Source: Methanolobus psychrotolerans
GTDB taxonomy: Archaea; Halobacteriota; Methanosarcinia; Methanosarcinales; Methanosarcinaceae
DNA: 64,000 nucleotides
Assembly (NCBI RefSeq): GCF_002243045.1
Contig: NZ_MBKP01000018.1
Span: forward strand, 1-64,000
Direction of reading: 5' to 3'
In this document: piece after piece, positions 1 through 64,000 of the stretch
How positions within the stretch are numbered: position 1 is the first letter of the stretch
How the letters are laid out: each line of letters opens with the position of its first letter
Notes under the pieces: generated by a model
What the model saw: only the letters and a program-made list of their open reading frames with translations
Databases searched by the model: none
Told to the model about the DNA's origin: nothing
Program-made: the position numbers and the translations under genes

Positions 1-647
1 AATACAATGACATCTTCCTTGTCGCCTACATCAGTGTCGTAGGTCCATGTGAAACCAGCTGCCGTAGGAGTGATTACCTCATCCTCTATGAAGTCGCCGT
101 CCTTGGAAAGTTCCATCCAGACCTTGTTACCTTCAACGTCTATCTGCTTTGCAGTGAGTGCGTAACCGTTTGCAAGCTCAAGAGCGGAACCGGTTCTGAG
201 TGTGTACTTGTCATCAGTGTCAAGGAGAAGTTTTACAAGCTCATCTGCTTCATTGTCATCAAGAGGTACATATTTGTCTGCAAAGAGACCGATTACAGGA
301 TAAGTGTCGTTATCCAGGTTGGTCGCAAAATCAGGCTCAAGATCAAAATCGCCCTGGTCATAGCCAGTCTGCTGGACCGTAGTGATATATTCAAGGTTAC
401 CGTCTGCAATTGAACGGTCAGCTGCTGTTGTGAATGTGATGTTCATTTCCTCGCTGGAAAGATCTTCATCCATGTCATACCAGAATCCTGCGAATGTAGT
501 AGCATTGATGACGATATTAACACCATCAATTGCTGGATCATATACGCTGCTGCGTACTTCCACGGACTGCACAGCTGCAGTTGCAGGCACTATTAAAGCT
601 GCAATTGCAACAAGAGCAATCAGTGCAATTGTTGTAAATCTTTTCAT
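1..647 (-). CDS. S-layer protein, N-terminal part (cut by window edge)
   Basis: The first 215 codons of a secreted protein are present; the gene continues beyond base 1. Residues 1-24 form a classic signal peptide (basic start, hydrophobic core, cleavage after the TA-A site). The mature part, with EVRSSVYDPAIDG, an acidic WYDMDEDLSSEEMNI stretch and a TFTW-like turn, resembles the repeated domain of the Methanosarcinales surface-layer protein, which forms the crystalline wall outside the membrane. A strong ribosome binding site (GGAGG, complement of 653-658) sits five bases before the ATG, and a leader of more than 100 nt precedes it. Such genes are very highly expressed. Assignment rests on motif memory and the signal peptide; the second S-layer domain and C-terminal anchor lie outside the window. 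Confidence 0.85.
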   Translation of the reverse strand, partial: MKRFTTIALIALVAIAALIVPATAAVQSVEVRSSVYDPAIDGVNIVINATTFAGFWYDMDEDLSSEEMNITFTTAADRSIADGNLEYITTVQQTGYDQGDFDLEPDFATNLDNDTYPVIGLFADKYVPLDDNEADELVKLLLDTDDKYTLRTGSALELANGYALTAKQIDVEGNKVWMELSKDGDFIEDEVITPTAAGFTWTYDTDVGDKEDVIV

Positions 648-835
648 TATTTTCCTCCGTATTTTATGATCTAAGGTGAGAATCAAAGAATAAAGCGTAA
701 TAACTTTATTTGCCTTCGGATAATAAGCAAATACACGATTCGTCTATTGCCGAAGGAGACTTCATCACCCTCCTAATCCCGTCATATTGGATTACAAGTG
801 TTCTATTAAACAATTGCCGTATTAAATCTTTTGTG
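648..835 (-). promoter_or_regulatory. Leader and promoter region of the S-layer gene
   Basis: On the minus strand, TATA-like TTTAATA elements occur at about 805-812 and 823-832, so transcription would start near 780-800 and leave a leader of 130-150 nt. The leader contains a perfect 7-bp inverted repeat, CCGAAGG (750-756) with CCTTCGG (713-719), and a near full-length match to the anti-16S sequence (AGGAGGGTGATG, complement of 763-774). Long structured leaders suit very abundant mRNAs, where they can add stability. Transcription start and folding are inferred. Confidence 0.45.
706..765 (-). CDS. Possible 19-codon upstream ORF in the S-layer leader
   Basis: An ATG directly after a strong Shine-Dalgarno-like stretch opens a 19-codon frame ending in TAA, entirely inside the S-layer mRNA leader. 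The predicted peptide is MKSPSAIDESCICLLSEGK. Both arms of the CCTTCGG/CCGAAGG hairpin lie inside this frame, so ribosomes translating it would melt the hairpin. The spacing between GGAGG and ATG is only about three bases, shorter than ideal, so it may be a ribosome standby site and not a translated gene. No homologue is recognised. Confidence 0.25.
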   Translation of the reverse strand: MKSPSAIDESCICLLSEGK

Positions 836-1132
836 GTCAAATCTTAAACTATTATCGCGTTGCATTGGCAAATATCGATGCAATTGACGGTAAATGTCGA
901 ACTTAATGGGGAATAAAGAAGGAAAACACAAGAAAATAAGAGAATAAAGTTAATAGATTGTCGATTAGCATTTTCAACAAAAACAACTATATTCAGTGCC
1001 ATCGCAATAGGAATAATTCAACATCTTTATATATATTATAACATAAAATAGACATAAAATAAAAGTCAATATATATGATAAACTTTTCAATCCACTTATC
1101 AGATTACTAATCACAAGGAGAGAAATAACAAG
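812..1132. promoter_or_regulatory. Divergent intergenic region; kaiC-family promoter at 1024-1040
   Basis: The stretch between the S-layer gene and the first KaiC-like gene holds no ORF. For the plus strand an excellent archaeal TATA box (CTTTATATATATTATA) lies at 1025-1040, predicting a start near 1065. A second AT-rich element (AATATATATGATA) lies at about 1069-1081. The resulting leader is about 70 nt and carries AAGGAG at 1116-1121 before the ATG at 1133. Nothing else was recognised. Confidence 0.5.
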
Positions 1133-1912
1133 ATGTTCGATGGTGCAGTTTCTGAAGAAATATCGATGGACGATGAAGCAAATCGTGTAAAAACAGGCAT
1201 ACCAGGATTTGATGAGTTATGCGGCGGAGGGCTTATCCGGGACAGGACATATCTGATATCAGGCACATCAGGTGCCGGTAAAACAAATTTTTCTATTCAG
1301 TTCATATATAATGGAATTACGAAATACGGCGAGAACGGAATAATTGTTGCAACCGAAGAAAGGCCGGAGCAGATAAGAGAAAACGTTCTCAAATTTGGAT
1401 GGGACCTGCAGGCACTTGAAGATGAGAACCAGCTTGTGATTATTGATGCCTGTTCCACCAAGATAGGCATACCATCACAGGAAAAATACGTCGATTCAAG
1501 ACCATTTGAGATCCGGTCAATGATGGACCAGATAATAGCCACCCAGGAAGAGATCAATGCTAAACGCGCACTTATCGATTCAACGACATCAGTTAGTTTT
1601 TATCTTCAGGACCCTGCAAAAATAAGGATAGAACTCCTGAAGCTCAGCACTACACTTGAGGTGATAGGCTTGACATCAATGATGACATGTGAACTCATTG
1701 ACGAGTCAAAACCATCCAGGTTCGGAGTGGAGAACTTCGTCACAGACGGTACTATAGTACTATATTACAAGAGATACGAGAACGTAAGAATGAGGAGTAT
1801 GGAAATATACAAAATGAGGGGATCAGACCACAGCAAGAAGATCCACCCCTATGATATAACACCTAGCGGATTTATAATTCACCCGCACGAAGAAGTGTAT
1901 TCCATGTTCTAA
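1133..1912 (+). CDS. KaiC/GvpD/RAD55-family ATPase, single domain
   Basis: A 259-residue RecA-fold ATPase with one KaiC-type domain. Visible features are the family opening RVKTGIPGFDELCGGGL, a Walker A motif GTSGAGKT (residues 44-51), the TEERPEQI segment carrying the catalytic acidic pair, and a Walker B-like ALIDST. Such archaeal proteins are not known to form a clock; many act in signalling, motility control or gas-vesicle regulation, and the partner here is unknown. A start at the internal ATG at 1166 (MDDEANRV) is possible, because the first 11 residues look non-essential. A two-domain relative lies 250 bp downstream on the same strand, with a small antisense gene between, so the two may act in one pathway. 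Confidence 0.85.
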   Translation: MFDGAVSEEISMDDEANRVKTGIPGFDELCGGGLIRDRTYLISGTSGAGKTNFSIQFIYNGITKYGENGIIVATEERPEQIRENVLKFGWDLQALEDENQLVIIDACSTKIGIPSQEKYVDSRPFEIRSMMDQIIATQEEINAKRALIDSTTSVSFYLQDPAKIRIELLKLSTTLEVIGLTSMMTCELIDESKPSRFGVENFVTDGTIVLYYKRYENVRMRSMEIYKMRGSDHSKKIHPYDITPSGFIIHPHEEVYSMF

Positions 1913-1920
1913 AAACAGGT

Positions 1921-2067
1921 TCAAAGATCAGGGAATGTCTCCTCATGGCCGCATTCCACACACTTATAGATTATAAGTGCGCGGCCAAACTGATCATGTC
2001 TTTTGATAGCAGGATATCTCCAACGGTTCATTTTTCCATCACAAAGCGGACATCTGTAATTCATCAT
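1921..2067 (-). CDS. 48-residue zinc-ribbon protein
   Basis: A short gene on the minus strand between the two KaiC-family genes. Its product begins MMNYRCPLC and carries two CxxC knuckles, CPLC near residue 6 and CVEC near residue 36, separated by a basic, aromatic spacer (KMNRWRYPAIKRHDQF). It ends HEETFPDL. This is a typical rubredoxin-like or zinc-ribbon microprotein of unknown role; it could bind nucleic acid or a protein partner. GGTGAT lies directly upstream of the double ATG, supporting translation. It ends 9 bp from the stop of the first KaiC-family gene (convergent). Confidence 0.65.
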   Translation of the reverse strand: MMNYRCPLCDGKMNRWRYPAIKRHDQFGRALIIYKCVECGHEETFPDL

Positions 2068-2161
2068 TATCACCAACAGGTAATTATATAAAAATGTATA
2101 TTAAATTAACGAATAGAAAAATATCAATCCAATTGAACCAAAATCTAAAAAAGAAGATAGA

Positions 2162-3538
2162 ATGGACCAGTTAAAACATATCTCATGTGGTATCAAAGGG
2201 CTTGACACAATACTAGGTGGAATGATATCCCCTTCCACCATCCTGGTGGCAGGAACAGCAGGAGTCGGAAAGACTATAATGTCACTTCAGATGCTTTCAA
2301 ACGCTTGTAAAGAAGGGGAAAAAGCACTCTACATACCAATTACAACCGAAAGTGTTGAAAAACTGACGATGTATAATTCAACACTTGATTTCTTTGAAAA
2401 ATCCTTTGAAGTACACCCGATAAACAGGCAACTTGCCGAGAAAGACCCATTAACAACTTTGATAGAGATCGGGAATATAATAGAATCCATCAAGCCTGAC
2501 AGACTGGTAATAGATCCTGTTACACCACTTGGTTTTGGGTTCATTGAGCAGGAGAAAAGAAGATTTTTTTACACACTTGATTCCATGCTTCAGGAAAGGA
2601 ACATGCTTACATTCCTTGTCGGCGAACTATTAAAGACAGAACTGCATAACTCAGTAATAAGCCACCTCTCAGATGGCATCATTTATCTTACGCGTGGGGA
2701 CAGGAATTCAAGAGCAGATCATCGTCTGGAATTCATCAAGATGAGAGGCATAGACCCTGGAAAACGTTCAGAGATAACTTCCCGCAAGTATTTGTACGAT
2801 ATAAATTCAACTGGCTTTACTGTGTACCCCCACATGAAAACTGAAAATGATATGAAGTTGGAAGATACCAGAGTAGAGACGGGAATCCCTGGACTAGATA
2901 GTATGTTTGAAGGAGGGCTTTTTAAATACAACAGTCTTCTTGTAGCCGGAAGTCCAGGAACCGGAAAGAAATTGTTCGGATTGCAATTCATACTACATGG
3001 CCTGGAGAATAGTGAACCCGGAATCGTAATTACATTTGAGGATACGCCACATCAAATGATACTTGATGCCAGAAGACTCGGATGGGACTTTGAGAGATAT
3101 ATTACTGAAGGGCTTTTAAATTTCATATGTTGTAACCCAAGTGAGATATACCCGGCAGAACATGCTGCCAGAATCAGGGAAACCATTGAAGCCATGAATA
3201 TCAAAAGAGTTTTCTTTGACGGAACCAATCACCTTGAATTGTCAATATCTGACAACTTAGAAATTAAAGGATACCTCCACTCAATGACAAGTTATCTGAA
3301 AAGCCGCAACATTACATCTTTGTTTACAACAGATATCGCTCCTTCAGAATGTCCCGGACATGAAAATATAGATGCCGCAACGATAATGGATTCTGTGCTC
3401 GTACTGCACAATTCAAGAGCAAGAGACCGCAGATACATGTGTGTTACCAAATCCAGAGGAACCAAACACATGCGCTCAGTAAAAGAATATGCCATCACAG
3501 AGAGCGGGATTAAACTTAGAACAGACACTCTTATATAA
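2162..3538 (+). CDS. Two-domain KaiC-family ATPase
   Basis: A 458-residue protein with two KaiC-type RecA domains in tandem, roughly residues 1-225 and 235-458. Domain 1 has a normal Walker A, GTAGVGKT (31-38), but the usual acidic pair after the next strand is replaced by ITTES. Domain 2 keeps the family opening TRVETGIPGLDSMFEGGL and the acidic TFEDTPHQM, but its Walker A reads GSPGTGKK (263-270), with Lys in place of the Thr/Ser that coordinates magnesium. Each domain therefore departs from the consensus at a different site, suggesting unequal ATPase activity. TATA-like sequence lies at 2084-2105. The protein is a paralogue of the upstream single-domain gene; its partners are unknown. Confidence 0.82.
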   Translation: MDQLKHISCGIKGLDTILGGMISPSTILVAGTAGVGKTIMSLQMLSNACKEGEKALYIPITTESVEKLTMYNSTLDFFEKSFEVHPINRQLAEKDPLTTLIEIGNIIESIKPDRLVIDPVTPLGFGFIEQEKRRFFYTLDSMLQERNMLTFLVGELLKTELHNSVISHLSDGIIYLTRGDRNSRADHRLEFIKMRGIDPGKRSEITSRKYLYDINSTGFTVYPHMKTENDMKLEDTRVETGIPGLDSMFEGGLFKYNSLLVAGSPGTGKKLFGLQFILHGLENSEPGIVITFEDTPHQMILDARRLGWDFERYITEGLLNFICCNPSEIYPAEHAARIRETIEAMNIKRVFFDGTNHLELSISDNLEIKGYLHSMTSYLKSRNITSLFTTDIAPSECPGHENIDAATIMDSVLVLHNSRARDRRYMCVTKSRGTKHMRSVKEYAITESGIKLRTDTLI

Positions 3539-3579
3539 GAAATATGAAATCAGTTAAATATAACAAAAAAAAAATAATA

Positions 3580-3819
3580 TTAGATGCTCTGAACTTTGCG
3601 TTCTAAAGCTTCGCCCAGTTCAGTCAGTTTATAAACATCACATTCGTGTTCTATTAACTCTTTTCCAAGGAGTTCTTCTACTATTTTATCGACTGAAGGA
3701 CGAGCAATATGCATGTTCTTCGCCAGCTTATCAGCAGTTAGCTGATGTTTGGAACCTAACAGAGCAAGTAATTTCTGGCGATTTTTATTACCGGTCACAA
3801 ATCCTATTAATTCTTCCAT
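3580..3819 (-). CDS. Small winged-helix transcriptional regulator
   Basis: A 79-residue protein that is almost entirely one winged helix-turn-helix domain: the segment GNKNRQKLLALLGSKHQL, then a recognition-helix region (LAKNMHIARPSVDKIVEELL) and a C-terminal wing (KELIEHECDVYKLTELGEAL). This is the MarR/ArsR-like fold common among archaeal regulators. The ATG at 3819 is chosen because GGAGGCAG lies just upstream; a longer frame to 3915 has no binding site and no conserved sequence. It is convergent with the two-domain KaiC gene and divergent from the SRP RNA gene. Target unknown. Confidence 0.72.
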   Translation of the reverse strand: MEELIGFVTGNKNRQKLLALLGSKHQLTADKLAKNMHIARPSVDKIVEELLGKELIEHECDVYKLTELGEALERKVQSI

Positions 3820-3930
3820 ATTCTGCCTCCAATGCATTATTAGGTTACATTCTATAACTACTTTTTTACATATTTTACTATACATGTGATTCGGAGAAAA
3901 AACACTGTTTTTCAAAGAGAGTGCAAAGGA

Positions 3931-3941
3931 TACTTTTATTA
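3931..3941 (+). promoter_or_regulatory. TATA box of the SRP RNA gene
   Basis: TACTTTTATTA lies about 25 bp before the predicted first nucleotide of the SRP RNA, the usual archaeal distance. Confidence 0.5.
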
Positions 3942-3957
3942 CCTGTCATGCATATGT

Positions 3958-4281
3958 AAGGGTGGCAGGCTAGTCTGGGTAGGCCGGCGTTACCTGTAAC
4001 CCGAAATCGCCGATATGCGGGAGACGAAGCCTGAGGAAGATGTAAGGACCATTTTCAAACCTGTGATTTCAACTGAGAAACCCCGTCCTGCTTGGATGAT
4101 GTTGATATAAGTGCCTGTTGGAGAACTTGTATTTATATCTTAACTGTGGGAACCAGTCCAGGCCCGGAAGGGAGCAAACCAACTATAGACAATCGTCGCT
4201 TGGAGGGTTGCGGGGCGGAGAAGAGATTGCAGACCACCTGGAAATGGAATAGACAACGACTTTAGGCGTGCCTGCCACTTT
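3958..4281 (+). ncRNA. ffs: Signal recognition particle RNA (7S RNA)
   Basis: About 320 nt, the usual size of archaeal 7S RNA. The ends pair (GTGGCAGGC at 3962-3970 with GCCTGCCAC at 4270-4278), closing the molecule. The conserved helix 8 apex is clear near 4150-4180: AACCAGTCCAGGCCCGGAA followed by GGGAGCA, which is the SRP54 binding site and GNAR tetraloop region. The 5' domain contains the paired GGCCGGCGTTACCTGTAAC element expected of the Alu-like part. Exact ends are estimated from the terminal helix. Confidence 0.93.
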
Positions 4282-4335
4282 AATCTGGAAAAACGTTAAA
4301 TACCTGAATTGCGTTTAGGAACGAACATTATCTGT

Positions 4336-4420
4336 GACGAGGTAGCCAAGCCCGGTATGGCGCAGGATTGCTAATCCTGTGATGCTTTGCGTCTCGGGGG
4401 TTCGAATCCCCCCCTCGTCG
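4336..4420 (+). tRNA. tRNA-Ser (anticodon GCT)
   Basis: The acceptor arms GACGAGG (4336-4342) and CCTCGTC (4413-4419) pair fully, followed by discriminator G. The anticodon arm AGGATTGCTAATCCT presents loop TTGCTAA with anticodon GCT. A long variable arm typical of serine tRNAs precedes the T arm GGGGGTTCGAATCCCCC. No CCA is encoded. It lies 54 bp after the SRP RNA; a TTAAATA box at about 4295-4303 suggests its own promoter. Confidence 0.95.
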
Positions 4421-4517
4421 TATTCTTTTTTAAGATGAATCCTAATTCTTCTAGCAGCTTATCGATGATGGCTGCAATAGCAAAGTTCCTAATATAATAA
4501 GAGCAAATATTACCAAA

Positions 4518-4736
4518 ATGTCTGAAAAAACCATTATTCCACTACTAAACACCCAGGAACCTGAAACCCAAAATAACAGCGCATGCTCATCCTGCGGAGC
4601 AGGAGGCTGCTGTGGCGGGTTTGGGATTAAAGCAGGTTCTGAGAAAGAAGTTGTTTTCAGGAACATATTCATTTACATGACCATGGGAATAATAATGTTC
4701 ACGGTAGCATACCTGATAATGAAACTCATGACATGA
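4518..4736 (+). CDS. Cys-rich single-pass membrane microprotein, unknown function
   Basis: A 72-residue protein with three parts: a polar N-terminus (MSEKTIIPLLNTQEPETQNN), a compact Cys/Gly cluster (ACSSCGAGGCCGG, with CxxC followed by CC), and a C-terminal transmembrane helix (IFIYMTMGIIMFTVAYLIM) ending in KLMT. The Cys cluster could bind a metal or an Fe-S centre on one face of the membrane; this is inference. A TATA-like TAATATAATAA at about 4488-4498 is close to the ATG, so the mRNA may be leaderless. It is not part of the convergent rnp4 operon. No family recognised. Confidence 0.6.
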   Translation: MSEKTIIPLLNTQEPETQNNSACSSCGAGGCCGGFGIKAGSEKEVVFRNIFIYMTMGIIMFTVAYLIMKLMT

Positions 4737-4747
4737 TCAATGGGTGA

Positions 4748-5077
4748 TCATTTTACTTTTGATACCTTATTAAAAGGATATCGTTTTACCTCACCGCATT
4801 CAAGACATGTGATAATAACATAACTATCCTTAAGCCGGGTTCTTGAATTTTTACCCGGAACAAGCAAGGACCCACATTTCTTGCATAAATTACGCTTAAG
4901 TTCCGCAGGTATACTTACGCGATGTCGCATTCCTATTTTTCGTGCCAGAGAAATATACCGCTCACTTCGCCCGGAATCATTGGAAAGCTCATTTTTGGCG
5001 ATTTCAAAGAGATACTGAATGCGCTCCTGAGCAATTGTCTTAGATATAGCCTTGTTTTTTGTCCTGAATTTCGCCAT
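4748..5077 (-). CDS. rnp4: Ribonuclease P protein component 4 (Rpp21/Rpr2 family)
   Basis: A 109-residue protein subunit of the archaeal RNase P holoenzyme, which removes 5' leaders from pre-tRNA. It shows the family layout: a basic helical N-terminus (IAQERIQYLFEIAKNEL), a second helix with YISLARKIGMRHRVSIP, and a zinc ribbon with LCKKCGSLLVPG and TCLECG supplying four cysteines. It pairs with Rpp29 in known structures. GGTGTCAT precedes the ATG. It follows the metallo-hydrolase gene by 21 bp on the same strand, so the two are probably co-transcribed. Confidence 0.93.
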   Translation of the reverse strand: MAKFRTKNKAISKTIAQERIQYLFEIAKNELSNDSGRSERYISLARKIGMRHRVSIPAELKRNLCKKCGSLLVPGKNSRTRLKDSYVIITCLECGEVKRYPFNKVSKVK

Positions 5078-5098
5078 CTTATGACACCCAGTGTAAAA

Positions 5099-5755
5099 TT
5101 AAAGAAGCACTACTTTGGCGGAAGGGAACTTTTCATTAACCATACCTATAAAAGTATCCAGATTCCCGCCTGCCTCATCATCTGAATCATAACCCATCGG
5201 GATCACTACTTTTGGAGAAAGCACCGTTAATGCATTTGTTGCTTGTGCTTGGCCCATAACCTGATGAACACCAATGGGCAGAAGAGCAACATCGACGGAA
5301 TTAGATACCAATTCAGGAATAACGCACGTATGCCCTGCATGATAGACCTTTAACCCCCCCAATACAAAGAAGTATCCGACACCTTCTCCTAATGAAGTAG
5401 TATCATCATGACACTCATATGTTGCGACAACCTCAATATCCACATCTTTAATACTGAGATCCTCAGTTAGAGAATCACCCCCCATGACCCTTCGTGCATC
5501 ACCCCTGAACTGCAAACTCATATTACCAGGTATAAGAGTGGTGCATTCGGATTTACGAACGTTACGAATGGAGTCCGGATCACAGTGACCAAAGTGTTCA
5601 TGAGTAATAAGGAGCAAGTCCGCCATATCATCAACAGGAACCTCGTGATGTAAGTTGCAAGGATCTATATAGAGCACCATGCCGTTTCCTTTTATCATAA
5701 AACCTGTGTTTCCCAGCCATTTAATCAAAACTCCGTCAATTGTTATGCTACCCAA
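5099..5755 (-). CDS. Metallo-beta-lactamase-fold hydrolase (UlaG/UPF0173-like)
   Basis: A 218-residue single-domain protein. The signature metal-binding motif THEHFGHCD (HxHxxxxD) lies near residue 60, a second metal histidine in VYHAGHTC near 145, and a late histidine in IGVHQVMG. The overall pattern (early IKWLGNTGFMI, then IDPCNLH) is that of the UlaG/UPF0173 group of MBL hydrolases, whose substrates vary and are mostly unknown. The likely start is the TTG at 5755 behind GTGATATT, since no ATG fits the conserved N-terminus. First gene of a probable operon with rnp4. Confidence 0.82.
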   Translation of the reverse strand: MGSITIDGVLIKWLGNTGFMIKGNGMVLYIDPCNLHHEVPVDDMADLLLITHEHFGHCDPDSIRNVRKSECTTLIPGNMSLQFRGDARRVMGGDSLTEDLSIKDVDIEVVATYECHDDTTSLGEGVGYFFVLGGLKVYHAGHTCVIPELVSNSVDVALLPIGVHQVMGQAQATNALTVLSPKVVIPMGYDSDDEAGGNLDTFIGMVNEKFPSAKVVLL

Positions 5756-5950
5756 AATATCACATCGCTATTAGATCATAAATCGTAATGCCACTATTGC
5801 AATAATGTTGATTTCCTTATAATTAACCAGATGACAACATAATAGGCATTAAAACTACTGAGAGAAAGGGACATTAGGCTAGCATAAGGTAGCAGATATA
5901 TACCTGAAAAAAGAAAAAGATGAGTGCCAAAACAATCAGATGAAGATATC

Positions 5951-7354
5951 ATGGGAAATAAGAAAATCAATATACTTTGCTCAGTTGCGGACAGAGCCAG
6001 CCAGAATATAAAAGAACATTTGCTCCGAAATGAGCAATGGAACAAGATTGATGAACTTCCAAAGGAATGGAAAGACCTGGCGTCAGTTTACGAAAATCCA
6101 ACCCATCGGATAATAGAGATCAAAGAACACCATATTTACCAGGACAGAATAGATGATAAGATGAAAGCTTCCGGATTTGACAGCGATTTGATAATCGTGG
6201 CTTCAAAGCATAAAAGCAAGGATGGAAGATCGGTGCTTACGACACATTTCACAGGCAATCCGATGAATGCAGATTTTGGAGGAAGGCCACAGGAACTGTC
6301 AATACCTGCACCTCAGATAATGTGTTCTATCCTGAAGAAAATGGAAGAAATGGCAAAAGGCACCCGTTATGCAATCAACATGGAATCAACCCACCATGGA
6401 CCTACAGACCTGAGAACACCAATGGTCTATGCAGAGATAGGCAGTTGCGAAGAGCAATGGAATGATCATGTTGCAGGAGATATTGTCGCAAAAGCAATAC
6501 TGGAAGCACGTCCTAAAAAAGTACCTGTAGCAATCGGCTTTGGAGGAGGACATTATGCTTCAAGGCAAACAGAATTGATAATGGAAGCAAACGTAACATT
6601 CGGGCATAATTTCCCGGATTTCCAATTGCCTAATATAGATAAAAGCATGGTTTTGCAAGCTTTTGAAAAATCAAAGGCCGATTTCATTTATTTTGACAAG
6701 AAATCCATGAATTCTAAGGAAAGAGACAGACTTTACAGAATTATAAAAGAACTTAGATACCCCATCTTAACAGAGAGTGAAATTAAAGAAATTAAGGGAC
6801 TTCCATGGAAGTATTTTTTAAATATTAAAAAAAAGTGTGATCAGCTCTGTCCTGAGAGCAGACTGAAGATTACAGACGTTTTCATATCATCCTTTGATAA
6901 AGCATACATATCAATCGAAAATGATGCAGAATCAGCATTATCTGTTTGCACAATCAATGAAGAACTGCTTCAGCAAACCATTAATGCAGACAGGGATAAA
7001 ACAATAGATATATTTGAACAGTTTGCACCTATTTACATTGAGAGGAAAAATGGGACTATATCAAATTACATACTGGGAATTGGCAAAGATACTAAAAATG
7101 CTATGCAGAACGTTACAAATGAATGCATTAAAATACTAAAAGAGCATTATGAAATTAAATATATTCCTGATGAGAATATACTATACGTAATAAGTAAAAA
7201 ATTCGATCCAAACGCAGCAAAGAATTTTGGCATCTCCCCAGGACCAATGTTGGGTGAGCTGGCAAAAGGGAATTCTGTTGTTGTGGAAGGACGGACAATT
7301 AAACCCGATATGGTCCATAAAAGGATAATAAAGGAAATCATACTGTCCGATTAA
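5951..7354 (+). CDS. dtdA: D-aminoacyl-tRNA deacylase (DtdA/DTD2 family)
   Basis: A 467-residue enzyme that hydrolyses D-amino acids wrongly attached to tRNA. The family blocks are clear: ILCSVADRASQNI at the start, THFTGNPMNADFGG, STHHGPTDLRTPM, AEIGSCEEQW, and VAIGFGGGHYASRQTE with its invariant GGGHY. About 190 residues follow, ending with the FGISPGPMLGELAKG block. A longer frame starts at GTG 5924, but the ATG at 5951 opens directly before the conserved sequence and is preferred. It stands 57 bp before ftsZ on the same strand. DtdA replaces the bacterial DTD enzyme in archaea and plants. Confidence 0.9.
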   Translation: MGNKKINILCSVADRASQNIKEHLLRNEQWNKIDELPKEWKDLASVYENPTHRIIEIKEHHIYQDRIDDKMKASGFDSDLIIVASKHKSKDGRSVLTTHFTGNPMNADFGGRPQELSIPAPQIMCSILKKMEEMAKGTRYAINMESTHHGPTDLRTPMVYAEIGSCEEQWNDHVAGDIVAKAILEARPKKVPVAIGFGGGHYASRQTELIMEANVTFGHNFPDFQLPNIDKSMVLQAFEKSKADFIYFDKKSMNSKERDRLYRIIKELRYPILTESEIKEIKGLPWKYFLNIKKKCDQLCPESRLKITDVFISSFDKAYISIENDAESALSVCTINEELLQQTINADRDKTIDIFEQFAPIYIERKNGTISNYILGIGKDTKNAMQNVTNECIKILKEHYEIKYIPDENILYVISKKFDPNAAKNFGISPGPMLGELAKGNSVVVEGRTIKPDMVHKRIIKEIILSD

Positions 7355-7411
7355 ATTTAAATATTCATACTTGTAATCCAACATACGATTTTCATTTGAG
7401 GGAGAAAAAGA

Positions 7412-8521
7412 ATGAGATCCATAGTAGAAGAGGCACTGGCAAGGTCTGAACAGGAGACACGTATTCGCGGTTCAGCTACCAGCCCGGAGCACAAAGACAT
7501 AAACGCAGAATTAGAGGAAATGCTGCGCCAATTACACACCAACATCAAAGTAATTGGTTGTGGCGGCGGCGGTTCGAACAGTACTCAAAGAATGGTCGAT
7601 GAAGGAATAAAAGGTGCAGAATTCATTGCTGTGAATACCGATGCACAACATCTCCTGACCATCAGGGCAGACCAGAAGATCCTCATCGGAAGAAAAAAGA
7701 CAAGAGGCTTGGGAGCTGGCAGTCTTCCTCAGATCGGAGAAGATGCAGCCTTGGAAAGTGTGGATGAAATTGCTGCCGTAGTGAATGGTAGCGACATGGT
7801 GTTCATCACATGTGGTCTTGGCGGAGGAACCGGGACAGGCTCTGCCCCCATAGTTGCTGAAGCTGCAAGAGATGCGGGGGCGCTTACTATTGCTGTAGTC
7901 ACTTTACCATTCAGCGTAGAAGGACAGGTCCGAAGAACAAATGCTGAAGCTGGCCTTGAGAGACTAAGAGACGTTGCAGACACTGTAATCGTTGTACCAA
8001 ACGATAAGCTTCTTGAAGTTGTTCCAAGACTTCCATTGCAGGCTGCGTTCAAAGTATCCGACGAAGTCCTCATGAGAGCAGTGAAAGGAATTACCGAACT
8101 TATCACTAAACCAGGACTTGTGAACCTTGACTTTGCAGATGTAAGGACTGTCATGCAGAATGGTGGTGTCGCAATGATAGGGCTAGGAGAGGCCGAAGGC
8201 GAGATGAAAGCAGTTGAATCTGTACAGAAGGCACTTCGCAGTCCGCTTCTTGACGTCGACATATCCGGAGCAACATCCGCTCTAGTCAACGTTATTGGTG
8301 GACCTGACATGACAATTGCTGAGGCGGAAAGTGTTGTACAGGAAGTATACAATAGGATAGATCCGGAAGCAAGGCTCATATGGGGAGCACAGATCAATGA
8401 TGAACTTGAGAACACTGTGCGCACCATGATAGTCGTAACCGGAGTGAAATCACCCCAGATATACGGTCACGGCGGAGCCAAGAACGTAACAAGGAAATAC
8501 GGAATCGATTTCGTTAAATAA
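7412..8521 (+). CDS. ftsZ: Cell division protein FtsZ
   Basis: A 369-residue tubulin-like GTPase that polymerises into the division ring at mid-cell. Visible motifs: nucleotide-binding [10 protein letters not shown] near residue 51, the tubulin signature [12 protein letters not shown] near residue 135, [18 protein letters not shown], and the synergy-loop region [11 protein letters not shown]. It has an N-terminal extension of about 45 acidic residues and ends YGIDFVK, both as in archaeal FtsZ1 proteins, without a long bacterial-type C-terminal tail. GAGGGAGAAAAAG precedes the ATG. The position in front of secE-spt5-L11 is a conserved euryarchaeal order. Confidence 0.97.
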
Positions 8522-8694
8522 ACTAACCCTTTTTTAATAATGTGTTTTTGGTTGGATCGCATGTGCGATTCAATCGAAAGGTATTTTATCAAAGACGTTG
8601 TTTTGGTCGCGCTACATATATTAGCAGACAATAAAGGTCTGGCATTTTATTATACGCATGCAATATAATCAATCATAACCGGTTGTGAAGTACT

Positions 8695-8907
8695 TTGGCA
8701 GAAAACTCATTTGATCTAAGTAAAATCAATAGAACTAGCATAAACCAATCCTTGAAGACATATTTAAGGGTCCTCAAGCTTACAAAGAAACCATCCAGAG
8801 AGGAATTCCTGACCATAGCCAAGGTTGCTGGGCTGGGAATACTTGCAATTGGTTTTGTAGGGTTCCTTATATATCTGCTATTGGTAGAGATGCCGCAATG
8901 GGTGTAA
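8695..8907 (+). CDS. secE: Protein translocase subunit SecE (Sss1/Sec61-gamma)
   Basis: A 70-residue tail-anchored subunit of the SecYEG channel. An amphipathic N-terminal helix (LKTYLRVLKLTKKPSREEFL) carries the family's basic KKP motif, followed by one membrane span (GLGILAIGFVGFLIYLLLV). The start is TTG at 8695, supported by GGTTGTGA upstream and by the conserved length. A TATA-like ATTTTATTATA lies at about 8643-8653. The stop is two bases before the spt5 start, so the genes are translationally close. SecE beside Spt5 is typical of both archaea and bacteria. Confidence 0.92.
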   Translation: MAENSFDLSKINRTSINQSLKTYLRVLKLTKKPSREEFLTIAKVAGLGILAIGFVGFLIYLLLVEMPQWV

Positions 8908-8909
8908 TC

Positions 8910-9377
8910 ATGACCGCAGAGTCTGTGATATTCGTAGTAAAAACAACTGCGAATCAGGAACGTTCGGTTGCAAATATGATTACACAGGTTGCAAGAAAAG
9001 ATCATCTAGACATCAGAGCCATCCTTGCTCCTGATGAACTGAAAGGATACGTGCTTATAGAAGCTGTATCCCCAGGAGATGTTGAACAGGCAATACAGAC
9101 CGTACCTCATGCCCGGGCCGTAGTGAAAGGAAAATCATCTATAGAAGAGATATCACATTTCCTTACACCAAAACCAACGGTTACCGGAATATCAGAGGGT
9201 GCGATAATCGAGATCACATCCGGCCCATTCAAAGGCGAGAGAGCTCGCGTAAAGAGAGTCGATGAAGGTCACGAGGAGATAACTGTAGAGCTATTCGATG
9301 CAGTTGTACCGATACCTATAACTATTCGCGGAGATACTGTAAGAGTCCTCAGGAAAGAAGAGGAAGGGAATTCCTGA
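8910..9377 (+). CDS. spt5: Transcription elongation factor Spt5 (NusG)
   Basis: A 155-residue protein with an N-terminal NGN domain (IFVVKTTANQERSVANMI to about residue 85) that contacts the RNA polymerase clamp with Spt4, and a C-terminal KOW domain (EGAIIEITSGPFKGERARVKR) that contacts the ribosome or RNA. The ATG at 8910 is chosen over the in-frame ATG at 8898 because the conserved NGN strand begins right after it and GGGTGTAATC precedes it. It is 36 bp before L11. Confidence 0.95.
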   Translation: MTAESVIFVVKTTANQERSVANMITQVARKDHLDIRAILAPDELKGYVLIEAVSPGDVEQAIQTVPHARAVVKGKSSIEEISHFLTPKPTVTGISEGAIIEITSGPFKGERARVKRVDEGHEEITVELFDAVVPIPITIRGDTVRVLRKEEEGNS

Positions 9378-9413
9378 GATAGTTTACATATTCAATTTAA
9401 TGGTGATATTCAA

Positions 9414-9899
9414 ATGGTAAATGTTGTTGAAGCATTGGTCCCAGGAGGAAAAGCAAATCCAGGACCACCACTTGGTCCAGCCTTGGGTCCTCTTGGAATT
9501 AACATCAAAGATGTTATAGAGAAGATCAACGAGAAAACAAGAGATTACAATGGGATGCAAGTCCCTGTAAAAGTAATTGTCGCAGACAATAAGAGTTTTG
9601 AGATAGAAGTCGGAACTCCACCAACGTCAGCGCTCATACTTAAAGAAGTAGGCGTCCAAAAAGGATCAGGAGAACCAAAAACAGTGATTGTCGGAAACCT
9701 TACAATCGCCCAGGCAGCAAAGATTGCACGTATGAAGAAAGATGATATCCTCTCATATGACTTGAAAGCTGCTGTGAAAGAGGTTCTCGGATCCTGCGTC
9801 CCCATGGGAGTGACAGCTGAAGGTATGCCTCCAAAGGAATGCCAGAAAGCTATCGATGAAGGACAGTTCGATGATGTATTGGCACAGGAAGCATGGTAA
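9414..9899 (+). CDS. rpl11: 50S ribosomal protein L11 (uL11)
   Basis: A 161-residue protein that binds the 23S rRNA GTPase-associated centre. It has the invariant opening GGKANPGPPLGPALGPLGIN, the PPTSALILKEVG hinge and a C-terminal RNA-binding domain with KKDDILSYDLKAAVKEVLGSC. The length and the archaeal ending GQFDDVLAQEAW are normal. GGTGATATT precedes the ATG. It is followed by a 158-bp gap with a promoter and a folded leader, so L1-L10-L12 can be controlled separately. Confidence 0.98.
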   Translation: MVNVVEALVPGGKANPGPPLGPALGPLGINIKDVIEKINEKTRDYNGMQVPVKVIVADNKSFEIEVGTPPTSALILKEVGVQKGSGEPKTVIVGNLTIAQAAKIARMKKDDILSYDLKAAVKEVLGSCVPMGVTAEGMPPKECQKAIDEGQFDDVLAQEAW

Positions 9900-9913
9900 A
9901 TTCCATGCTTTAA

Positions 9914-10057
9914 CCAATAAGTTTAAAACAAATACCTCTTATTGGAGTGTCATTATAGACAGAGTTCAGGTCTTTGACCTAGTACTCTAAATACAGCCGT
10001 AGTAGACCGAAGCGGTCCTGCCTGAACATTCATGTTCGACACTACGGGAGGTAAAGA
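9914..10057 (+). promoter_or_regulatory. Promoter and folded mRNA leader of the L1-L10-L12 operon
   Basis: A TATA-like GTTTAAAAC at 9921-9929 lies in the loop of an 8-bp inverted repeat (CCAATAAG 9914-9921, CTTATTGG 9938-9945), predicting a start near 9953. The leader then offers two folds. The first is a stem AGAGT/ACTCT (9961-9965, 9984-9988) around AGGTC/GACCT (9968-9972, 9976-9980). The second is a three-way junction: outer stem CCGTAGT/ACTACGG (9997-10003, 10041-10047), enclosing GACCG/CGGTC (10005-10009, 10013-10017) and GAACA/TGTTC (10024-10028, 10033-10037). The outer stem abuts GGGAGG (10046-10051), the ribosome binding site. L1 represses its own operon in other archaea; this leader is the natural candidate site, by inference. 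Confidence 0.6.
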
Positions 10058-10699
10058 ATGGCAGACAACAATATAATAAAAGCTATCGAAAAGTTATTAG
10101 CGGAGTCACCTGAGAGGAAGTTCCCCGAAGGCGTTGACCTAGCTATCAACTTAAAGAATCTGGATATGAGTCAGCCTAAAAACCGTGTTGATGAAGAGAT
10201 ATTCCTTCCACACGGTCGCGGAAGAAGCCTTAAGATCGCAGTCTTTGCGAAAGGTGAGGTTGGACTGCAGGCAAAAGAAGCAGGTGCAGAATATGTCTTT
10301 TCAGATGTAGATCTTGCAGACATCGGAGCAGATAAAGCACGTGCAAGGACTATCGCCAATGAGTGCGATTTTTTCATTGCGGAAGTACAGTATATGGCAC
10401 AAATTGGTAAAAACCTTGGTGCTATACTGGGTCCAAGAGGAAAAATGCCAGTTCCATTGCAACCAGGAAAGAACGTTGCCGATCTTATTAACAGTTCAAG
10501 AAACACCATCAGAATAAGATCAAAAGACAAGCTCACATTCCACGTATCTGTTGGTCGCAGGGACATGGATATCCAGAAAATTGCAGAGAACATAGAAACA
10601 GTCCTTAGCAGAGTGGAGCAATCCCTTGAAAAGGGTAAGCATAACATAAAAGCTATTTATGTTACAACCACCATGGGTAAATCAGTGAGGGTGCTATAA
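10058..10699 (+). CDS. rpl1: 50S ribosomal protein L1 (uL1)
   Basis: A 213-residue protein of the L1 stalk, which guides E-site tRNA release. Family marks include the FPEGVDLAINLKNLDM segment, the strand with FLPHGRGRSLKIAVF, the LGPRGKMPVP loop that contacts rRNA, and the C-terminal YVTTTMGKSVRVL. In archaea L1 is also the translational repressor of its own operon, binding mRNA that mimics its rRNA site. GGGAGGT precedes the ATG and overlaps a leader helix. Its stop overlaps the L10 start by one base. Confidence 0.97.
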   Translation: MADNNIIKAIEKLLAESPERKFPEGVDLAINLKNLDMSQPKNRVDEEIFLPHGRGRSLKIAVFAKGEVGLQAKEAGAEYVFSDVDLADIGADKARARTIANECDFFIAEVQYMAQIGKNLGAILGPRGKMPVPLQPGKNVADLINSSRNTIRIRSKDKLTFHVSVGRRDMDIQKIAENIETVLSRVEQSLEKGKHNIKAIYVTTTMGKSVRVL

Positions 10700-11724
10700 T
10701 GGAAGAAGAACACCACACCAGCCACATCCCTCAGTGGAAAAAAGATGAAGTTGAAGAAATAAAGGAACTTATAAAAAAATACCCGATAATAGCTGTCGTA
10801 GGTATTGGAGGAATTCCTGCAAAGCAACTTCAAAAAATGCGAAGGGACCTTAAAGATAATGCGGTTTTGAAAGTATCAAGAAACACCCTTATCAGAAGAG
10901 CGCTGGAGGAATCCGGCGACGTAAAGGAGATGGAAAAGTACGTAGACGTACAGACCGCCCTGGTGTTTACCGAACAGAATCCTTTCAAGCTATACAAATC
11001 AATGGAGAAGAGCAAGACTCCTTCACCTATTAAAGCAGGCACTATCGCACCTCGCGATATTATAGTCCAAAAAGGACCAACATCATTCCCACCTGGACCG
11101 ATTCTCGGAGAAATGCAGGCTGCAGGAATACCTGCGGGAATGGAAGCCGGAAAAGTGACTATCAAGGAAACGAAGACTGTCGCAAAGGAAGGAGAAGCAG
11201 TTTCTCAGAAGCTTGCAGCAATGCTTACAAGACTTGAGATCTACCCAATGGTAGTAGGTCTTGACATGAGGGCAGCTCTTGAGAACGGTTCAGTCTTCAC
11301 ACCAGATGTACTCGCTATCGACGAAAGTAAATACTTCTCTGATATCGTATTGGCAGTACAACAGGCATTCAACATGTCAGTCTTTGCAGCATATCCAACT
11401 GCAGAGAATATCAAGACACTTATCTCAAAGGCTGCAACAGAATCACGCAACCTTGGTGTCGAAGCAGTGATCCTGGAGCCAGGCGTTATCGATGCATTGC
11501 TTGGAAAAGCACAGTTACAGATGTTCTCAGTTGCATCAGCGGCTTCTGCCAATAATGAAGAAGCAGTTGACGAAGAACTGAAGGAAGCACTTGGTGCAGC
11601 CGCATCTGCTGCTGCCAGCGCAGTCACAGCAGCTCCTGTAGAGGAAGTTGTTGAAGAGAAGGAAGAGGAAGAAGAGAGTTCAGAAGAGGATGGCATGGCC
11701 GGTCTTGGAGCACTCTTTGGATGA
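10699..11724 (+). CDS. rpl10: 50S ribosomal protein L10 (uL10/P0)
   Basis: A 341-residue archaeal P0-type stalk base. The N-terminal rRNA-binding domain contains the IPQWKKDEVEEIKELI helix and VGIGGIPAKQLQKMRRDL. An archaeal/eukaryotic insertion follows (GTIAPRDIIVQKGPTSFPPGP), then helices that each bind an L12 dimer. A charged Ala-rich hinge leads to [10 protein letters not shown], shared with L12, which recruits elongation factors. Translation is coupled to L1 through a TAATG overlap. Confidence 0.97.
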   Translation: MEEEHHTSHIPQWKKDEVEEIKELIKKYPIIAVVGIGGIPAKQLQKMRRDLKDNAVLKVSRNTLIRRALEESGDVKEMEKYVDVQTALVFTEQNPFKLYKSMEKSKTPSPIKAGTIAPRDIIVQKGPTSFPPGPILGEMQAAGIPAGMEAGKVTIKETKTVAKEGEAVSQKLAAMLTRLEIYPMVVGLDMRAALENGSVFTPDVLAIDESKYFSDIVLAVQQAFNMSVFAAYPTAENIKTLISKAATESRNLGVEAVILEPGVIDALLGKAQLQMFSVASAASANNEEAVDEELKEALGAAASAAASAVTAAPVEEVVEEKEEEEESSEEDGMAGLGALFG

Positions 11725-11777
11725 TCAGAATTTACAAACTATAACATTTACATTGATAAAATAAAAGGTGATATTAC

Positions 11778-12080
11778 ATGGAATATATATATGCAGCACT
11801 TTTACTGTTCAAAGCAGGTAAAGACATAACAGAAGAAACAGTTACTGCCGTACTTCAGGCAGCAGGTGTAGAAGTTAACGATGCACGTGCAAAAGCACTC
11901 GTTGCAGCTCTTGAGGGCGTCGACATCGAGGAAGCAATGGCAACTGCAGCAGTCGCAGCAGCACCAGCAGCAGCAGCACCAGTCGCAGCAGCACCAGCAC
12001 CTGTAGAGGAAGCAGCACCAGAAGAAGAAGACCACTCAGAAGAGAACGGCATGGCCGGTCTTGGAGCACTCTTCGGATAA
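11778..12080 (+). CDS. rpl12: 50S ribosomal protein L12 (P1-type stalk protein)
   Basis: A 100-residue acidic stalk protein. It starts [20 protein letters not shown], the dimerisation and L10-binding domain, continues through an Ala/Pro hinge rich in [10 protein letters not shown] repeats, and ends in an acidic stretch and [10 protein letters not shown]. The tail is the same as that of L10. GGTGATATTAC precedes the ATG. It is the last gene of the operon and is followed by a clear hairpin terminator. Confidence 0.97.
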
Positions 12081-12089
12081 TCAAACTTC

Positions 12090-12124
12090 ATGTCCGCCTT
12101 TGCGGACATCCTTATTCTTTTTTT
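12090..12124 (+). terminator. Terminator of the L1-L10-L12 operon
   Basis: A perfect 8-bp stem, ATGTCCGC (12090-12097) with GCGGACAT (12102-12109), loop CTTT, is followed by a T-rich run (12112-12124). It lies ten bases after the L12 stop. Confidence 0.75.
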
Positions 12125-12151
12125 AAATCAGCTTTTCTAAAGAGCTGGCAC

Positions 12152-12769
<618 letters not shown>

Positions 12770-12825
12770 CTAACCCCCCACTACAGATATGTTGAATTAT
12801 AATTTACAACACCAATTGATATTTT

Positions 12826-14466
12826 CTAAGACCTCTTCAGCAACATCACTGCAAAAAGAAGGATAGCACTGATGAAACCTATAGCACCCATCATTAGCAG
12901 ATAACCATCACCGTTTACGGCCAGATACGCAGATGATATCAGAATAATCAACAGGAAAAGATACTTCGCAATTGAATCAAAGGTTTTATACCTCCTTATC
13001 TCATCAGTCTTCTTTTCCAGTCTTTCGATCCTGTAACCTCTTATTGTTTCAATGACATCATTTACCCCTTCGGGCAGGTTCTTCACTATATCCAGATACC
13101 TGTCACCTTCCAATTGCAGGTATTCAAATGCCTCAAAAGGAGAATAGCGTTTCATCAAAACCTTTGTAATAACAGGTCTTGCATTTTCCAGCAGGTTAAA
13201 TCTTGGATCAAGTTCAAGACAATTTGCTTCAATTAGTATCAAAGCCCTTTCTAGAGTTGAGAACTCGCTTGGGAGGGAAAGGTTATATTTCAGTGCCAGT
13301 GTAGCATAGTTGTCACTTTGCCTCTCACCAGCAGAATAATTCTGTTTAGAGATAATATCATCAAGATCCAGCTTGAAGCGTCGCACATTTATATCTTCTC
13401 GGTTTATACCGGTTATTTTCAGGAAGGCCTCAAAAACAACATCAACCCTCTTCTTGTATATACCATAGAAAAGGTTCAGCATATTGCGTCGTAGCTCATC
13501 ATCAATAGTTCCTGCAGCTCCAAAGTCGATATAGGCAATACCGTCCTCCTGAATTATTATGTTGGAACTGTGAGGATCGGCATGATAGAAACCATCGATA
13601 TACACCTGCTTCAGGTAACTGGTACTGATAATCTTAGCATACCATTTTTTCTTTTCCGGAGAAATTTGTGAGAGTTTCCTGATAGTGACACCTTCCATAT
13701 AATCCATGACAAGAATATTCTCACTTGAATATTCATCATAGACATTTGGCACATGCACTTCCTTCACATCTGCAAAGTTCTCCTGGAAGCGCTTGATGTT
13801 CCTTGCCTCATTGCTAAGGTCAAGCTCACGGTTGAGTAATTCCCTGAACTCATACAGGAAGGCATCAATGTCAAAATTGCTCCCAAGGCCAATAACCCTC
13901 ACAATAAGAGGCTTGAAGTCATCCAATATCGCAAGGTCAAGATTGATAGTGTCTATCAGATTGGGCCTTGTTATCTTTACAGCAACCTTCTTACCATCCA
14001 AAGACGCTTCATAGACCTGTGCTATAGAGGCACAAGCAATTGGTTCTGTATTGAAACCATCAAATATGTCCAGTATGTCAAAATCAGGATTTCCCAGACT
14101 CTCAGATATTTCTTCAGTCCCTATACTGCACCTAAAGCCTTCAAATGCCACCTTCATCGTGTCAAAGTCAAGAGGATTGACATTATCCTGAAGATTTCCG
14201 AGCTCCTCTATATAAACAGCAGGAACGATATCCGGCCTTTTGCTCAGGATCTGGCCAAGCTTTATGAAAGTAGGGCCAAGCTCCTCCAGGGCCTTTCTTA
14301 GTTTTACTGCATTTTCCCTGTTCTTAACATCCAATACGCAGGGAGTCCTCCGATTGGAAACATAATACTGGTTGACCTCACTATACAGAAGACTGAAAAG
14401 ATTGTATTTTGAAAATACTCTGAAAATAGTAATGTACCTGCGGATTTTCCTGAACATCAATACCAT
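12826..14466 (-). CDS. UbiB/ADCK (AarF) family atypical kinase
   Basis: A 546-residue protein of the ABC1/UbiB family, whose members support isoprenoid-quinone or lipid metabolism through ATPase activity. The hallmark KxGQ motif (LGPTFIKLGQILSKRPD) lies near residue 90. An Ala-rich nucleotide-binding loop (ACASIAQVYEA), the catalytic-strand lysine (KVAVKITRP), the HADPHSSNIII catalytic loop and YIDFGAAG (DFG) follow. Two hydrophobic spans at the end (ending GAIGFISAILLFAVMLL) anchor it to the membrane. Methanosarcinaceae use methanophenazine in place of ubiquinone, so a role in methanophenazine or lipid biology is an inference. Confidence 0.9.
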   Translation of the reverse strand: MVLMFRKIRRYITIFRVFSKYNLFSLLYSEVNQYYVSNRRTPCVLDVKNRENAVKLRKALEELGPTFIKLGQILSKRPDIVPAVYIEELGNLQDNVNPLDFDTMKVAFEGFRCSIGTEEISESLGNPDFDILDIFDGFNTEPIACASIAQVYEASLDGKKVAVKITRPNLIDTINLDLAILDDFKPLIVRVIGLGSNFDIDAFLYEFRELLNRELDLSNEARNIKRFQENFADVKEVHVPNVYDEYSSENILVMDYMEGVTIRKLSQISPEKKKWYAKIISTSYLKQVYIDGFYHADPHSSNIIIQEDGIAYIDFGAAGTIDDELRRNMLNLFYGIYKKRVDVVFEAFLKITGINREDINVRRFKLDLDDIISKQNYSAGERQSDNYATLALKYNLSLPSEFSTLERALILIEANCLELDPRFNLLENARPVITKVLMKRYSPFEAFEYLQLEGDRYLDIVKNLPEGVNDVIETIRGYRIERLEKKTDEIRRYKTFDSIAKYLFLLIILISSAYLAVNGDGYLLMMGAIGFISAILLFAVMLLKRS

Positions 14467-14607
14467 GTCTGTCCTGTTAGTAAATATAGATATGTATCAT
14501 TCTAATAATACTTCTTTTCACATAGAAACAAAAAGACTCCCAGCATGAAAAAATATCATTCAAATCCAGAAAATAAAAAATAATTGGTGATTGGTAACAC
14601 TAAACAA

Positions 14608-14695
14608 GTATTTATAACAGGATTCTTATGTAGAATGAAAAGCTACCTGTCAAAAACAGGCTTTTGGCCTGCTGTAAAATCAACGCGTGACTACA
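14608..14695 (+). promoter_or_regulatory. Promoter and leader of cbiO with two competing hairpins
   Basis: GTATTTATAAC at about 14608-14618 is a good TATA box, giving a start near 14638 and a leader of about 55 nt. In it, CCTGT (14646-14650) can pair with ACAGG (14656-14660), or the same ACAGG bases plus C14661 can pair with GCCTG (14667-14671). The two helices exclude each other, as in small RNA switches. It does not match a cobalamin or NiCo riboswitch that I recognise. Confidence 0.35.
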
Positions 14696-15541
14696 ATGAC
14701 CAAAAAACCTATTGTCCAGCTAAAAAGAGTATCCTATTTCTATGCAAGCAGCAAGATAAGAGCCCTTGATAGCATCGATCTTGATATATATCCCGGAGAA
14801 AAGATAGCCATTCTCGGGGCAAATGGAGCTGGCAAATCAACACTTTTCAAACACCTCAACGGAATATTTAAACCGGCATCTGGAGAAGTACTTGTAAAAG
14901 GTGAACTGATTTCAAAGAAGAATATCAGAAGTGTACGTCAGACTGTAGGGATTGTATTCCAGAATCCAGATGACCAGATACTGGCACCCACTATCGAGCA
15001 GGACGTAGCATTTGGCCCCATTAACATGGGACTTGCTGAAGATGAAGTTGAAAGAAGAGTAAAGAAAGCACTGGAACTTGTGAACCTCTCCGGTTATGAA
15101 GAACGTTCGCCCCATCATCTCAGCGGGGGGCAGAAAAAACTTGTTGCAATTGCAGGGGTGCTGGCAATGCAACCGGAAGTAGTGGTTCTTGACGAACCCA
15201 CCGCAGGACTTGATCCCTTCAGTGCTGAGAAAATAATGGAAATAATAGATGGAATGAACAAAAAATTCGGTATAACTGTTATCCTGTCTACACATGACGT
15301 TGATATAGTCCCTCTTTTTGCAGATGTCGTCTACATTCTGCACCACGGAAAAATAGAAGCAAGCGGAACAGCAAAAGAGATATTCAAAAAACACGCAATA
15401 CTTGAAAATGCACACCTTCGAATGCCACGGATAGCAGAGGTATTTGAGCTCCTGCAAGAATCGGGCTTAGATGCTGATATAAAGATAACACCCCAGGATG
15501 CAAGGGATGAGATCATACGACTTGTAGAGAACAGTAAATAA
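14696..15541 (+). CDS. cbiO: ECF transporter ATPase, cobalt/nickel type
   Basis: A 281-residue ABC ATPase that powers an energy-coupling-factor importer. Walker A is GANGAGKST, the Q-loop FQNPDDQI is of the ECF type, the signature is LSGGQKK, Walker B is VVVLDEPTAGLD, and the switch histidine is in STHDVD. The C-terminal 40 residues form the short ECF-specific tail. The ATG at 14696 is chosen; a GTG three codons earlier is possible. It is followed by cbiQ 11 bp later. The matching substrate-binding genes are on the opposite strand just beyond, which points to cobalt or nickel as substrate, needed for corrinoids and F430. Confidence 0.9.
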   Translation: MTKKPIVQLKRVSYFYASSKIRALDSIDLDIYPGEKIAILGANGAGKSTLFKHLNGIFKPASGEVLVKGELISKKNIRSVRQTVGIVFQNPDDQILAPTIEQDVAFGPINMGLAEDEVERRVKKALELVNLSGYEERSPHHLSGGQKKLVAIAGVLAMQPEVVVLDEPTAGLDPFSAEKIMEIIDGMNKKFGITVILSTHDVDIVPLFADVVYILHHGKIEASGTAKEIFKKHAILENAHLRMPRIAEVFELLQESGLDADIKITPQDARDEIIRLVENSK

Positions 15542-15552
15542 AAGGCCGGCCC

Positions 15553-16359
15553 ATGGAGATCACACTCACTGATATTGAAAGGGAAGCATACAAAGACAGC
15601 CCGGTCCACAGGCTTGACGGGAGAGTGAAGATACTTGCAACCATTTTTATCATCATTTTTGCTGTTAGCCTACCCCGCATGAGTGAAGCAAATTTTATGA
15701 AACTGGCAATCATTGAGTTCTATCTGATATGCCTCATTGTAGTTGCAAAACTCAACCCTGTTTATACACTCATGAGATTTCTTTCCACATTGCCATTTGG
15801 ATTTGCTATTATCGTGGTCCAACCTTTTGTGAGGCAACCATTCATTGACTCATTTACAGTATATCCTCTTGAACTGCCCTTTGGTATCACAATTACATAC
15901 GAGGGAATATTTTTCGGGATGATGCTCTTTGCAAAATACATAGTCTGCATAACAGCTATTGTACTAATGTCCTCAACTACGAAAATGAGCGACATGGTAA
16001 TTTCTGCAAGACGCCTTGGAATGCCAGCAGAGTTCACCCTGATACTTTCAATGATGGTCAGATATCTTTTCGTATTCTGGATAATACTCAAACGTATAAG
16101 AGTGGCACAGAAGACGCGACTGTTCAATATATGGAACAGAAAAGTGCCCCGTAAATGGATCCTTGAGCAGATTGCATACACGATAAGTTCATTGTTCATC
16201 CGCTCTTATGAACAAGGAGAAAGAACATACATCAGCATGCTCTGTAGAGGATATTCAAGTGAAAACAACATATATATGCATAAAAGCAAGATAAAAGCTG
16301 CAGATCTTTTTTACTCAGTGGTAACAACTGGAATATTGCTCTTAGCTATTGTAACGTGA
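15553..16359 (+). CDS. cbiQ: ECF transporter transmembrane subunit (CbiQ/NikQ)
   Basis: A 268-residue membrane protein linking the ATPase to the substrate-binding subunits. The N-terminus SPVHRLDGRVKILATI is the family entry motif. Several hydrophobic spans follow. The cytosolic coupling helix with ARRLGMPAEFTLILSMMVRY and the second short motif SMLCRGYSSE give the two Ala-Arg-Gly-type coupling sites of EcfT proteins. It is co-transcribed with cbiO and convergent with the nikN-cbiM operon. Confidence 0.9.
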   Translation: MEITLTDIEREAYKDSPVHRLDGRVKILATIFIIIFAVSLPRMSEANFMKLAIIEFYLICLIVVAKLNPVYTLMRFLSTLPFGFAIIVVQPFVRQPFIDSFTVYPLELPFGITITYEGIFFGMMLFAKYIVCITAIVLMSSTTKMSDMVISARRLGMPAEFTLILSMMVRYLFVFWIILKRIRVAQKTRLFNIWNRKVPRKWILEQIAYTISSLFIRSYEQGERTYISMLCRGYSSENNIYMHKSKIKAADLFYSVVTTGILLLAIVT

Positions 16360-16384
16360 AAAGAAAAAATAAAGAAAAAAAGGA

Positions 16385-16699
16385 TTATTGTTTCTTTGCA
16401 ACTTTCCCTAGCGTATAACTGATTCCCAATACAAGGAGAGTACCTATCACTATGGCAAGTACTTCACCCATCTTTCCCTGACCTTCAATTGCATAATCAG
16501 GCATTGGAGATTCCATAAAAGGTTCTGATTCTTCCAACGCTGAGAATGTGTATTCATCTATAACTCCCCCTGCGGCACTTTCCAGACCGTCTGGGTCAGG
16601 AGAAGCAAGGAAAGGAGCAAGGACAGATATAATCAAAGCAATTACAATTCCCGCATACAGGAATTTCATATTCATACGGGAGTTGGTTTTCAGACTCAT
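16385..16699 (-). CDS. PDGLE-domain small membrane subunit (NikN/CbiN-like)
   Basis: A 104-residue protein with two membrane spans (FLYAGIVIALIISVLAPFLA near the start and GEVLAIVIGTLLVLGISYTLG at the end) and the diagnostic extracytoplasmic PDPDGLES motif. PDGLE proteins serve as the accessory N component of nickel or cobalt ECF importers, helping CbiM/NikM load the metal. Its start overlaps the cbiM stop by four bases, so the two are translationally coupled. Confidence 0.85.
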   Translation of the reverse strand: MSLKTNSRMNMKFLYAGIVIALIISVLAPFLASPDPDGLESAAGGVIDEYTFSALEESEPFMESPMPDYAIEGQGKMGEVLAIVIGTLLVLGISYTLGKVAKKQ

Positions 16700-17346
16700 G
16701 CTTTCACCTTTTGTGTACTTGTAAGGGAAGTATCCAGCAGATCAGGTCTTGACTTTTCAATAGCTGTGATAACCATAGCTGTGATGAGACCTTCACCGAT
16801 GAATCCAATTATCAGGTGGTAAAGCCCCATTGCTGCAAGTCCTGCCATCAGAGGGAACGTGCCTGCAATGGCCATCTCAACGGCACATACAATAGCAGAT
16901 ATGAACAATCCAAGCCATGCACCAACAAAGGCTGCCGTTTTAATTCCTGCCTTGTTTTTTAGAACCACAAAAGTGTAGTATCCTATATAACCGGAAATGA
17001 CACCCATGTTCAGGATGTTGACACCCATTGTTGTTATGCCGCCGTCACCAAAGACAAAACCCTGGACAAGAAGCACAAGTGTAAGTACAAGAACACCGGC
17101 CATAGGACTTCCAAATATAATAGCAACAAGAGTCGCACCAACCATGTGCCCACTTGTTCCCATACCTATGGGAATGTTGAGTGCCTGTATGGCAAATATT
17201 CCTGCAGCAAGTGCCGCCAGAATAGGTACTTTCATGTCATCAAGATCTTTCCTGGCCCATTTAAGGGACATAAATATAAAAGGCAGGGCAATCAGCCAGT
17301 AGACTATTGCCTGACTCATGGGTACAAATGAATCGGGTATATGCAT
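16696..17346 (-). CDS. cbiM: ECF transporter substrate-specific subunit (CbiM/NikM)
   Basis: A 216-residue membrane protein that binds the metal ion. It starts MHIPDSFV; in known structures the N-terminal amine and His2 form part of the metal site, so this start must be exact. A second histidine is in GMGTSGHMVGATLVAI. About six hydrophobic spans are visible. Cobalt and nickel forms cannot be told apart safely from the sequence. The promoter region is shared with the divergent radical SAM gene. Confidence 0.9.
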   Translation of the reverse strand: MHIPDSFVPMSQAIVYWLIALPFIFMSLKWARKDLDDMKVPILAALAAGIFAIQALNIPIGMGTSGHMVGATLVAIIFGSPMAGVLVLTLVLLVQGFVFGDGGITTMGVNILNMGVISGYIGYYTFVVLKNKAGIKTAAFVGAWLGLFISAIVCAVEMAIAGTFPLMAGLAAMGLYHLIIGFIGEGLITAMVITAIEKSRPDLLDTSLTSTQKVKA

Positions 17347-17538
17347 TTTAAGTCCTCATAAAGTTATAAGTATCAATATGAAAATTGAAGCTTTTCGTAA
17401 CACTTGTGAATACGTAATAAGAACTATATATATGTAATGAACTAAGAATATGATAAATCGTATTACATAACAGAGGATTTACAAAACCAAGATATATAAA
17501 AGAGAAAGTGATAGAACAAATAAAACGGATGAAACTAT

Positions 17539-18513
17539 ATGGCAAAATATTCCCCCCTTATTGCCGCAAAGGCCGTCTGGCAGATGCGGATAAGAAAACG
17601 TCCTTTTGTCCTGTCCCACGCCATCAACTCCCGATGCAACATGAAATGCTCTTTTTGCGAATACTGGAAAACTGATGGCAAAGAAATGGAACTACACGAC
17701 ATATTTAAACTCCTTGAAGAAGCAAGAGCTTTTGGAATACTTGTATACAATGCATGGACAGTAGAACCACTGCTTAGAAATGACCTGCCAGAAATACTTG
17801 AACATGCGAAACAGCTTGGTATGATGACTTCGCTCATAACCAATGGGCTTTTGCTGGAGAAGAGGATAGATGAATTGAAGAACCTAGATTACCTTTCCGT
17901 ATCAGTAGACGGAACAACCAGCTATGAGGAAATAAGGGGAATAAACCTGAACAGGATAATGCCGGGGATAATAAAAGCAAAGAGCATCATCAAAAATCCA
18001 CTCCTGATGAACTGCGTGATCAGTGGCAAGAACCTTGATGATATCGAAGAACTCATCACCATGGCAAAGGACATTGATGTGAAAATTTCATTTGAACCTA
18101 TGTATGAGTTCCAGGGAATCGGAGAAGACACATGGAACAATATGGGAATCAGGGAGATGGATAAATATCACAGGACCGTGGAGAGAATAATCGAAATGAA
18201 AAAGGAAGGTTACCCAATCATCAATTCTTATACGTACCTAAAAATGGTCCGGGACCTGAAGACAGAATTTGTGTGCCATGCAAATGACATAATACTGGAT
18301 GTAACTGCAGATGGAAGTATTGAGAACTGCAGGGTTCACCGTAACCCCATAGGTCATATCAGTGAAGGAATTGGAACGGTGTGGGAGAAAACAAAAAAAG
18401 TCCGGAAGGATACAGCACACAATTGCCGTAAATGCCTTTTTTTTGGTTATGTCGAGAACAGCCTGATGTACAATTTCAATCTGGAAGTTGCACAAAATTA
18501 CGAATGGATGTAA
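17539..18513 (+). CDS. Radical SAM protein of unknown substrate
   Basis: A 324-residue protein with the canonical CxxxCxxC cluster motif (Cys33, Cys37, Cys40 in RCNMKCSFCEYW), which binds the [4Fe-4S] cluster that cleaves SAM. The radical SAM barrel continues with LVYNAWTVEPLLRNDLPEIL and SVSVDGTTSYEEIRG. A short Cys-containing C-terminal region (ENCRVHRNP and NCRKCLFFGY) resembles a reduced SPASM domain that could bind an auxiliary cluster. The layout resembles the HpnH/MoaA-like group, but I cannot name a substrate. A TATA box (AGATATATAAAAG) lies at about 17489-17501. It stands alone, divergent from cbiM. Confidence 0.82.
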   Translation: MAKYSPLIAAKAVWQMRIRKRPFVLSHAINSRCNMKCSFCEYWKTDGKEMELHDIFKLLEEARAFGILVYNAWTVEPLLRNDLPEILEHAKQLGMMTSLITNGLLLEKRIDELKNLDYLSVSVDGTTSYEEIRGINLNRIMPGIIKAKSIIKNPLLMNCVISGKNLDDIEELITMAKDIDVKISFEPMYEFQGIGEDTWNNMGIREMDKYHRTVERIIEMKKEGYPIINSYTYLKMVRDLKTEFVCHANDIILDVTADGSIENCRVHRNPIGHISEGIGTVWEKTKKVRKDTAHNCRKCLFFGYVENSLMYNFNLEVAQNYEWM

Positions 18514-18589
18514 CGTCTGCCAGGATAAAATTGACATGCGATACTTTTAATATATTAACACCACAAATTATAATTAAAAGGTATTATCT

Positions 18590-19216
18590 ATGTCCGGCAA
18601 TCAGAAACGCAGACCCTCATCATTTTTTATCTTGTACACAATACTGGTTTTCCTGTCCTTTACAGGCCTTGCAGGTGCGGAAGTAATTATAGGCATTTCT
18701 CCGGAAAAGACCAGCGTAAACGAAGGAGAAAGTTTTACACTTTCAATCACGATTGAGTCAGATGTAAACGTGTCCGGAGCTGAACTTGAACTGTTATTTG
18801 ATCCGGCACTTGTCAATATAACAACTATTGTAGAAGGCAGCTTTTTTAAACAGGGAGGAAAAAGCACAATATTTTCAAGAGGAAGCATTAACAATGAGCT
18901 TGGTACTGTTACCGGCATATATTCAGTCATAATGGGAAATGACATGCTTCTTAAACCCAGCACCTTTGCAACCGTCACCCTCATTTCAAAAAACACTGCA
19001 GGAATCACAGACATAGAACTGAGGAACGTGGTCATCACCAATTCTGCAGGAGAAAGCCTGCAAGTAACAGTTAAAAATGCAAAAGTAATTGTTGGTGATG
19101 TAACAGCTGTTGCAGCCAACCAGGACGATGCAGAAAAAGAGAGTAAACAGTCAGGACAGAACAGCCTTATACCCCTAGCATTTGCAATGATGTGCCTTTA
19201 TTTTACACGAAAATGA
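18590..19216 (+). CDS. Membrane-anchored surface protein with a cohesin domain
   Basis: A 208-residue protein. A basic N-terminus and hydrophobic core (SFFILYTILVFLSFTGLAGA) form a signal peptide ending near residue 32. The rest is a single cohesin-type beta sandwich: ISPEKTSVNEGESFTLSITI, GAELELLFDPALVNI and NTAGITDIELRNVVI follow the family pattern. A linker rich in charged residues leads to a short hydrophobic anchor (LIPLAFAMMCLYF) with TRK at the end. Cohesins bind dockerins; no dockerin gene was seen in this window, so the partner must be elsewhere or the domain is used for another contact. Confidence 0.8.
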   Translation: MSGNQKRRPSSFFILYTILVFLSFTGLAGAEVIIGISPEKTSVNEGESFTLSITIESDVNVSGAELELLFDPALVNITTIVEGSFFKQGGKSTIFSRGSINNELGTVTGIYSVIMGNDMLLKPSTFATVTLISKNTAGITDIELRNVVITNSAGESLQVTVKNAKVIVGDVTAVAANQDDAEKESKQSGQNSLIPLAFAMMCLYFTRK

Positions 19217-19240
19217 AACAGGTTTTAGGATCGATGGCAT

Positions 19241-20020
19241 TTAGCGGCCACCTATAATTCCTATCCTGATATCATTCCCATTGTTCAAATGCAGCAATTT
19301 GGAAGCACTTCCCTGATTTACCGCTATCTCGAAAAAACCATGGCTCCCAATGAGCGATAGCATTCTTCCTTTTGGTACTTCACCATATGTTATCAAAAAA
19401 GGCATCTGCCTTCCTGCGATTGAAAGAATGGTTCCCGGAAGTATATTTTTGTGAATATGTTCCTGAAGAATATTAGTAACAATATTACCAAATTCATCCA
19501 CATATATTACCTTTGCCTCTATGAAGTCCTTTTGTATAACAGAACCTGAAAAATCAAGTCCTATATATTGATCTGTAATCCTACCAATGTCCTGAAGACC
19601 CATTCCCCCTGATATATGAGCAGCTATCGGGGCAAAAATATCTCTGCCGTGGAAAGTAGAGGAAACATCGTTCAAAATCTCATTATTTGTAATTTCGAAA
19701 ACCTCTGCATCCCCAAGAAGAGTCGCTGCAGGAATAAGAACACCATTATCAGGACCTATCAAATAATGCCCTCCGGCACGTATAGCTATAGCTTTTCTCT
19801 CAGTACCCACGGCAGGATCGATTACAGCAACATGAATCGTCCCCGGTGGAAAATATTTAACTACCGAAAACAGTGCAAATGCACCTGCTCTGATGTCTAT
19901 AGGTGGTATCGAATGAGTGACATCTACAATTGTTACATCTGGATTGATACTGAGTATTACACCTTTCATGGATGCAGGATAAATGGAGCCAAAATCTGTT
20001 GTAAGAGTAATTATAGACAT
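19241..20020 (-). CDS. SAM hydroxide adenosyltransferase (DUF62 family)
   Basis: A 259-residue enzyme that uses hydroxide to cleave S-adenosylmethionine to adenosine and methionine. Family marks: opening LTTDFGSIYPASMKGVI, THSIPPIDIRAGAFAL, VIDPAVGTERKAIAIR, LIGPDNGVL, STFHGRDIFAPIAAHI and VDEFGNIVTNI. The ATG at 20020 is chosen because the conserved strand begins at once; a longer frame from 20065 adds only a non-conserved, Asn/Lys-rich lead. It is convergent with the cohesin gene. The biological role of the reaction is unclear. Confidence 0.9.
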   Translation of the reverse strand: MSIITLTTDFGSIYPASMKGVILSINPDVTIVDVTHSIPPIDIRAGAFALFSVVKYFPPGTIHVAVIDPAVGTERKAIAIRAGGHYLIGPDNGVLIPAATLLGDAEVFEITNNEILNDVSSTFHGRDIFAPIAAHISGGMGLQDIGRITDQYIGLDFSGSVIQKDFIEAKVIYVDEFGNIVTNILQEHIHKNILPGTILSIAGRQMPFLITYGEVPKGRMLSLIGSHGFFEIAVNQGSASKLLHLNNGNDIRIGIIGGR

Positions 20021-20109
20021 GAATACATTTTTGCAATTTTTAGTATAAGAGATAGATGGAAACAAACATACTTTCCATAGATAGTAAATTAGAAAAATAA
20101 AGACAAGAG

Positions 20110-20154
20110 AATTTAAAAAATGTAAAAGGAAAAAGTAATGCCAGAGGCATTACT
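20110..20154 (-). terminator. Terminator overlapping the thiC stop codon
   Basis: On the minus strand a 9-bp stem (AGTAATGCC/GGCATTACT, 20134-20142 with 20146-20154, loop of three) includes the thiC stop codon and is followed by a long T-rich tail (complement of 20112-20133). Confidence 0.65.
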
Positions 20155-21436
20155 TGCAAAGGTCGTAGTTCTGGTTGACGATCTTGAGTGCGCAGAAGTC
20201 ACCGCACATAGTACATGCATCTTCATCACCAGGTGCTCTGCTGTTCCTGACACTCCTTGCAAGTTCTGGATCGAGTGCCAGCTTGTACATGCCCTCCCAG
20301 TCGAGTTTTGCGCGTGCCCTGCCCATTGCAAGGTCAACGTCACGGCTTTCCTTGTACTTTACCATGTCACCGACGTGAGCTGCAATCCTTGATGTCTTGA
20401 CACCCTCAATAACGTCTTCGAGATTTGGAAGTGCAAGGTGTTCTGCTGGTGTTACATAGCAGAGGAAGTCACAACCTGCTGCTGCGGAAGTTGCGGCACC
20501 GATAGCTGTTACGATGTGATCACGGCCTGCACCGATGTCAGATACAAGAGGACCGAGCATGTAGAATGGTTTTCCATCGCTCATTGCCTTCATGAGCTTG
20601 ACATTCATTTCTACCTGGTCCAGTGGTACGTGACCCGGACCTTCTACGATTACCTGAAGATCATATTTGTCATGTGCTTTCTGTGCGCATTCGGAGTTGA
20701 TGATGAGTTCCTGGACCTGTGCCCTGTCGGTTGCGTCGTGGATAGCGCCGGCACGCATTCCATTACCTGTTGAGAGGGTAACTTCGTGCTCCTTGAGGAT
20801 CTCACATAGATAATCGAACTCTGCATATAGTGGGTTTTCCTTTTCATTGTGGAGCATCCATGTGCTCATGAATGCACCGCCGCGGGAACAGAGACCACCA
20901 TATCTGCCATGTGCCTTCAGCCTGTCAAGTACAATGTTGTTGACACCTGTGTGGATAGCCATGAAGTTCGTACCGAGCTTTGCCTGCTCCTCGGTTGCAT
21001 ACCAGAGGTCATCTTCTGTCATGTGAACAATGGAACCATCTCTCTTTGCTGCAGTGATGAATGCCTGATAGAGTGGTACTGAACCTACTGGAAGGGAGAT
21101 CGCATCACATACCTTTTTCCTGATACCGAGGAAGTCCCCACCGGTTCCAAGCTCCATAAGTGTGTCTGCACCTGCTGCCTCTGCTGCCTTTGCCTTTGTA
21201 ACTTCCATTTCCTCATCAACGATATCTGATGATGCTCCAATTGATGCATTGACCTTTGTCCTTAAGCCTTCACCGATACCACATATCCTGATATCCCTGT
21301 AAGGAGTCATTGGGATTACAATTCTGCCTGCAGCAATTCCACGCCTTATGAACTCAGGGTCTTTGCCTTCGTTCTTGGCAACAATCTTCATTTCTTCTGT
21401 AATCTGACCATTTTTTGCATCTGTTACTATTGTCAT
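20150..21436 (-). CDS. thiC: Phosphomethylpyrimidine synthase ThiC (or ThiC-like BzaF)
   Basis: A 428-residue non-canonical radical SAM enzyme. ThiC turns aminoimidazole ribotide into the pyrimidine of thiamine. Visible family blocks are IRICGIGEGLRTKVNASIG, LMELGTGGDFLGIRK, GVNNIVLDRLKAHGRYGG, SRGGAFMSTWMLHN, VIVEGPGHVPLDQVEMN and PFYMLGPLVSDIGAGRDHI. The cluster motif near the C-terminus is CTMCGDFC, one residue shorter than the bacterial CX2CX4C. It lacks the N-terminal ThiC-associated domain. The close homologue BzaF makes 5-hydroxybenzimidazole for cobamides, which Methanosarcina relatives contain, so BzaF is a real alternative. The ATG at 21436 follows AGAGGT at good spacing. Confidence 0.85.
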   Translation of the reverse strand: MTIVTDAKNGQITEEMKIVAKNEGKDPEFIRRGIAAGRIVIPMTPYRDIRICGIGEGLRTKVNASIGASSDIVDEEMEVTKAKAAEAAGADTLMELGTGGDFLGIRKKVCDAISLPVGSVPLYQAFITAAKRDGSIVHMTEDDLWYATEEQAKLGTNFMAIHTGVNNIVLDRLKAHGRYGGLCSRGGAFMSTWMLHNEKENPLYAEFDYLCEILKEHEVTLSTGNGMRAGAIHDATDRAQVQELIINSECAQKAHDKYDLQVIVEGPGHVPLDQVEMNVKLMKAMSDGKPFYMLGPLVSDIGAGRDHIVTAIGAATSAAAGCDFLCYVTPAEHLALPNLEDVIEGVKTSRIAAHVGDMVKYKESRDVDLAMGRARAKLDWEGMYKLALDPELARSVRNSRAPGDEDACTMCGDFCALKIVNQNYDLCK

Positions 21437-21477
21437 TGTATATACCTCTGTGTTTGATTGTACCATACAAGAACTAA

Positions 21478-21533
21478 ATCGTATATAACATTTGTCAAAA
21501 AATTAACTTGAGATAAAGTCAAGTTAACTTGAC
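21478..21533 (-). promoter_or_regulatory. thiC promoter with palindromic operators
   Basis: On the minus strand the TATA box (TTATATAC) is the complement of about 21480-21488, predicting a start near 21455. Directly upstream lies a perfect 16-bp palindrome, GTCAAGTTAACTTGAC (21518-21533). An imperfect second copy spans 21494-21512 (GTCAA, AT-rich centre, TTAACTTGAG). Two copies of one dyad next to the TATA/BRE element suggest a dimeric regulator. An archaeal thiamine regulator (ThiR type) is a candidate by context only. Confidence 0.55.
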
Positions 21534-21738
21534 AGAGAGGGATTTTCAAAATATAATAGATTATATCTGCACATAAATGTAACAGATAAACAGTATTTGA
21601 AGGCATGATACCAATAATACCCAGAAGAGGGATAAAATATTCCTGATGCACTTAACAACTAAAGTTGCTTTTGTTTAATAAAAGAAGAGGGTTGATCAAG
21701 AAGGATGAAAGACAAGAAAGATAAAAAATACCCAATGA

Positions 21739-22659
21739 TCAGTCTTTTTTGTCTTCACTCATATTCCTGAGCATACGCATGTTCTCCCTGTGAAGGGATA
21801 CAACAAGGTCGCTCAGCATTCCAAAAACAAACATCTGGAAACCTGCGATAATAAGCAGGGTAGTAAAAATGCTCAGGGGAATACGTGTTACACCCTGGAT
21901 CCACTGGATTACGACATAAGTACCAACTACCAATCCAGATGCAATAAAAGCCCCGCCAATTATACCAAAATAGAACATCGGATTGTGAAGCTTTGCCATT
22001 TTGTAAATAGTAGAACCAATCCTGAAACCATCCTGCAGGGGATTCAGCTTAGTTGCACCACCTGAGTGTCTAGCAAGATATGTAGTCGGAACTTCCAGTA
22101 TCTTCAGATCATTTTTTACACTTTCGATAGTAATCTCGGATTCAACCTCAAACCCGGATTTTTTCAAATTAAATGACTTTATGGCTTTTTGGTTAAATGC
22201 CCTGTACCCTGTGAGAATATCATTAAGCCATACACCATAGGCCATCCCGAACATCTTATTGATTATCTTATTGCCTATCAGATTGAGCCTTGTGAATGCA
22301 CCCCTCTCAAAATTTGCCATCCTGTCACCCATTACATGGTCTGCCCTGCCGTCAAGAACCGGACCTAGAATTGCATGCACATCCCGGGCAAGATTTGTAC
22401 CATCACCATCTGCCATTACAACGTAGTCTTCTGAAATAAGCTCAAAGGCCTGTTTTATTGCCTGCCCCTTTCCCTTACCTGTCTGGACTACAACTCTGGC
22501 ACCTTCAGCTTCTGCGATCTGACGTGTACTGTCCTTGCTGTTTCCATCCATAACAAGTATATTATCAAAGCCTTCTGACCGGAAGTCCCTGATTACCTGC
22601 CCGATGGTAGCCTCTTCGTTAAGAACGGGCAATAAAATACAGACATTATCGTTTGTCAT
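21739..22659 (-). CDS. aglJ: Dolichyl-phosphate glycosyltransferase, AglJ-like
   Basis: A 306-residue family 2 glycosyltransferase. The catalytic GT-A domain begins VCILLPVLNEEATIGQVI and carries VMADGDGTN as the DxD-type metal site and the LTGYRAFNQKA acceptor loop. Two C-terminal membrane spans (FGIIGGAFIASGLVVGTYVV and LSIFTTLLIIAGFQMFVFGM) place it at the membrane. This layout matches AglJ, which adds the first sugar to dolichol phosphate for N-glycosylation of S-layer and archaellin proteins. Fits the many Asn-X-Ser/Thr sequons in the surface proteins here. Symbol given on overall resemblance. Confidence 0.75.
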   Translation of the reverse strand: MTNDNVCILLPVLNEEATIGQVIRDFRSEGFDNILVMDGNSKDSTRQIAEAEGARVVVQTGKGKGQAIKQAFELISEDYVVMADGDGTNLARDVHAILGPVLDGRADHVMGDRMANFERGAFTRLNLIGNKIINKMFGMAYGVWLNDILTGYRAFNQKAIKSFNLKKSGFEVESEITIESVKNDLKILEVPTTYLARHSGGATKLNPLQDGFRIGSTIYKMAKLHNPMFYFGIIGGAFIASGLVVGTYVVIQWIQGVTRIPLSIFTTLLIIAGFQMFVFGMLSDLVVSLHRENMRMLRNMSEDKKD

Positions 22660-22685
22660 CTTAAGATAAATAGAAATAAAAGGTC

Positions 22686-23237
22686 TTAAAGCAGACCCAT
22701 ACTGTCAAGCTGCTGCCTTACGACTTCAACGCCCTGCTCACAATTCTCAGGAGATTTTCCGCCGGTGACCACAAGCTTTCCGGAACTGAAAATAAGTACT
22801 ACGACCTTAGGATCATCTATACGGTAAACAAGACCCGGGAACTGCTCCGGCTCATATTCGATGTTCTCAAGACCAAGACCTATAGCAATAGCATTGAGAT
22901 TCAGTACTGCCTTAAGGTCTGCGGAAGCGACAATGTTCTGAACAGTTATATCAGGGTTATCGAGTGTCTTAATTCCAATGCCATTGAGTTTTTTGGCCAT
23001 GTTGCCTATGACAGTGTGAACATCAGCCACATTCTTTGCACCGGTACATACTACCTTACCAGAAGTGAATACCAAAAATGCGGCTTTAGGGTCAGTAACA
23101 CGGTAAACAAGACCAGGGAACTTCTGTTTGTTATATTCGGCGCCCTCAAATTCAGCTTCTATCTTTGTGAGATCGAACTCCTCTGCAAGCTTTGTAGATG
23201 CGACCACATTTTCTATTTTGATGTTGTAATCTGACAT
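22686..23237 (-). CDS. tbp: TATA-box-binding protein
   Basis: A 183-residue general transcription factor made of two imperfect direct repeats of about 90 residues. Each contains the saddle motifs: [18 protein letters not shown] with [10 protein letters not shown] in the first half, and [18 protein letters not shown] with [10 protein letters not shown] in the second. It bends TATA DNA and recruits TFB and RNA polymerase. GAGGATTATACT precedes the ATG. A 135-bp gap separates it from scpB on the same strand. Confidence 0.98.
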
Positions 23238-23372
23238 AGTATAATCCTCATATTTAAAGCGGGTGGGTTATATTCAACAATTCAGTATATAAACTTATAC
23301 CCTCTCGTTTATATATGTTTTTAAAGAAACCATAAAATGAGAAAAAATTTTGGTTTTATCCCATAAAACTGC

Positions 23373-24485
23373 TTATTTAGAAGTATTTTCAAACATCTTA
23401 AGTCCGTCGATAACAGCATCATATTTACTACATACCCTTTCCAGCAGATTACCCTCCATAGTCCTGTGAGTCGGTATCAGAATATCGGCACCTTCTGAAA
23501 CTTCAACGCCGTCTGTTGAACTGCCATAATCCGGAGCTATTAAAATCCCCGTAGCTGATACGCCCAGCCGCAGGTCACTGACGATGCGCGCAACCATATC
23601 TGTTGCAGGCCGGACCCTCTTGCTTATAACAAGAGCCCTTGATACATACCTTTCCTTGAGGTCGGTTATTGATTTAATACTTGACTCGGCCTTCTCAGGA
23701 TCACCAACATTTTCAAGAAGCCTGACAGAATTGATAAGGTCATCGAATGTAGTGGAACTGACTTCAATGATCTCTCCGTCATAGTATTTGCTCACTTTTT
23801 CAGCATAACCTTTGGAAATGACCAGTTTGTACACATCTTCAAGCTCATCCAGCTCTTCTTCTGTTGGATCGTAGGCATTAATGACCTTGTATTCCCGTAT
23901 GCCGCACATTCCCATCAGGGACTCATACATAGGAGTAACTCCTATGAACCTCCTGCCAAGCCACTTGTTAAGGCCACTCTGCCCACTTTGGAGACGGGAA
24001 AGCTCAATTATTTTCTGTTTAACAAGTTCCGGGTCATTGGATTGAAGACCAAAATAATCCGCAAACATGGTAGTGGTGCGAAGAACCTTGGTCCTTCCAT
24101 GCGGTACAGCCTCTACAAAACCTCTTTCCTTCAGTTCCCTTATGTGATCATAAACAGAGTTGCCCCTCATGTCCACAAGGTCGGACTGGACAAGCGGTTG
24201 ATGATATGCTATCATCGAAAGTGTGCGCAGCATAGGCGCGCTAAGTTCCTTTGGAGCAAGCGGCCTCACCACATCAGTATACTTTGGCTTGACCTGCATA
24301 ACATAGCGCTCACCAAGATCTATTATCTCAATACCTGTCTCCCTTGAAACATACTCCTTTACAAGATCAAGTGCGATAGAAATAACATGTTTCTTTGGCT
24401 TACCCATAAGTTTTCCCAGGGTTGCCGCATCAAGTGCTCCCCCGGCAGCAAAAAGAGCTGCTTCCATAACTTCCCGATCACTCAT
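23373..24485 (-). CDS. scpB: Condensin subunit ScpB with a long C-terminal extension
   Basis: A 370-residue protein. About the first 175 residues are ScpB: two winged-helix domains (MSDREVMEAALFAAGGALD, RTLSMIAYHQPLVQSDL, VYDHIRELKERGFVEAVPHG). They bind the ScpA kleisin and regulate the SMC ring. About 190 further residues, with no family I recognise, follow (from QSGLNKWLGRRFIG), including a coiled or helical part and IAPDYGSSTDGVEVSEG. The ATG at 24485 is chosen since GGGGTG lies nine bases upstream; GTG 24497 is an alternative. Third gene of the smc-scpA-scpB operon. Confidence 0.88.
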   Translation of the reverse strand: MSDREVMEAALFAAGGALDAATLGKLMGKPKKHVISIALDLVKEYVSRETGIEIIDLGERYVMQVKPKYTDVVRPLAPKELSAPMLRTLSMIAYHQPLVQSDLVDMRGNSVYDHIRELKERGFVEAVPHGRTKVLRTTTMFADYFGLQSNDPELVKQKIIELSRLQSGQSGLNKWLGRRFIGVTPMYESLMGMCGIREYKVINAYDPTEEELDELEDVYKLVISKGYAEKVSKYYDGEIIEVSSTTFDDLINSVRLLENVGDPEKAESSIKSITDLKERYVSRALVISKRVRPATDMVARIVSDLRLGVSATGILIAPDYGSSTDGVEVSEGADILIPTHRTMEGNLLERVCSKYDAVIDGLKMFENTSK

Positions 24486-24500
24486 AACTGGTTGCACCCC

Positions 24501-25334
24501 TCAGACAGCTTCATATGCAGCATCTGCCGGATAAACATACAATTCACCAAATAGTTCCTTTTGCATCAACCATACCTTCTTTTCGGTAGCAAGGAAAAGC
24601 AAAGAGATATAAGTCATAATATTCTCAGACCTGTCGTCAGTCATCATATCTGAAAAAAGGACAAATTCATGTTCTTCAAAAGATTTCTTCAACATTGAAC
24701 CCATGTCCCTGACACGCCCCAGTATGTCCTCTTCATGAGCGATACCCAGAACCTCATCTGTTGTCACCGCAGATTTTTCTTCCAGTTTACGGTAGATACT
24801 GCGATCCTTCCTGCGTGTTTCAACTTTTTCTGCTTTGCGCAACTCCAGAATTAGCTCCTGGAGTGTAACCGGACGTGTGGCTCTGCGCCGGATAGGGAGT
24901 TTTGGCACCGGGTACTCATCTATCTCGTAGAAATCCAGTTCATCATCAAGCATCTCAAAGCAGTCATCCACTTCTACTTCCTGAACGATCCCGGTAGATT
25001 TCATGCGTAACAGGATGGATGCATAGAGAAGTGTCCTGCCGGAGATACGAAGATCCATCATCTCCATTACTTCAATACGCTCAAGGAACATGTCTGTAAC
25101 ATTGACAATATCAATATCCCATGGATTGATAGCACCATCCTTTGCAAGATTCATGAGAATTTCCACAGGTTCACTAAGTACGTCTTCGGGAAATGCAAGA
25201 AGAGATTCATCCACACCCAGGCCCCTTAAAGTCTCAACAAACTGCGGATCAATAATGAATAGTGACGAAATATCAGCTACCTGGGCAATGTCGACTGAAC
25301 TAACAATTTCCATTTCTTCTGCTATTTCGTTCAA
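24501..25334 (-). CDS. scpA: Condensin kleisin subunit ScpA
   Basis: A 277-residue kleisin that bridges the SMC heads. It has the family opening EILMNLAKDGAINPWDIDIVNVTDMFL, followed by ISGRTLLYASILLRMKS, and ends in a winged helix (YISLLFLATEKKVWLMQKELFGELYV) for the SMC cap. A stretch of about 35 residues precedes the conserved start. Its ATG overlaps the smc stop by four bases, and its stop is 15 bp before the scpB start, so translation is coupled along the operon. Confidence 0.94.
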   Translation of the reverse strand: MNEIAEEMEIVSSVDIAQVADISSLFIIDPQFVETLRGLGVDESLLAFPEDVLSEPVEILMNLAKDGAINPWDIDIVNVTDMFLERIEVMEMMDLRISGRTLLYASILLRMKSTGIVQEVEVDDCFEMLDDELDFYEIDEYPVPKLPIRRRATRPVTLQELILELRKAEKVETRRKDRSIYRKLEEKSAVTTDEVLGIAHEEDILGRVRDMGSMLKKSFEEHEFVLFSDMMTDDRSENIMTYISLLFLATEKKVWLMQKELFGELYVYPADAAYEAV

Positions 25335-28300
25335 CGTAGTTTCACACCCGTAATACTTGTAATGTTATTTTCCTGCATTGCAACTCCAATAGTTCGTTCA
25401 GCGGCCTCGATCATTGGTTTCCTGAGAGAGACAACAATGAACTGTGCATTTGCAACTGCGGTTTTAACCCGCTGTGCAACTTTTCCCGCATTCGATCCAT
25501 CAAGAAACATGTCAATCTCGTCGAACGCATAGAAAGGCGCAGGCCTGTACTGCTGGATAGCAAACACAAATGACAAAGCAGTAAGACTCTTCTCCCCTCC
25601 GGACATAGCTTCAAGACGCTGAAGGGTCTTTTCCTTGGGCTGTGCCTTCAATGTCATGCCGCCTGAAAACGGGTCATCATAATCATCAAGTACCAACTCA
25701 CCGATACCGTCGGAAAGTTCATGGAATATTTCCTTGAAAGGCGCATTTATACCCTCATAAGTTTCCATAAAAGTATCTTTTTTAAGCTGCTCATACTGCA
25801 TTATACGTTCAAGTATCTGTTCTCTTTCCGTTGACAGGGTATCGCGCCTTGTAACAAGTTCATCAAGCCTTGCCTCAACTTCAGCGTATTCGTCTATTGC
25901 ACGCATATTCACAGGTTCAAGGCGTTCCATTGCCTTCTCAATAGAACCTATCCTTGTTCGAACGGTTTCATAATTTGGCACTTCCTCCGGCTCCTCAATG
26001 CCACGCCTCTGTATCTCTTCTGCAAGTTCGGTCACCTGTTCAGCAAGTGCATCCTTTGTGGCTTTCAAGGCAATCATCTGCCGGTTACTGTCATCGAACC
26101 GGATCCTTGTCTTCTCAAATTCTTTCTTTACAGAAGCATGTTCCTCATGGAGAAGTGCACGTTCCTGCTGCAGTTCCTTTAACTCTTCTGTAAGCTCATT
26201 TTCACGCTGCTGCTTTTCAAGGAGAGAGGCTTCAAGCTCAGTGATCTTATTTTTAAGATCAGCCACACGCTGCTTATGTATAGCTTTCTTCTCATCCATT
26301 GATCTGATGAGTTCCCTGTTCTCCTCGATCTTTGAAGATGCATAATTGCGGTCGAGATTCAGCGCATTCAAAGAGGAATCAATATCTCGAACACGACCAT
26401 CCAAGCGTCTTATCTGCTCATCAAGCTGTTCTGCCTGCCTGTTAAGTTCTGGAACCTCAGACCCTGCAAGTTTCTTTTCCAGTGCCTCAATATCCTTTCC
26501 AAGCAACTGGACAAGTTCTTCCTTTTCCTGTTTCAGGACAATGGTCCTGTCCATTTCATCCCTGAGCTCCTTGCGTGACTCTTCTATAGTCACAAGTTCC
26601 TGGGTCTTGGCATCAATAAGCTGAGAAAGACGTTCACCCCTTCCAGATATCTCTTCAAAGTACATCTGCTTCTTGGATATTTCCTTGTCAAGTTCATGGA
26701 TCTCACGATTGACTTGAGAAATATGCCCCTCAACCTGATCAAGTTTCTTGATTGCATTGCTGCGCCTTGAATCATATTCTGTGATCTTCTCAGCGATCTT
26801 TACAAGCTTATCCTTTTCAGAGGCAGCAAAAGAAACACCGGAGTTCTGCTGTTGGGAACCGCCCACCATTGCTCCGCTCTTTTCAATAACTTCGCCTTCA
26901 AGAGTGACCATTCGCAGACCACCCATAAGACGGCGGGCATTTGTTAGCGTGTCAACAATGAGAGTATCCCTGAAAACATACCAGAACGCAGATTCAAATT
27001 TCTTATCAAAATCAATAAGGTCAATTGCATAACCAACAACACCTTGCCTGTCGGAAAGATCTTTATACGGCCTTCGGGATTCCATTTTGTTCAATGGAAG
27101 GAACGTAGCCCTGCCACCCTGCCTTTGCTTGAGGAAAGATATTGCTCTGGCAGCATCCTCATCATTCTCGACAACAACTGCCTGCATACGCCCGCCTGCA
27201 GCAATTCCAAGTGCATTGGAATATTTCTGGTCAACACTTCCAAGTTCTGCTATAGTACCATATATACCCGGCAAACCATGGTGTTTTTTCTCATTCATCA
27301 CCATGTCCACAGATTTGGAATACTTGCTGTGGTCCTCTGCAGCACGCACACGGACCTCTATCCGGGCATAATCATTCTCATACTTGCGAAGCTCATCTTC
27401 TATTTCCTTCACAATGATCTTTAACTGGGAACGATTGAGTTCAAGATCATCAATATCCTTTGTCAGGCCATCTATCTTCTCATTAAGCTTATCAATATCA
27501 TACTGCACTGAAAGCGTATCACTACCTGAAGACTCGGATTTTGATTTTGCATCTGCGATCTCACTTTCGATGTCCCTGACTTCCGCAGACTTTCTCCTCA
27601 GCGAATCAAGCAAACGGTCTTCCTGACGCATCAGCTCATTTTTCTCGTTCTTCACAATCTCAAGTTTAGACTTCAGAGTGCTGAGCTCATCCCTGGTCTG
27701 TGCAAATTTTGCGTCGACATCGGCGATCTTACTCTGGAGAAGCATACGCTCAGTCTTACGGTCAGACATCTCGGACAGGATGCTTTCCTTTCTCATTGAC
27801 TCTTCCGATATCTTAGAATCCAGCCCCTCAAGCTTGCCTTTTATTTCATCTATCTCGACAAAAGTTTTCCTGCGCCTGGACTCGAGGTCTTCCATTTCCT
27901 TTTCCGAAAGCTCGATGGTGTCAACACACCTTGAAACCTCGCCCCTGGTCCCCTCTATCTCTTTTTTGATCTTGATCTGCTCATCTTCACCCATTCTCTG
28001 GATGTTCAGGGTCATTTCCTCGAGATCCTGCTCAAGTTTCTCCACATTAAGCCGTTTAGTCTCAAGATCCAGTTCCAGTTTACCAAGAACATCTTCCTTG
28101 GCGAGGATGTCGCCAGCAACAGATGAGAGTTCTACCTTAGCATCCTTAAGCTTTGCAAGCAGGACAAAACCTTCAAATTTCATCTTTTCTTCTTTAAGAG
28201 ACTGGTATTTCAGGGCCTGATCACGCTCATTCCTTAGTTTCCCAAGCTGCTGGCCGACCTCTTCGATGATGATATCTACTCTTTCAACCCTTTCACGCAC

Positions 28301-28855
28301 GATCTCAAGTTCACTCAATGCCCTGTCCCTTTTACTGTCAAACTCAGCAACACCGGCGATCTCATCAATTATCTTACGTCTCTCAGTTGGAGTCATATTG
28401 ATTATGCGTGTAACGTCACCCTGCATCACAACATTATAACCTTCCGGAGTTACACGGGCTTTTGCAAGATAAGTGTGCACCTCTGTAAGACTTGCAGCCT
28501 TACCGTTAAAATAAAAATAACTGTAATACCCGGAATCCGTTTCTCGTATCTTCCTCGTAATAGTAATCTCATCTGCATCATATGGCATTTCACGGTCAAT
28601 ATTATCGAAACGGATAGTCACCTGTGCAAAATCAGGTTTTTTAGAGCTTTCCCCATTATAAATAAGGTCCGTGAGTTTTTCAGCTCTCATGGTCCTTGAA
28701 CTTGAAAGCCCCAGCACAAAGAGGATACCATCTATGATATTAGATTTACCACTGCCATTTGGACCGGAAATCGTGGTAAAACCATCAAAAAAAGGTATTT
28801 TTACCTTTTTCCCGAAGGATTTGAAGTTTACAAACTCAAGTTCCTTTATATGCAC
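25331..28855 (-). CDS. smc: Chromosome segregation protein SMC
   Basis: A 1174-residue condensin ATPase. The N-terminal head contains FKSFGKKVKIPFFDGFTTI and Walker A GPNGSGKSN. Two long coiled-coil arms flank a hinge near the centre (GLPGIYGTIAELGSVDQKYS to about GGSQQQNSG). The C-terminal head contains the ABC signature MSGGEKSLTALSF and Walker B FYAFDEIDMFLD. Length and order are standard. It organises the chromosome with ScpA and ScpB, encoded just downstream. A weakly conserved coiled-coil gene is 27 bp upstream and probably in the same transcript. Confidence 0.98.
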   Translation of the reverse strand: MHIKELEFVNFKSFGKKVKIPFFDGFTTISGPNGSGKSNIIDGILFVLGLSSSRTMRAEKLTDLIYNGESSKKPDFAQVTIRFDNIDREMPYDADEITITRKIRETDSGYYSYFYFNGKAASLTEVHTYLAKARVTPEGYNVVMQGDVTRIINMTPTERRKIIDEIAGVAEFDSKRDRALSELEIVRERVERVDIIIEEVGQQLGKLRNERDQALKYQSLKEEKMKFEGFVLLAKLKDAKVELSSVAGDILAKEDVLGKLELDLETKRLNVEKLEQDLEEMTLNIQRMGEDEQIKIKKEIEGTRGEVSRCVDTIELSEKEMEDLESRRRKTFVEIDEIKGKLEGLDSKISEESMRKESILSEMSDRKTERMLLQSKIADVDAKFAQTRDELSTLKSKLEIVKNEKNELMRQEDRLLDSLRRKSAEVRDIESEIADAKSKSESSGSDTLSVQYDIDKLNEKIDGLTKDIDDLELNRSQLKIIVKEIEDELRKYENDYARIEVRVRAAEDHSKYSKSVDMVMNEKKHHGLPGIYGTIAELGSVDQKYSNALGIAAGGRMQAVVVENDEDAARAISFLKQRQGGRATFLPLNKMESRRPYKDLSDRQGVVGYAIDLIDFDKKFESAFWYVFRDTLIVDTLTNARRLMGGLRMVTLEGEVIEKSGAMVGGSQQQNSGVSFAASEKDKLVKIAEKITEYDSRRSNAIKKLDQVEGHISQVNREIHELDKEISKKQMYFEEISGRGERLSQLIDAKTQELVTIEESRKELRDEMDRTIVLKQEKEELVQLLGKDIEALEKKLAGSEVPELNRQAEQLDEQIRRLDGRVRDIDSSLNALNLDRNYASSKIEENRELIRSMDEKKAIHKQRVADLKNKITELEASLLEKQQRENELTEELKELQQERALLHEEHASVKKEFEKTRIRFDDSNRQMIALKATKDALAEQVTELAEEIQRRGIEEPEEVPNYETVRTRIGSIEKAMERLEPVNMRAIDEYAEVEARLDELVTRRDTLSTEREQILERIMQYEQLKKDTFMETYEGINAPFKEIFHELSDGIGELVLDDYDDPFSGGMTLKAQPKEKTLQRLEAMSGGEKSLTALSFVFAIQQYRPAPFYAFDEIDMFLDGSNAGKVAQRVKTAVANAQFIVVSLRKPMIEAAERTIGVAMQENNITSITGVKLR

Positions 28856-28882
28856 GCGATTCCTCAGTTTTTATAAAAATGA

Positions 28883-29695
28883 TTATTTTCTTCGGGTGGT
28901 GATCACTACCGCATCTTCGTCTTCACGCGCCTCAACTGAATCATATTCTGCATCTTCATCTGCGCATGGTGGTTTGTCCTCTTCTGCAACGATATATTTA
29001 CAGGAATCCATATTCTGACGCGAGGTTCTGTTAAGCCGGAGCTTGCGTTCATCATCCGTTTCTGCGATAATGTATTCAGACCTGTGTTCCGGTTCGGGTA
29101 TTTCAGGCCGCTTTACATAAGGAACTTCCCTTACATTGAAACGCATATTTGATGAGGGAGGAGTCTGAACTAATCCTGAAGCTGATCCGGAATCAGCAGA
29201 CCTTACAGAAACTTTTGAATTGAAGGGCTTTACAGGAGATGCGGGTTCTTTTGGAACTGAGGGAATAGAAGGGGGATTTACTGAAGACGGGGATATAGGC
29301 TGCTGTGCCTGTAAAGAAGACGTTAAAGGTGCAATGGGTTTAGGCCCTGGCCTGTACACCGCAGAAGCTGTGTTTTCCGTCATATGCGGCTCAACTGGAA
29401 CTCTTTGGCCTACCTTTTTTTCACGGGAAACAGATAATTCACCAAGGGAACGTATCATTGACTTCTGATCAAGGAGCTCGTCCATGATACCATTAAAATT
29501 ATTGCTCATAGCCTGGACCTTGCGTTCAAGCTGCACGATACGGTTGTTAAAATCAAGGTCATTCTTAAGGTCACTTCTGATCTCACGGAGTATAGACTCA
29601 CGGAGATTGCTCTTGATATCATCTAATTCTGCTTCTTTTTCCTTAAGCTGCCGCTCAAGGCGTTCAATGACAAAGTCCCTGTTTTCAGTGTTCAT
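28883..29695 (-). CDS. Coiled-coil and Pro-rich protein upstream of smc, unknown function
   Basis: A 270-residue soluble protein. Residues 1-90 are a strongly charged coiled coil (FVIERLERQLKEKEAELDDI and onwards). Residues 100-185 are Pro/Ser-rich and probably disordered (PGPKPIAPLTSSLQ, NPPSIPSVPKEP). The C-terminal part has repeated charged motifs: RSEYIIAETDDERKLRLNR and KYIVAEEDKPP, where the short YIxAExD motif occurs twice. It lies 27 bp before smc on the same strand, which makes it likely to be made with SMC. I do not recognise a family. The repeated short motif in a disordered region suggests a protein-binding linear motif, by inference. Confidence 0.7.
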   Translation of the reverse strand: MNTENRDFVIERLERQLKEKEAELDDIKSNLRESILREIRSDLKNDLDFNNRIVQLERKVQAMSNNFNGIMDELLDQKSMIRSLGELSVSREKKVGQRVPVEPHMTENTASAVYRPGPKPIAPLTSSLQAQQPISPSSVNPPSIPSVPKEPASPVKPFNSKVSVRSADSGSASGLVQTPPSSNMRFNVREVPYVKRPEIPEPEHRSEYIIAETDDERKLRLNRTSRQNMDSCKYIVAEEDKPPCADEDAEYDSVEAREDEDAVVITTRRK

Positions 29696-29832
29696 GAAAA
29701 GCCTCGTAAATCCATTCAGTCCCTCATCGCCGTTATGCGAAAATACTATGTTATTATATGAACAAAAGTATAATATACCTTATGGTCATCAGGTGTGTTT
29801 TGTTTCAACTAATAAATAATTATTTAATTTAC

Positions 29833-32493
29833 TCACATGGCATATATACTGGAATTGTTGGTCACAGGATCTTTCTCAACTGCAAATACATAGTCAGCCG
29901 AGTCAATAAGAGATTCATCGTGGGAAACTATGAGGATCTGTGCCACTCCAATGTCCCTCATCATGTCTATGAGCTTTATTAACTGGTGCACATGCCCCCT
30001 GTCAAGGAATACTGTAGGCTCGTCCATAATAAGAGGAGGTAAACCTGCACCATCATGGGAAGATGTACCAAGTGAAAGCAGACGATATATAGCACAACGG
30101 AGTACAAGGTTAAACAATGCGCGCTCTCCACCACTGAGAAGCTTTGGCTCAAGAGCAGTACCATCTTTTTCAAACACAGTCAGATTGTAATCTGCGTCCA
30201 GCATAACATGAGAGTATGCATTATTGGAATACATGAACGAAAATATCTCGTTTATCAGCATGTTAAGTGTCTGGATATTACTTAAGCGCAGCTGCGCACG
30301 TATACGCATATACATGCTCTCAAGATTTTCAGCATCTGAATAAACAGTATTAAGGTAATCTGCCCGGTTCTTCAGCACCTCGATATTCATTTTAAGGTCA
30401 GAAAGCCGGACCCTGTCACTTTCAGCCATTCCGGCTTTTTTCATAACTTCATCTTTTTCAAGTTTCAACCGGTCAATTTCCGAATTTATGGCAATAAAAG
30501 CAATACCGTATTTCTTACTAAGGGATTCAAGTTCCTTCTTATCGAACTTACCTATTTTATCCTCAATATCCTTCAGTGATTCCTTCTTTTCACCGATCTG
30601 CCCGTCAAAAAGTGAAACCATTTCCTGAATGCTTTTTATTTTGTCATCCATCTGCCTTATCTCAGAATTGATCTTTTCAAACTCAGCCACTGTTTTCTGC
30701 ATTTCCCTGGCAAGACCAAGCCTTTCAAGGACCTTTGAATGCTCTTTTAAGACTGATTCTTCCTCCTGCCTCATCTGCAGGACCTTTGCTTTTGTCTCAT
30801 CAAGGGACTTTCCCAGAGCCTCTTTACCTGCCAGCAATTCCTTAATCCTCAGCTCATCTTCCTTAATGCGCAGACTGTATTCCTCAATCATCTTTTCATC
30901 ACGTTTGATGGCTTCTTTAGCAGAGTCCATATCCCTGACAACAATATCCATCTCAGCTCTACAGCTTCGTGCAGACCTGACCTTCTCCGCCCTTAATTCG
31001 GTTTCAGCCTGTTTGACCTTAAGTTCTGATAATTCCTTAACCAATTTGTTCACAGTTTCATTGTCAGAAACACTTGACTCCTCCATACATGAACCTTTTA
31101 GATCCTGACCGCAAGTAGGACATTTACCTGCCGCCAGAAGCTGCTTTGACTTTTCCAGCCTGCTTTTAAGTTCGGAGATCTTCACAGTAAGTTCCGCTTC
31201 CCTGCCATGGAATCTCTTCTGCTGGTCATTAACAAGATCGAGAACTTCATCGATATTTACCAGCTTTTCGAGGGTAAATCCAAGAGAAACTATCTTTGAT
31301 ATGACACCTTTGCGCAGATCCTCAAGTTCTGCAATGCGACCCTTGTGCGTCTCAATCTCAGAACGAAACACCTGGAGCCTGGAGCCTGTATCCTTCACTG
31401 AACCCTCGCCGGACTTTACCTGCTTATCCGTATCATTCACAGACTGACCTATGTTAAGAAGATCTTTTTCATAAACTGCCTTTTTGCTTTTCAGATCACT
31501 GAGGGAGTCTCTCAAAGAACGTTCATCCTTATCCACCTTCAAAATCAGAGAGTCGACATCTTTAGGATCGGTATTTAGCTGTGACTCAATTTCAGATAAC
31601 CTGGATTGCTTTGCTTCAAGAATTTCCTTATGTGAACGGATTTTTTTTGACATCGAGTCGATAGAAACGTATGATTTGGATTTTCTGTCCGTAAGTTCCT
31701 TTATCTGCTGCTGCACTGATTCTTTCATGCCGTGAAGTTCGTTCAGCTCTGATATCTTTTTTGTAATCTCCTCAATAAGAGAACGTGTCCTGTCCCTTTT
31801 CTCATTCAGAGAAGAAGTTTCTGTATCAATTTCCACAGACCTTGTCCGCAGGGCAGCCAGCCTGCCGCCTGGATTGGAATCCTCAATGAGCCTGATCTCC
31901 ACGGCAACTTCCTTGATACGCCTTTCGTTATCCTTCTGATGTCTTCCTACTCCAACCCTGGCACTTGATGCCCGCTCCCGGTACTCTTCCAGTTTACCAA
32001 GCTGCAGGAGACCATCTATCATTTTCTGGCGGTCCCTGGGTTTGGAGTTGATCAGGATATCAATCTCACCCTGTCGTATGTAAACGCAGTTCCTGTAAGC
32101 CTCTTCATCCATATTCAGAAGAGAGGTTACAGCCTCGTATGCCCTTGTTGCCTGGTCGAATATTATTTCTCCGTCCTTCCTGAATACAGATTTCGTATTG
32201 GAAGCCCTTCCTTTTTCCGGATCGTTCCTGAAGGACTGCTCCACAGAATAATTATGGCCGTTCTGCTCGAATTCAAGCAATATTGACGCCTTTGAAGCGC
32301 CCTTGGTAATTATATCGGAAAGCACAAACTCCTTATCCAGCGTCTTGCTTCCGAAAAGTCCTGTAAAACATGCTTCAAGAAGACTTGACTTGCCACTACC
32401 GTTAACACCTGAAACCACCATGACACCGTTTCTAAATGAGAGATCAAGCCCTTTGTAGCTCCTGATATTCTCAACTTTCAAACGTTTCAACAT
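29833..32493 (-). CDS. rad50: DNA double-strand break repair ATPase Rad50
   Basis: An 886-residue SMC-like ATPase. N-terminal VENIRSYKGLDLSF and Walker A VSGVNGSGKSS; two long coiled-coil arms; a zinc hook CPTCGQ near residue 460 where two Rad50 molecules join; C-terminal signature LLSGGERALFNLVL and Walker B PPLIMDEPTVFLD. With Mre11 it recognises and processes broken DNA ends. The ATG at 32493 follows GGTGAT at eight bases and overlaps the mre11 stop by one base; a GTG one codon earlier is possible. Confidence 0.96.
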   Translation of the reverse strand: MLKRLKVENIRSYKGLDLSFRNGVMVVSGVNGSGKSSLLEACFTGLFGSKTLDKEFVLSDIITKGASKASILLEFEQNGHNYSVEQSFRNDPEKGRASNTKSVFRKDGEIIFDQATRAYEAVTSLLNMDEEAYRNCVYIRQGEIDILINSKPRDRQKMIDGLLQLGKLEEYRERASSARVGVGRHQKDNERRIKEVAVEIRLIEDSNPGGRLAALRTRSVEIDTETSSLNEKRDRTRSLIEEITKKISELNELHGMKESVQQQIKELTDRKSKSYVSIDSMSKKIRSHKEILEAKQSRLSEIESQLNTDPKDVDSLILKVDKDERSLRDSLSDLKSKKAVYEKDLLNIGQSVNDTDKQVKSGEGSVKDTGSRLQVFRSEIETHKGRIAELEDLRKGVISKIVSLGFTLEKLVNIDEVLDLVNDQQKRFHGREAELTVKISELKSRLEKSKQLLAAGKCPTCGQDLKGSCMEESSVSDNETVNKLVKELSELKVKQAETELRAEKVRSARSCRAEMDIVVRDMDSAKEAIKRDEKMIEEYSLRIKEDELRIKELLAGKEALGKSLDETKAKVLQMRQEEESVLKEHSKVLERLGLAREMQKTVAEFEKINSEIRQMDDKIKSIQEMVSLFDGQIGEKKESLKDIEDKIGKFDKKELESLSKKYGIAFIAINSEIDRLKLEKDEVMKKAGMAESDRVRLSDLKMNIEVLKNRADYLNTVYSDAENLESMYMRIRAQLRLSNIQTLNMLINEIFSFMYSNNAYSHVMLDADYNLTVFEKDGTALEPKLLSGGERALFNLVLRCAIYRLLSLGTSSHDGAGLPPLIMDEPTVFLDRGHVHQLIKLIDMMRDIGVAQILIVSHDESLIDSADYVFAVEKDPVTNNSSIYAM

Positions 32494-33998
32494 CACAGGT
32501 AATCACCAAGGTTGTACTGCCGGGGTTTAACAGGATCGTGCCCTTTCTTTGTTTCACTTACAGGCTTTTTTTTATCATCTTTTTCTTTAATATAAACTTC
32601 CTCATTCTCTGCCACAGACAAATTATCAGTAACTTCTGCCTTATTAGTTGTTTTAGCAGGAACGGACCCATTTACATTTTCAGCAACTGCAGAATCCGGT
32701 ACCTCAGAAACAGCAGTTTTAAGATCCTCAACTGATATGCCCTCTTTCACCGTTTCCTCTTCTGTACCTTCCACGTCCACCACACTATCACCTTCATTCA
32801 ACTGAGCTACTTTCTCTTTTCCTGTATTTAAGGGAGGAACATAGGTAATATTGGCAGGAACATAATCAATAAAATCAATCTTGTCAAGCAACTCCCCTAA
32901 TCTGGTCTCTGCTTCATCATCCACCCTTGTCTTCACAATCATAGGGTTCCGTATTATATCATCAAGCAGCAGTCCACCAGCTGTAAGGTCCATTTTCTTG
33001 ATTTCTTCTTTAACAACATCGTCAGGATCTGAAAAAGTCACTTTCATCGAGAGATCTGCCAGCGTATCAACTCCTGTACGAAGGTCTTTGATTCCCGGCA
33101 CCAGTGCACCCCTTGAAAGGAGAAGCTTCTCTATCTCGCTGAAATCCAGCTTTGCCTTAACATCACCTGATATTTCCAGGAAGACAACTTTCTCTGCAAT
33201 ATCATGCTCCATAACTGTAGAAAATACAACTTCGTAGGCATTTGGACCTTCTGTAAGGGTAACAGGTATGAAAACGAATTCACGTGTCGGAATTACTCGT
33301 TTGCTTATCTCTATCCCACTTTCCCCTATCGTGACAATATTGTATGACCTTGGTTCACGCTCAGAAGTACTGTTCCTTTCGGTACTGCCACAGTAGGTGA
33401 CCCATGCCTCATTAACCCTTGTTATCTCTTGTTTGTGATTATCCCCCAGAAGTACGGTATGCACACTAAAAGGAATAGAATCAATAACCTCTTTTATGTC
33501 CCAGTCACCGAAGGAGAATGGCTTTACAAGCTGGTGCATCACAAGCACATTATATTTTGCGTCTGTTGCCTTGCCATCAAATACAGAGAAATCGAATAAA
33601 GGAATCTTTGTTTTGGGCACACTGTCAATGCCATATAATGCTACGTCACCAAGCCTGTAAGGCTCAGTGCCAAGGCGTGTTACAAGACCAAGGCTACTGT
33701 AAAGGTCAAGCCACTGTGTACTCTGTTTGCTCTCATGGTTACCAACAATTGCAAGCAGAGGAATTCCTGCGATTTTCAGCCTTGAGAAAAGCTCCATAGC
33801 ATCAAGAATATCATCAAGGGTAGGGTTCCTGGAATCAAACAGGTCACCTGCATGAACTACAGCATCCACTCCCATACTAATAGCATCATCCACCACATCG
33901 GAAAAAGCATTAAGAAAATCCTGCCTTCGCACATCACTGTGATACTGCCTGTATCCAAGGTGAGTATCCCCTGTGTGGATTATCCTTATCTCATCCAT
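32493..33998 (-). CDS. mre11: DNA double-strand break repair nuclease Mre11
   Basis: A 501-residue manganese-dependent nuclease. The phosphodiesterase motifs are in order: HTGDTHLGYRQ (I), HAGDLFDSRNP (II), IVGNHES (III, with the catalytic His) and VMHQLVKPF/LGDNHKQ (IV-V). Residues 290-400 form the capping domain. The last 120 residues are acidic and low-complexity, ending in a basic segment KPRQYNLGDYL that likely binds Rad50. The ATG at 33998 begins right at the conserved strand; the frame extends 58 codons upstream without conservation. First gene of the mre11-rad50 operon. Confidence 0.95.
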   Translation of the reverse strand: MDEIRIIHTGDTHLGYRQYHSDVRRQDFLNAFSDVVDDAISMGVDAVVHAGDLFDSRNPTLDDILDAMELFSRLKIAGIPLLAIVGNHESKQSTQWLDLYSSLGLVTRLGTEPYRLGDVALYGIDSVPKTKIPLFDFSVFDGKATDAKYNVLVMHQLVKPFSFGDWDIKEVIDSIPFSVHTVLLGDNHKQEITRVNEAWVTYCGSTERNSTSEREPRSYNIVTIGESGIEISKRVIPTREFVFIPVTLTEGPNAYEVVFSTVMEHDIAEKVVFLEISGDVKAKLDFSEIEKLLLSRGALVPGIKDLRTGVDTLADLSMKVTFSDPDDVVKEEIKKMDLTAGGLLLDDIIRNPMIVKTRVDDEAETRLGELLDKIDFIDYVPANITYVPPLNTGKEKVAQLNEGDSVVDVEGTEEETVKEGISVEDLKTAVSEVPDSAVAENVNGSVPAKTTNKAEVTDNLSVAENEEVYIKEKDDKKKPVSETKKGHDPVKPRQYNLGDYL

Positions 33999-34107
33999 CA
34001 GGGAGTATGGTATGCTTTTGCAGTTTTTAATTGTTTGGGGTATATGGGTCAATGTTTCAAAGAGATAGTCCAAAAAATGTACTATTCCGATAAATAATAT
34101 TATACAA

Positions 34108-34120
34108 TTGTTTTTTATAT
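34108..34120 (+). promoter_or_regulatory. TATA box of pilin-like module A
   Basis: TTTTTTATATAA lies about 25-30 bp before the first possible start codons (34138 and 34150), implying a very short leader. Confidence 0.55.
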
Positions 34121-34149
34121 AATTGGATACTAACCAAATGTGGGGCATT

Positions 34150-34617
34150 ATGGATAGTAAAGGCCAGATCACAATAGATTATCTTATCAGCATCACAATT
34201 TTCCTGTTCGCAATTATCTTTGTATTTGACTATACTGCAGGAATATTCACACCTTTTCAATCCAATTCAGATGAAACTACACTAATCGCGGACAGGACTT
34301 CAACAATCCTTGTGGAAAAGATCCTGAGTGAAAAAGATGAAAATGCTCCTAACATGGTGAGCAAGACAAAGATATGTGTGTTCTTTACAGAACTTGACAC
34401 TAATTATGAAGGAACCGTTGATTACCTTGGCCTGAGTGGTTCTTTCCTTAGATACGACTTTAATGTCACATTAGAGAATGAAACAGGAATCATCGGTATG
34501 GCCGGGAAGACGATACCATCCCGTGTTAATGTAGGCCAGACAAAAAGGATAGTCTTACTAAAAGACGACAATACCGGAAATACAGAAGTTGCTATCATGT
34601 CATTCAGGGTGTGGTAA
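34150..34617 (+). CDS. Pilin-like protein, module A gene 1 (DUF7287-like)
   Basis: A 155-residue protein starting MDSKGQITIDYLISITIFLF. KGQ followed by a hydrophobic segment is a class III (archaellin/pilin) signal, with cleavage expected between G and Q, so the helix would become the packed core of a filament. The remainder is an extracellular domain with N-glycosylation sequons. The ATG at 34150 is preferred by alignment with the first gene of module B (MDEKGQIAVDFLLGISLFLI); ATG 34138 is possible. The N-terminal pattern resembles haloarchaeal DUF7287 proteins, from memory. Confidence 0.7.
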   Translation: MDSKGQITIDYLISITIFLFAIIFVFDYTAGIFTPFQSNSDETTLIADRTSTILVEKILSEKDENAPNMVSKTKICVFFTELDTNYEGTVDYLGLSGSFLRYDFNVTLENETGIIGMAGKTIPSRVNVGQTKRIVLLKDDNTGNTEVAIMSFRVW

Positions 34618-34624
34618 TATAGCC

Positions 34625-35233
34625 ATGCATTTCGTTTACATAAACAGGGACACACGTGCCCAGATGCACACCCTTGAAGCAGTAATGGCAGCACTGATAA
34701 TGCTTGGAGTTATAGTATTCACTGTTGAGGCAACTTCTCTCACGCCCCTTACATCATCTACTGCAAACGCTCATATTGAAGCCCAGTTACAGACCATGGG
34801 ACAGGACATGTTAAACACACTCTCCTATGCCCCTTATGGCCATGACTCTGACCTCAAGAACGACGTACGTAACTGGGAGGGAAAAGAGTATGTGTGGAAC
34901 GGGACAGCGTACCAGTCAAGAGACAACAACAAGACAAAACTGGTAAACAGCTCTTTTGAGGAGATATTTTTGTTTGTCGCAATTCCAAGAGGAATTGCCC
35001 ATAATGTTCATTTTACATGGATAAATGATGATGGTGTCACTGTTGCCAGTCCTTACATCTATAACGGCGACCCATCCGACAATGCTGTAATTATCTCAAA
35101 AAAAGTAGCTCTTTCAGATCATGAAGTAGGGAATACAACGCAGTTCATAACAAATACAGGCATACCTGATGCCGACATTAGTAGTGATTTTTACAACATA
35201 GTCAATGTCAAAATGACACTCTGGAGAATGTGA
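34625..35233 (+). CDS. Pilin-like protein, module A gene 2 (DUF7288-like)
   Basis: A 202-residue protein with a short N-terminus and RAQMHTLEAVMAALIMLGVIV, a class III-type signal (cleavage before Gln) followed by the pilin helix. The next residues, TSLTPLTSSTANAHIEAQLQ, match the pattern of haloarchaeal DUF7288 proteins as I remember them. The extracellular part includes several aromatic residues. The ATG at 34625 is chosen because only it places the signal near the terminus. It begins 8 bp after gene 1. Its counterpart in module B is the gene at 39906. Confidence 0.7.
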   Translation: MHFVYINRDTRAQMHTLEAVMAALIMLGVIVFTVEATSLTPLTSSTANAHIEAQLQTMGQDMLNTLSYAPYGHDSDLKNDVRNWEGKEYVWNGTAYQSRDNNKTKLVNSSFEEIFLFVAIPRGIAHNVHFTWINDDGVTVASPYIYNGDPSDNAVIISKKVALSDHEVGNTTQFITNTGIPDADISSDFYNIVNVKMTLWRM

Positions 35234-35253
35234 GAATATTGAAACGTGGTGGA

Positions 35254-36114
35254 ATGAGAAAGTCAGATGAACACGGGCAATTGCTTCTGGTTGCAGGATT
35301 TGCAGTCGGACTCGGCATAGTAGTACTTACCATCATGCTGAACAATGTAATATATGCCAGCAACATCGCCTCAGAATCAAGCATCGATACTTCACGTTAT
35401 GATATGGCAAATGCGATCCAGATGACTTCAGAAACTTATGAGGATGCTTACAGGTATGCAATGAAAGATGGAAGTTTCAATAGCACATCATTTGAGCAAT
35501 ACCTGGATTCATATGCAAAGCTGGCTTCCAAAAACTATGCAATATCAGGATTGACATTTAACTTTGAGAATAATACATTGCATGAACCATATTTCTCACA
35601 GAACGGACTTGCCAATGGAAAAGACAACTGGACAATTGCCAGTAACATCAACACTACAGATGTTTTTGTGTTGGAAATACCCGATACTTCAAAACTGGGG
35701 AACAGCTCCAACAGCATGACAATAACAATAACGAACAGTTCCGGCTTTCTGTGGTCCATTGAACTGTTCAGCTCAAGTGGATCTATAAATGTAACCGTGT
35801 CAGATCAGTCCTCTGAAATAGGAACATATATAGCTTCCAGCCAGATCAACATAACCGGGAATAAAATAGACTTCATTACAACCCCAAGTCCCTCATTCCA
35901 GTTCTCAGACCATACAGCAGGGAGTAACTATTCCATAAATATCCTCAATGGCAGCAATGCAGTGGGATATTGCACTTTTGCAGGACACATGACATCCGGG
36001 GAGCAGTTCACATTTGTACGGCACTGGGTGGGCAATCCTGTAATCACCATGCATTCCAGCGAGATGAGGATCAAACGCAATCTACCAATAACATTGCCAG
36101 GGAGGAATACATGA
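35254..36114 (+). CDS. Pilin-like protein, module A gene 3 (DUF7261-like)
   Basis: A 286-residue protein starting MRKSDEHGQLLLVAGFAVGL, with HGQ before the hydrophobic helix. The helix continues through IVVLTIMLNNVIYASNIA. The rest is an extracellular domain rich in Asn-X-Ser/Thr sequons, reaching a Cys-containing C-terminal loop. A GTG at 35230 overlaps the previous stop and could be the start; the ATG at 35254 aligns with the module B homologue (MRKNTKGQWIAL). The DUF7261 resemblance is from memory. Its end overlaps gene 4 by four bases. Confidence 0.65.
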   Translation: MRKSDEHGQLLLVAGFAVGLGIVVLTIMLNNVIYASNIASESSIDTSRYDMANAIQMTSETYEDAYRYAMKDGSFNSTSFEQYLDSYAKLASKNYAISGLTFNFENNTLHEPYFSQNGLANGKDNWTIASNINTTDVFVLEIPDTSKLGNSSNSMTITITNSSGFLWSIELFSSSGSINVTVSDQSSEIGTYIASSQINITGNKIDFITTPSPSFQFSDHTAGSNYSINILNGSNAVGYCTFAGHMTSGEQFTFVRHWVGNPVITMHSSEMRIKRNLPITLPGRNT

Positions 36115-36590
36115 AACTCCGGAACTTGCACCCTGATGAAAATGCAGTTTCAATCTCGATTGGATTCATACTGACTTTTTCGATTACAGTTCTCATGCTT
36201 GTAACAGTCCTAAGCTCATTTTATTCCCTAATGGACCAGGCACAGCAAACTGTGACCCGGGACGAATTCGAGATACATGGAACTGATATTACAGTACGTA
36301 TTGCAACTATTGACACCATAGTTGGGAGTGCGACTAACTCTGGGTCAGAGATCATGGAGATAACATACAAACTGTCCCTTCCCGGCAAGATTGCAGGAAA
36401 ACCATACTCAATAGAGTTTGACAACAACACAAAAGATATTGTGTTCTTGTCGGATGAAAGAGATGAAACGATAGTAAAAGTTCCATATTATACAGACAAC
36501 GTGGCAGTCCTTTCAACAACATTGTACAGCCTGAAGGAAGAATATGTGATAACATACGAACCCACGACAAACACAATACAAATATTCTGA
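36111..36590 (+). CDS. Pilin-like protein, module A gene 4 (DUF7266-like)
   Basis: A 159-residue protein with ENAVSISIGFILTFSITVLM near the start, the AVSxxxG pattern of archaeal type IV pilins followed by a long helix. The helix is followed by a charged helical stretch (QQTVTRDEFEIHGTDITVRI), then a beta-rich domain. The start is fixed by GGAGGAATAC directly before the ATG and by the ATGA overlap with gene 3. Short for a pilin, so it may be a minor or capping pilin; this is inference. Confidence 0.7.
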   Translation: MKLRNLHPDENAVSISIGFILTFSITVLMLVTVLSSFYSLMDQAQQTVTRDEFEIHGTDITVRIATIDTIVGSATNSGSEIMEITYKLSLPGKIAGKPYSIEFDNNTKDIVFLSDERDETIVKVPYYTDNVAVLSTTLYSLKEEYVITYEPTTNTIQIF

Positions 36591-36608
36591 ACATCTGAAG
36601 ACAACAAA

Positions 36609-37385
36609 ATGACAGGAAAAAAGAAAGTATTACTTTCCGATGATGCGGTTTCGGAAGTTGTGGACTTTAGCATAACACTTGGAATGATGCTTCTTGCTGT
36701 TGGCATCATAGCTGTTGCAGGATATCCTTTGGTACAGCACATGAAAGAAACAGGGCATCAGGAGAATATCCGCCAGAGTTTTGCAGTACTTACTCCCAAC
36801 ATGAACAAAATAGTAGCTGGTAAAGCCCCTTCCCAATCTATCGAATTGAAGATGCACGACGGCACAGTTTCTGTCACCGGGAACAGTTACATCAATGTTA
36901 CCATGGATACGTGGAATGGCTCCTCTTCCTCAATTGAAGCTCTTACTTTTGAGAGACAATTGCGAATGGTCCAAAATGAATATAAAGAGACATCTTTTGC
37001 CTATGAGAATACCGGCGCATGGGCCAAATATCCACAGGGAAGAACAGTAGAAGTATCAAAACCTGTTTTTGTGTATGATAACAGTTCTTTAGTAATACCG
37101 ATGGTGACAATCACGGGAAGCAAAGGAATATCCGGAGCAGGACTTATTCGTGTGGTAGCAGACGGTGGCCAGCTTTCTGTTGAAAGTTATGAGAATGTAT
37201 CCAGAGTGGAAATTACAATATCAAGTGATTACTACCAAGCATGGGAAAAATATCTGGATGATTCAATGGAGATGCAGATCATAGACATCAACACAAGCAC
37301 CAGGACTGTAAAAGCAGGAAAAAATTACAATCCTAATATCGATGTATTCATAACAGCATCTCCGATGAGTGTAACCGTAGAGTAA
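36609..37385 (+). CDS. Pilin-like protein, module A gene 5 (DUF7289-like)
   Basis: A 258-residue protein. A short charged N-terminus (MTGKKKVLLSDD) precedes AVSEVVDFSITLGMMLLAVG, the archaeal pilin-type signal and helix, and then GYPLVQHMKETGHQENIRQS. The body contains FAVLTPNMNKIVAGKAPSQS followed by a beta-rich domain with MVTITGSKGISGAG. Both blocks recur in gene 6 and in the last gene of module B, so these three are one paralogous family. Resembles haloarchaeal DUF7289 from memory. Confidence 0.72.
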   Translation: MTGKKKVLLSDDAVSEVVDFSITLGMMLLAVGIIAVAGYPLVQHMKETGHQENIRQSFAVLTPNMNKIVAGKAPSQSIELKMHDGTVSVTGNSYINVTMDTWNGSSSSIEALTFERQLRMVQNEYKETSFAYENTGAWAKYPQGRTVEVSKPVFVYDNSSLVIPMVTITGSKGISGAGLIRVVADGGQLSVESYENVSRVEITISSDYYQAWEKYLDDSMEMQIIDINTSTRTVKAGKNYNPNIDVFITASPMSVTVE

Positions 37386-37402
37386 AAATGGGTGACCATA
37401 TT

Positions 37403-38854
37403 ATGAAAAAGTTTGTTGGATCAGAAAACGCCGTTTCAGCTGTAGTTGGAATGATAATGATACTGGCACTCACAATTGCATCTGTAAGCATAATCTTCCT
37501 TTATGGGGTACCGACCATATATGAAATGCAGGATATGGCAAACGCACAGAAAGTCGAACAGGCATTTACAGTATTTGATTCAAGGACAAGTAAGGTTGCA
37601 CTGGGAGAATCCCCAAGCCAGACAACTTCATTTTCTATGATGGATGGAAACATAAGAGTTAATGGGGATAACACCTCCTATGAAGAAAGCAAGATTGTTG
37701 TCATCTCAGTTGAGATTGACGCTCCATGGTATAATAGTTTTGAACAGAACAGGCACAGGTGGAAAGCCTGGGAAAGTTACATCAGCAACCCTGATATGAA
37801 TCAGTTCAATGCTTCAATGGGAAGTATTGTTTACAGTAATAAGGACAGGATCATTGGATACGAAGGGGGAGGCGTATGGTCTAAATACCCTAATGGGAAA
37901 TCGGTCATGATCTCACCACCAGAATTCCATTACAATGGTGAAACTTTGACACTCCCAATAATGAAAATAGAAGGAGATTCCGTATACAGTGGAAAATCGG
38001 ATGTCGGTGTTACTATAAGCTCTGATAATATGCCTGTAATATTGTATCCTAATCCCTCTTCTGATTCAAGAAGAACTAATCCCCTTACATCCGATAAAGT
38101 AATCATTTACATTAAGAGTGAGTTTTACAACGCATGGGCAGATTATGCAAATTCACTTGCATACGCCACTGCCACTACCGATGATGCTAACAAGACAGCT
38201 ATCGTGGAACTGGAAGTTATTCCTGCTATGGGAAAAGATTCACTCAAACAAGCTTTTAAAGTAGGAGCAGTAAACCAGTTCAATTCTGCACCCATATACA
38301 ACTTCTCCCTTGACCTTGAAGCAAGGGCATCGCAGGGACTAAACCCGAGCAACTATCAGATAACAACGACATCAGGAACAAAGACCCTTACTTACACTCT
38401 TGCAAAGAAAGGGGGTGCCAACCAGCTTGAAATAGGTCTTGTATATGTGGATACAGCACCCGGCGGAGGGGTGGAAACATGGAGTGGAAATGGCGTATTT
38501 GATGTTAGCGGCTCAAAGGAAGACCAATCAACTACTGTAGATATGCTATCCACAACACTAACAATGAATTATGAAGAAAATAGTGATTTTTCATGGGGAA
38601 ACAATACATCCGTAAGCATTAACCCAGATATAGCACTTACTAAAGATCAGGATTTGCCTCTCTATAACCTGACACAACATTACTTAAAGCTCATTACAAT
38701 GAATGGGGCTGTGGTTTTCAACCTTCAACAGCCAGGAAAATCGGATCCTGTGGACTATGATGAATCAACTCTGACACTATATTACGACGGAATGCCAGGG
38801 AGCATAACATACCTTCATGTCAGCAGAAATGACCTCACAGCTACATTGAATTAG
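37403..38854 (+). CDS. Large pilin-like protein, module A gene 6 (DUF7289-like)
   Basis: A 483-residue relative of gene 5. ENAVSAVVGMIMILALTIAS gives the pilin signal and helix; FTVFDSRTSKVALGESPSQT then matches the shared block of the family. The first 260 residues align with gene 5. About 220 extra residues form a second, unrelated C-terminal domain with little charge and many Thr/Asn (TTSGTKTLTYTLAKKGGAN, VDTAPGGGVETWSGNGVF). The ATG at 37403 follows GGGTGACCATATT. It has no counterpart in module B and could be a tip or adhesin subunit; this is inference. Confidence 0.68.
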   Translation: MKKFVGSENAVSAVVGMIMILALTIASVSIIFLYGVPTIYEMQDMANAQKVEQAFTVFDSRTSKVALGESPSQTTSFSMMDGNIRVNGDNTSYEESKIVVISVEIDAPWYNSFEQNRHRWKAWESYISNPDMNQFNASMGSIVYSNKDRIIGYEGGGVWSKYPNGKSVMISPPEFHYNGETLTLPIMKIEGDSVYSGKSDVGVTISSDNMPVILYPNPSSDSRRTNPLTSDKVIIYIKSEFYNAWADYANSLAYATATTDDANKTAIVELEVIPAMGKDSLKQAFKVGAVNQFNSAPIYNFSLDLEARASQGLNPSNYQITTTSGTKTLTYTLAKKGGANQLEIGLVYVDTAPGGGVETWSGNGVFDVSGSKEDQSTTVDMLSTTLTMNYEENSDFSWGNNTSVSINPDIALTKDQDLPLYNLTQHYLKLITMNGAVVFNLQQPGKSDPVDYDESTLTLYYDGMPGSITYLHVSRNDLTATLN

Positions 38855-38927
38855 AGAAAAAACAGTGTGCTTAGAATTAAGTAGAAGTACATATACACCA
38901 CACATTATATTATTTATTTTAACAAAT

Positions 38928-38942
38928 CTTTTTTATATTATA
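38928..38942 (+). promoter_or_regulatory. TATA box of pilin-like module B
   Basis: TTTTTATATTATAT lies about 25 bp before the start codon at 38962, so the transcript is nearly leaderless, like that of module A. Confidence 0.55.
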
Positions 38943-38961
38943 TCCTACATATATACTTGCA

Positions 38962-39909
38962 ATGATGGACGAAAAGGGGCAGATAGCAGTAGATTTCCTA
39001 CTGGGGATATCATTATTCCTTATCGCTCTTACTTTCACTGTGCAATTTATTCCGGGTATGTTCATGTCCGGAACAGCAGGGGAGAGCAGCCTGGATTATA
39101 CAGCTTACCGTACGGCAACTGTCCTTGTCGAGGATACCGGATGGTGGGGCAACAGTACAAGTAGCGGAACTGACTGGGAGACTCAGCCTTCAAATATGAT
39201 GAGAATCGGACTTGCAGCAGACGATGAGCCAAAATCAAAGCTGACCAACAGTCCAAATCTGCTCTCAAAAGCCAAGATCGAACAGTTCATGCTCGTAAAT
39301 GAAAACACACTCATAGAGAATCTGGGCCTATACAACAACGTAGATAACACTCATTTTTCCTATGGGTACAACATATCCATAAACCAGGAAGGGGTCCCTC
39401 TTGTACTGAACAGCACTGCCATAATGAGAGGGAAACCAACACCATTGGACCGTGAAGTATCAAAGATAACAAGAGTGGTACTTGTAGAAACCGGGACCGT
39501 TGCTGTTCTTAAAGGAAGCGAACTGACAGGTGAAATAGCCTCTGAAGCAATCATCAATGTAACAGGACCATTTGAAGAGAACATAACCATACAGATAAGG
39601 AATCTTAATGGTGCAAACCATTCATTCCTTAATGCAGTAGTTGACAATGTCACATTAACACCATCTTCAGATTATACTATTTACAAAAAGACTGGTTGGA
39701 CAGATTTACCACTAAACGGCAGCTTAACAAGTACAGATTTGATATGCCTTAATCTGGACCATAACCGTTTCAACTTAAGTCAAGACTACAAACTTGAACT
39801 TAGGTTCAGCAATGTTACGCTGGACCCCGGACCTCCTTTTATAAGATATAATAACCATAGCAGCCCCCTTTACGAACCTGCATATCTTACTGTGGAGGTG
39901 TGGCAATGA
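38962..39909 (+). CDS. Pilin-like protein, module B gene 1 (DUF7287-like)
   Basis: A 315-residue protein starting MMDEKGQIAVDFLLGISLFL, with the KGQ class III signal and a helix through FTVQFIPGMF. It is the homologue of module A gene 1 but twice as long. The added C-terminal half is a beta-sandwich-like region (VTGPFEENITIQIRNLNGAN, KLELRFSNVTLDPGPPF) with many sequons. The last codons overlap the start of gene 2 by four bases (ATGA). Probably a surface-exposed minor pilin with an adhesive domain, by inference. Confidence 0.7.
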   Translation: MMDEKGQIAVDFLLGISLFLIALTFTVQFIPGMFMSGTAGESSLDYTAYRTATVLVEDTGWWGNSTSSGTDWETQPSNMMRIGLAADDEPKSKLTNSPNLLSKAKIEQFMLVNENTLIENLGLYNNVDNTHFSYGYNISINQEGVPLVLNSTAIMRGKPTPLDREVSKITRVVLVETGTVAVLKGSELTGEIASEAIINVTGPFEENITIQIRNLNGANHSFLNAVVDNVTLTPSSDYTIYKKTGWTDLPLNGSLTSTDLICLNLDHNRFNLSQDYKLELRFSNVTLDPGPPFIRYNNHSSPLYEPAYLTVEVWQ

Positions 39910-40418
39910 ACAATAAAGCACAGTTACATACCCTTGAAGGGTTGGGTGCGGCAGTCCTGATGACACTGACGATACTTGCTATCACCCAGAGCACCATGAT
40001 AGTCACCCCCCAGAATGCCCTGGCTGTGGATGTACAGCTAGAGCAGATGAGCTCTGACGCACTTGCAGTTCTTGATATTGCTTCAATGGCATCGGTGCAG
40101 TACAACCTGACAGAATGTATTGCAAGCTGGGATATGGCAGAACCCACATACCCTACAGGAAATCTTGATAATCTGGACACAGCACTTTCCTATCTTTTAC
40201 CCGGGATACTCTACAATGTAGATCTTGCTTACACAAAAAGCGGGAATCTCAATGTTGAAAAGGTCATTATCAACGGACCGCCCAGCACTAATGCAGTTGT
40301 TGCCAGACGTTATGTAACACTTACAAATCAGACGGTAAACAACATGGGTGGTGGATGGAGTCTGCAAGATGATGAACTAAGGGTTGTTGAAGTGAGGATG
40401 ACAGCATGGAAAGTATGA
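39906..40418 (+). CDS. Pilin-like protein, module B gene 2 (DUF7288-like)
   Basis: A 170-residue protein starting MNNKAQLHTLEGLGAAVLMT. KAQ plus the HTLEG motif and helix match module A gene 2 (RAQMHTLEAV). The following VQLEQMSSDALAVLDIASMA segment also matches. GGAGGTGTGGCA precedes the ATG at 39906, which overlaps the stop of gene 1. A GTG two codons earlier is less likely. Resembles haloarchaeal DUF7288 from memory. Confidence 0.72.
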   Translation: MNNKAQLHTLEGLGAAVLMTLTILAITQSTMIVTPQNALAVDVQLEQMSSDALAVLDIASMASVQYNLTECIASWDMAEPTYPTGNLDNLDTALSYLLPGILYNVDLAYTKSGNLNVEKVIINGPPSTNAVVARRYVTLTNQTVNNMGGGWSLQDDELRVVEVRMTAWKV

Positions 40419-40867
40419 GAAAGAACACAAAAGGACAGTGGATAGCTCTTTCAGGACTGGTCATATCACTTATACTCATAGGACTTGCCGCACTGGCAAA
40501 CCAGGCAGCAATAGCTGGATACCACTCCTCAAATGCAGCTCTTGAGTTCCCAAAAGAGAACATCCGCGAGTTGAACTCGCATACAAGGGACAATGCCAGG
40601 ATAATAAAGGACCTTTCTTTTGAGATAAACAGTACCAGCAACGAAACAATACCTTTCATCTTTGAGCAGTTATTCGATAATTACAGTACACAGATACAAA
40701 ACCTGTACGCATCACATGGTGAAACAGCAGATGTTTCACTGGTTTCCATTAACTCTACAAACGGGACGTTCGGTATTGATGATATTGACCTTATATTTGT
40801 AAATATCACATACAATGATGGAAGTACCCATTATGTGTCGCAGCCTGAGATTATCGAGGTGAGATAA
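40406..40867 (+). CDS. Pilin-like protein, module B gene 3 (DUF7261-like)
   Basis: A 153-residue protein with RKNTKGQWIALSGLVISLIL, a KGQ signal and helix as in module A gene 3 but with a much shorter ectodomain (153 against 286 residues). GAGG lies eight bases before the ATG at 40406; ATG 40415, overlapping the gene 2 stop, would also serve. The domain after the helix is mostly helical and charged (SHTRDNARIIKDLSFEINST). Confidence 0.66.
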   Translation: MESMRKNTKGQWIALSGLVISLILIGLAALANQAAIAGYHSSNAALEFPKENIRELNSHTRDNARIIKDLSFEINSTSNETIPFIFEQLFDNYSTQIQNLYASHGETADVSLVSINSTNGTFGIDDIDLIFVNITYNDGSTHYVSQPEIIEVR

Positions 40868-41310
40868 TGAGAAAGCTGTCAAAAAATGAAGAGGGAGTAT
40901 CTATTTTATTTGAGTATATATTGTTCTCACTTATATGCATTGGTTTTTTTATGATAATAACCACCAATTCTGATGATATATTCATGAAAACTCCGAATGA
41001 AGCTGTAATGCAGGATGAGATGAGCGATATAGGCAACATGATGAGCACGATGATAACTGACATGTACCTTATTCTCCCTGAGAACGGTTATATTGATACA
41101 GAATACAGGATTCCGGCAAAAGCAGGCCGGGAAGAGTACATGATTAATGCAGATATTGCATATACAGACCAGATAATAGAAGTTATATCCTCATCATCGG
41201 GAAAGAAAGTAAGAGTTACGATCGGTGGAATTGCAACGACAATGCCGATCAACGGTACTGCCCTGAGCAGTTCCACAAATCATGTGATCAGCTATGACTC
41301 GAGAAGATAG
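40867..41310 (+). CDS. Pilin-like protein, module B gene 4 (DUF7266-like)
   Basis: A 147-residue protein. MRKLSKNEEGVSILFEYILF gives an EGVS signal and hydrophobic helix comparable to module A gene 4. The conserved continuation is MQDEMSDIGNMMSTMITDMY against the DEFEIHGTDITVRIATID segment of A4. The start overlaps the previous stop by one base (TAATG). The last 17 bases overlap the start of gene 5. Confidence 0.64.
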   Translation: MRKLSKNEEGVSILFEYILFSLICIGFFMIITTNSDDIFMKTPNEAVMQDEMSDIGNMMSTMITDMYLILPENGYIDTEYRIPAKAGREEYMINADIAYTDQIIEVISSSSGKKVRVTIGGIATTMPINGTALSSSTNHVISYDSRR

Positions 41311-42034
41311 AAGGAATGCAGCAGTTTCCGAAACACTGGGATATATCCTGTTGTTTGGGATTGTGACTTTATCAATGGGCGTTATATATGCAATCGGATA
41401 TCCGGCATTACAGTCAAATATCGATGCAAACATATTCGAGAGCGCAGAACAGAATTTTATTGTACTCCAGAGCAATATGGACAGGGTGGCTTTTGACCAG
41501 ACACCTGTAAAGGTGCTCAAATTAAAGCTCCAGAGCTCTGCAATTGCAGTGAACAACGAATCCTCGATGACCATCACCTACGGGGCAAACCCGCCAGAGG
41601 TAATCCACACGGGGGAGATACAGTTCCAGAAGGACAGCAAGACACTGACCTATGAGATGGGGGGTGTCTTTAAGAAATATCCCCGTGAGGCTACGGTGAT
41701 GGTATCAAAGCCCCCTATATATTCTAGCAAGATCAACGGTGTTGACGTGATGACCATTGGGCTTGTTTCAGTAAACGGAAATTCCTACATATCAGGAAAG
41801 GGGATAGCCACAGTTACCCTTCAACATAACTCAAGTACCATGAATAAGACCTCCGTGCCAACAAATGTTACAGTTACTATAAACAGTGCACATGCCACAA
41901 AGTGGGAGGAATACCTGGAAGAGATCGGTTTCTCCATTAACACTACCAGTACCACAGCAAAATCCGTTACTGGCCATAAGAATGATACTATGCTGATCCT
42001 CAGCAAGCATGTGGTTGATGTAGACATTTCCTGA
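41294..42034 (+). CDS. Pilin-like protein, module B gene 5 (DUF7289-like)
   Basis: A 246-residue protein. RRNAAVSETLGYILLFGIVT is the pilin signal and helix. QNFIVLQSNMDRVAFDQTPV matches the shared block in genes A5 and A6, and the VNGNSYISGKGIATVTL stretch matches their GSKGISGAG block. It ends with an extracellular beta domain. Last gene of module B, followed by a pyrimidine-rich end. Its order after the other four matches that in module A. Confidence 0.72.
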   Translation: MTREDRRNAAVSETLGYILLFGIVTLSMGVIYAIGYPALQSNIDANIFESAEQNFIVLQSNMDRVAFDQTPVKVLKLKLQSSAIAVNNESSMTITYGANPPEVIHTGEIQFQKDSKTLTYEMGGVFKKYPREATVMVSKPPIYSSKINGVDVMTIGLVSVNGNSYISGKGIATVTLQHNSSTMNKTSVPTNVTVTINSAHATKWEEYLEEIGFSINTTSTTAKSVTGHKNDTMLILSKHVVDVDIS

Positions 42035-42053
42035 AGCAAGGATCATATACAGA

Positions 42054-42099
42054 GGCTGCCTGACAGTGACATGACAGTAGCCTTCTTTTTTCTATTTCT
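42054..42099 (+). terminator. Possible terminator after pilin-like module B
   Basis: A weak stem (GGCT at 42054-42057 with AGCC at 42079-42082, strengthened by CTG/CAG) is followed by a pyrimidine run at 42083-42099. Archaeal terminators are often just such T-rich tracts. Confidence 0.35.
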
Positions 42100-42375
42100 T
42101 TGTGCCTTTGCATGGTCTGTAAAGACTGCTTTATATTTGTATAACGCCAGACGATCAATGCTGGAATAACAGATAGATTCCACCTCCATCGTCTCATTCC
42201 ATATGCAAGATATTATCCTGGGAAAACACATATGCTAGCGGCAGCGATTGAACCTGTGGTTCATATTAGCTGATAACAGGTATTAACAAACAAGCAAACA
42301 AAGTTGCAAATCTAGTACATCTCTGCTAAAGCGAAGAAAAATAAAGACAAGAGATAGATGAATAAATGATGATAT
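42100..42375. other. Intergenic stretch without recognised gene
   Basis: Between the convergent ends of module B and the giant VWA gene lie about 370 bp. Apart from the two terminator-like elements, short frames on the minus strand (around 42043-42231) lack a binding site and family similarity. I see no gene here. Confidence 0.5.
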
Positions 42376-42396
42376 GCTCCGGACAAAGTCCGAAGC
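42376..42396 (-). terminator. Hairpin after the giant VWA gene
   Basis: A stem of CGGAC/GTCCG with three-base loop, extended by GCT/AGC beyond one-base bulges, lies nine bases after the stop codon. The following minus-strand sequence is only moderately T-rich. Confidence 0.4.
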
Positions 42397-42404
42397 AGTC
42401 TGTT

Positions 42405-45400
42405 TTAACTAATACTTATCATTCCTTTTGGTCTGACATATAAGACTTTGCTGGCTACAAGGATATCGCTTACATTGTTCATGTTATATGCATATGCAGT
42501 GATGTAAACCTTGCCTGCGATAGCACTTGTGAAATCAACAGTATCTGATCCGGAAACATTATATATCGGGTTTTCATCAAAATATCCGAGGTTACTATAA
42601 AAATATACATGGGCATTTCCAGGATCTCCCATATTGTCCGTGAGTGTCAGAGTGACAGTTGTGGTGTTATCTATTCGAATTATATTCCTGTCGGGATCTA
42701 TATCCAGAAACGCCAGCGGCACAGAAGACATCGATGCACCACCGCCACCCAGACTTGTACTTCCTCCTCCCCCTACAGTGACCGTGATGTTCTCGCCACT
42801 TAAGTCAGTATATGTTACTGTGGATGTTGGCATGATGATAGGCACATAGCCTGCACCATCTACCCTCATCTGATACCATATGCCCCATTTATCCCCGGCT
42901 CCCATGTTTGGCAAGCGCCATTCAAGTATGGATTTTCCACTGCTTGTTGTGATGCTTGGCTCTGCATTTCCTCTGGGAGGTGCCTTTGGAGTGGCAAACA
43001 AAGTAACATTGCCAGTGGTAGCGTTGCTGCTTCCCGAGATATATGTTGCTTTTGCCACAGATAAGGGAGTGACATAATTGTAAGGCACATGCAGGTCCAG
43101 AATAGGACCACTTGCCGAGAAATTAGTTATCTGCATTGCTATGCCTTTAAAGATATCTTTGAGAACACTGGAATTTGGTGCAAAGTAGTATTCTCCACCT
43201 GTTATGGATGCAATTTCCTGAAGCACCTGATCGACTTCGGATTCCGTGTTGCCAAATCCTACGGTATAGATAACGGTGTTGTTGTCCCTCGCCCTGTATG
43301 CCTCCTCCAACAGGGAGTGGTAACCTGCATTATCTATCCCATCCGTCATCAAAACTATTGTGGAGTTACCTTCCAGCGAATAAAGCTCATTGTTTGCAAC
43401 GAACAGACCTTCATCTATGGCTGTTAGCCCGTCAGCAGTAATCGTATCTATTGCATTGCTCAGATGTGAGATGGAATCATTTTCCAGAGTAGATGTCACA
43501 CTGGCAGTCCACTGGTTCCATGAGACCGGAGTGCTTTCTACTGATGTGTCGGGTATGGAGAACGCAATGTCGAAACATTCGTAATTCCATAAAGAAGACG
43601 GCTCAACCTGCGAAGTGGAACCAAATGAAGAACCATCCCATTTCTGGATATTCAGATCTGTATTTCCATCGGATGTCATGAGGAAAATATCATTAGAAAC
43701 TGGGTCAGGGGTTAGCTGTGCCCACCTGGTATAGCCACTGCTTCCCAGATCGAGTGCTGAAGATTCACTACTCCATGAACCAGACCATGTTCTATATTTT
43801 GGAACGGTGCTCTGGTCTCCCCATACCACCAGCCCTTTGCCTGACTGTTGCTCAAATGCAACATCAACAGATCTGACATCAGTGCGATATGTGCTATATT
43901 CAACGATTCCAAACTGTGAAGAAGGCCATGATGAGCCATCCCAGACACCTACATAGACATCATAAGCAGAATCTTGGGAAGCCATAATTATCCTATTTGA
44001 ATTAGTGTCTGCTGCGAGTTTTACCCAGTAGACAGCATTAGAGAACGAATAAAGGTTCTGTGCACTTCCCCACGAGTTACCATTCCAGATACGATATTTA
44101 ATATAGCTCGAATCAGCCCAGACTACCATAGCTCTGCCAGTACCTTGTTCGTAGATCACATCAAAACATTGGTAACTTGCAGTTCTGGCTGTGTTCGTTA
44201 TCTGTGCAACATTGCCCCATGAAGAGCCATCCCAGACCTGTGCACGTATGTCCGATGAACTGTCAAGAGTCACAAGGACCATCTCATCAGATTTAGGATT
44301 TGCTTCAAGTCTCATCCACTGGATAGTACCTGCACCTGTATTTGAAGAGCTCACTGCAGCCTCAGAGCTCCATGAGGAGCCATCCCACACTCTGTATCGG
44401 GGAATACGGGCATGCTGGTTCAAATCCATATAAACTACAACAGCATCACCAGACAATTGCTCGTACTTCACATCAAAACCTCTTCTTGTGCTCTGACTCA
44501 ATTCAGTGCTAAGTTCCTGCACTGAACTCCAAGAGTTACCGTCCCATGTCTGGGCATTGACGTCTTTTTGATCATCACCTGTAACCATGATGATCTCAGG
44601 CCTGACAGGGCTTGATTCCAGAAGTACAAAATTCGGCACACCATTTATGAAATTAGAATAACTTTCCATGGACCACTGTGAACCTTCCCATGTCCTGAAA
44701 CGAGGAGTACCTTTTCCACTCTCATCACTGCCATCGTAATAAGCTGTCATGATACTATTCAGAAGAGAACTTGAAACACTGATGATGAAGTGAGTATCAG
44801 TCCCTACATATGGACCTTTGGCAATTTCCAGAAGATAGGTTTTTCCTGCGTAAAGAGGAGAACTTACCTGACAAACCCCTGCGTTAGTAGTTGAAGAGTT
44901 CAGAAGGTCTATGCCTTCATAAAGAGAAACGTTCATCTCGGAAGTGTCATCCCATGAAATGTCAAAAACATAAAGACCGTTTGTTTCAACTTCAAAGTAG
45001 CCGGACCAGCTACCATTGTCAAGCAGGTAGCTTTCCTGGCTGTCGGAAAGAGAGATACTTTCAACACTGTAAAGAGCCAGACCTGCTTTGTCCCCGCGGC
45101 TTTCATCAAAACTTGAGATGAATGCATGAGAAGATAATTTGGCTGCACTGATCTTATCTATATAAGTGGATACGGTGAATTTCTCAGTTCCTCTGCCAGT
45201 ACCTGTAACATTTATTGTCCAGTTACCTTTTTCCACGGAATCATTATCAGGATAAAGATAAGATAATGGCTCTATCCAGATGTATTCGGAAGTATTCCCG
45301 TTCGGATAATATCCGGTCGTATCATTGTTAAGTCCATATACCTTTCCTGAAGGGCTTGTCAGTTGAAGATTAAGATTCGAAGAACTGTTCTCCCAATCAA

Positions 45401-48344
45401 GCTGCACCTTAAAGTCATTGATAGTTTCATTGATAAGGAAAGTATCTTCAAAAGTGTCTCCTGTCATTTTTATTACACCAAAAGAACAATCATAGCCAGC
45501 AGCACTCAAATCAGTATTTGCAGGATAATATTCAATTCTGGTACCGTTCCATAATACCTCAACATTCATTACCCTGCTCTCCCAGTCACCCAGACCTTTA
45601 TAGGCATGATAGTCATAGAAAGTTATAGCATTGGTACCTGTTTCCAGATAATTACTAATATCGTATTCATAATCCTCCCACTGTTGATTGATACCTGTAT
45701 TATATGAAGGAATCAAAGCAAAATTTGCTCCGTTTATTCGGATAAGACATTCTCCTGCACTTGAACCACCATAATCGGAACCTGCATCAAAGACAGTATC
45801 CAGGTCATATCCTTCGAATTTGAGCACATATTCCTGCAACTCTAAAGAGCCGCTGAAACTATAATCATATGGAGTAAAACCTTCTGTCCCATACTCCACT
45901 GAGCGTACATCATAATCGCTTATTTCCTGTGCGATGGAATTGTACACATCACGTAGTTCCGCACTTGTGGGTGCGTTGTAGTAAACACCACCTGTCTCAA
46001 AAGCTATACGCTGAAGAACAGGTTCGTCAATATAGTCCGTAGCCCCCAACCCTATTGTGTATATGGTTATATCATTTGCCTTGGCTGTTGCAACGGCATT
46101 CTGACCCTCGCGATCCGAACCTGCATTGGATACTCCATCTGTTAACACGACCATTACTTTTTTTGATTCGGGGCGCCCATTTATAAGCATGCTGTTCGCA
46201 TCTGCCATTGCATCACCCATGGCAGTAGAACCATCAGCTACTAAGACATCGATGACACCTTTAACGGTGTTCTTATTGTTATAGGAATTAAGAAGAGTCA
46301 TACCTATGTCTATTCTGCTGGATGTTGAGAATGAGACCACTCCTGCCTGTGAATTGGATGCAAGATTGTCTACAAATTCCTGTGCAGCTATTTTTGCATC
46401 TGTCATCGGTTGCTCGGGAGAATTACCTAAGAATTTCATACTTCCTGAACGGTCAAGAACAAGCACAACATCAAGAGGAGTTCCAGCATAATAGTCAGGA
46501 TCCATACTTCCCGAACGGTCAAGGACCAGCATTGCACTTGCTGCAGGTCTTATTATGGGAAGTTCACCTTCTATAGAAATAATTGTTGTTACATTTACGA
46601 CTGAACCTGAATTTACCAAAACCGGTTTTACATCCAAATACACACTCATGAAGGGTTCAGCTTTAACACTTATACTAGTTGAAAGACTGATATTGCCACT
46701 TGTAGCCACAATGGTCGTATTTCCCGAAACGTTGCCGGTGAATGTACCATATATTCGTCCGTCAGGGTCAGTTGTAGCATTGATGAGATCGATCGCACTG
46801 ATACCATCAACTATGAGCGTGCCTACTGTTGTGTTGGTATTGTTTAGAGTTACGTGGATGTTTGGCAATGAATGACCCCATTGGTCCAGCGCAACAAGAG
46901 TGATAGCTGATTCATGATTTCCATTCAGATCATGGGCAAGAACTGCATTGGGAACAGAATAAAGGTCCATAGAAGTAAGAGGACCTGCTGTAAAATAGAG
47001 TGTTGTAGTATTGCTAAAATTAGTATATCCGGATTGGTCCTTGTAGGTTGCTGTTATTGAAATGGATTCGAGGTAAGGTGTCGGACCTACGATAGTATTT
47101 GCACGACCCTGGCTGTTCAGAGGCACGATAACTATATTGCTGCTGGCTGTTGTGAAACGGACCTGCTCCTTGATAGGGGTTGTAAGAGGTAAAATAGGGT
47201 TAAGGAACTGGTCAACGGGCTTGGCAGACAAGACATAGGACTCCTGGTTATTTGAAAGAGCATGTTCCGGGGTGTAAGTAAGGAACAGATTATCTATTTC
47301 ATCTGCGATACCTGTTATAGTAATATTACCCTGGAGAGAGGCATTCACCACAGCAACTGTTATGACATTTGCACCTGCTCTTTTATCGGTCCTGAAAACC
47401 GTAGCAAACTGCCCATTTGTATCCGTGGTTCCGCTATAATATAAAAGAGATGCTGAATTATATGCAACCGGGCTATTATAAAGAGTATTTGATGGGGACG
47501 TAACGCTGAGAGTCAGATTTACTTCAGGTACAGGATTATCGAACATATCATAAACGCGGACATACATATTGTTAGTAGTGTTCACTGTATATTCATCGTT
47601 AAAGACAGCCCCCATCCTTGATGGCTCTGCGGGAAGGACCAACAATTCAGTATAGTTGGTGGCTGATCCAGCAGTGGATGTGATTGTAACATTCCCTGCA
47701 AGTGTTGAATTCAGGCTGAAAAATGAACTTCCTGAGGATGACGTAACAGGTAATTCTGAAATCGTCCAGTTTATGTCATCTTCATCATCAAGTGTTATCT
47801 TAATTAATGTTATATTATCCGGATATATCAAAATATTGTTCTGTTGTGCCACACTTCCGGAATAATCAGTTATGACAACATCCAGATAAACTTGTTCATT
47901 TGGATTAGTATTACCAAAAATATCCACTGGTGTGAAAGTAATGTTTGTGGTGTTGCCCGCAACATTCACAGGATAGTCAACATCTGTCAGGAGAGAGCTG
48001 GCAGCCAGTGGCAGGAAAGTAACGTTTGTCAGATTAAAGGCACTACCTGAACTTGCATTAATATGTGCTGTTCCTGCAACTGTAGAATTGATACTTATTT
48101 CTGCAACCCCTGATGAATTGGAGTATGTAAAAGCAGAACTCAGAATTCCCAGATCTGTTGTGAAATTCACCAGTGAATGGTTCACAGGTGTTCCGTTATC
48201 TTTAATCATTACGCTGATATTGATGGAATCTCCTGCGTTACTTTGAACATCCATTGTCATAAACTCTACATCCAGCGCCAAAGCTGAAAACGAGAATGCA
48301 AGAAAAACTGCAGATATAAATATACACTTTTTTAAATGCTCCAT
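42405..48344 (-). CDS. Giant secreted protein with nested VWA domains and propeller-like repeats
   Basis: A 1979-residue protein. Residues 1-24 form a signal peptide. Residues 25-600 hold about five Ig-like (Big/invasin-type) repeats. A first MIDAS motif, VLDRSGSM (Asp609), is followed after 14 residues by a second (Asp631) that opens a full VWA domain (to about 812). Beta-sandwich and P-domain-like regions follow (820-1063). Residues 1064-1093 (KISAAKLSSHAFISSFDESR) look like the next piece of a VWA fold, then comes a PPC-like region and eight W-DGSSW repeats (1205-1590). Residues 1605-1740 complete a VWA domain (LSNAIDTITADGLTA, VLMTDGIDNAG). Residues 1745-1979 are Ig-like. No C-terminal anchor is visible. 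GAGGTATTTCT precedes the ATG. Likely a calcium/metal-dependent adhesin; function is inferred. Confidence 0.85.
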   Translation of the reverse strand: MEHLKKCIFISAVFLAFSFSALALDVEFMTMDVQSNAGDSINISVMIKDNGTPVNHSLVNFTTDLGILSSAFTYSNSSGVAEISINSTVAGTAHINASSGSAFNLTNVTFLPLAASSLLTDVDYPVNVAGNTTNITFTPVDIFGNTNPNEQVYLDVVITDYSGSVAQQNNILIYPDNITLIKITLDDEDDINWTISELPVTSSSGSSFFSLNSTLAGNVTITSTAGSATNYTELLVLPAEPSRMGAVFNDEYTVNTTNNMYVRVYDMFDNPVPEVNLTLSVTSPSNTLYNSPVAYNSASLLYYSGTTDTNGQFATVFRTDKRAGANVITVAVVNASLQGNITITGIADEIDNLFLTYTPEHALSNNQESYVLSAKPVDQFLNPILPLTTPIKEQVRFTTASSNIVIVPLNSQGRANTIVGPTPYLESISITATYKDQSGYTNFSNTTTLYFTAGPLTSMDLYSVPNAVLAHDLNGNHESAITLVALDQWGHSLPNIHVTLNNTNTTVGTLIVDGISAIDLINATTDPDGRIYGTFTGNVSGNTTIVATSGNISLSTSISVKAEPFMSVYLDVKPVLVNSGSVVNVTTIISIEGELPIIRPAASAMLVLDRSGSMDPDYYAGTPLDVVLVLDRSGSMKFLGNSPEQPMTDAKIAAQEFVDNLASNSQAGVVSFSTSSRIDIGMTLLNSYNNKNTVKGVIDVLVADGSTAMGDAMADANSMLINGRPESKKVMVVLTDGVSNAGSDREGQNAVATAKANDITIYTIGLGATDYIDEPVLQRIAFETGGVYYNAPTSAELRDVYNSIAQEISDYDVRSVEYGTEGFTPYDYSFSGSLELQEYVLKFEGYDLDTVFDAGSDYGGSSAGECLIRINGANFALIPSYNTGINQQWEDYEYDISNYLETGTNAITFYDYHAYKGLGDWESRVMNVEVLWNGTRIEYYPANTDLSAAGYDCSFGVIKMTGDTFEDTFLINETINDFKVQLDWENSSSNLNLQLTSPSGKVYGLNNDTTGYYPNGNTSEYIWIEPLSYLYPDNDSVEKGNWTINVTGTGRGTEKFTVSTYIDKISAAKLSSHAFISSFDESRGDKAGLALYSVESISLSDSQESYLLDNGSWSGYFEVETNGLYVFDISWDDTSEMNVSLYEGIDLLNSSTTNAGVCQVSSPLYAGKTYLLEIAKGPYVGTDTHFIISVSSSLLNSIMTAYYDGSDESGKGTPRFRTWEGSQWSMESYSNFINGVPNFVLLESSPVRPEIIMVTGDDQKDVNAQTWDGNSWSSVQELSTELSQSTRRGFDVKYEQLSGDAVVVYMDLNQHARIPRYRVWDGSSWSSEAAVSSSNTGAGTIQWMRLEANPKSDEMVLVTLDSSSDIRAQVWDGSSWGNVAQITNTARTASYQCFDVIYEQGTGRAMVVWADSSYIKYRIWNGNSWGSAQNLYSFSNAVYWVKLAADTNSNRIIMASQDSAYDVYVGVWDGSSWPSSQFGIVEYSTYRTDVRSVDVAFEQQSGKGLVVWGDQSTVPKYRTWSGSWSSESSALDLGSSGYTRWAQLTPDPVSNDIFLMTSDGNTDLNIQKWDGSSFGSTSQVEPSSLWNYECFDIAFSIPDTSVESTPVSWNQWTASVTSTLENDSISHLSNAIDTITADGLTAIDEGLFVANNELYSLEGNSTIVLMTDGIDNAGYHSLLEEAYRARDNNTVIYTVGFGNTESEVDQVLQEIASITGGEYYFAPNSSVLKDIFKGIAMQITNFSASGPILDLHVPYNYVTPLSVAKATYISGSSNATTGNVTLFATPKAPPRGNAEPSITTSSGKSILEWRLPNMGAGDKWGIWYQMRVDGAGYVPIIMPTSTVTYTDLSGENITVTVGGGGSTSLGGGGASMSSVPLAFLDIDPDRNIIRIDNTTTVTLTLTDNMGDPGNAHVYFYSNLGYFDENPIYNVSGSDTVDFTSAIAGKVYITAYAYNMNNVSDILVASKVLYVRPKGMISIS

Positions 48345-48556
48345 AGAAATACCTCGAAATCACCCTTCAAATTACCAACCCGATAAAATCATAATTGAAA
48401 TATTAGTGTAGACTTATGTTATAGATATATAAGAGGTAATATAAGTTATTTCTTATATAACAAATAATATAAAACCAGTGTTCAGAGTTTGGGCTCAGGT
48501 TTACGAAAAACTTAAATCATGCTTGACCATTAACCCATTCCATAGAGGTAATACTC

Positions 48557-48988
48557 ATGAAGAAAGCAATCATCGAGACCGATAAAGGAAATATTGTTCT
48601 GGAACTGTTCGAGAAGGATGCACCAAAGACTGTGGCAAACTTTGAGAAACTTATCAAGGAAGGATTCTATGACGGACTTACTTTCCACAGGGTACTCCCA
48701 AACTTTGTGATCCAGGGCGGATGCCCGAAAGGCAATGGTACAGGCGGCCCGGGATACTCAATAAAATGTGAGACAAAAGGCAATCCACGCAAACATGGCA
48801 AAGGTGCACTCTCAATGGCACACGCCGGAAAGGACACAGGCGGAAGCCAGTTCTTTATCACACACTCCCCACAACCACACCTTGATGGCGTACACACTGT
48901 CTTTGGCCAGGTAATCGAAGGCATGGAAGTCGTCAACAGGATAAAGGCAAAAGATGTGATGAGAAAGGTCACTATCGTTGAAGAGTAA
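48557..48988 (+). CDS. Peptidyl-prolyl cis-trans isomerase, cyclophilin type
   Basis: A 143-residue single-domain cyclophilin that speeds proline isomerisation during folding. Active-site segments are [15 protein letters not shown] (catalytic Arg and Gln), [16 protein letters not shown] and [11 protein letters not shown]. No signal peptide, so it acts in the cytoplasm. AGAGGTAATACTC precedes the ATG; a TATA-like CTTAAATC lies about 40-50 bp upstream. It is divergent from the giant VWA gene. Confidence 0.95.
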
Positions 48989-49152
48989 TTCCGTTTTTAA
49001 CTACTTTTTGCGGTATCTTTGATACTGCTATTTTCTCTTTTTCAAGGATACATTAATAATTACTGCGTACCCTACCTGATCGTATCTGACTGGAGACATT
49101 CTGGAAGATAGCAGAATAGACAAATACTTATAGTGAAATACGCATGAATGCA

Positions 49153-49172
49153 TTATGTATAATAGAACATAA
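49153..49172 (+). promoter_or_regulatory. Inverted repeat over the modABC promoter
   Basis: TTATGT (49153-49158) and ACATAA (49167-49172) form an inverted repeat around a TATA-like GTATAATAG, so a bound protein would block TBP. The transcript would start near 49188. A ModE-like metal-sensing repressor is a guess from context; the repeat only loosely resembles the bacterial ModE consensus. Confidence 0.35.
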
Positions 49173-49230
49173 CGAAGTATGAGCCTTTCTTCAGCGTTAA
49201 TTGCGGCCAATAAAAAAGAGAGTGATAACA

Positions 49231-50031
49231 ATGGTACTAAACAAAAAACTCATTCTGGCTATTGCAGCCATATTGACTATCGTACTATTTGTAAGCGGAT
49301 GCACTGACAAGGATTATGGACAGTCACAGATCACAAAGATAACAATATCTGCTTCTGCAGTATTTACAGAGGCTTTCACAGATATAGAAGAGGATTTTGA
49401 AACTGAGTATCCTGAAATAGATCTCATAATGAACTTTGGGAATGCTGGTTCTCTAAGGATGCAAATCGAAGGAGGGGCTCCCATAGACGTGTTCGCTCCG
49501 GCAGATACGAATCACATGGATATCCTAGCCTCTAAAGGATTGATTTACAACTATTCACAAAAAAAGCTTGCAGGGAACTCCTTGGTGATGATAGTTCCAA
49601 AAGGCAACATACTTAATATTTCAAGTATGGAGGATCTGATCCGGCCAGAAGTGAAACGAATAGCACTCAGTGATACAGAAGCTTCAGCTGTGGGGAGGTA
49701 TGCAAAACAATCTCTGAGCGAGGAAGGAGTATGGAATGGCGTGCAAAATAAGCTGTTAACGGGTGATACGGTGAAAAACTCACTGGTCTATGTGGAGCGG
49801 GGAGAAGCAGATGCAGGATTTGTGTTCATTACAGATGTATCATCCGCCAAACCGGACACAATTGAAATGATAACTGTAGTCCCTGTGAGCACGCCTATCG
49901 CTTACCCCATAGCTGTAGTCTCATCCACCATGCACAGTGAAGAATCCCAGCTCTTCATAGATTTTGTCACAGGAGAAAAAGGTAAATCCATACTGGAACA
50001 ATATGGTTTCAGTATTCCTCAAAACGGATGA
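49231..50031 (+). CDS. modA: Molybdate/tungstate ABC transporter substrate-binding lipoprotein
   Basis: A 266-residue periplasmic-type binding protein tethered by lipid: the N-terminus ends FVSGC, a lipobox. Family marks: ITISASAVFTEAFTDI, NFGNAGSLRMQIEGGAPIDV, FAPADTNHMDIL, LVMIVPKGN and RGEADAGFVFITD. It captures molybdate or tungstate for the molybdopterin enzymes, such as formylmethanofuran dehydrogenase. GAGAGTGATAACA precedes the ATG at 49231. It is followed by modB and modC. Confidence 0.92.
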   Translation: MVLNKKLILAIAAILTIVLFVSGCTDKDYGQSQITKITISASAVFTEAFTDIEEDFETEYPEIDLIMNFGNAGSLRMQIEGGAPIDVFAPADTNHMDILASKGLIYNYSQKKLAGNSLVMIVPKGNILNISSMEDLIRPEVKRIALSDTEASAVGRYAKQSLSEEGVWNGVQNKLLTGDTVKNSLVYVERGEADAGFVFITDVSSAKPDTIEMITVVPVSTPIAYPIAVVSSTMHSEESQLFIDFVTGEKGKSILEQYGFSIPQNG

Positions 50032-50038
50032 ACTGAAA

Positions 50039-50707
50039 ATGCTTGAGCAGGTATGGTTTCCCCTTGTAATCACGCTGAAAATAGCAATTACATCAACTCT
50101 TTTGGTCGCACTGATAGGTGTGATCATTTCATATTTGCTTGCAAGACGTGATTTCAGGGGGAAATGGATTGCAGATGTTCTTGTTACTTTGCCCCTTGTG
50201 CTCCCTCCTACGGTGACAGGATATGTTCTTGTAGTTTTATTGGGAAGGAACGGAAGTCTTGGGGAGATATTGTACGACATCACAGGCTGGACCATACTCT
50301 TTACATGGGAGGCTGCAGTAATTGCAGCATTCATAGTATCCCTGCCCCTGATGGTCAAGACCACTACTGCCGCCATTGAGGCTGTGGACCGGGATTTTGA
50401 ATACGCTGCATTCACCCTTGGAAGAAAAGAACTTGAGACGGCACTTTTTATCACCCTCCCTCTTGCTAAAAAGGGAATACTTGCAGGCACTGTCCTGAGC
50501 TTTGCAAGGGCTGTGGGAGAATTTGGCGCAACACTAATGGTTGCTGGAAATATTCCCGGAAGAACTAACACAATGTCAATTTCGATATATAGCGCATTCC
50601 AGGCAGGAAATAACGAGCTTGCTAACCTGCTGGTAATCATACTTATAACAATGTCTTTTGCCTCCATGGCAATAACTGCAAAACTTGTCAATAGCTGGAA
50701 AATATGA
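50039..50707 (+). CDS. modB: Molybdate/tungstate ABC transporter permease
   Basis: A 222-residue membrane protein with five to six spans. The cytoplasmic EAA loop (AAFTLGRKELETALFITLPLAKKG) docks the ATPase. The sequence LARRDFRGKWIADVLVTLPL and LPPTVTGYVLVVLLG match the ModB family. The ATG at 50039 is preferred, with GGATGA seven bases upstream and the conserved WFPLVITLKIA right after; ATG 50003 would overlap modA by 29 bases. It is ten bases before modC. Confidence 0.92.
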   Translation: MLEQVWFPLVITLKIAITSTLLVALIGVIISYLLARRDFRGKWIADVLVTLPLVLPPTVTGYVLVVLLGRNGSLGEILYDITGWTILFTWEAAVIAAFIVSLPLMVKTTTAAIEAVDRDFEYAAFTLGRKELETALFITLPLAKKGILAGTVLSFARAVGEFGATLMVAGNIPGRTNTMSISIYSAFQAGNNELANLLVIILITMSFASMAITAKLVNSWKI

Positions 50708-50716
50708 GGTGATATT

Positions 50717-51835
50717 GTGGGCATTAAGGTGGACTTCAGAAAACGGTATTACAATAAAAAAAGTGATAAGAAAAAGGGTAAAGAAGCCTCTTTCACACTT
50801 GATGTCCAATTCGAACTCGGAGATGAACTTGTAGTGCTTTTCGGACGTTCCGGCTCCGGGAAGACAACAACCCTGCAATGTATATCCGGACTGCTGGAAC
50901 CAAATGGTGGCAAGATAGTAGTTAATGATAATGTTTACTTTGACTGCCATAAAAGGACCAACCTTCCAGTACAACAACGCAGTCTCGGATACGTATTCCA
51001 AAACTATGCCCTTTTCCCGCACATGGACGTTAAAAAGAACATCGCCTACGGACTAAAAGGATGGAACGAGGTAAATAAAGAAAAAAGAGTCATAGAAATG
51101 TTGCAGTTGCTTCATATAGAAGGCCTGGAGCACAATTACCCCTCACAGCTTTCTGGCGGGCAGAAACAAAGAGTTGCCCTGGCACGTGCTCTTGCCCCAA
51201 AACCGGACATACTCTTGCTGGACGAACCGTTCTCTGCATTAGATATGGTTGTTCGAATGAAACTTCGGGAGAAGATAAAGGAGATTCAGAGGGAACTCAG
51301 GATTCCTGTGCTTTTTATCACACATAACCATGTGGAAGCATTTACAATTGCCGACAAGGTGGTCATTTTCCACGAAGGACGAGTGCAGCAAATAGGGACA
51401 CCTGAAGACGTGTTCTATCAACCTAGTAACAGGCATGTTGCTGAACTTGTAGGATTATCCAATATATTTGAGGATGCAATTGCACTAAATGTTGATGAAG
51501 CACCTGAAACACTTGTGCTTGAATGCGGAAACCTGAAGGTAATTACAAATAAGCCGGATAGAATAGTAGCAGAGAAGGTATCTTGGGGAATAAGACCTGA
51601 GAACCTGCGCATATTGCCTCTTACAGATGATGCGAAGAGCAGGGAAAATACTTTTAAAGCCTGTGTCAAAAGTGTTGTAAACAAGGGAGCAAGTAAGGTT
51701 TTAGCCTTGGAGATAGCCGAACATAAGAACCTGCTTCTGGCTGAGATGGCAAACCAGTTCTTTGAAGATGTAGATCTTAGAACCGGAGATGAATGCCTTG
51801 CCAGAATCGAAATGAGCAAGATCGTCATTTTTTGA
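50717..51835 (+). CDS. modC: Molybdate/tungstate ABC transporter ATPase
   Basis: A 372-residue ABC ATPase: Walker A FGRSGSGKTT, Q-loop YVFQNYALFPHM, signature LSGGQKQR, Walker B LLLDEPFSALD, switch H in ITHNHVEA. The last 130 residues are a regulatory TOBE/mop-type domain, which can bind oxyanion and inhibit transport (trans-inhibition) in homologues. The start is GTG at 50717 behind GAGGTGATATT. Specificity between molybdate, tungstate and sulfate cannot be set with certainty from the sequence. Confidence 0.92.
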   Translation: MGIKVDFRKRYYNKKSDKKKGKEASFTLDVQFELGDELVVLFGRSGSGKTTTLQCISGLLEPNGGKIVVNDNVYFDCHKRTNLPVQQRSLGYVFQNYALFPHMDVKKNIAYGLKGWNEVNKEKRVIEMLQLLHIEGLEHNYPSQLSGGQKQRVALARALAPKPDILLLDEPFSALDMVVRMKLREKIKEIQRELRIPVLFITHNHVEAFTIADKVVIFHEGRVQQIGTPEDVFYQPSNRHVAELVGLSNIFEDAIALNVDEAPETLVLECGNLKVITNKPDRIVAEKVSWGIRPENLRILPLTDDAKSRENTFKACVKSVVNKGASKVLALEIAEHKNLLLAEMANQFFEDVDLRTGDECLARIEMSKIVIF

Positions 51836-51925
51836 GTTCATTTTTTAACAAACGATATTTAGCTTCGGGAAAAGCGTTGTGTCCAATAAACTTTTAAAGT
51901 TGGATTGCCTTTTTTGATTAAAGAG

Positions 51926-53218
51926 ATGAAGTTCATTGAAAGGCTTTTTGGAAAAAAGCAGGAAAAAGAAGAGTCTTATTCAGTTGTTTTCGAGTTCAAA
52001 GAACTTTCAGGCATTGTTAAAGATGAGGCCAGAAAGCAGGAAGATGTGCTCAGACCTGTTGTGAAGGAAAAATATGAGAATATCGGGCAGGCTAGCAGAG
52101 AACTGAATACATTAAAAAAGGAGCTTCTGGCAGCAGACCCAATACAAGGTGCAAGCAAACGAGGGGAAAAACTTGGTGACTCGAACAGGGATAACGTTGC
52201 CAATAACCTGAAACTCATTTATGACAAACTGAAAGTTCCAGGAAATACATCACCAGCTGCAGCTTCAGATTTCTACACAGATTCAAAATCAACACTAAAG
52301 ACCGTTTTGGATAATACCCGTCGGAGCCTTCTTTATATCAAAGCACTCTATCCACAGGAACACCAGAGGATAAATCAGGGACTTGCGGATCTTGAGGATG
52401 CACTTGACGAACTTTACTCCTCAATAATGAAAGGAAATGGCAGAATAAATAAGTTACAAATAATTTCCGGGGAAATAGACGACATCGTGCGGATTCACAG
52501 GGAAATAGAACTGGGCACTAAAAAGATGCGTGACCTTGGTGAAAAGTATGAATCTGCAAGAACCAGACTTTCAGATTATGATTCAAAACTAACAGAATTT
52601 GAGAATAGCAGGGATTTTGAAAGGGCACAAAAAATTGAAACCGAGATACAACTCCTGAATACTAAAATTGCAGATCTTAATTCTGAAGCAAGAAGACTGT
52701 TCACACCACTTTCAAAGGCTATTTCCAGAATGGAAAAACAGGATGAAAATGACAGATGCGTGCTTTCACCTGAAAACAGGGAAATACTCAAAACTATCAA
52801 TGAAGATCCAGCGTATGTAATCGAGTATGATCTGGGGCCTTTTCTCTCAGAACTTACCAACAGGATAGAAAGTGGTGAGCTTGGGCTGAAAGACCAGATG
52901 TGTGACAAAGCACTAAAACAGATACTGATTCTTAATGACAAAAAAAGTATGGGCTCTATTGTAGAGCAGAGAAAAAAGTATCTCTCTGAAAGAGAATCTT
53001 TGAACCAGGAATTAAATGATCTTAGTACCTATCAGAAAAGAGAGGAAATCGAGAGAGATATCGAAAAACAACGAACTCTGATAAGTTCTGTAAACAGCGA
53101 CATAGAGTCGGAAAGAAAGCATCTGGGTATCCTAGAAGAAGAGATGGAAAGGATAAACTCCAAACTTATCTCAGATATAAGGTATGTTTTCGGCGATGAG
53201 ACCGAGATCAGGTATTAA
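51926..53218 (+). CDS. Cytoplasmic coiled-coil protein, unknown function
   Basis: A 430-residue protein without signal peptide or membrane span. MKFIERLFGKKQEKE opens it, followed by predicted helical coils: residues 25-70, 120-190 and a long charged coiled coil at 200-300 (IREIELGTKKMRDLGEK-like, then FENSRDFERAQKIETEI). A central helical region (LSPENREILKTINED) and a second coiled coil (SIVEQRKKYLSERESLN to ILEEEMERINSKL) follow. The ATG at 51926 fits an AACTTTTAAAG TATA-like element at about 51888-51898 and a short leader. No family recognised. Confidence 0.72.
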   Translation: MKFIERLFGKKQEKEESYSVVFEFKELSGIVKDEARKQEDVLRPVVKEKYENIGQASRELNTLKKELLAADPIQGASKRGEKLGDSNRDNVANNLKLIYDKLKVPGNTSPAAASDFYTDSKSTLKTVLDNTRRSLLYIKALYPQEHQRINQGLADLEDALDELYSSIMKGNGRINKLQIISGEIDDIVRIHREIELGTKKMRDLGEKYESARTRLSDYDSKLTEFENSRDFERAQKIETEIQLLNTKIADLNSEARRLFTPLSKAISRMEKQDENDRCVLSPENREILKTINEDPAYVIEYDLGPFLSELTNRIESGELGLKDQMCDKALKQILILNDKKSMGSIVEQRKKYLSERESLNQELNDLSTYQKREEIERDIEKQRTLISSVNSDIESERKHLGILEEEMERINSKLISDIRYVFGDETEIRY

Positions 53219-53277
53219 AATCAGAACTGTGCGAAAATCTACGATCAGATAAAGACTGTGAAATTGAAAAGTAAAAA

Positions 53278-53297
53278 CGCTTTATTTTCATAAAGCG
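53278..53297. terminator. Hairpin between the coiled-coil gene and the cupin gene
   Basis: A perfect 8-bp stem, CGCTTTAT/ATAAAGCG, with loop TTTC lies between two convergent genes. T-rich sequence follows on the plus strand, and A/T-rich sequence on the other side, so it may stop transcripts in both directions. Confidence 0.5.
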
Positions 53298-53342
53298 AGC
53301 GGTTTTTGGTTTGGATAGATCGTTATCCTCACTTCTTGTGTC

Positions 53343-53741
53343 TTATTCCGTAGTCATTCCGTCAAAGTCCGCTTCATTGGCTTCGGCCTCTTTCTTCGTG
53401 GCACGCACGATACCATCCTTGTGATGCGCCGGTGAATAGATAGTGTAGAGTTTCAGCTCCTCGGTTTTCGAAGTGTTGATGATGTTATGTTGAGCACCTG
53501 CGGGCACTACCACTGCGACTCCGTCACCAAGTTCATACTCATTACCATCAATTATGCACTTTCCCTGTCCACTCTCAAAACGGAAAAACTGATCGTTTTC
53601 CTCATGAACTTCCATTCCGATGTCTTCCATGGGCTTGAGGCTCATAAGTACCAGTTGGCTGTGCTTTGAAGTGTAGAGAACTTTGCGAAAATTGTCGTTT
53701 TCCAATGTTGCATCTTCGATATTGATTGAAAATCCTTTCAT
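53343..53741 (-). CDS. Cupin-domain protein
   Basis: A 132-residue single cupin barrel. Motif 1 is GMEVHEENDQFFRFESGQG, giving one histidine and one glutamate for metal binding; motif 2 is GDGVAVVVPAGAQHNIIN with the second histidine. HHKDGIVRATKKEAEA forms a polar tail. The ATG at 53741 begins the conserved sequence; a longer frame to 53777 is not conserved. Such proteins may be isomerases, oxygen-sensing or storage proteins; the substrate is unknown. It is convergent with the coiled-coil gene. Confidence 0.8.
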   Translation of the reverse strand: MKGFSINIEDATLENDNFRKVLYTSKHSQLVLMSLKPMEDIGMEVHEENDQFFRFESGQGKCIIDGNEYELGDGVAVVVPAGAQHNIINTSKTEELKLYTIYSPAHHKDGIVRATKKEAEANEADFDGMTTE

Positions 53742-54042
53742 AACGTAATAAATGGAGTTTATTGCATATAAAATCACTCGCAGTAGTATTTGGATTAAAT
53801 TAAATAATAAACATAATAATTAAATTAAATTATGAAAACACGATATTTTAGTATTTTTATAAAATATAATAACAAAAACAGAGGGATTATTCCGGTTTGA
53901 TCGGGGGAAATACAGAAATTCTATGGATAGCAATTTTAATAAGTTTTCTGCAAAGTAAGAATAAGTATTGTGCAGACCTCAATCAGACCAGAACACCTAT
54001 TCCTGTGTTCTTGATCTTAAAAAAGAGAGAGACCATACTTTA
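53742..54042. other. Intergenic stretch without recognised gene
   Basis: About 300 bp of very AT-rich sequence. Near 53790-53870 it is almost only A and T and could supply the promoter of the cupin gene on the minus strand (TATA-like TTTAATTTAATT). A plus-strand frame at 53897-54145 enters the next gene antisense and is not a gene. Confidence 0.5.
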
Positions 54043-57000
54043 TTATAGTCTCTTTCTGAAATACATAAAACCGACTGCTACAAGAAGAATTAGTGCTATT
54101 GAGAATAATGATTTACCACCTATATCCTTCTTCGCATCATCCTGAATGTTCCCGCCTTTTTCGGAGGAAATATCACTCTCATATGCCAGAAGGTCGGCAC
54201 TCTGTTCTTCAGAATTCATATTTTCATTCATAGTATCTGCACATATTATGAATGGGGAAAAGCCTGTTGTCGTAGCTTCAAAATAGACATACTCTTCATC
54301 CTCACCTGTCACTGCAGTTGGCAATCTGTTCCAGATACCATCTGAGAAATGTTCCATATAAATATCAGCTCCGGCAAAACCATTTGATCCCAACCATTCT
54401 TTTGAAACCGAAAATCCTATTGCTGCTTCGCCTATTCCTGAAGATGAAAATACATCATCACCAAAAACAATGTCCATACTCTGGTATACTCTGGCCGAAG
54501 TGGGAGCCGGGGTATTTTCAGGCAGGTCATTCAACAGGTTGACAGTTGCCATGACATACCCTACATTGCTCTCAGCTTCAAAACTGATGCCGGTGACTGG
54601 TGTGCTTCTATCTATGAAAACATACTCCACCACGGCATCTTTGCCCACAAACCGGACACTTGAATCCATTGCAGCTATATTTGAAGGCGAAGATGTGCTG
54701 GTTGGAATCCTGACATGGATACCATCATTGCCGTTGCGGGAAGCGCTTGCAACAACTTCTTCAGATTGTTCATCATTACTTGTCAGCGGAAGATGATCAG
54801 TGTTATTACCATTATCCGTAATCTCATACGGCTGACAGAAACCATTTCCGACAGAGTATTGTGCCTGGCTCAAGCCTGTGCCATCCGGCTTTGCCCAGAA
54901 GTTGCCCCCGAGATGGCTTCCGTTGATAATATTGACACCAGACGTCATTACAGTGTTCCATTCGTTGGATCCTCCACCGGAAACATGAACATTGTTACTG
55001 TTGTTAAAATAGTTATTATAGATCAGGTTATCACTGCATTCCGTGAGTGAGATACCGTAGGTGACAATAGCACTGATATTGCAATCGTATATCATATTGT
55101 TGCCGGAAGATGAAAGGTAAGCACCATATCTGTTATCAGTGGATGTGCAATTTGTAATAGTTATGTTACTGCTGTTGTAAAGATAAAGCCCGTAGTAATT
55201 ATTTTCAATTTCAATATCTTGTACAGTTATATTGGAACTATCTATGAGATGCACAAGTCCGGCATTTGAACTGGAATTGATTACAATATCAGAGCTGTTT
55301 ACAAAGTAATAAATTGGTTTCCCATTCACAGTATTATTCGTGCTTACAACATTTGGCTCCGAATCGAAACGACAATTGAAGGAGTTATTACCTATGGAAT
55401 TATCCGCAAGGTAGTTATTGCTCGATCCAACTAAAGACAAACCGTATTCATTACCATCTATTGTGCAATTTGATATATTGCTGTCCTGAGTGGAGCCGAG
55501 ATATATACCATAAGTGTTATTTGATGCATAGCATCTATTTACGCTGCACCCATTTGAAAAAGCAAGATATATACCTGCACTTCCACCTGAGATATTGATG
55601 CCAGATATCGTAATATTGTCCGCAAAAACAACAATTGCATCATAACCGGAATCCGAAGAGATCATACTGACATCTTCGTAGTTGCCGGTAGATGAAATAA
55701 GACTGATATTGCCATCTGCAAACCAGAGATTTTCAGTGTAAACTCCCGGTTCAACGAGTATTGTATCACCATCTGAGACCGCATCGAGAGCTTCAAAAAT
55801 AGTTGTGAAATCACCGCTTCCACTACTGTTCACAACAATTGTAGAATTGAGCACATGGATAAAGGAACTTCTCAGGGAAACGTCACTTCCTATAGAGTTT
55901 GATGCGTTCAGAGAAATATTATAAACACCTGCATTTGAATAAGCATGTAATGGATTCTGAACTGATGACGTGGAATTATCTCCAAAGTCCCATTCCCATG
56001 TGTCTGGAGAAAAGAGACTTATATCGTGGAAATCCACTGCCTCGTTAACATGGACATACCTTGTACCTGCAACAAATGCTGTTTCCGGTTCTTTTTCCTC
56101 TGTTGTGAAAGCCTTAATGCATATGTTCTTATCTGATTCGGATATGTCTTCCCATTCCGTACCATTGCAGCTCATATAACTCTGGCCTGTTTCGGCATGG
56201 GCATTGCTACTGTAATCTGATATTGGCATTTCAATTGCAATAGGATAATTATAGTTCGGTGTTGTGAACTGTACTACGACTGAGAAATTCTGGCCTGCAA
56301 GAAGTGAAACGTTTGTATCAAGATCGATCGTATGGTACCCTGCTATTGAAATACTGCCATTCTGCAAAGAAACCGGACCGGAACTGTTAATCGGACCTGC
56401 TTCGGGGTCCAGATAAACAGAGATGTTGTAGAAGGAGTTTGAATCCACAGTATAGAAACTTACTGCCTCCAAAGCCTCATTTGAACTTGCTGTGAATACA
56501 TTTGCCCCATATGCTGTAATGTTGTTATAACCTGTGCAGGCAGCCCATCCAAGAGGATCGTACTGATAGATATGATCATAGTTACTTACATTCTCTGCAG
56601 TGAACATGAAATTACCAGCATAAGGTTTAGTGTCCAGTCCATCTATACCTTCATTATTTCCCATCACAGTATCATAGTAAGATACATAAAAATAGCCGTC
56701 TTCACCCCAGTTATCACCCCAGGAGTTCTTAATGATAAAAGCCCCGTTTCCGGGAGCTGCGGGGGTAAATTTGTTCCTGTCAAAATTATCATCCCAGCCT
56801 ACTAAAGTTACAGCATGATTTGCGTTGAGAACTTCATCGTAGTAATAATAACTATTATTCTCTGAATTGAAATAGGGGTCATCAAACCACATGGCTACGG
56901 AAACCGCACCATAATTGATTATCATCCATTTGTAAAGAGTGTCATTGCCCTCAAATCCCGGAAGTATCATGATTTCCTGAACATGTTTTGCCACAGTTGC

Positions 57001-57774
57001 ATTGGCAGGAGAAATACCTGAAAATGAATTATAAGGGTCATCGGATTCAAGTGCCGGACCGCTCCATCTGGTGAGATAGGCAGCTGTGAACAGGTCGAAT
57101 CCCCCATCATTATGAGGACGGTCAAATCCATCAGGATCAGAAGTTACGAGAATGTTCTTGGCATTATTCTCTGAAAAATCCCAGTCCTCTGACATGCTAT
57201 GCAGGAGATATGACTCCAGGGAACCTATCGTCGAGTGCGCCCAGCAACTTCCGGCATTGCCCTGGTCCCTTACCCCTGTGACACTATTGTTGTCACGCAG
57301 ATCATAATGGGAAGGATAGACCTCCATACCAGTTAGACTGATGTCTGAAGACATGAAACCATAATATTCGCTTGCCATCAGTTCCTGCATATTCACAGAA
57401 GAAAGATGAGATAGATCTACAGGGGATGGAATAAGCCCGGTTGGATGAACAAAAACCTCTGTTGGATCACCCTCCTCAAAAAGAGAAGAGGGGTTAAAAA
57501 TACCCGGGGATGAAATGTTTGCGGAACTTTCAGATAATATTAGACCAGAAAGAGTAACTGTATTTGTATTTACAGAAGTATTATTCCGGCTCTGATTCAG
57601 TTCTTCTGTATATTGGATAAATGCGGGATTTAGAGGGGCAATAGATATTTGAGATCCCACCGAATCTGGGACTGTATTGTTATCAAGACCTGCTGCACTG
57701 CAGGAAGTGAATGCTAAAATCACTACAAGATAATATGATATAAATAAATAGTTCGGTGGTATTGGGTTCTTCAT
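54043..57774 (-). CDS. Surface protein: papain-like protease, PKD, beta-helix and PGF-pre-PGF domains
   Basis: A 1243-residue secreted protein. A hydrophobic N-terminus (LFISYYLVVILAFTSCSA) acts as signal, possibly lipobox-like. Residues 150-390 are a C1A peptidase: YDLRDNNSVTGVRDQGNAGS then Cys177, NHAVTLVGWDDNF (His) and IIKNSWGDNWGEDGYFYVS (Asn). A lectin-like domain follows to about 560. PKD comes next (DTWEWDFGDNSTSS), then a NosD-type parallel beta-helix (DFTTIFEALDAVSDGDTILV, with repeats of NS-NCT type). A PGF-pre-PGF domain (VRFVGKDAVVEYVFIDRSTP) leads to a C-terminal membrane span and RKRL. Directly downstream of its paralogue. Substrate unknown. Confidence 0.87.
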   Translation of the reverse strand: MKNPIPPNYLFISYYLVVILAFTSCSAAGLDNNTVPDSVGSQISIAPLNPAFIQYTEELNQSRNNTSVNTNTVTLSGLILSESSANISSPGIFNPSSLFEEGDPTEVFVHPTGLIPSPVDLSHLSSVNMQELMASEYYGFMSSDISLTGMEVYPSHYDLRDNNSVTGVRDQGNAGSCWAHSTIGSLESYLLHSMSEDWDFSENNAKNILVTSDPDGFDRPHNDGGFDLFTAAYLTRWSGPALESDDPYNSFSGISPANATVAKHVQEIMILPGFEGNDTLYKWMIINYGAVSVAMWFDDPYFNSENNSYYYYDEVLNANHAVTLVGWDDNFDRNKFTPAAPGNGAFIIKNSWGDNWGEDGYFYVSYYDTVMGNNEGIDGLDTKPYAGNFMFTAENVSNYDHIYQYDPLGWAACTGYNNITAYGANVFTASSNEALEAVSFYTVDSNSFYNISVYLDPEAGPINSSGPVSLQNGSISIAGYHTIDLDTNVSLLAGQNFSVVVQFTTPNYNYPIAIEMPISDYSSNAHAETGQSYMSCNGTEWEDISESDKNICIKAFTTEEKEPETAFVAGTRYVHVNEAVDFHDISLFSPDTWEWDFGDNSTSSVQNPLHAYSNAGVYNISLNASNSIGSDVSLRSSFIHVLNSTIVVNSSGSGDFTTIFEALDAVSDGDTILVEPGVYTENLWFADGNISLISSTGNYEDVSMISSDSGYDAIVVFADNITISGINISGGSAGIYLAFSNGCSVNRCYASNNTYGIYLGSTQDSNISNCTIDGNEYGLSLVGSSNNYLADNSIGNNSFNCRFDSEPNVVSTNNTVNGKPIYYFVNSSDIVINSSSNAGLVHLIDSSNITVQDIEIENNYYGLYLYNSSNITITNCTSTDNRYGAYLSSSGNNMIYDCNISAIVTYGISLTECSDNLIYNNYFNNSNNVHVSGGGSNEWNTVMTSGVNIINGSHLGGNFWAKPDGTGLSQAQYSVGNGFCQPYEITDNGNNTDHLPLTSNDEQSEEVVASASRNGNDGIHVRIPTSTSSPSNIAAMDSSVRFVGKDAVVEYVFIDRSTPVTGISFEAESNVGYVMATVNLLNDLPENTPAPTSARVYQSMDIVFGDDVFSSSGIGEAAIGFSVSKEWLGSNGFAGADIYMEHFSDGIWNRLPTAVTGEDEEYVYFEATTTGFSPFIICADTMNENMNSEEQSADLLAYESDISSEKGGNIQDDAKKDIGGKSLFSIALILLVAVGFMYFRKRL

Positions 57775-57944
57775 CTTATGTCCCTCTTTCTAAAAGATAC
57801 ATGATGATAATATATAATCACCTATTATATATTTAGTCGTAAAAAAGAAATACCCTTATATCTAACAAGAATTGGAAAATAAATAATAAAGGAAGGCAGG
57901 TTCTTAACTGCATTTTCCTTTTCGTTTCTTTAAAAAAGGAGTAA

Positions 57945-60900
57945 TCAGATTTTACCTTTCGATCCCTTCCTCCAGTACACGATACCTAGAATTCCGACCA
58001 GAATTACTACAGGCAAAATCAATATTGTACTACCTTTTTCATCGTTGGCAGGGTCCTGGATATTCTCATCTGTTGCTGTGGATTCGGGAATGCTATCTGC
58101 TATGATATCCGGACTCTGAATTTCAGCATTCATGTTCTCATTAGTTACATCTGCACAGATCATGAAAGGTGAGAAACCTGTCGTTGTTGCTTCAAAATAG
58201 ACATATTCATCATCCTCACTTATCTCCGTAGTAACCAATCTGTTCCAGACACCATCTGAAAAGTGTTCCATACGGATGTCAAACTTATCATAATTATTAG
58301 AGGTGATCCATTCTTTTGAGACAGCAAATCCTATTGTAGCTTCTCCTATTCCCGAAGATGAGAAGCTTTCATCACCCAGAACGATGTCCATTATCTGGTA
58401 TGTTCTGACTGAAGTGGAAGCTGGAGCATTTTCCGGCAGCTCATTCAAAAGATTGACAGTTGCCATGACATACCCGACATTGGTATCTGCTTCAAAACTG
58501 ATGTCAGTGACAGGTGTGTTCCTGTCAGTAAAAACATACTGTATTTCAGCATCTCTACCTACAAACCGGACACTTGAATCCATTGCAGCGACATTTGAAG
58601 GAGAAGAAGTGCTGGTTGGAATCCTTACATGGATACCATCATTGCCGTTCTGAGAAGCGCTTGCAACAACTTCATCTGGTTGCTCTTCGTTAGCTGTCAG
58701 CGGAAGGAAATCGGTATTATTGCCATCATTCGTAATCTCATATGGCTGGCAGAAACCATTTCCAATGGAGTATTGCGTCTGGCTCCAGCCTGTACCAGCC
58801 GGCTTTGCCCAATAGTTTCCTCCAAGATAACTTCCATTGATGATATTAGTTCCAGCTATCATTGTGATGTTCCATTGATTGGACATTCCTGTGGAAAGAA
58901 GGGCATTTGATGCACTATTATTTAGATAGTTATTATAAATAAGATTGTCATTTGAACCACTTAGTGCGACACCAAAGACATTGTTGCTCATATTAGAACT
59001 GTGTATTGTATTGTTACCTGAAGAAAGAAGGAACATACCATAACCATTATTTGCTGCTGTAAAATTACTAACACTAACATCAGTGCAGTTATACATAAAG
59101 AAACCACAGTGATTGTTTTCGATATCGATGTCCTGTACTGTTATATTCGAACAATTGATAAGGTGAACAAGTCCGGCATTTGAACTGGAATCAAGGACAA
59201 TATCAGAACGATCTACAAGATAGTAGATTGGTTTACCATTTATTGTATTGCTTGTACCAACTGCACTTATCTCATCATCAAAAGCATAATTAAACATATT
59301 ACCAGCTACTAAATTATTTGCTAAATAATTGTTTGCAGAGCTCATTACTGCCAGACCATAAAAAGTATTATTACTTATTGTGCAATTCAGAATTGTGTTG
59401 TTCTGTGAATGATAAAGATAGATACCAAACATACTATTGTCCATAGCATAGCAGTTAGTTATGTTACAACCATTTGATCCGTAAGCATATATTCCCGCAT
59501 ATCCTCCAGAAACATTTACTCCTGAAATAGTAACATTGTCCGCTGTTATGTGTATCGTATACTCGTCAGAATCGGGGGAAATTATATGTACATCTTCTGA
59601 GTTACCGGTTGAAGATAACAGGCTGATGTTGTTTTCTGTCAAAGCAAGGTTTTCACTATAAGTACCTGGTTCAATCAAGATAGTATCGCCATCTGATGCA
59701 GCATCAATAGCTTCATCGATGGTTGTGAAATCAGCACTTCCACTGTTGTTCACAATAATGGTTGAATCAAGGACATGAATTAAAGAAGTTTTTAATGAGA
59801 CATCGTTTCCAAAAGAGTTCGATACGTTCAGAGAAATATTATAAGCACCAGTATTTGAATAAGCATGCAATGGATTCTGAACTGATGAAGTGGAATTATC
59901 TCCAAAGTCCCATTCCCATGTAGTCGGGGAAAAGAGACTTGCATCGTGGAAGTCCACGGTTTCATTTACATGGACATACTTAGTACCTGCAACAAATGCT
60001 GCTTCCGGTTCTTTTTCCTCTGTTGTGAAAGCTTTTATGCATATATTCTTATCTGATTCTGATATGTCTTCCCATTCCGTACCATTGCAGCTCATATAAC
60101 TCTGGCCTGTTTCAGCATGGGCATTGCTACTGTAATCTGATATTGGCATTTCAATTGCAATAGGATAATTATAGTTCGGTGTTGTGAACTGTACTACCAC
60201 TGAGAAATTCTGCCCTGCAAGAAGTGAGACATTTGTATCAAAATCGATCGTATGATAACCGGCAATTAGGGTAGTACCATTCTTAACGGAAACCGGGCCG
60301 GAACTATTGACCGGACCAGCTTCAGGGTCCAGATAAATAGAAATGTTATAAAATGAATTCGAATCCACTGTATAGAAACTCACTGCTTTGAGTGTCTCAT
60401 TTGTTGTTGCTGTGAATACATTTGCCCCATAGGCCGTACTATTGTCGTATCCCACACATTCAGTCCATCCAAGTGGATCGTACTGATAGACACGATCATA
60501 GTTGCTGACATTCTCTGAAGTAAAAATGAAATTACGTGCATAAGGTCTGGTATTTAACCCATTAAACCCTATATCGAGCCCGGTTGCATTATCATAGTAT
60601 GAAATGTAGAAATATCCTTCTTCACCCCAGTTATCACCCCATGAGTTCTTGATGATGAAAGCTCCATTTCCGGGAGCTGCCGGAGTAAAATTATGCTTGC
60701 TGTAATTGTCGTCCCATCCCACCAAAGTTACGGCATGATTTGTACCCACTATCTCACCGTAGTAATAATAACTATTGTTCTCTGAATTGAAATATGAGTT
60801 CCCATACAACATGGATACGGAAATAGCACCATAATTGGTAACCATCCATTTAAATAGATCATCTGACTCATTTACTCCAGGAAGTATCATTATCTCCTGA

Positions 60901-61712
60901 ACATGTTTTGCCACTGTTGTGTTGGATGGAGATACACCAGAAAGATCGTTATACGGATCATCAGACTCAAGTACCGGCCCATCCCATCTGGTTAAGTAAG
61001 CAGCTGTCATCAGGTTGTTTCCTCCATCATCATCAGCACGATCAAATCCATCCTGATTAGAGGATACAAGAATGTTCTTTGCATTGTTCTCTGAAAAATC
61101 CCAGGTCTCTGACCTGTTGTGCAGGAGATAGGATTCCAGGGAACCAATACTTCCGTGAGCCCAGCAACTTCCGGCCTGACCCTGATCTCTTACCGCTGTG
61201 ACACCATTGTTGTCACGCAGGTCATAGCGGGAAGGATAGACCTCCATATCAGTTAGCCTGATATCTGAAGACATAAAACCATATTCTTCACTTGCCATCA
61301 GTTCCTGCATATTCACAGGAGATAGATGGGAAAGATCAACAGGAGAGGGAATAAAGCCGGTTGGATGGGAGGGATCATCAGTTAACTTACCTTCCTCAAA
61401 AAAAGAAATTATGTTTGAAATATCAGGGGATGAAGTATTGGCAGAGCTTTCTGGTGGTATGAGACTGGAAAGAGTAACTGTGTTTGTATTTGCATTGACA
61501 GGAGCAGCATTCTGGCTCTGTTCCAGTTCTTCCATATATTGAACGAATGCAGGATTTAGAGGTGCGATGGATATTTGGGGTTCAACATCAGAGAAATTGA
61601 GTTCAGATACAACCCCCTGATCAAGATCTGCTGCATTTCCCGGAATTGCCGTTAAGGACAACACAAGCCCGCATATAATTAACACGTTTTTCAATAGCAT
61701 TGATTTATTCAT
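57945..61712 (-). CDS. Paralogous papain-like surface protease
   Basis: A 1255-residue protein with the same domain order as the downstream gene: signal peptide (LIICGLVLSLTAIPGNA), C1A peptidase (SRYDLRDNNGVTAVRDQGQA, Cys183; NHAVTLVGWDDNY; IIKNSWGDNWG), lectin-like part, PKD, beta-helix and PGF-pre-PGF domain, then a membrane anchor ending GSKGKI. Long segments are identical between the pair, for instance around the VVQFTTPNYNYPIAIEMPIS stretch, so the duplication is recent or under gene conversion. The two differ most in the prosegment and beta-helix. GAGGACGTAAG precedes the ATG at 61712. Each has its own upstream region, so they may be separately controlled. Confidence 0.87.
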   Translation of the reverse strand: MNKSMLLKNVLIICGLVLSLTAIPGNAADLDQGVVSELNFSDVEPQISIAPLNPAFVQYMEELEQSQNAAPVNANTNTVTLSSLIPPESSANTSSPDISNIISFFEEGKLTDDPSHPTGFIPSPVDLSHLSPVNMQELMASEEYGFMSSDIRLTDMEVYPSRYDLRDNNGVTAVRDQGQAGSCWAHGSIGSLESYLLHNRSETWDFSENNAKNILVSSNQDGFDRADDDGGNNLMTAAYLTRWDGPVLESDDPYNDLSGVSPSNTTVAKHVQEIMILPGVNESDDLFKWMVTNYGAISVSMLYGNSYFNSENNSYYYYGEIVGTNHAVTLVGWDDNYSKHNFTPAAPGNGAFIIKNSWGDNWGEEGYFYISYYDNATGLDIGFNGLNTRPYARNFIFTSENVSNYDRVYQYDPLGWTECVGYDNSTAYGANVFTATTNETLKAVSFYTVDSNSFYNISIYLDPEAGPVNSSGPVSVKNGTTLIAGYHTIDFDTNVSLLAGQNFSVVVQFTTPNYNYPIAIEMPISDYSSNAHAETGQSYMSCNGTEWEDISESDKNICIKAFTTEEKEPEAAFVAGTKYVHVNETVDFHDASLFSPTTWEWDFGDNSTSSVQNPLHAYSNTGAYNISLNVSNSFGNDVSLKTSLIHVLDSTIIVNNSGSADFTTIDEAIDAASDGDTILIEPGTYSENLALTENNISLLSSTGNSEDVHIISPDSDEYTIHITADNVTISGVNVSGGYAGIYAYGSNGCNITNCYAMDNSMFGIYLYHSQNNTILNCTISNNTFYGLAVMSSANNYLANNLVAGNMFNYAFDDEISAVGTSNTINGKPIYYLVDRSDIVLDSSSNAGLVHLINCSNITVQDIDIENNHCGFFMYNCTDVSVSNFTAANNGYGMFLLSSGNNTIHSSNMSNNVFGVALSGSNDNLIYNNYLNNSASNALLSTGMSNQWNITMIAGTNIINGSYLGGNYWAKPAGTGWSQTQYSIGNGFCQPYEITNDGNNTDFLPLTANEEQPDEVVASASQNGNDGIHVRIPTSTSSPSNVAAMDSSVRFVGRDAEIQYVFTDRNTPVTDISFEADTNVGYVMATVNLLNELPENAPASTSVRTYQIMDIVLGDESFSSSGIGEATIGFAVSKEWITSNNYDKFDIRMEHFSDGVWNRLVTTEISEDDEYVYFEATTTGFSPFMICADVTNENMNAEIQSPDIIADSIPESTATDENIQDPANDEKGSTILILPVVILVGILGIVYWRKGSKGKI

Positions 61713-61906
61713 CTTACGTCCTCTTTTAAAAATACACAATATATATTATATAAAATATAATATAGATATATATGATTACCCCCTAAAAAAGAGCTATAAG
61801 CAGAGCAAGATTAATATTCGATATGTAGAGATTCTATGTTGAGACAAAACAAAAGGGTATGAAGTAACTATCAGATTTTTGAAAACAGCATTTACGGAGA
61901 AAAAAC

Positions 61907-62032
61907 ATGGGACACGACGAAACAAATCTGCACAGACTGAAGGAAGTCAATGAATTCGTAAAAGAGAGGAAAACAGAGAAAAAAGACGAGAAAAAGAAAG
62001 ATAAAAGGAATATTCTGGGCCTGAATGATTGA
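61907..62032 (+). CDS. 41-residue highly charged microprotein
   Basis: A short frame with a good binding site (ACGGAGAAAAAAC before the ATG). The product starts MGHDETNLHRLKEVNEFVKE, then a run of Lys, Glu and Asp, and ends NILGLND. The composition suggests one long charged helix, perhaps binding a protein or nucleic acid. Divergent from the protease gene. No family recognised; the isolation and strong start site argue for a real small gene, but this is not certain. Confidence 0.5.
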   Translation: MGHDETNLHRLKEVNEFVKERKTEKKDEKKKDKRNILGLND

Positions 62033-62054
62033 AAACGCCAATGATATCTGGCTG

Positions 62055-62357
62055 TTACTCCCCTTCTGTAAAAAAACCACATGTGATGACCGTACTTCTC
62101 TGAACATTTGAGACAATATGCGAAATGGAAATAATGTTTTTTCACGGTCATTCCTTTCCAGAAATGTACTTTTCCATCTCTTTTATCCATTCTTGAATGA
62201 TTTGCAGGGTCCATCAAAAACCTTGTTGAAAAATATGCCTGGGAGTTTTATAATCTCAGCTACGGAAACTTCTTTTATGACAGACATGTGTTCTGTTGTC
62301 CCTTAAGGAAGGATCGAATTCAGGACAACATGATCCAGAACCTGTTGAATCGTCCAT
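62055..62357 (-). pseudogene. Decayed member of a conserved Cys-rich hydrolase-like family
   Basis: On the minus strand a start MDDSTGSGSCCPEFDPSLR, typical of a family opening (CCPxFDPxxWD), soon meets a stop. Other frames then give AEIIKLPGIFFNKVFDGP, WIKEMEKYISGK and VKKHYFHFAYCLKCSEKYGH, which match, in order, family segments I remember as GTFLTKVFEGP, WVKEM-YV-SKGK and KKLYFFYTTCPKCAKYYG. The middle of the protein is missing and at least two frameshifts are needed, so the gene is dead. The family's function is not clear to me. Confidence 0.6.
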
Positions 62358-62684
62358 ATTAAAAGATACTACTTCAGATAGATAGATTATAGAAAAATAG
62401 CCTAAGGCGAGGGCAACAGAGAAGACTATAATACCCTATCGCCCTCTTGACGTCTTTCACTTGACGCCTTAAATTTTCCGATTGGCAAGTATACGCGCTT
62501 CAGGGTCTTTCCCTGATTCAATCCAATCGAAAGCCGAAACATAGTGTCAAAGTCTTGATAACTTCTGGCATTATATTTTCAGCAAATATACTGTATTACT
62601 TCATCGAATAAGTTTTTTGCGGTTGGTAATGTTACATTCATGAAAAATAAAATAGCAAATATAGGAATGCCCGAAAAATATTAA
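62358..62684. other. Intergenic stretch with a nested inverted repeat
   Basis: About 330 bp between the decayed gene and tRNA-Arg. TAAGGCG (62403-62409) pairs with CGCCTTA (62465-62471), and inside it GAGGGC (62409-62414) pairs with GCCCTC (62441-62446). A minus-strand frame starting at 62641 (MNVTLPTAKNLFDEVIQ) meets TGA after 20 codons and then stays open, so it may be another gene remnant. No recognised gene. Confidence 0.4.
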
Positions 62685-62759
62685 CGATCCCGAAGGGATT
62701 CGAACCCTTGACCCTCGGGTTAGAAGCCCGATGCTATATCCTGGCTAAGCCACGGGACC
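62685..62759 (-). tRNA. tRNA-Arg (anticodon TCT)
   Basis: On the minus strand, acceptor strands GGTCCCG and CGGGATC pair (one G-T), followed by discriminator G. The anticodon arm TCGGGCTTCTAACCCGA has anticodon TCT. The T arm AAGGGTTCGAATCCCTT is canonical. 75 nt, no encoded CCA. Confidence 0.95.
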
Positions 62760-62923
62760 GCTAAGGATTGGCTGGAATGTGAATAGGTTTTCAAGCATAA
62801 AAGCCTTTTGTCAAAACGAAACTACAGTGTCAAATAAAAAGAGATGTCAACATACATGTGAATACAAATATATAATAGTTTGACGTCAACAATATCAACT
62901 ATTATAATGCTGAGGCTTTACAT

Positions 62924-63802
62924 ATGAGTGAATTATTGATTTATTGCAACGGAGACTATGTCCCGAAGTCAGAAGCCAAGACATCTCTTTTTGATCATGG
63001 TTTTTTGTATGGCGATGGTGTTTTTGAAGGCATAAGGGCTTACAATGGACGTGTTTTCAAGTTACGGGAACATGTTGACAGGCTCTATGATTCTGCAAGG
63101 GCAATCGCTCTCAACATACCAATGACCAAGGAAGAAATGGAAGAGGCAATTCTGGAAACACTCCGGAAAAACAACCTGACAGATGCCTATATCAGACCTA
63201 TAGTTTCAAGAGGCGATGGCGATCTTGGACTGGACCCCAGAAAATGTCCGAAGCCAAATATATTCATTATCTCACAGGAATGGGGAGCAATGTATGGAGA
63301 TCTTTATGAGATTGGCCTTACCGGTGTCACGGTCTCAGTCAGGAGAAACTCCTGTGATGCGCTTTCCCCGAATATCAAGTCACTTAATTATCTGAACAAC
63401 ATCCTTGCAAAAATCGAGGCAAATGAGAAGGGAGGAGACGAGGCAATTTTCTTTGACCAGAACGGTTACCTCTCAGAAGGTTCTGGAGACAACATATTCA
63501 TCATCAAGAATGGAAAAGTCTACACACCACCAACCATTAACAACCTAAAGGGAATAACAAGGGCAACAGCAATCGAACTGCTTGCAGACATCGGAATTGA
63601 TACCCATGTTGAAAATCTGGGGATGTTTGATCTCTACACTGCTGATGAGATATTTGTCACAGGGACCGCAGCTGAGGCAGCACCTCTTGTAAAGATAGAT
63701 GGGCGCCCAATTGGTGATGGAAAACCAGGACCTATAACTAAAAAGATGGTTGATGCCTTTGAGTATGCGACCAAGAACACAGGTACTCCTATCTACCCTT
63801 AA
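62924..63802 (+). CDS. ilvE: Branched-chain amino acid aminotransferase
   Basis: A 292-residue fold-type IV PLP enzyme for the last step of Val, Leu and Ile synthesis. It has the family opening [20 protein letters not shown], the PLP lysine in [20 protein letters not shown], the [13 protein letters not shown] loop and [11 protein letters not shown]. The ending [20 protein letters not shown] is standard. The start ATG at 62924 fits the family; a TATA-like TATATAATAG lies at about 62870-62879. It stands alone on the plus strand, and the next gene begins about 130 bp later. Confidence 0.95.
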
Positions 63803-63930
63803 AATGAAGAGCTGACTCTTTATCTCTTTTCTTCTTTTTTACTATTCAAAACATTAATTAGGCATTAGTCCAGTAATAGATTATATTTTAATAATTTTAT
63901 ATTTAAATATAAAACAAATGAGGTTTTTGA

Positions 63931-64000
63931 ATGGATAATGAGGGAGAAAAAGAAAAAGTAATTATGGAGAACCTAAAATACCTGAACGACTCAGTTATGG
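63931..64000 (+). CDS. Start of an unidentified gene (cut by window edge)
   Basis: ATG at 63931 preceded by GAGGTTTTTGA. The first 23 codons, starting MDNEGEKEKVIMENLKYLND, form a charged helix. A strong AT-rich promoter region (TTATATTTAAATATAAAAC) lies 20-45 bp upstream. Too short to identify. Confidence 0.55.
   Translation, partial: MDNEGEKEKVIMENLKYLNDSVM

Follow-up and report, generated by a model that had tools for sequence, protein, structure and literature searches.

In bacterial T4aP, minor pilins prime and cap the filament together with PilY1, a protein with a type I signal, a vWA domain and a propeller (PMC7541494). In the FimU-PilVWX(E)/PilY1 systems the minor pilins are clustered with this one large Sec-exported vWA/beta-propeller protein, and Myxococcus has several alternative clusters per genome (PMC7541494). 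Among the archaea, the clade 2/4C loci, such as the PilB4- and PilB1-type loci of Haloferax, consist of a PilB-TadC pair followed by several pilin genes, include a duplicated Ig-like minor pilin of 250-550 aa (arCOG02911) and show recombination of pilin sets and motors (PMC4858521). For clade 1 the same work suggested DUF2341 as a tip adhesin; what the other clade 2 pilins do was left open (Makarova et al., 2016; PMC4858521).

The locus of Methanolobus psychrotolerans described here shares features with both groups. As in the bacterial systems, clustered pilin-like genes are accompanied by one large gene for a predicted Sec-exported vWA/beta-propeller protein, and there are alternative clusters. 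It differs from them in that the likeness does not extend to any demonstrated sequence homology of the pilins, the proposed motor is an archaeal PilB-TadC and a secretin is absent. In contrast to the clade 2/4C loci, the Methanolobus sets are detached from any motor, two or more ancient paralogous cassettes stand side by side, and one of the paralogs is tied to a vWA/propeller protein.

Results

Two homologous sets of pilin-like genes

In the window, which is the whole stretch of 64,000 nucleotides that was analysed, ORF calls and family searches identified five kinds of pilin-like genes in an identical order in two modules on the + strand. Module A (34150-38854) has six genes and module B (38965-42034) has five; adjacent ORFs overlap or almost overlap. 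Module A encodes A1 (34150..34617; DUF7287, 4.9e-32), A2 (34625..35233; DUF7288, 5.6e-47), A3 (35254..36114; DUF7261-like, 6.9e-5), A4 (36111..36590; DUF7266, 2.4e-12), A5 (36609..37385; DUF7289, 1.7e-24) and A6 (37388..38854; DUF7289 with a C-terminal DUF7308, 2.5e-24 and 3e-21). Module B encodes B1 (38965..39909; DUF7287, 5.2e-18), B2 (39906..40418; DUF7288, 1.4e-25), B3 (40415..40867), B4 (40867..41310) and B5 (41294..42034; DUF7289, 6.3e-34).

The curated Pfam cut-off was passed by A1, A2, A4, A5, A6, B1, B2 and B5. A3 scored 23.6 bits against DUF7261, below the cut-off of 27 bits, and its assignment is also based on the conserved gene order. No Pfam model matched B3 or B4, including DUF7261 for B3 and DUF7266 for B4; with profiles built from relatives, B3 matched the A3 family and B4 the A4 family (1e-7 for B4). 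Judged by these profiles, B3 and B4 are homologs of the A3 and A4 types. The searches thus place both modules in the same families, not in unrelated ones, and agree with a preliminary description of this DNA, which had noted a resemblance to haloarchaeal DUF7287/7288/7261/7266/7289 proteins and had proposed the same gene order for both modules; only the DUF7261 match stays below its cut-off. None of the nine products tested has an NCBIfam name, and no mention of the five DUF numbers was found among the open-access papers searched. By its description, arCOG02911 fits DUF7289; a single paper among those searched mentions this arCOG.

The module order was found again in dozens of genomes and is therefore not due to chance. 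DUF7288 itself is present in 217/296 sampled Halobacteriota genomes (about 70%). In the DUF7288 tree the B2 proteins of several families form a clade of their own, separate from A2 (support 0.92). A recent tandem duplication of the modules was dropped on this ground, and the two modules are accordingly ancient paralogs. B1 carries an extra C-terminal beta-sandwich: its AlphaFold model (mean pLDDT 86) has an N-terminal helix at residues 3-28 and a beta-rich ectodomain with a sandwich at residues 176-283. Comparison of this model with the PDB gave no type IV pilin match, but unrelated beta-sandwiches with a best Z of 6.7, within the noise of the tool.

The class III signals proposed earlier were confirmed. 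A class III-like cleavage motif precedes the N-terminal helix in 417 of 469 module proteins, homologs in relatives included, as against 6 of 62 other helix-bearing proteins, so that the module signals are of the pilin type and not ordinary Sec signals. They show the charged N-terminus, the G or A before the predicted cleavage point and the uninterrupted hydrophobic helix of archaeal type IV pilins, as in A1 (SKG/QITIDYL), A2 (TRA/QMHTLEA), A3 (EHG/QLLLVAG), A4 (ENA/VSISIGF), A5 (DDA/VSEVVDF), B2 (NKA/QLHTLEG), B3 (TKG/QWIALSG) and B4 (EEG/VSILFEY). The pattern missed B5 of the window, which has an extra Ala (RRNAAVSETLGY). One Peptidase_A24 gene, a candidate for the PibD-type prepilin peptidase that would cleave them, is present in the genome (contig C102).

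A candidate motor elsewhere in the genome

Searches of the genome found no match for an ATPase, TadC or prepilin peptidase on the contig of the window (C34), in line with the earlier remark that the window lacks motor genes. The suggestion then made, that the machine is shared or encoded elsewhere, is supported by other genomes. In haloarchaea PilB-TadC usually stands immediately before the gene series: in loci of seven families (L125, L128-L132, L156) the order is PilB-TadC-A1-A2-(A3)-A4-A5. In L137, L138 (family f9) and L083 (f2) TadC-PilB is convergent with the module. Motor genes adjoin the pilin genes in haloarchaea and in families f9 and f2; the Methanolobus sets stand apart from them. 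All the PilB and TadC proteins of these loci find their best match in the M. psychrotolerans genome on contig C62, in a PilB-TadC pair that is an orphan there; this pair has the top score against each module-adjacent PilB and TadC that is complete. An ortholog of the C62 TadC occurs in 47/47 DUF7288-bearing Methanosarcinaceae genomes and in 1/27 that lack DUF7288. The C62 pair can therefore be proposed as the best candidate motor.

The ranking by best match is not decisive by itself, because C62 is also the best match for the L077 and L078 motor pairs, which the tree groups with C71; in PilB trees with all rows, long branches leave the haloarchaeal motors unassigned as C62 orthologs. Furthermore, the genomes that lack both C62 and modules cluster in Methanosarcina and two genera close to it, and one or two losses may account for the joint absence. 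It is conceivable, but improbable, that the PilB-TadC of C46, C71 or C85 drives the modules instead, or that several do so interchangeably (PMC6491452): C46 is likewise an orphan pair and DUF7289-like pilins adjoin C71 and C85, but it is C62 that scores best against the module-adjacent motors and tracks the modules across the family, and the C71-type TadC is also found in module-less Methanosarcina. Several PilA-type major pilins are encoded elsewhere in the genome; the genes for four of these lie together on contig C52.

A giant vWA/propeller protein encoded next to module B

Directly downstream of module B, and convergent with it, lies a gene (42405..48344, - strand) for a protein of 1979 aa, which the preliminary description overlooked. 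Pfam, AlphaFold and fold searches predict an N-terminal Sec-like signal, Big_1 repeats, a vWA domain, a seven-bladed beta-propeller and a second vWA domain, which is split around the whole first vWA and the propeller. The Sec-type signal was judged by eye from the hydrophobic N-terminus (MEHLKKCIFISAVFLAFSFSALA). When the outer vWA was tested as a joined piece, the Pfam match came from the C-terminal half only; its first-strand part is assigned on a repeated, invariant DRSGSM motif. In the fold search the vWA reached Z 26 and the propeller Z 24-26, and the best structural matches included sugar-binding lectins and the pilus tip proteins SpaC (L. rhamnosus) and Mfa5 (P. gingivalis). The latter are likewise large vWA proteins, but are parts of sortase-type and type V pili, whose assembly mechanism is unrelated. 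With its Sec-type signal, vWA and propeller the giant protein resembles PilY1, from which it differs in domain order (Ig repeats, vWA, propeller, split second vWA), the propeller not being C-terminal, and a PilY1-type model is absent from its Pfam matches. By analogy it may work like PilY1, without being classed in the PilY1 family.

That this convergent gene travels with module B is the new observation made here. Among Methanolobus genomes it is present in 15/15 with module B and in 0/12 without. On the tree of the flanking Mre11, made without the unverified genome L164, the presence of module B switches at least 7 times, so that shared descent alone is insufficient to account for the match. 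One genome (G008) has two B sets and two giants. Further genomes show a looser arrangement: in G175 module B occurs but the giant gene does not, in G316 the giant gene is present at a contig edge and no module B was detected, and in G196 about 60 kb separate the two. In the stretches read, no adjacent vWA gene was seen with the B modules of the Methanohalophilus type, f4 or f20. Neighbouring genes may, moreover, be inherited together with no joint function, and the giant gene lies on the opposite strand.

Elsewhere such domains stand in the pilin operon or in the pilins themselves. In L134 a gene for a related vWA/Big_1 protein heads the B operon, on the same strand; in L139 a DUF7261 pilin is fused to a vWA domain, and in L065-L067 (family f3) a DUF7288 pilin of the B2 type is fused to FG-GAP repeats. 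The fusions resemble PilB and PilC of Streptococcus sanguinis, where an adhesive domain sits on a pilin stem (PMC8179133, PMC9934059); in Methanolobus the putative adhesive part is a separate protein and the pilin families are different. These cases bear on the view that the five pilins are ordinary shaft subunits and the giant gene an independent S-layer or adhesin gene in the same cassette. Makarova et al. proposed that all such haloarchaeal pilins may be structural components of the filament, with their roles open (PMC4858521), and the Methanolobus gene is convergent and outside the operon. Yet the L134 protein heads the B series, the fusions exist, and the five types are strongly unlike in size and ectodomain, in contrast to repeating shaft subunits; we regard this view as unlikely.

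The modules might also encode the pseudopilus of a T2SS-like export system, with the giant and similar surface proteins as cargo that a short piston expels, and not as a tip held on a long filament. A constant order of five small pilin-like genes that have a motor, while the module itself contains no major pilin, would suit this; the linked giant protein could be the substrate, and even PilY1 has been described as analogous to T2SS substrates (PMC7541494). On the other hand, no outer membrane is known in Methanolobus that would require a piston, fusions of vWA or propeller-type domains to pilin stems suit display over release, and the genome does have PilA-type major pilins. Such an export role appears quite unlikely. 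The strongest evidence is the adjoining giant vWA/propeller gene itself, which favours an adhesin tip over a secretion pseudopilus; the preliminary description had named both, a pseudopilus or an adhesin tip complex, for five minor pilins in fixed order.

Discussion

A proposed tip cassette model

We propose, with a probability of about 0.6, that the modules are minor-pilin tip cassettes run by the C62 motor, module B displaying a PilY1-like adhesin. Each module would encode five kinds of minor type IV pilin, which after cleavage by the prepilin peptidase of the genome would join through their N-terminal helices to a short heteromeric stem. This stem would prime and cap a type IV-like pilus, the shaft being formed by PilA-type major pilins encoded elsewhere and the energy provided by the orphan PilB-TadC pair. 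The stem of module B would hold and display the Sec-exported 1979-residue protein as an adhesin and possibly a force sensor, and the two would be the analogue of the complex that minor pilins form with PilY1 in bacteria; module A would give a different tip, without a vWA partner. In this proposal modules are acquired, lost and reshuffled at this chromosomal site, which would make the tip a cassette that can be exchanged while the machine is shared. Much like certain bacteria with their PilY1, this archaeon probably uses the locus to furnish its surface filaments with exchangeable tips.

A more speculative extension, for which we would offer somewhat less than even odds, is that PilY1-like tips arose in Halobacteriota independently of bacteria, that DUF7287-7288-7261-7266-7289 is a universal tip or priming set, and that Methanolobus cassettes swap fast on one shared motor. 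The cassettes swapped in this extension are those with or without the giant vWA/propeller adhesin, at one chromosomal site.

If the model is true, five conserved families of unknown function gain a testable role as the tip or priming set of an archaeal pilus, and the hitherto missing archaeal counterpart to the bacterial minor pilin-PilY1 complex is supplied. It would also assign a motor to pilin sets distant from motor genes, imply that filament tips evolve as exchangeable cassettes, and open surface recognition and force sensing to experiment in methanogens whose life is spent on sediment or on other cells.

Promoters and sequons

In both modules a predicted BRE-like AACAAAT/ACAATT element and a TATA box lie about 25-35 nt ahead of the start codons, and the alignment shows them throughout Methanolobus. 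For module A the element is at 34108..34123 (+ strand; TTTTTATATAAT), 27-38 nt before the ATG, and for module B at 38921..38943 (+ strand; AACAAAT...TTTTTATATTATAT); both are conserved in the Methanolobus relatives. The TATA promoter noted earlier before each module is thus borne out as a predicted element. The claim that the ectodomains are rich in glycosylation sequons holds in part: compared with shuffles there was no enrichment in A1, A2, A4, A6, B2 and B4, a marginal one in A3, A5 and B5, and a clear one only in B1 (11 sequons, z 3.4) and B3 (6, z 2.7).

Two modules of type IV pilin-like genes

The eleven genes claimed in the preliminary description are all present, in two runs on the + strand of contig C34, which is part of a 3.16 Mb genome: module A (genes A1-A6, 34150-38854) and module B (genes B1-B5, 38965-42034). 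The named relatives of A2 place the genome within Methanolobus or close to it. The families named in the preliminary description agreed with Pfam for DUF7287 (A1 and B1), DUF7288 (A2 and B2), DUF7266 (A4) and DUF7289 (A5, A6 and B5), and A3 scored slightly below the cut-off of DUF7261. A DUF7308 domain is also present in A6. No Pfam model matched B3 or B4; they matched A3- and A4-type proteins once relatives were added to the comparison. Of the 469 homologs of the eleven types, 417 have a class III-like motif in front of their N-terminal helix. Among 62 unrelated control proteins with an N-terminal helix, 6 have the motif too, and no fewer than four of these six are pilin- or archaellum-like themselves. 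The module products are very probably type IV pilin-like proteins. Their claimed richness in glycosylation sequons held for B1 and B3, which are clearly enriched, and not for most other products. Each module has a BRE-like element and a TATA box about 25-35 nt 5' of its start codon, and most Methanolobus relatives have recognisable counterparts. This implies that the leader of the predicted transcripts is likely to be short or missing.

Of the 296 genomes sampled from the phylum, 217 have DUF7288, and the gene order of the series is conserved among relatives. In haloarchaeal loci (seven families) the series usually lies directly 3' of PilB and TadC; in the loci of family f9 and one genome of f2 PilB-TadC is convergent with it. 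Motor genes are not near the modules of the Methanosarcinaceae, and the Methanosarcina-type genomes are without DUF7288.

A giant protein gene linked to module B

The gene directly 3' of module B and convergent with it (42405-48344, - strand) is the partner that the preliminary description missed. It encodes a protein of 1979 residues whose N-terminus is Sec-like and which has Big_1 repeats and two matches to vWA. Fold searches with the predicted structure of residues 585-1770 revealed a vWA domain (Z 26) and a seven-bladed propeller (Z 24-26), the best structural matches including the pilus tip proteins SpaC and Mfa5 and sugar-binding lectins. An additional DRSGSM strand lies N-terminal to the vWA domain (residues about 603-614). 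Beyond the propeller, at residues about 1625-1745, a second vWA is represented by its C-terminal half, which shares 38% identity with the first. Across 18 homologs neither set of metal-site residues varies. The simplest reading would be a second vWA split by the complete first one, further domains and the propeller. We know of no solved structure with a vWA nested in this way.

The giant gene is present in 15/15 Methanolobus genomes with module B and in 0/12 without it (nominal all-or-none probability 6e-8, 27 genomes). Module B is scattered on the Mre11 tree (21 genomes, 7 changes in its presence), and the match is therefore not simply due to common descent; Mre11, encoded by a flanking gene, may itself have been exchanged. 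Outside Methanolobus further pairs were found in G208, G200, G112 and G317. In G302 the pair is known only as a contig-edge fragment, in G196 it is present but split, and G175 and G316 are two exceptions. At the more distant locus L134 the B series itself opens with a gene for a vWA/Big_1 protein, in the same orientation as the pilin genes. Inside an A-type module (L139, 6536-8812) a vWA domain is fused to a DUF7261 pilin. In family f3 the B module (L065, 5003-9538; L066, 3920-8608; L067, 4616-9661) contains a DUF7288 pilin fused to FG-GAP repeats, which are integrin-like and propeller-type. These proteins of 1500-1680 aa are possibly a one-protein version of pilin plus adhesin. Adjacency, a shared operon and domain fusion point the same way, suggesting that these pilin sets carry adhesive domains.

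The motor and other pilus parts

The secretion ATPase family has nine matches in the genome, none of which is on C34. PilB-TadC loci without an adjoining pilin gene occur on contigs C46 and C62, and those on C71 and C85 each have a DUF7289-like pilin. The C85 locus (L053), a second PilB-TadC locus that also has a Pilin_N-type pilin, apparently has transposase-like genes on its flanks and is present in some relatives only. C62 was the best-scoring match in this genome for every complete PilB and TadC protein encoded next to the series in other genomes. Of 74 Methanosarcinaceae genomes, 48 carry an ortholog of the C62 TadC (at least 56% identity over the main match; at most 39% for other types). 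DUF7288 occurs in 47 of these 48 and is absent from the remaining 26; the sole genome with the ortholog but without DUF7288, G316, has the giant gene, which lies at the edge of a contig. This co-occurrence is good evidence for the C62 motor but not conclusive, because the absences fall mostly in one clade. C62 is probably the main motor. The single prepilin peptidase gene (contig C102) and the PilA-type genes, eight of which are above the cut-off, complete the parts list of a pilus. Four of these eight PilA-type (Pilin_N) genes are clustered on contig C52 (7133-9153) and are likely to encode major pilins.

A proposed tip cassette

The sequence analysis establishes the homologous pilin sets, their class III signals, order and promoters and the gene linkage; the mechanism that follows is a proposal. 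The five pilins would assemble into a short heteromeric stem, which would initiate a PilA-type filament and remain at the filament's tip, with C62 powering assembly. The module B stem would display the giant protein, and module A would make a different tip. We estimate the probability of a tip cassette with the giant protein as adhesin at roughly 0.6. In Myxococcus, minor pilins and PilY1 act in the manner proposed here, and three alternative clusters are present (PMC7541494). The likeness is one of proposed mode of action; the Methanolobus set is not classed with the PilY1 systems because neither homology to the bacterial pilins nor a PilY1 domain has been demonstrated. A census of archaeal pili did not settle the roles of these pilins and proposed a PilY-like tip for another clade only (PMC4858521).

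In many Methanolobus genomes the modules lie between mre11-rad50 and a cyclophilin gene, arranged as A-B-giant, A-A', A'-giant-B-A, B-giant alone or larger arrays, and the DUF7288 of module B forms a separate old clade. It therefore appears that tip cassettes are exchanged at this locus. In the interval between mre11-rad50 and the cyclophilin gene (33999-34149 and 48557-48988, and the same sites in Methanolobus relatives) pilin modules are rapidly gained, lost and duplicated. The cyclophilin gene is adjoined by genes for a solute-binding protein and an ABC transporter (49201-51835, + strand), and these showed no link to pili. At 54043-57774 and 57945-61739 (- strand) lie the genes of two surface proteins, paralogs in tandem, that combine papain-type peptidase, Lectin_like, PKD and NosD/beta-helix domains.

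Follow-up and report, generated by a model that had tools for sequence, protein, structure and literature searches.

To our knowledge, protease processing and remodelling of archaeal S-layers have been little explored. The well-studied bacterial S-layer protease Cwp84 has an anchor made up of three PF04122 repeats. This enzyme of the gut bacterium Clostridioides difficile cuts the S-layer precursor SlpA, and its authors recorded in 2014 that the pairing of a papain-like (C1A) protease with a lectin-like domain also occurs in archaea, with Methanosarcina mazei NP_632235 included in their Fig. 2; a figure legend in the same paper ascribes three PF04122 repeats to three Cwp84 relatives (PMC4089489). 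A literature search combining Methanosarcina with papain, cysteine protease and S-layer returned that paper alone, and no publication joining Methanolobus with a cysteine protease was found. A search for Methanosarcina, gene conversion and surface layer protein returned one paper, unrelated to judge by its abstract.

In the window analysed here, a stretch of 64,000 nucleotides from Methanolobus psychrotolerans (NZ_MBKP01000018.1), two tandem genes on the minus strand, A and B, each encode a signal peptide, a prosegment, a C1A protease and lectin-like, PKD, beta-helix and PGF-pre-PGF domains followed by a C-terminal transmembrane helix (Table 1). The open reading frames bear out the two large genes of the first-pass annotation, and Pfam and NCBIfam searches agree with the shared domain order that it proposed (Peptidase_C1, Lectin_like PF18560, PKD, NosD/Beta_helix, PGF_pre_PGF, identical in A and B). 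B would start at 61739 if a TTG were used in place of the ATG at 61712. The PGF motif expected of a PGF-CTERM substrate of archaeosortase A is absent from the last 60 residues of A and of B; it is found in 5 of 53 homologues, every one from another genus, and the M. psychrotolerans genome itself encodes archaeosortase A.

Table 1. Features of the tandem protease genes A and B, in window coordinates.
Feature	Coordinates	Strand	Description or basis
Gene A (downstream copy)	54043..57774	-	1243 aa multidomain surface cysteine protease; ORF and domain searches
Gene B (upstream copy)	57945..61712	-	1255 aa with ATG start 61712; ORF and domain searches
A prosegment (residues ~29-150)	57325..57690	-	Position, signal peptide to C1A
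B prosegment (residues ~29-156)	61245..61628	-	Position; aligned with A
A C1A papain-like protease (residues 154-366)	56677..57315	-	PF00112, E 2.5e-26; Cwp84 fold match
B C1A papain-like protease (residues 160-375)	60588..61235	-	PF00112, E 1.2e-27
A lectin-like domain (residues 402-557)	56104..56571	-	PF18560, E 1.8e-54
B lectin-like domain (residues 408-563)	60024..60491	-	PF18560, E 3.7e-54
A conversion tract core (residues 486-564)	56083..56319	-	Protein identical to B; codon identity; shuffle test
B conversion tract core (residues 492-570)	60003..60239	-	Protein identical to A; codon identity; shuffle test
A PKD (residues 564-633)	55876..56085	-	PF18911, 1.6e-11
B PKD (residues 568-642)	59787..60011	-	PF18911, 5.4e-13
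A right-handed beta-helix (residues ~641-950)	54925..55854	-	PF05048, PF13229; model pLDDT mostly >90
B right-handed beta-helix (residues ~649-958)	58839..59768	-	PF05048, PF13229
A PGF-pre-PGF (residues 1030-1178)	54241..54687	-	TIGR04213, 3.9e-39
B PGF-pre-PGF (residues 1038-1186)	58155..58601	-	TIGR04213, 1e-41
A C-terminal transmembrane helix and basic tail	54049..54111	-	Model 665-685 = A1222-1242; hydropathy
B C-terminal transmembrane helix and basic tail	57969..58043	-	Hydropathy 3.02

The catalytic residues are Gln171, Cys177, His320 and Asn350 in A and Gln177, Cys183, His326 and Asn356 in B. All four are retained in 52 of 52 aligned rows, so that the intact Cys, His and Asn first reported for the pair extend to its homologues. 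Together with the oxyanion Gln and a predicted cathepsin-like fold, these residues place both proteins in the C1A papain family (PF00112). Among PDB sequences, A matches Cwp84 best (4d59 and 4ci7, E 2e-31 and 4e-31, residues 160-557), with cathepsins far behind (3e-16). The AF2 model superimposes on 4d59 over both the C1A and lectin-like domains (Z 40.4, 385 residues, rmsd 2.3, 27% identity) and on the pro-form 4ci7 (Z 37.3); the next fold matches are single-domain cathepsins (Z about 23). In A and B alike C1A is directly followed by PF18560, which with the two-domain fold match gives the Cwp84-type arrangement. As judged by sequence alignment and predicted structure, the C1A and lectin-like core of A and B is the core of Cwp84, an S-layer protease. 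This identity was missed in the first-pass annotation, and it puts an order on the functions left open there (defence, wall remodelling or adhesion).

In Cwp84 (PDB 4ci7, 4d59 and 4d5a), just as in A and B, a prosegment is followed by a C1A protease and then by a calcium-binding lectin-like domain. From aligned side chains, the equivalent of the Cwp84 calcium ligand Glu448 is present in 52 of 52 rows and that of Asn487 in 45 of 52. The prosegment of the A model mostly has a pLDDT <50, and the alignment to the pro-form 4ci7 begins at model residue 85 (A108). The position of Asp320 in the S2 pocket of Cwp84 is aligned, at low model confidence, with Lys383 in A and Arg389 in B, so the preference of Cwp84 for Lys at P2 would not be expected in either protein; we give this specificity little weight, since relatives have gaps in the stretch and pLDDT is <50 at model positions 355-360.

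Beyond this core A and B depart from Cwp84. They form a tandem pair with gene conversion, and they carry PKD, beta-helix, PGF-pre-PGF and a C-terminal transmembrane helix in place of the CWB2/PF04122 anchor; a search at E 0.001 gave no PF04122 match in either protein, which sets them apart from Cwp84 orthologues in the strict sense. The missing CWB2 anchor speaks against a Cwp84-like role. The genome also encodes S-layer proteins of the PF07752 family, among which L076 and L077 contain NosD/beta-helix and L076 and L078 contain PKD. L076 and L077 further share with A a C-terminal region matching its PGF-pre-PGF part, but lack the protease and the lectin-like domain; this part of A also finds matches in C71 and C89 ORFs. 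Foldseek aligns the PKD domain of A with 1l0q, an archaeal surface-layer protein (rmsd 1.1, 83 columns, 40% identity).

For the activation, location, activity and substrate of A and B we infer the following scheme. The two proteins are probably membrane-anchored envelope-processing zymogens of Cwp84 architecture that make limited cuts in S-layer or S-layer-associated glycoproteins. The signal peptide would direct export, and the prosegment would occupy the active-site groove until its removal frees the C1A protease; the calcium-binding lectin-like domain would make this groove deeper. A stalk or a sugar-contacting arm, like those on S-layer proteins encoded in this genome, would be formed by PKD and beta-helix, with PGF-pre-PGF and the transmembrane helix holding the protein in the membrane while the catalytic head acts within or on the S-layer, cutting envelope proteins by analogy with the action of Cwp84 on SlpA. 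The two copies presumably serve different substrates. A and B give the well-studied S-layer protease a clear counterpart in archaea, one that also occurs in genetically tractable Methanosarcina, making surface glycoprotein cutting and virus induction directly testable.

PF18560 is found in 60 of 111 Methanosarcinaceae genomes, including 16 of 27 in the genus, so the earlier statement placing such proteases outside the standard biology of methanogens is too strong. With the family missing from the other 51, S-layer maturation cannot generally depend on it. This patchy presence would also suit a stress- or virus-induced lysis or suicide protease, low in normal growth and induced by infection, that breaks the envelope to kill the cell or release virions. 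Virus-induced lysis is a real rival to envelope processing, though an improbable one: a suicide role is not needed to explain why tandem copies are kept under purifying selection in different species, the neighbouring genes inspected include none recognised as a defence gene, and MM_RS01165 is a putative C1A and lectin-like protein, which no publication retrieved in our literature search ties to NP_632235.

It is likewise doubtful that the protease serves matrix or wall remodelling and dispersal, trimming surface glycoproteins or matrix proteins so that cells separate or spread while the beta-helix binds polysaccharide. A glycosylated surface location would fit the 40 and 41 N-glycosylation sequons in the two proteins, and the beta-helix model resembles polysaccharide-active or -binding folds (exopolygalacturonase, alginate lyase and tailspikes, TM-scores about 0.2-0.4), but these matches reflect a common fold only and were dropped as a guide to function. 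Moreover, PF18560 proteins occur also outside Methanosarcina, whereas methanochondroitin, the matrix polysaccharide that is known, is reported from that genus alone (PMC12369344). Searching PMC12369344 for protease, peptidase, papain and lectin revealed no such protease.

Gene conversion has taken place between the tandem copies, as first proposed from their mosaic of similarity. Overall, A and B are 70% identical in amino acid and 75% in nucleotide sequence, but divergence is uneven, with amino acid identity ranging from 27 to 100% in 40-codon windows. The identity over dozens of residues noted earlier in the lectin-like region corresponds to a run of 79 residues around the end of this domain (A486-564, B492-570), the longest in the alignment, where 70 of 79 codons are identical and 9 nucleotides differ. 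None of 5000 codon shuffles produced a stretch as long as the observed 27 consecutive identical codons (longest shuffled run, 19); for amino acid-identical codons, the best 80-, 50- and 30-codon windows were matched in 0, 1 and 38 of 5000 shuffles, respectively. Synonymous differences likewise become fewer within the 79-residue run, which argues for gene conversion, and conflicting domain trees support it further. Strong purifying selection alone is ruled out for the identical stretch because A and B are alike at synonymous sites there, whereas the other nine pairs have pS values of 0.35-0.80 over this same region. The conversion tract may extend to about residue 610 of A, where identity is lower.

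Prosegment and beta-helix do differ between the copies, as had been claimed, but only the beta-helix stands out: it is the most diverged large domain (62% amino acid identity, pS 0.69), whereas the prosegment (70%, pS 0.44) is not among the most diverged at synonymous sites. A and B form a long-standing pair in which each copy has its own catalytic and beta-helix lineage, and the pair has evolved through swapping and copying of pieces between the two. Grouping A and B as sisters is rejected for C1A (AU p 1e-5) and for the beta-helix (AU p 1e-128), and this result, with an overall dS of about 0.95, rules out recent whole-gene duplication. The domain trees indicate that the lectin end has been homogenised between copies, as has the anchor in some genomes, mainly G063 (support 95) and G039 (83); A and B are sisters in the PGF-pre-PGF tree at a support of only 52. 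For the anchor of G062, a tree with the two copies as sisters is neither favoured nor rejected (p 0.19), and sisterhood of the beta-helix pair is rejected at a borderline level (p 0.054). The beta-helix of B shares 84% identity with its counterpart in another species, G050, and 62% with that of A; the upstream gene of G050 combines a B-type beta-helix with a head corresponding to the downstream type of four other pairs. The stop codon in the second copy of G050 is TAA, which rules out pyrrolysine read-through.

The beta-helices of A and B differ because the copies carry old, separately conserved lineages. Domain-wise pairwise dN/dS is <=0.65 in every comparison, and that of the beta-helix is 0.13-0.25 in seven close cross-species pairs with unsaturated dS (<0.6). 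Diversifying selection, which the first-pass annotation had invoked for the binding regions, is not supported; that A and B are adhesins or recognition proteins with a beta-helix selected for change is very improbable, since the high A/B divergence of this domain is set against its low dN/dS, the close match between B and G050 and catalytic residues that are intact throughout. Conversion and unequal exchange, recurring at a single locus, would keep the lectin end alike between the copies, and in some genomes the anchor too, while reshuffling the rest. The pair is a clean natural example of concerted evolution acting domain by domain in surface enzymes of archaea. Tentatively, the locus might act as a two-slot cartridge, where selection keeps old head and arm lineages distinct and recombination between slots and species reassorts them, with the lectin end and anchor being interchangeable. 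The head and arm types combined in the upstream gene of G050 would be an instance of such reassortment. Methanolobus could in this way adjust both the choice of surface proteins to be cut and whatever the protease holds on to.

The direct neighbours of A and B are modABC-like genes, a cupin gene and an ilvE-like gene (the cupin identified by domain search, the others named by eye); the pair adjoins no S-layer genes, an observation against envelope processing. A sigma-70 promoter scan, using a model not meant for archaea, gave a chance-level count (38 found, 34.0 expected). Like A and B, M. mazei NP_632235 and Methanosarcinaceae relatives combine C1A and lectin-like domains in an archaeon, but in the Methanosarcina-like genus g13 many of the ORFs are shorter, mostly about 530-860 aa, and lack the full stalk and anchor. 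In related species the same locus holds one or two copies: Methanolobus G059, G061 and G045 have a single gene with the same domain order in place of the pair, and all three have a coiled-coil gene and ilvE as neighbours, two of them modC as well.

Tandem protease genes A and B are arranged head to tail, and the open reading frames, domain matches and divergence profile confirm the tandem pair described in the first-pass annotation. Profile searches place Peptidase_C1, Lectin_like (PF18560), PKD, NosD/beta-helix and PGF-pre-PGF domains in both proteins, and both C-termini consist of a hydrophobic helix followed by a basic tail. Each gene is preceded by an A+T-rich region with a GAGG-like ribosome site, as judged by eye, and A and B are the only PF18560 genes found in the 3.16-Mb genome. 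A giant surface-type protein of 1979 aa with Big_1 and VWA domains is encoded 6 kb from the pair (window 42405-48344, minus strand). At window positions 23373-34172, SMC and ScpB genes adjoin those for a Rad50-like ATPase and for a calcineurin-like phosphoesterase whose position makes it Mre11-like.

Positions of the two protease genes in the window
Gene	Coordinates	Strand
B, upstream copy	61712 to 57945	-
A, downstream copy	57774 to 54043	-

The identity of the two proteins can be sharpened to a Cwp84-type core carried on a methanogen S-layer-style stalk. The best solved relatives of A are three Cwp84 entries, over residues 157-557. An AF2 model of A24-562 (52 rows, mean pLDDT 77, pTM 0.77) matches 4d59 with a Z of 40.4 (385 residues, rmsd 2.3) and 4ci7 with 37.3, compared with 23 for single-domain cathepsins; Foldseek agrees. 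All 52 aligned rows keep the catalytic Gln, Cys, His and Asn. The alignment omits the 53rd frame (from G049), which is broken where its C1A domain begins (L052:4904-4998). The C1A and lectin-like arrangement is already described in PMC4089489 for 'a small number of archaea', including M. mazei NP_632235.

Besides the PKD and a confident beta-helix, a model of A558-1243 (22 rows, mean pLDDT 75) has a disordered segment around A937-1023, a PGF-pre-PGF domain rich in beta structure and the terminal helix. The PKD of A resembles that of the archaeal surface-layer protein 1l0q. Among the S-layer PF07752 proteins of this genome, L076 and L077 carry a beta-helix and L076 and L078 a PKD, and the C-terminal part of A matches the ends of these same frames (C71 and C89). 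These common modules and end matches link the stalk with the S-layer. A fragment of an S-layer PF07752 protein, cut by the contig end, lies at window 3-686 (minus strand; E 2.7e-48). Archaeosortase A is encoded in the genome. Because the PGF motif is absent from A and B (it occurs in 5 of 53 homologues, all from other genera), both proteins are probably anchored by a transmembrane helix that stays uncleaved.

On the best reading, A and B would be envelope-processing zymogens that act like Cwp84 but are anchored otherwise. A rival reading would assign them to virus-induced lysis: PMC9694453 reports that the membrane-associated cysteine proteinase MM_RS01165 of M. mazei, which may belong to this family, rises >25-fold after MetSV infection, and proposes that it aids lysis. 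The two readings would be compatible if infection sets off the cutting of the envelope. A universal S-layer maturase role is disfavoured by the absence of PF18560 from 51 of 111 genomes of the family.

PF18560 is present in 60/111 genomes of the family, 16/27 of the genus and 72/237 of the class. From 40 regions (every same-genus match and a selection from other genera), a script recovered 53 open frames with the C1A and lectin-like core, counting A and B. Of the 16 same-genus genomes that gave a match, seven have neighbouring copies, ∼4 kb start to start (G000, G039, G047, G050, G062, G063 and G064, the last with three copies), as do G032 and G035. The ilvE-like flanking gene of the window adjoins five loci (G050, G062, G045, G061, G059), and a 437-aa coiled-coil flanking gene is found at seven (G050, G059, G039, G062, G045, G063, G061). 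The equivalent locus holds two copies in G050, G062 and G063 and one in G059, G061 and G045; that of G039 is interrupted by a contig end. The second G050 copy has an in-frame TAA in its beta-helix (L034:10647-10649), past which the frame continues for 323 codons, and is either a decaying gene or an assembly error. In a related genus, two C1A-lectin proteins have dockerin-like tails, by eye (L066:112-2806 and 11861-14252). The core is also seen in many bacterial phyla and Methanomicrobiales (L091-L159), which hints at wide lateral spread.

Overall, A and B share 70% amino acid identity with a dS of about 0.95, unevenly distributed among domains.

Divergence of A and B by domain (pS, synonymous difference)
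Domain	aa identity	pS
Prosegment	70%	0.44
C1A	73%	0.53
Lectin N-part	80%	0.56
Lectin C-part	100%	0.16
PKD	84%	0.40
Beta-helix	62%	0.69
PGF-pre-PGF	77%	0.44

An identical run of 79 aa contains only 9 nucleotide differences, and the longest stretch of identical codons (27) was matched in 0 of 5000 codon-column shuffles. Since the lectin C-part has a pS of 0.35-0.80 in the other nine pairs computed, its low value here reflects recent transfer between A and B, not codon constraint. Together with conflicting domain trees, these results bear out the earlier proposal of gene conversion.

Of the 53 frames, 25 were picked for the quick domain trees; once shortened rows were removed, 23 remained for the beta-helix and 22 for PGF-pre-PGF. 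In the C1A tree, the closest company of B is G058 and the second G050 gene. A instead falls with the first G050 gene, the copies lying downstream in G039, G062 and G063, and G068, G044, G059 and G061. A sister relationship of A and B is rejected in both the C1A tree (p 1.1e-5) and the beta-helix tree (p 1e-128). Within-genome pairing is likewise rejected in C1A for G062 (p 5e-6), G063 (p 3e-4) and G039 (p 3e-45), and in the beta-helix for G063 (p 1.6e-8) and G039 (p 4e-11), with G062 borderline (p 0.054). The PGF-pre-PGF tree places same-genome copies together in G063 (support 95), G039 (83) and, weakly, A/B (52); the G062 copies fall apart, and their forced pairing is not rejected (p 0.19).

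The synonymous profiles of the other pairs agree with these trees. In the G063 pair, pS drops to 0.17-0.34 between residues 976 and 1175 or so; the G039 pair falls to 0.08-0.29 at 976-1100, and the G050 pair to 0.12-0.18 near 126-200. The pS profile of the G064 triplet has no comparably clear tract.

The first-pass annotation had also suggested diversifying binding regions, which the substitution rates do not support. Counting-based dN/dS is ≤0.65 for all domains and pairs computed, the maximum coming from a prosegment. Among eight close cross-species pairs it is 0.07-0.29 for C1A and, in the seven with a value, 0.13-0.25 for the beta-helix, so this domain, taken as a whole, is not being driven to change. 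Its difference between A and B instead reflects old lineages held by each.

Exchange also crosses species, in the same lectin-like region as converted in the window, because this region has a dS of 0.05 between the Methanolobus species G059 and G061 (L042, L045), against 0.36-0.94 in their other domains. The upstream gene of G050 combines the C1A type found downstream in the other four pairs with the beta-helix of B (84% aa, pS 0.28). The upstream-type C1A of four genomes (L036, L035, L032, L046) is 12-14 residues shorter at about A residues 372-385, close to the putative S2 wall, so the two C1A head types may differ in specificity.
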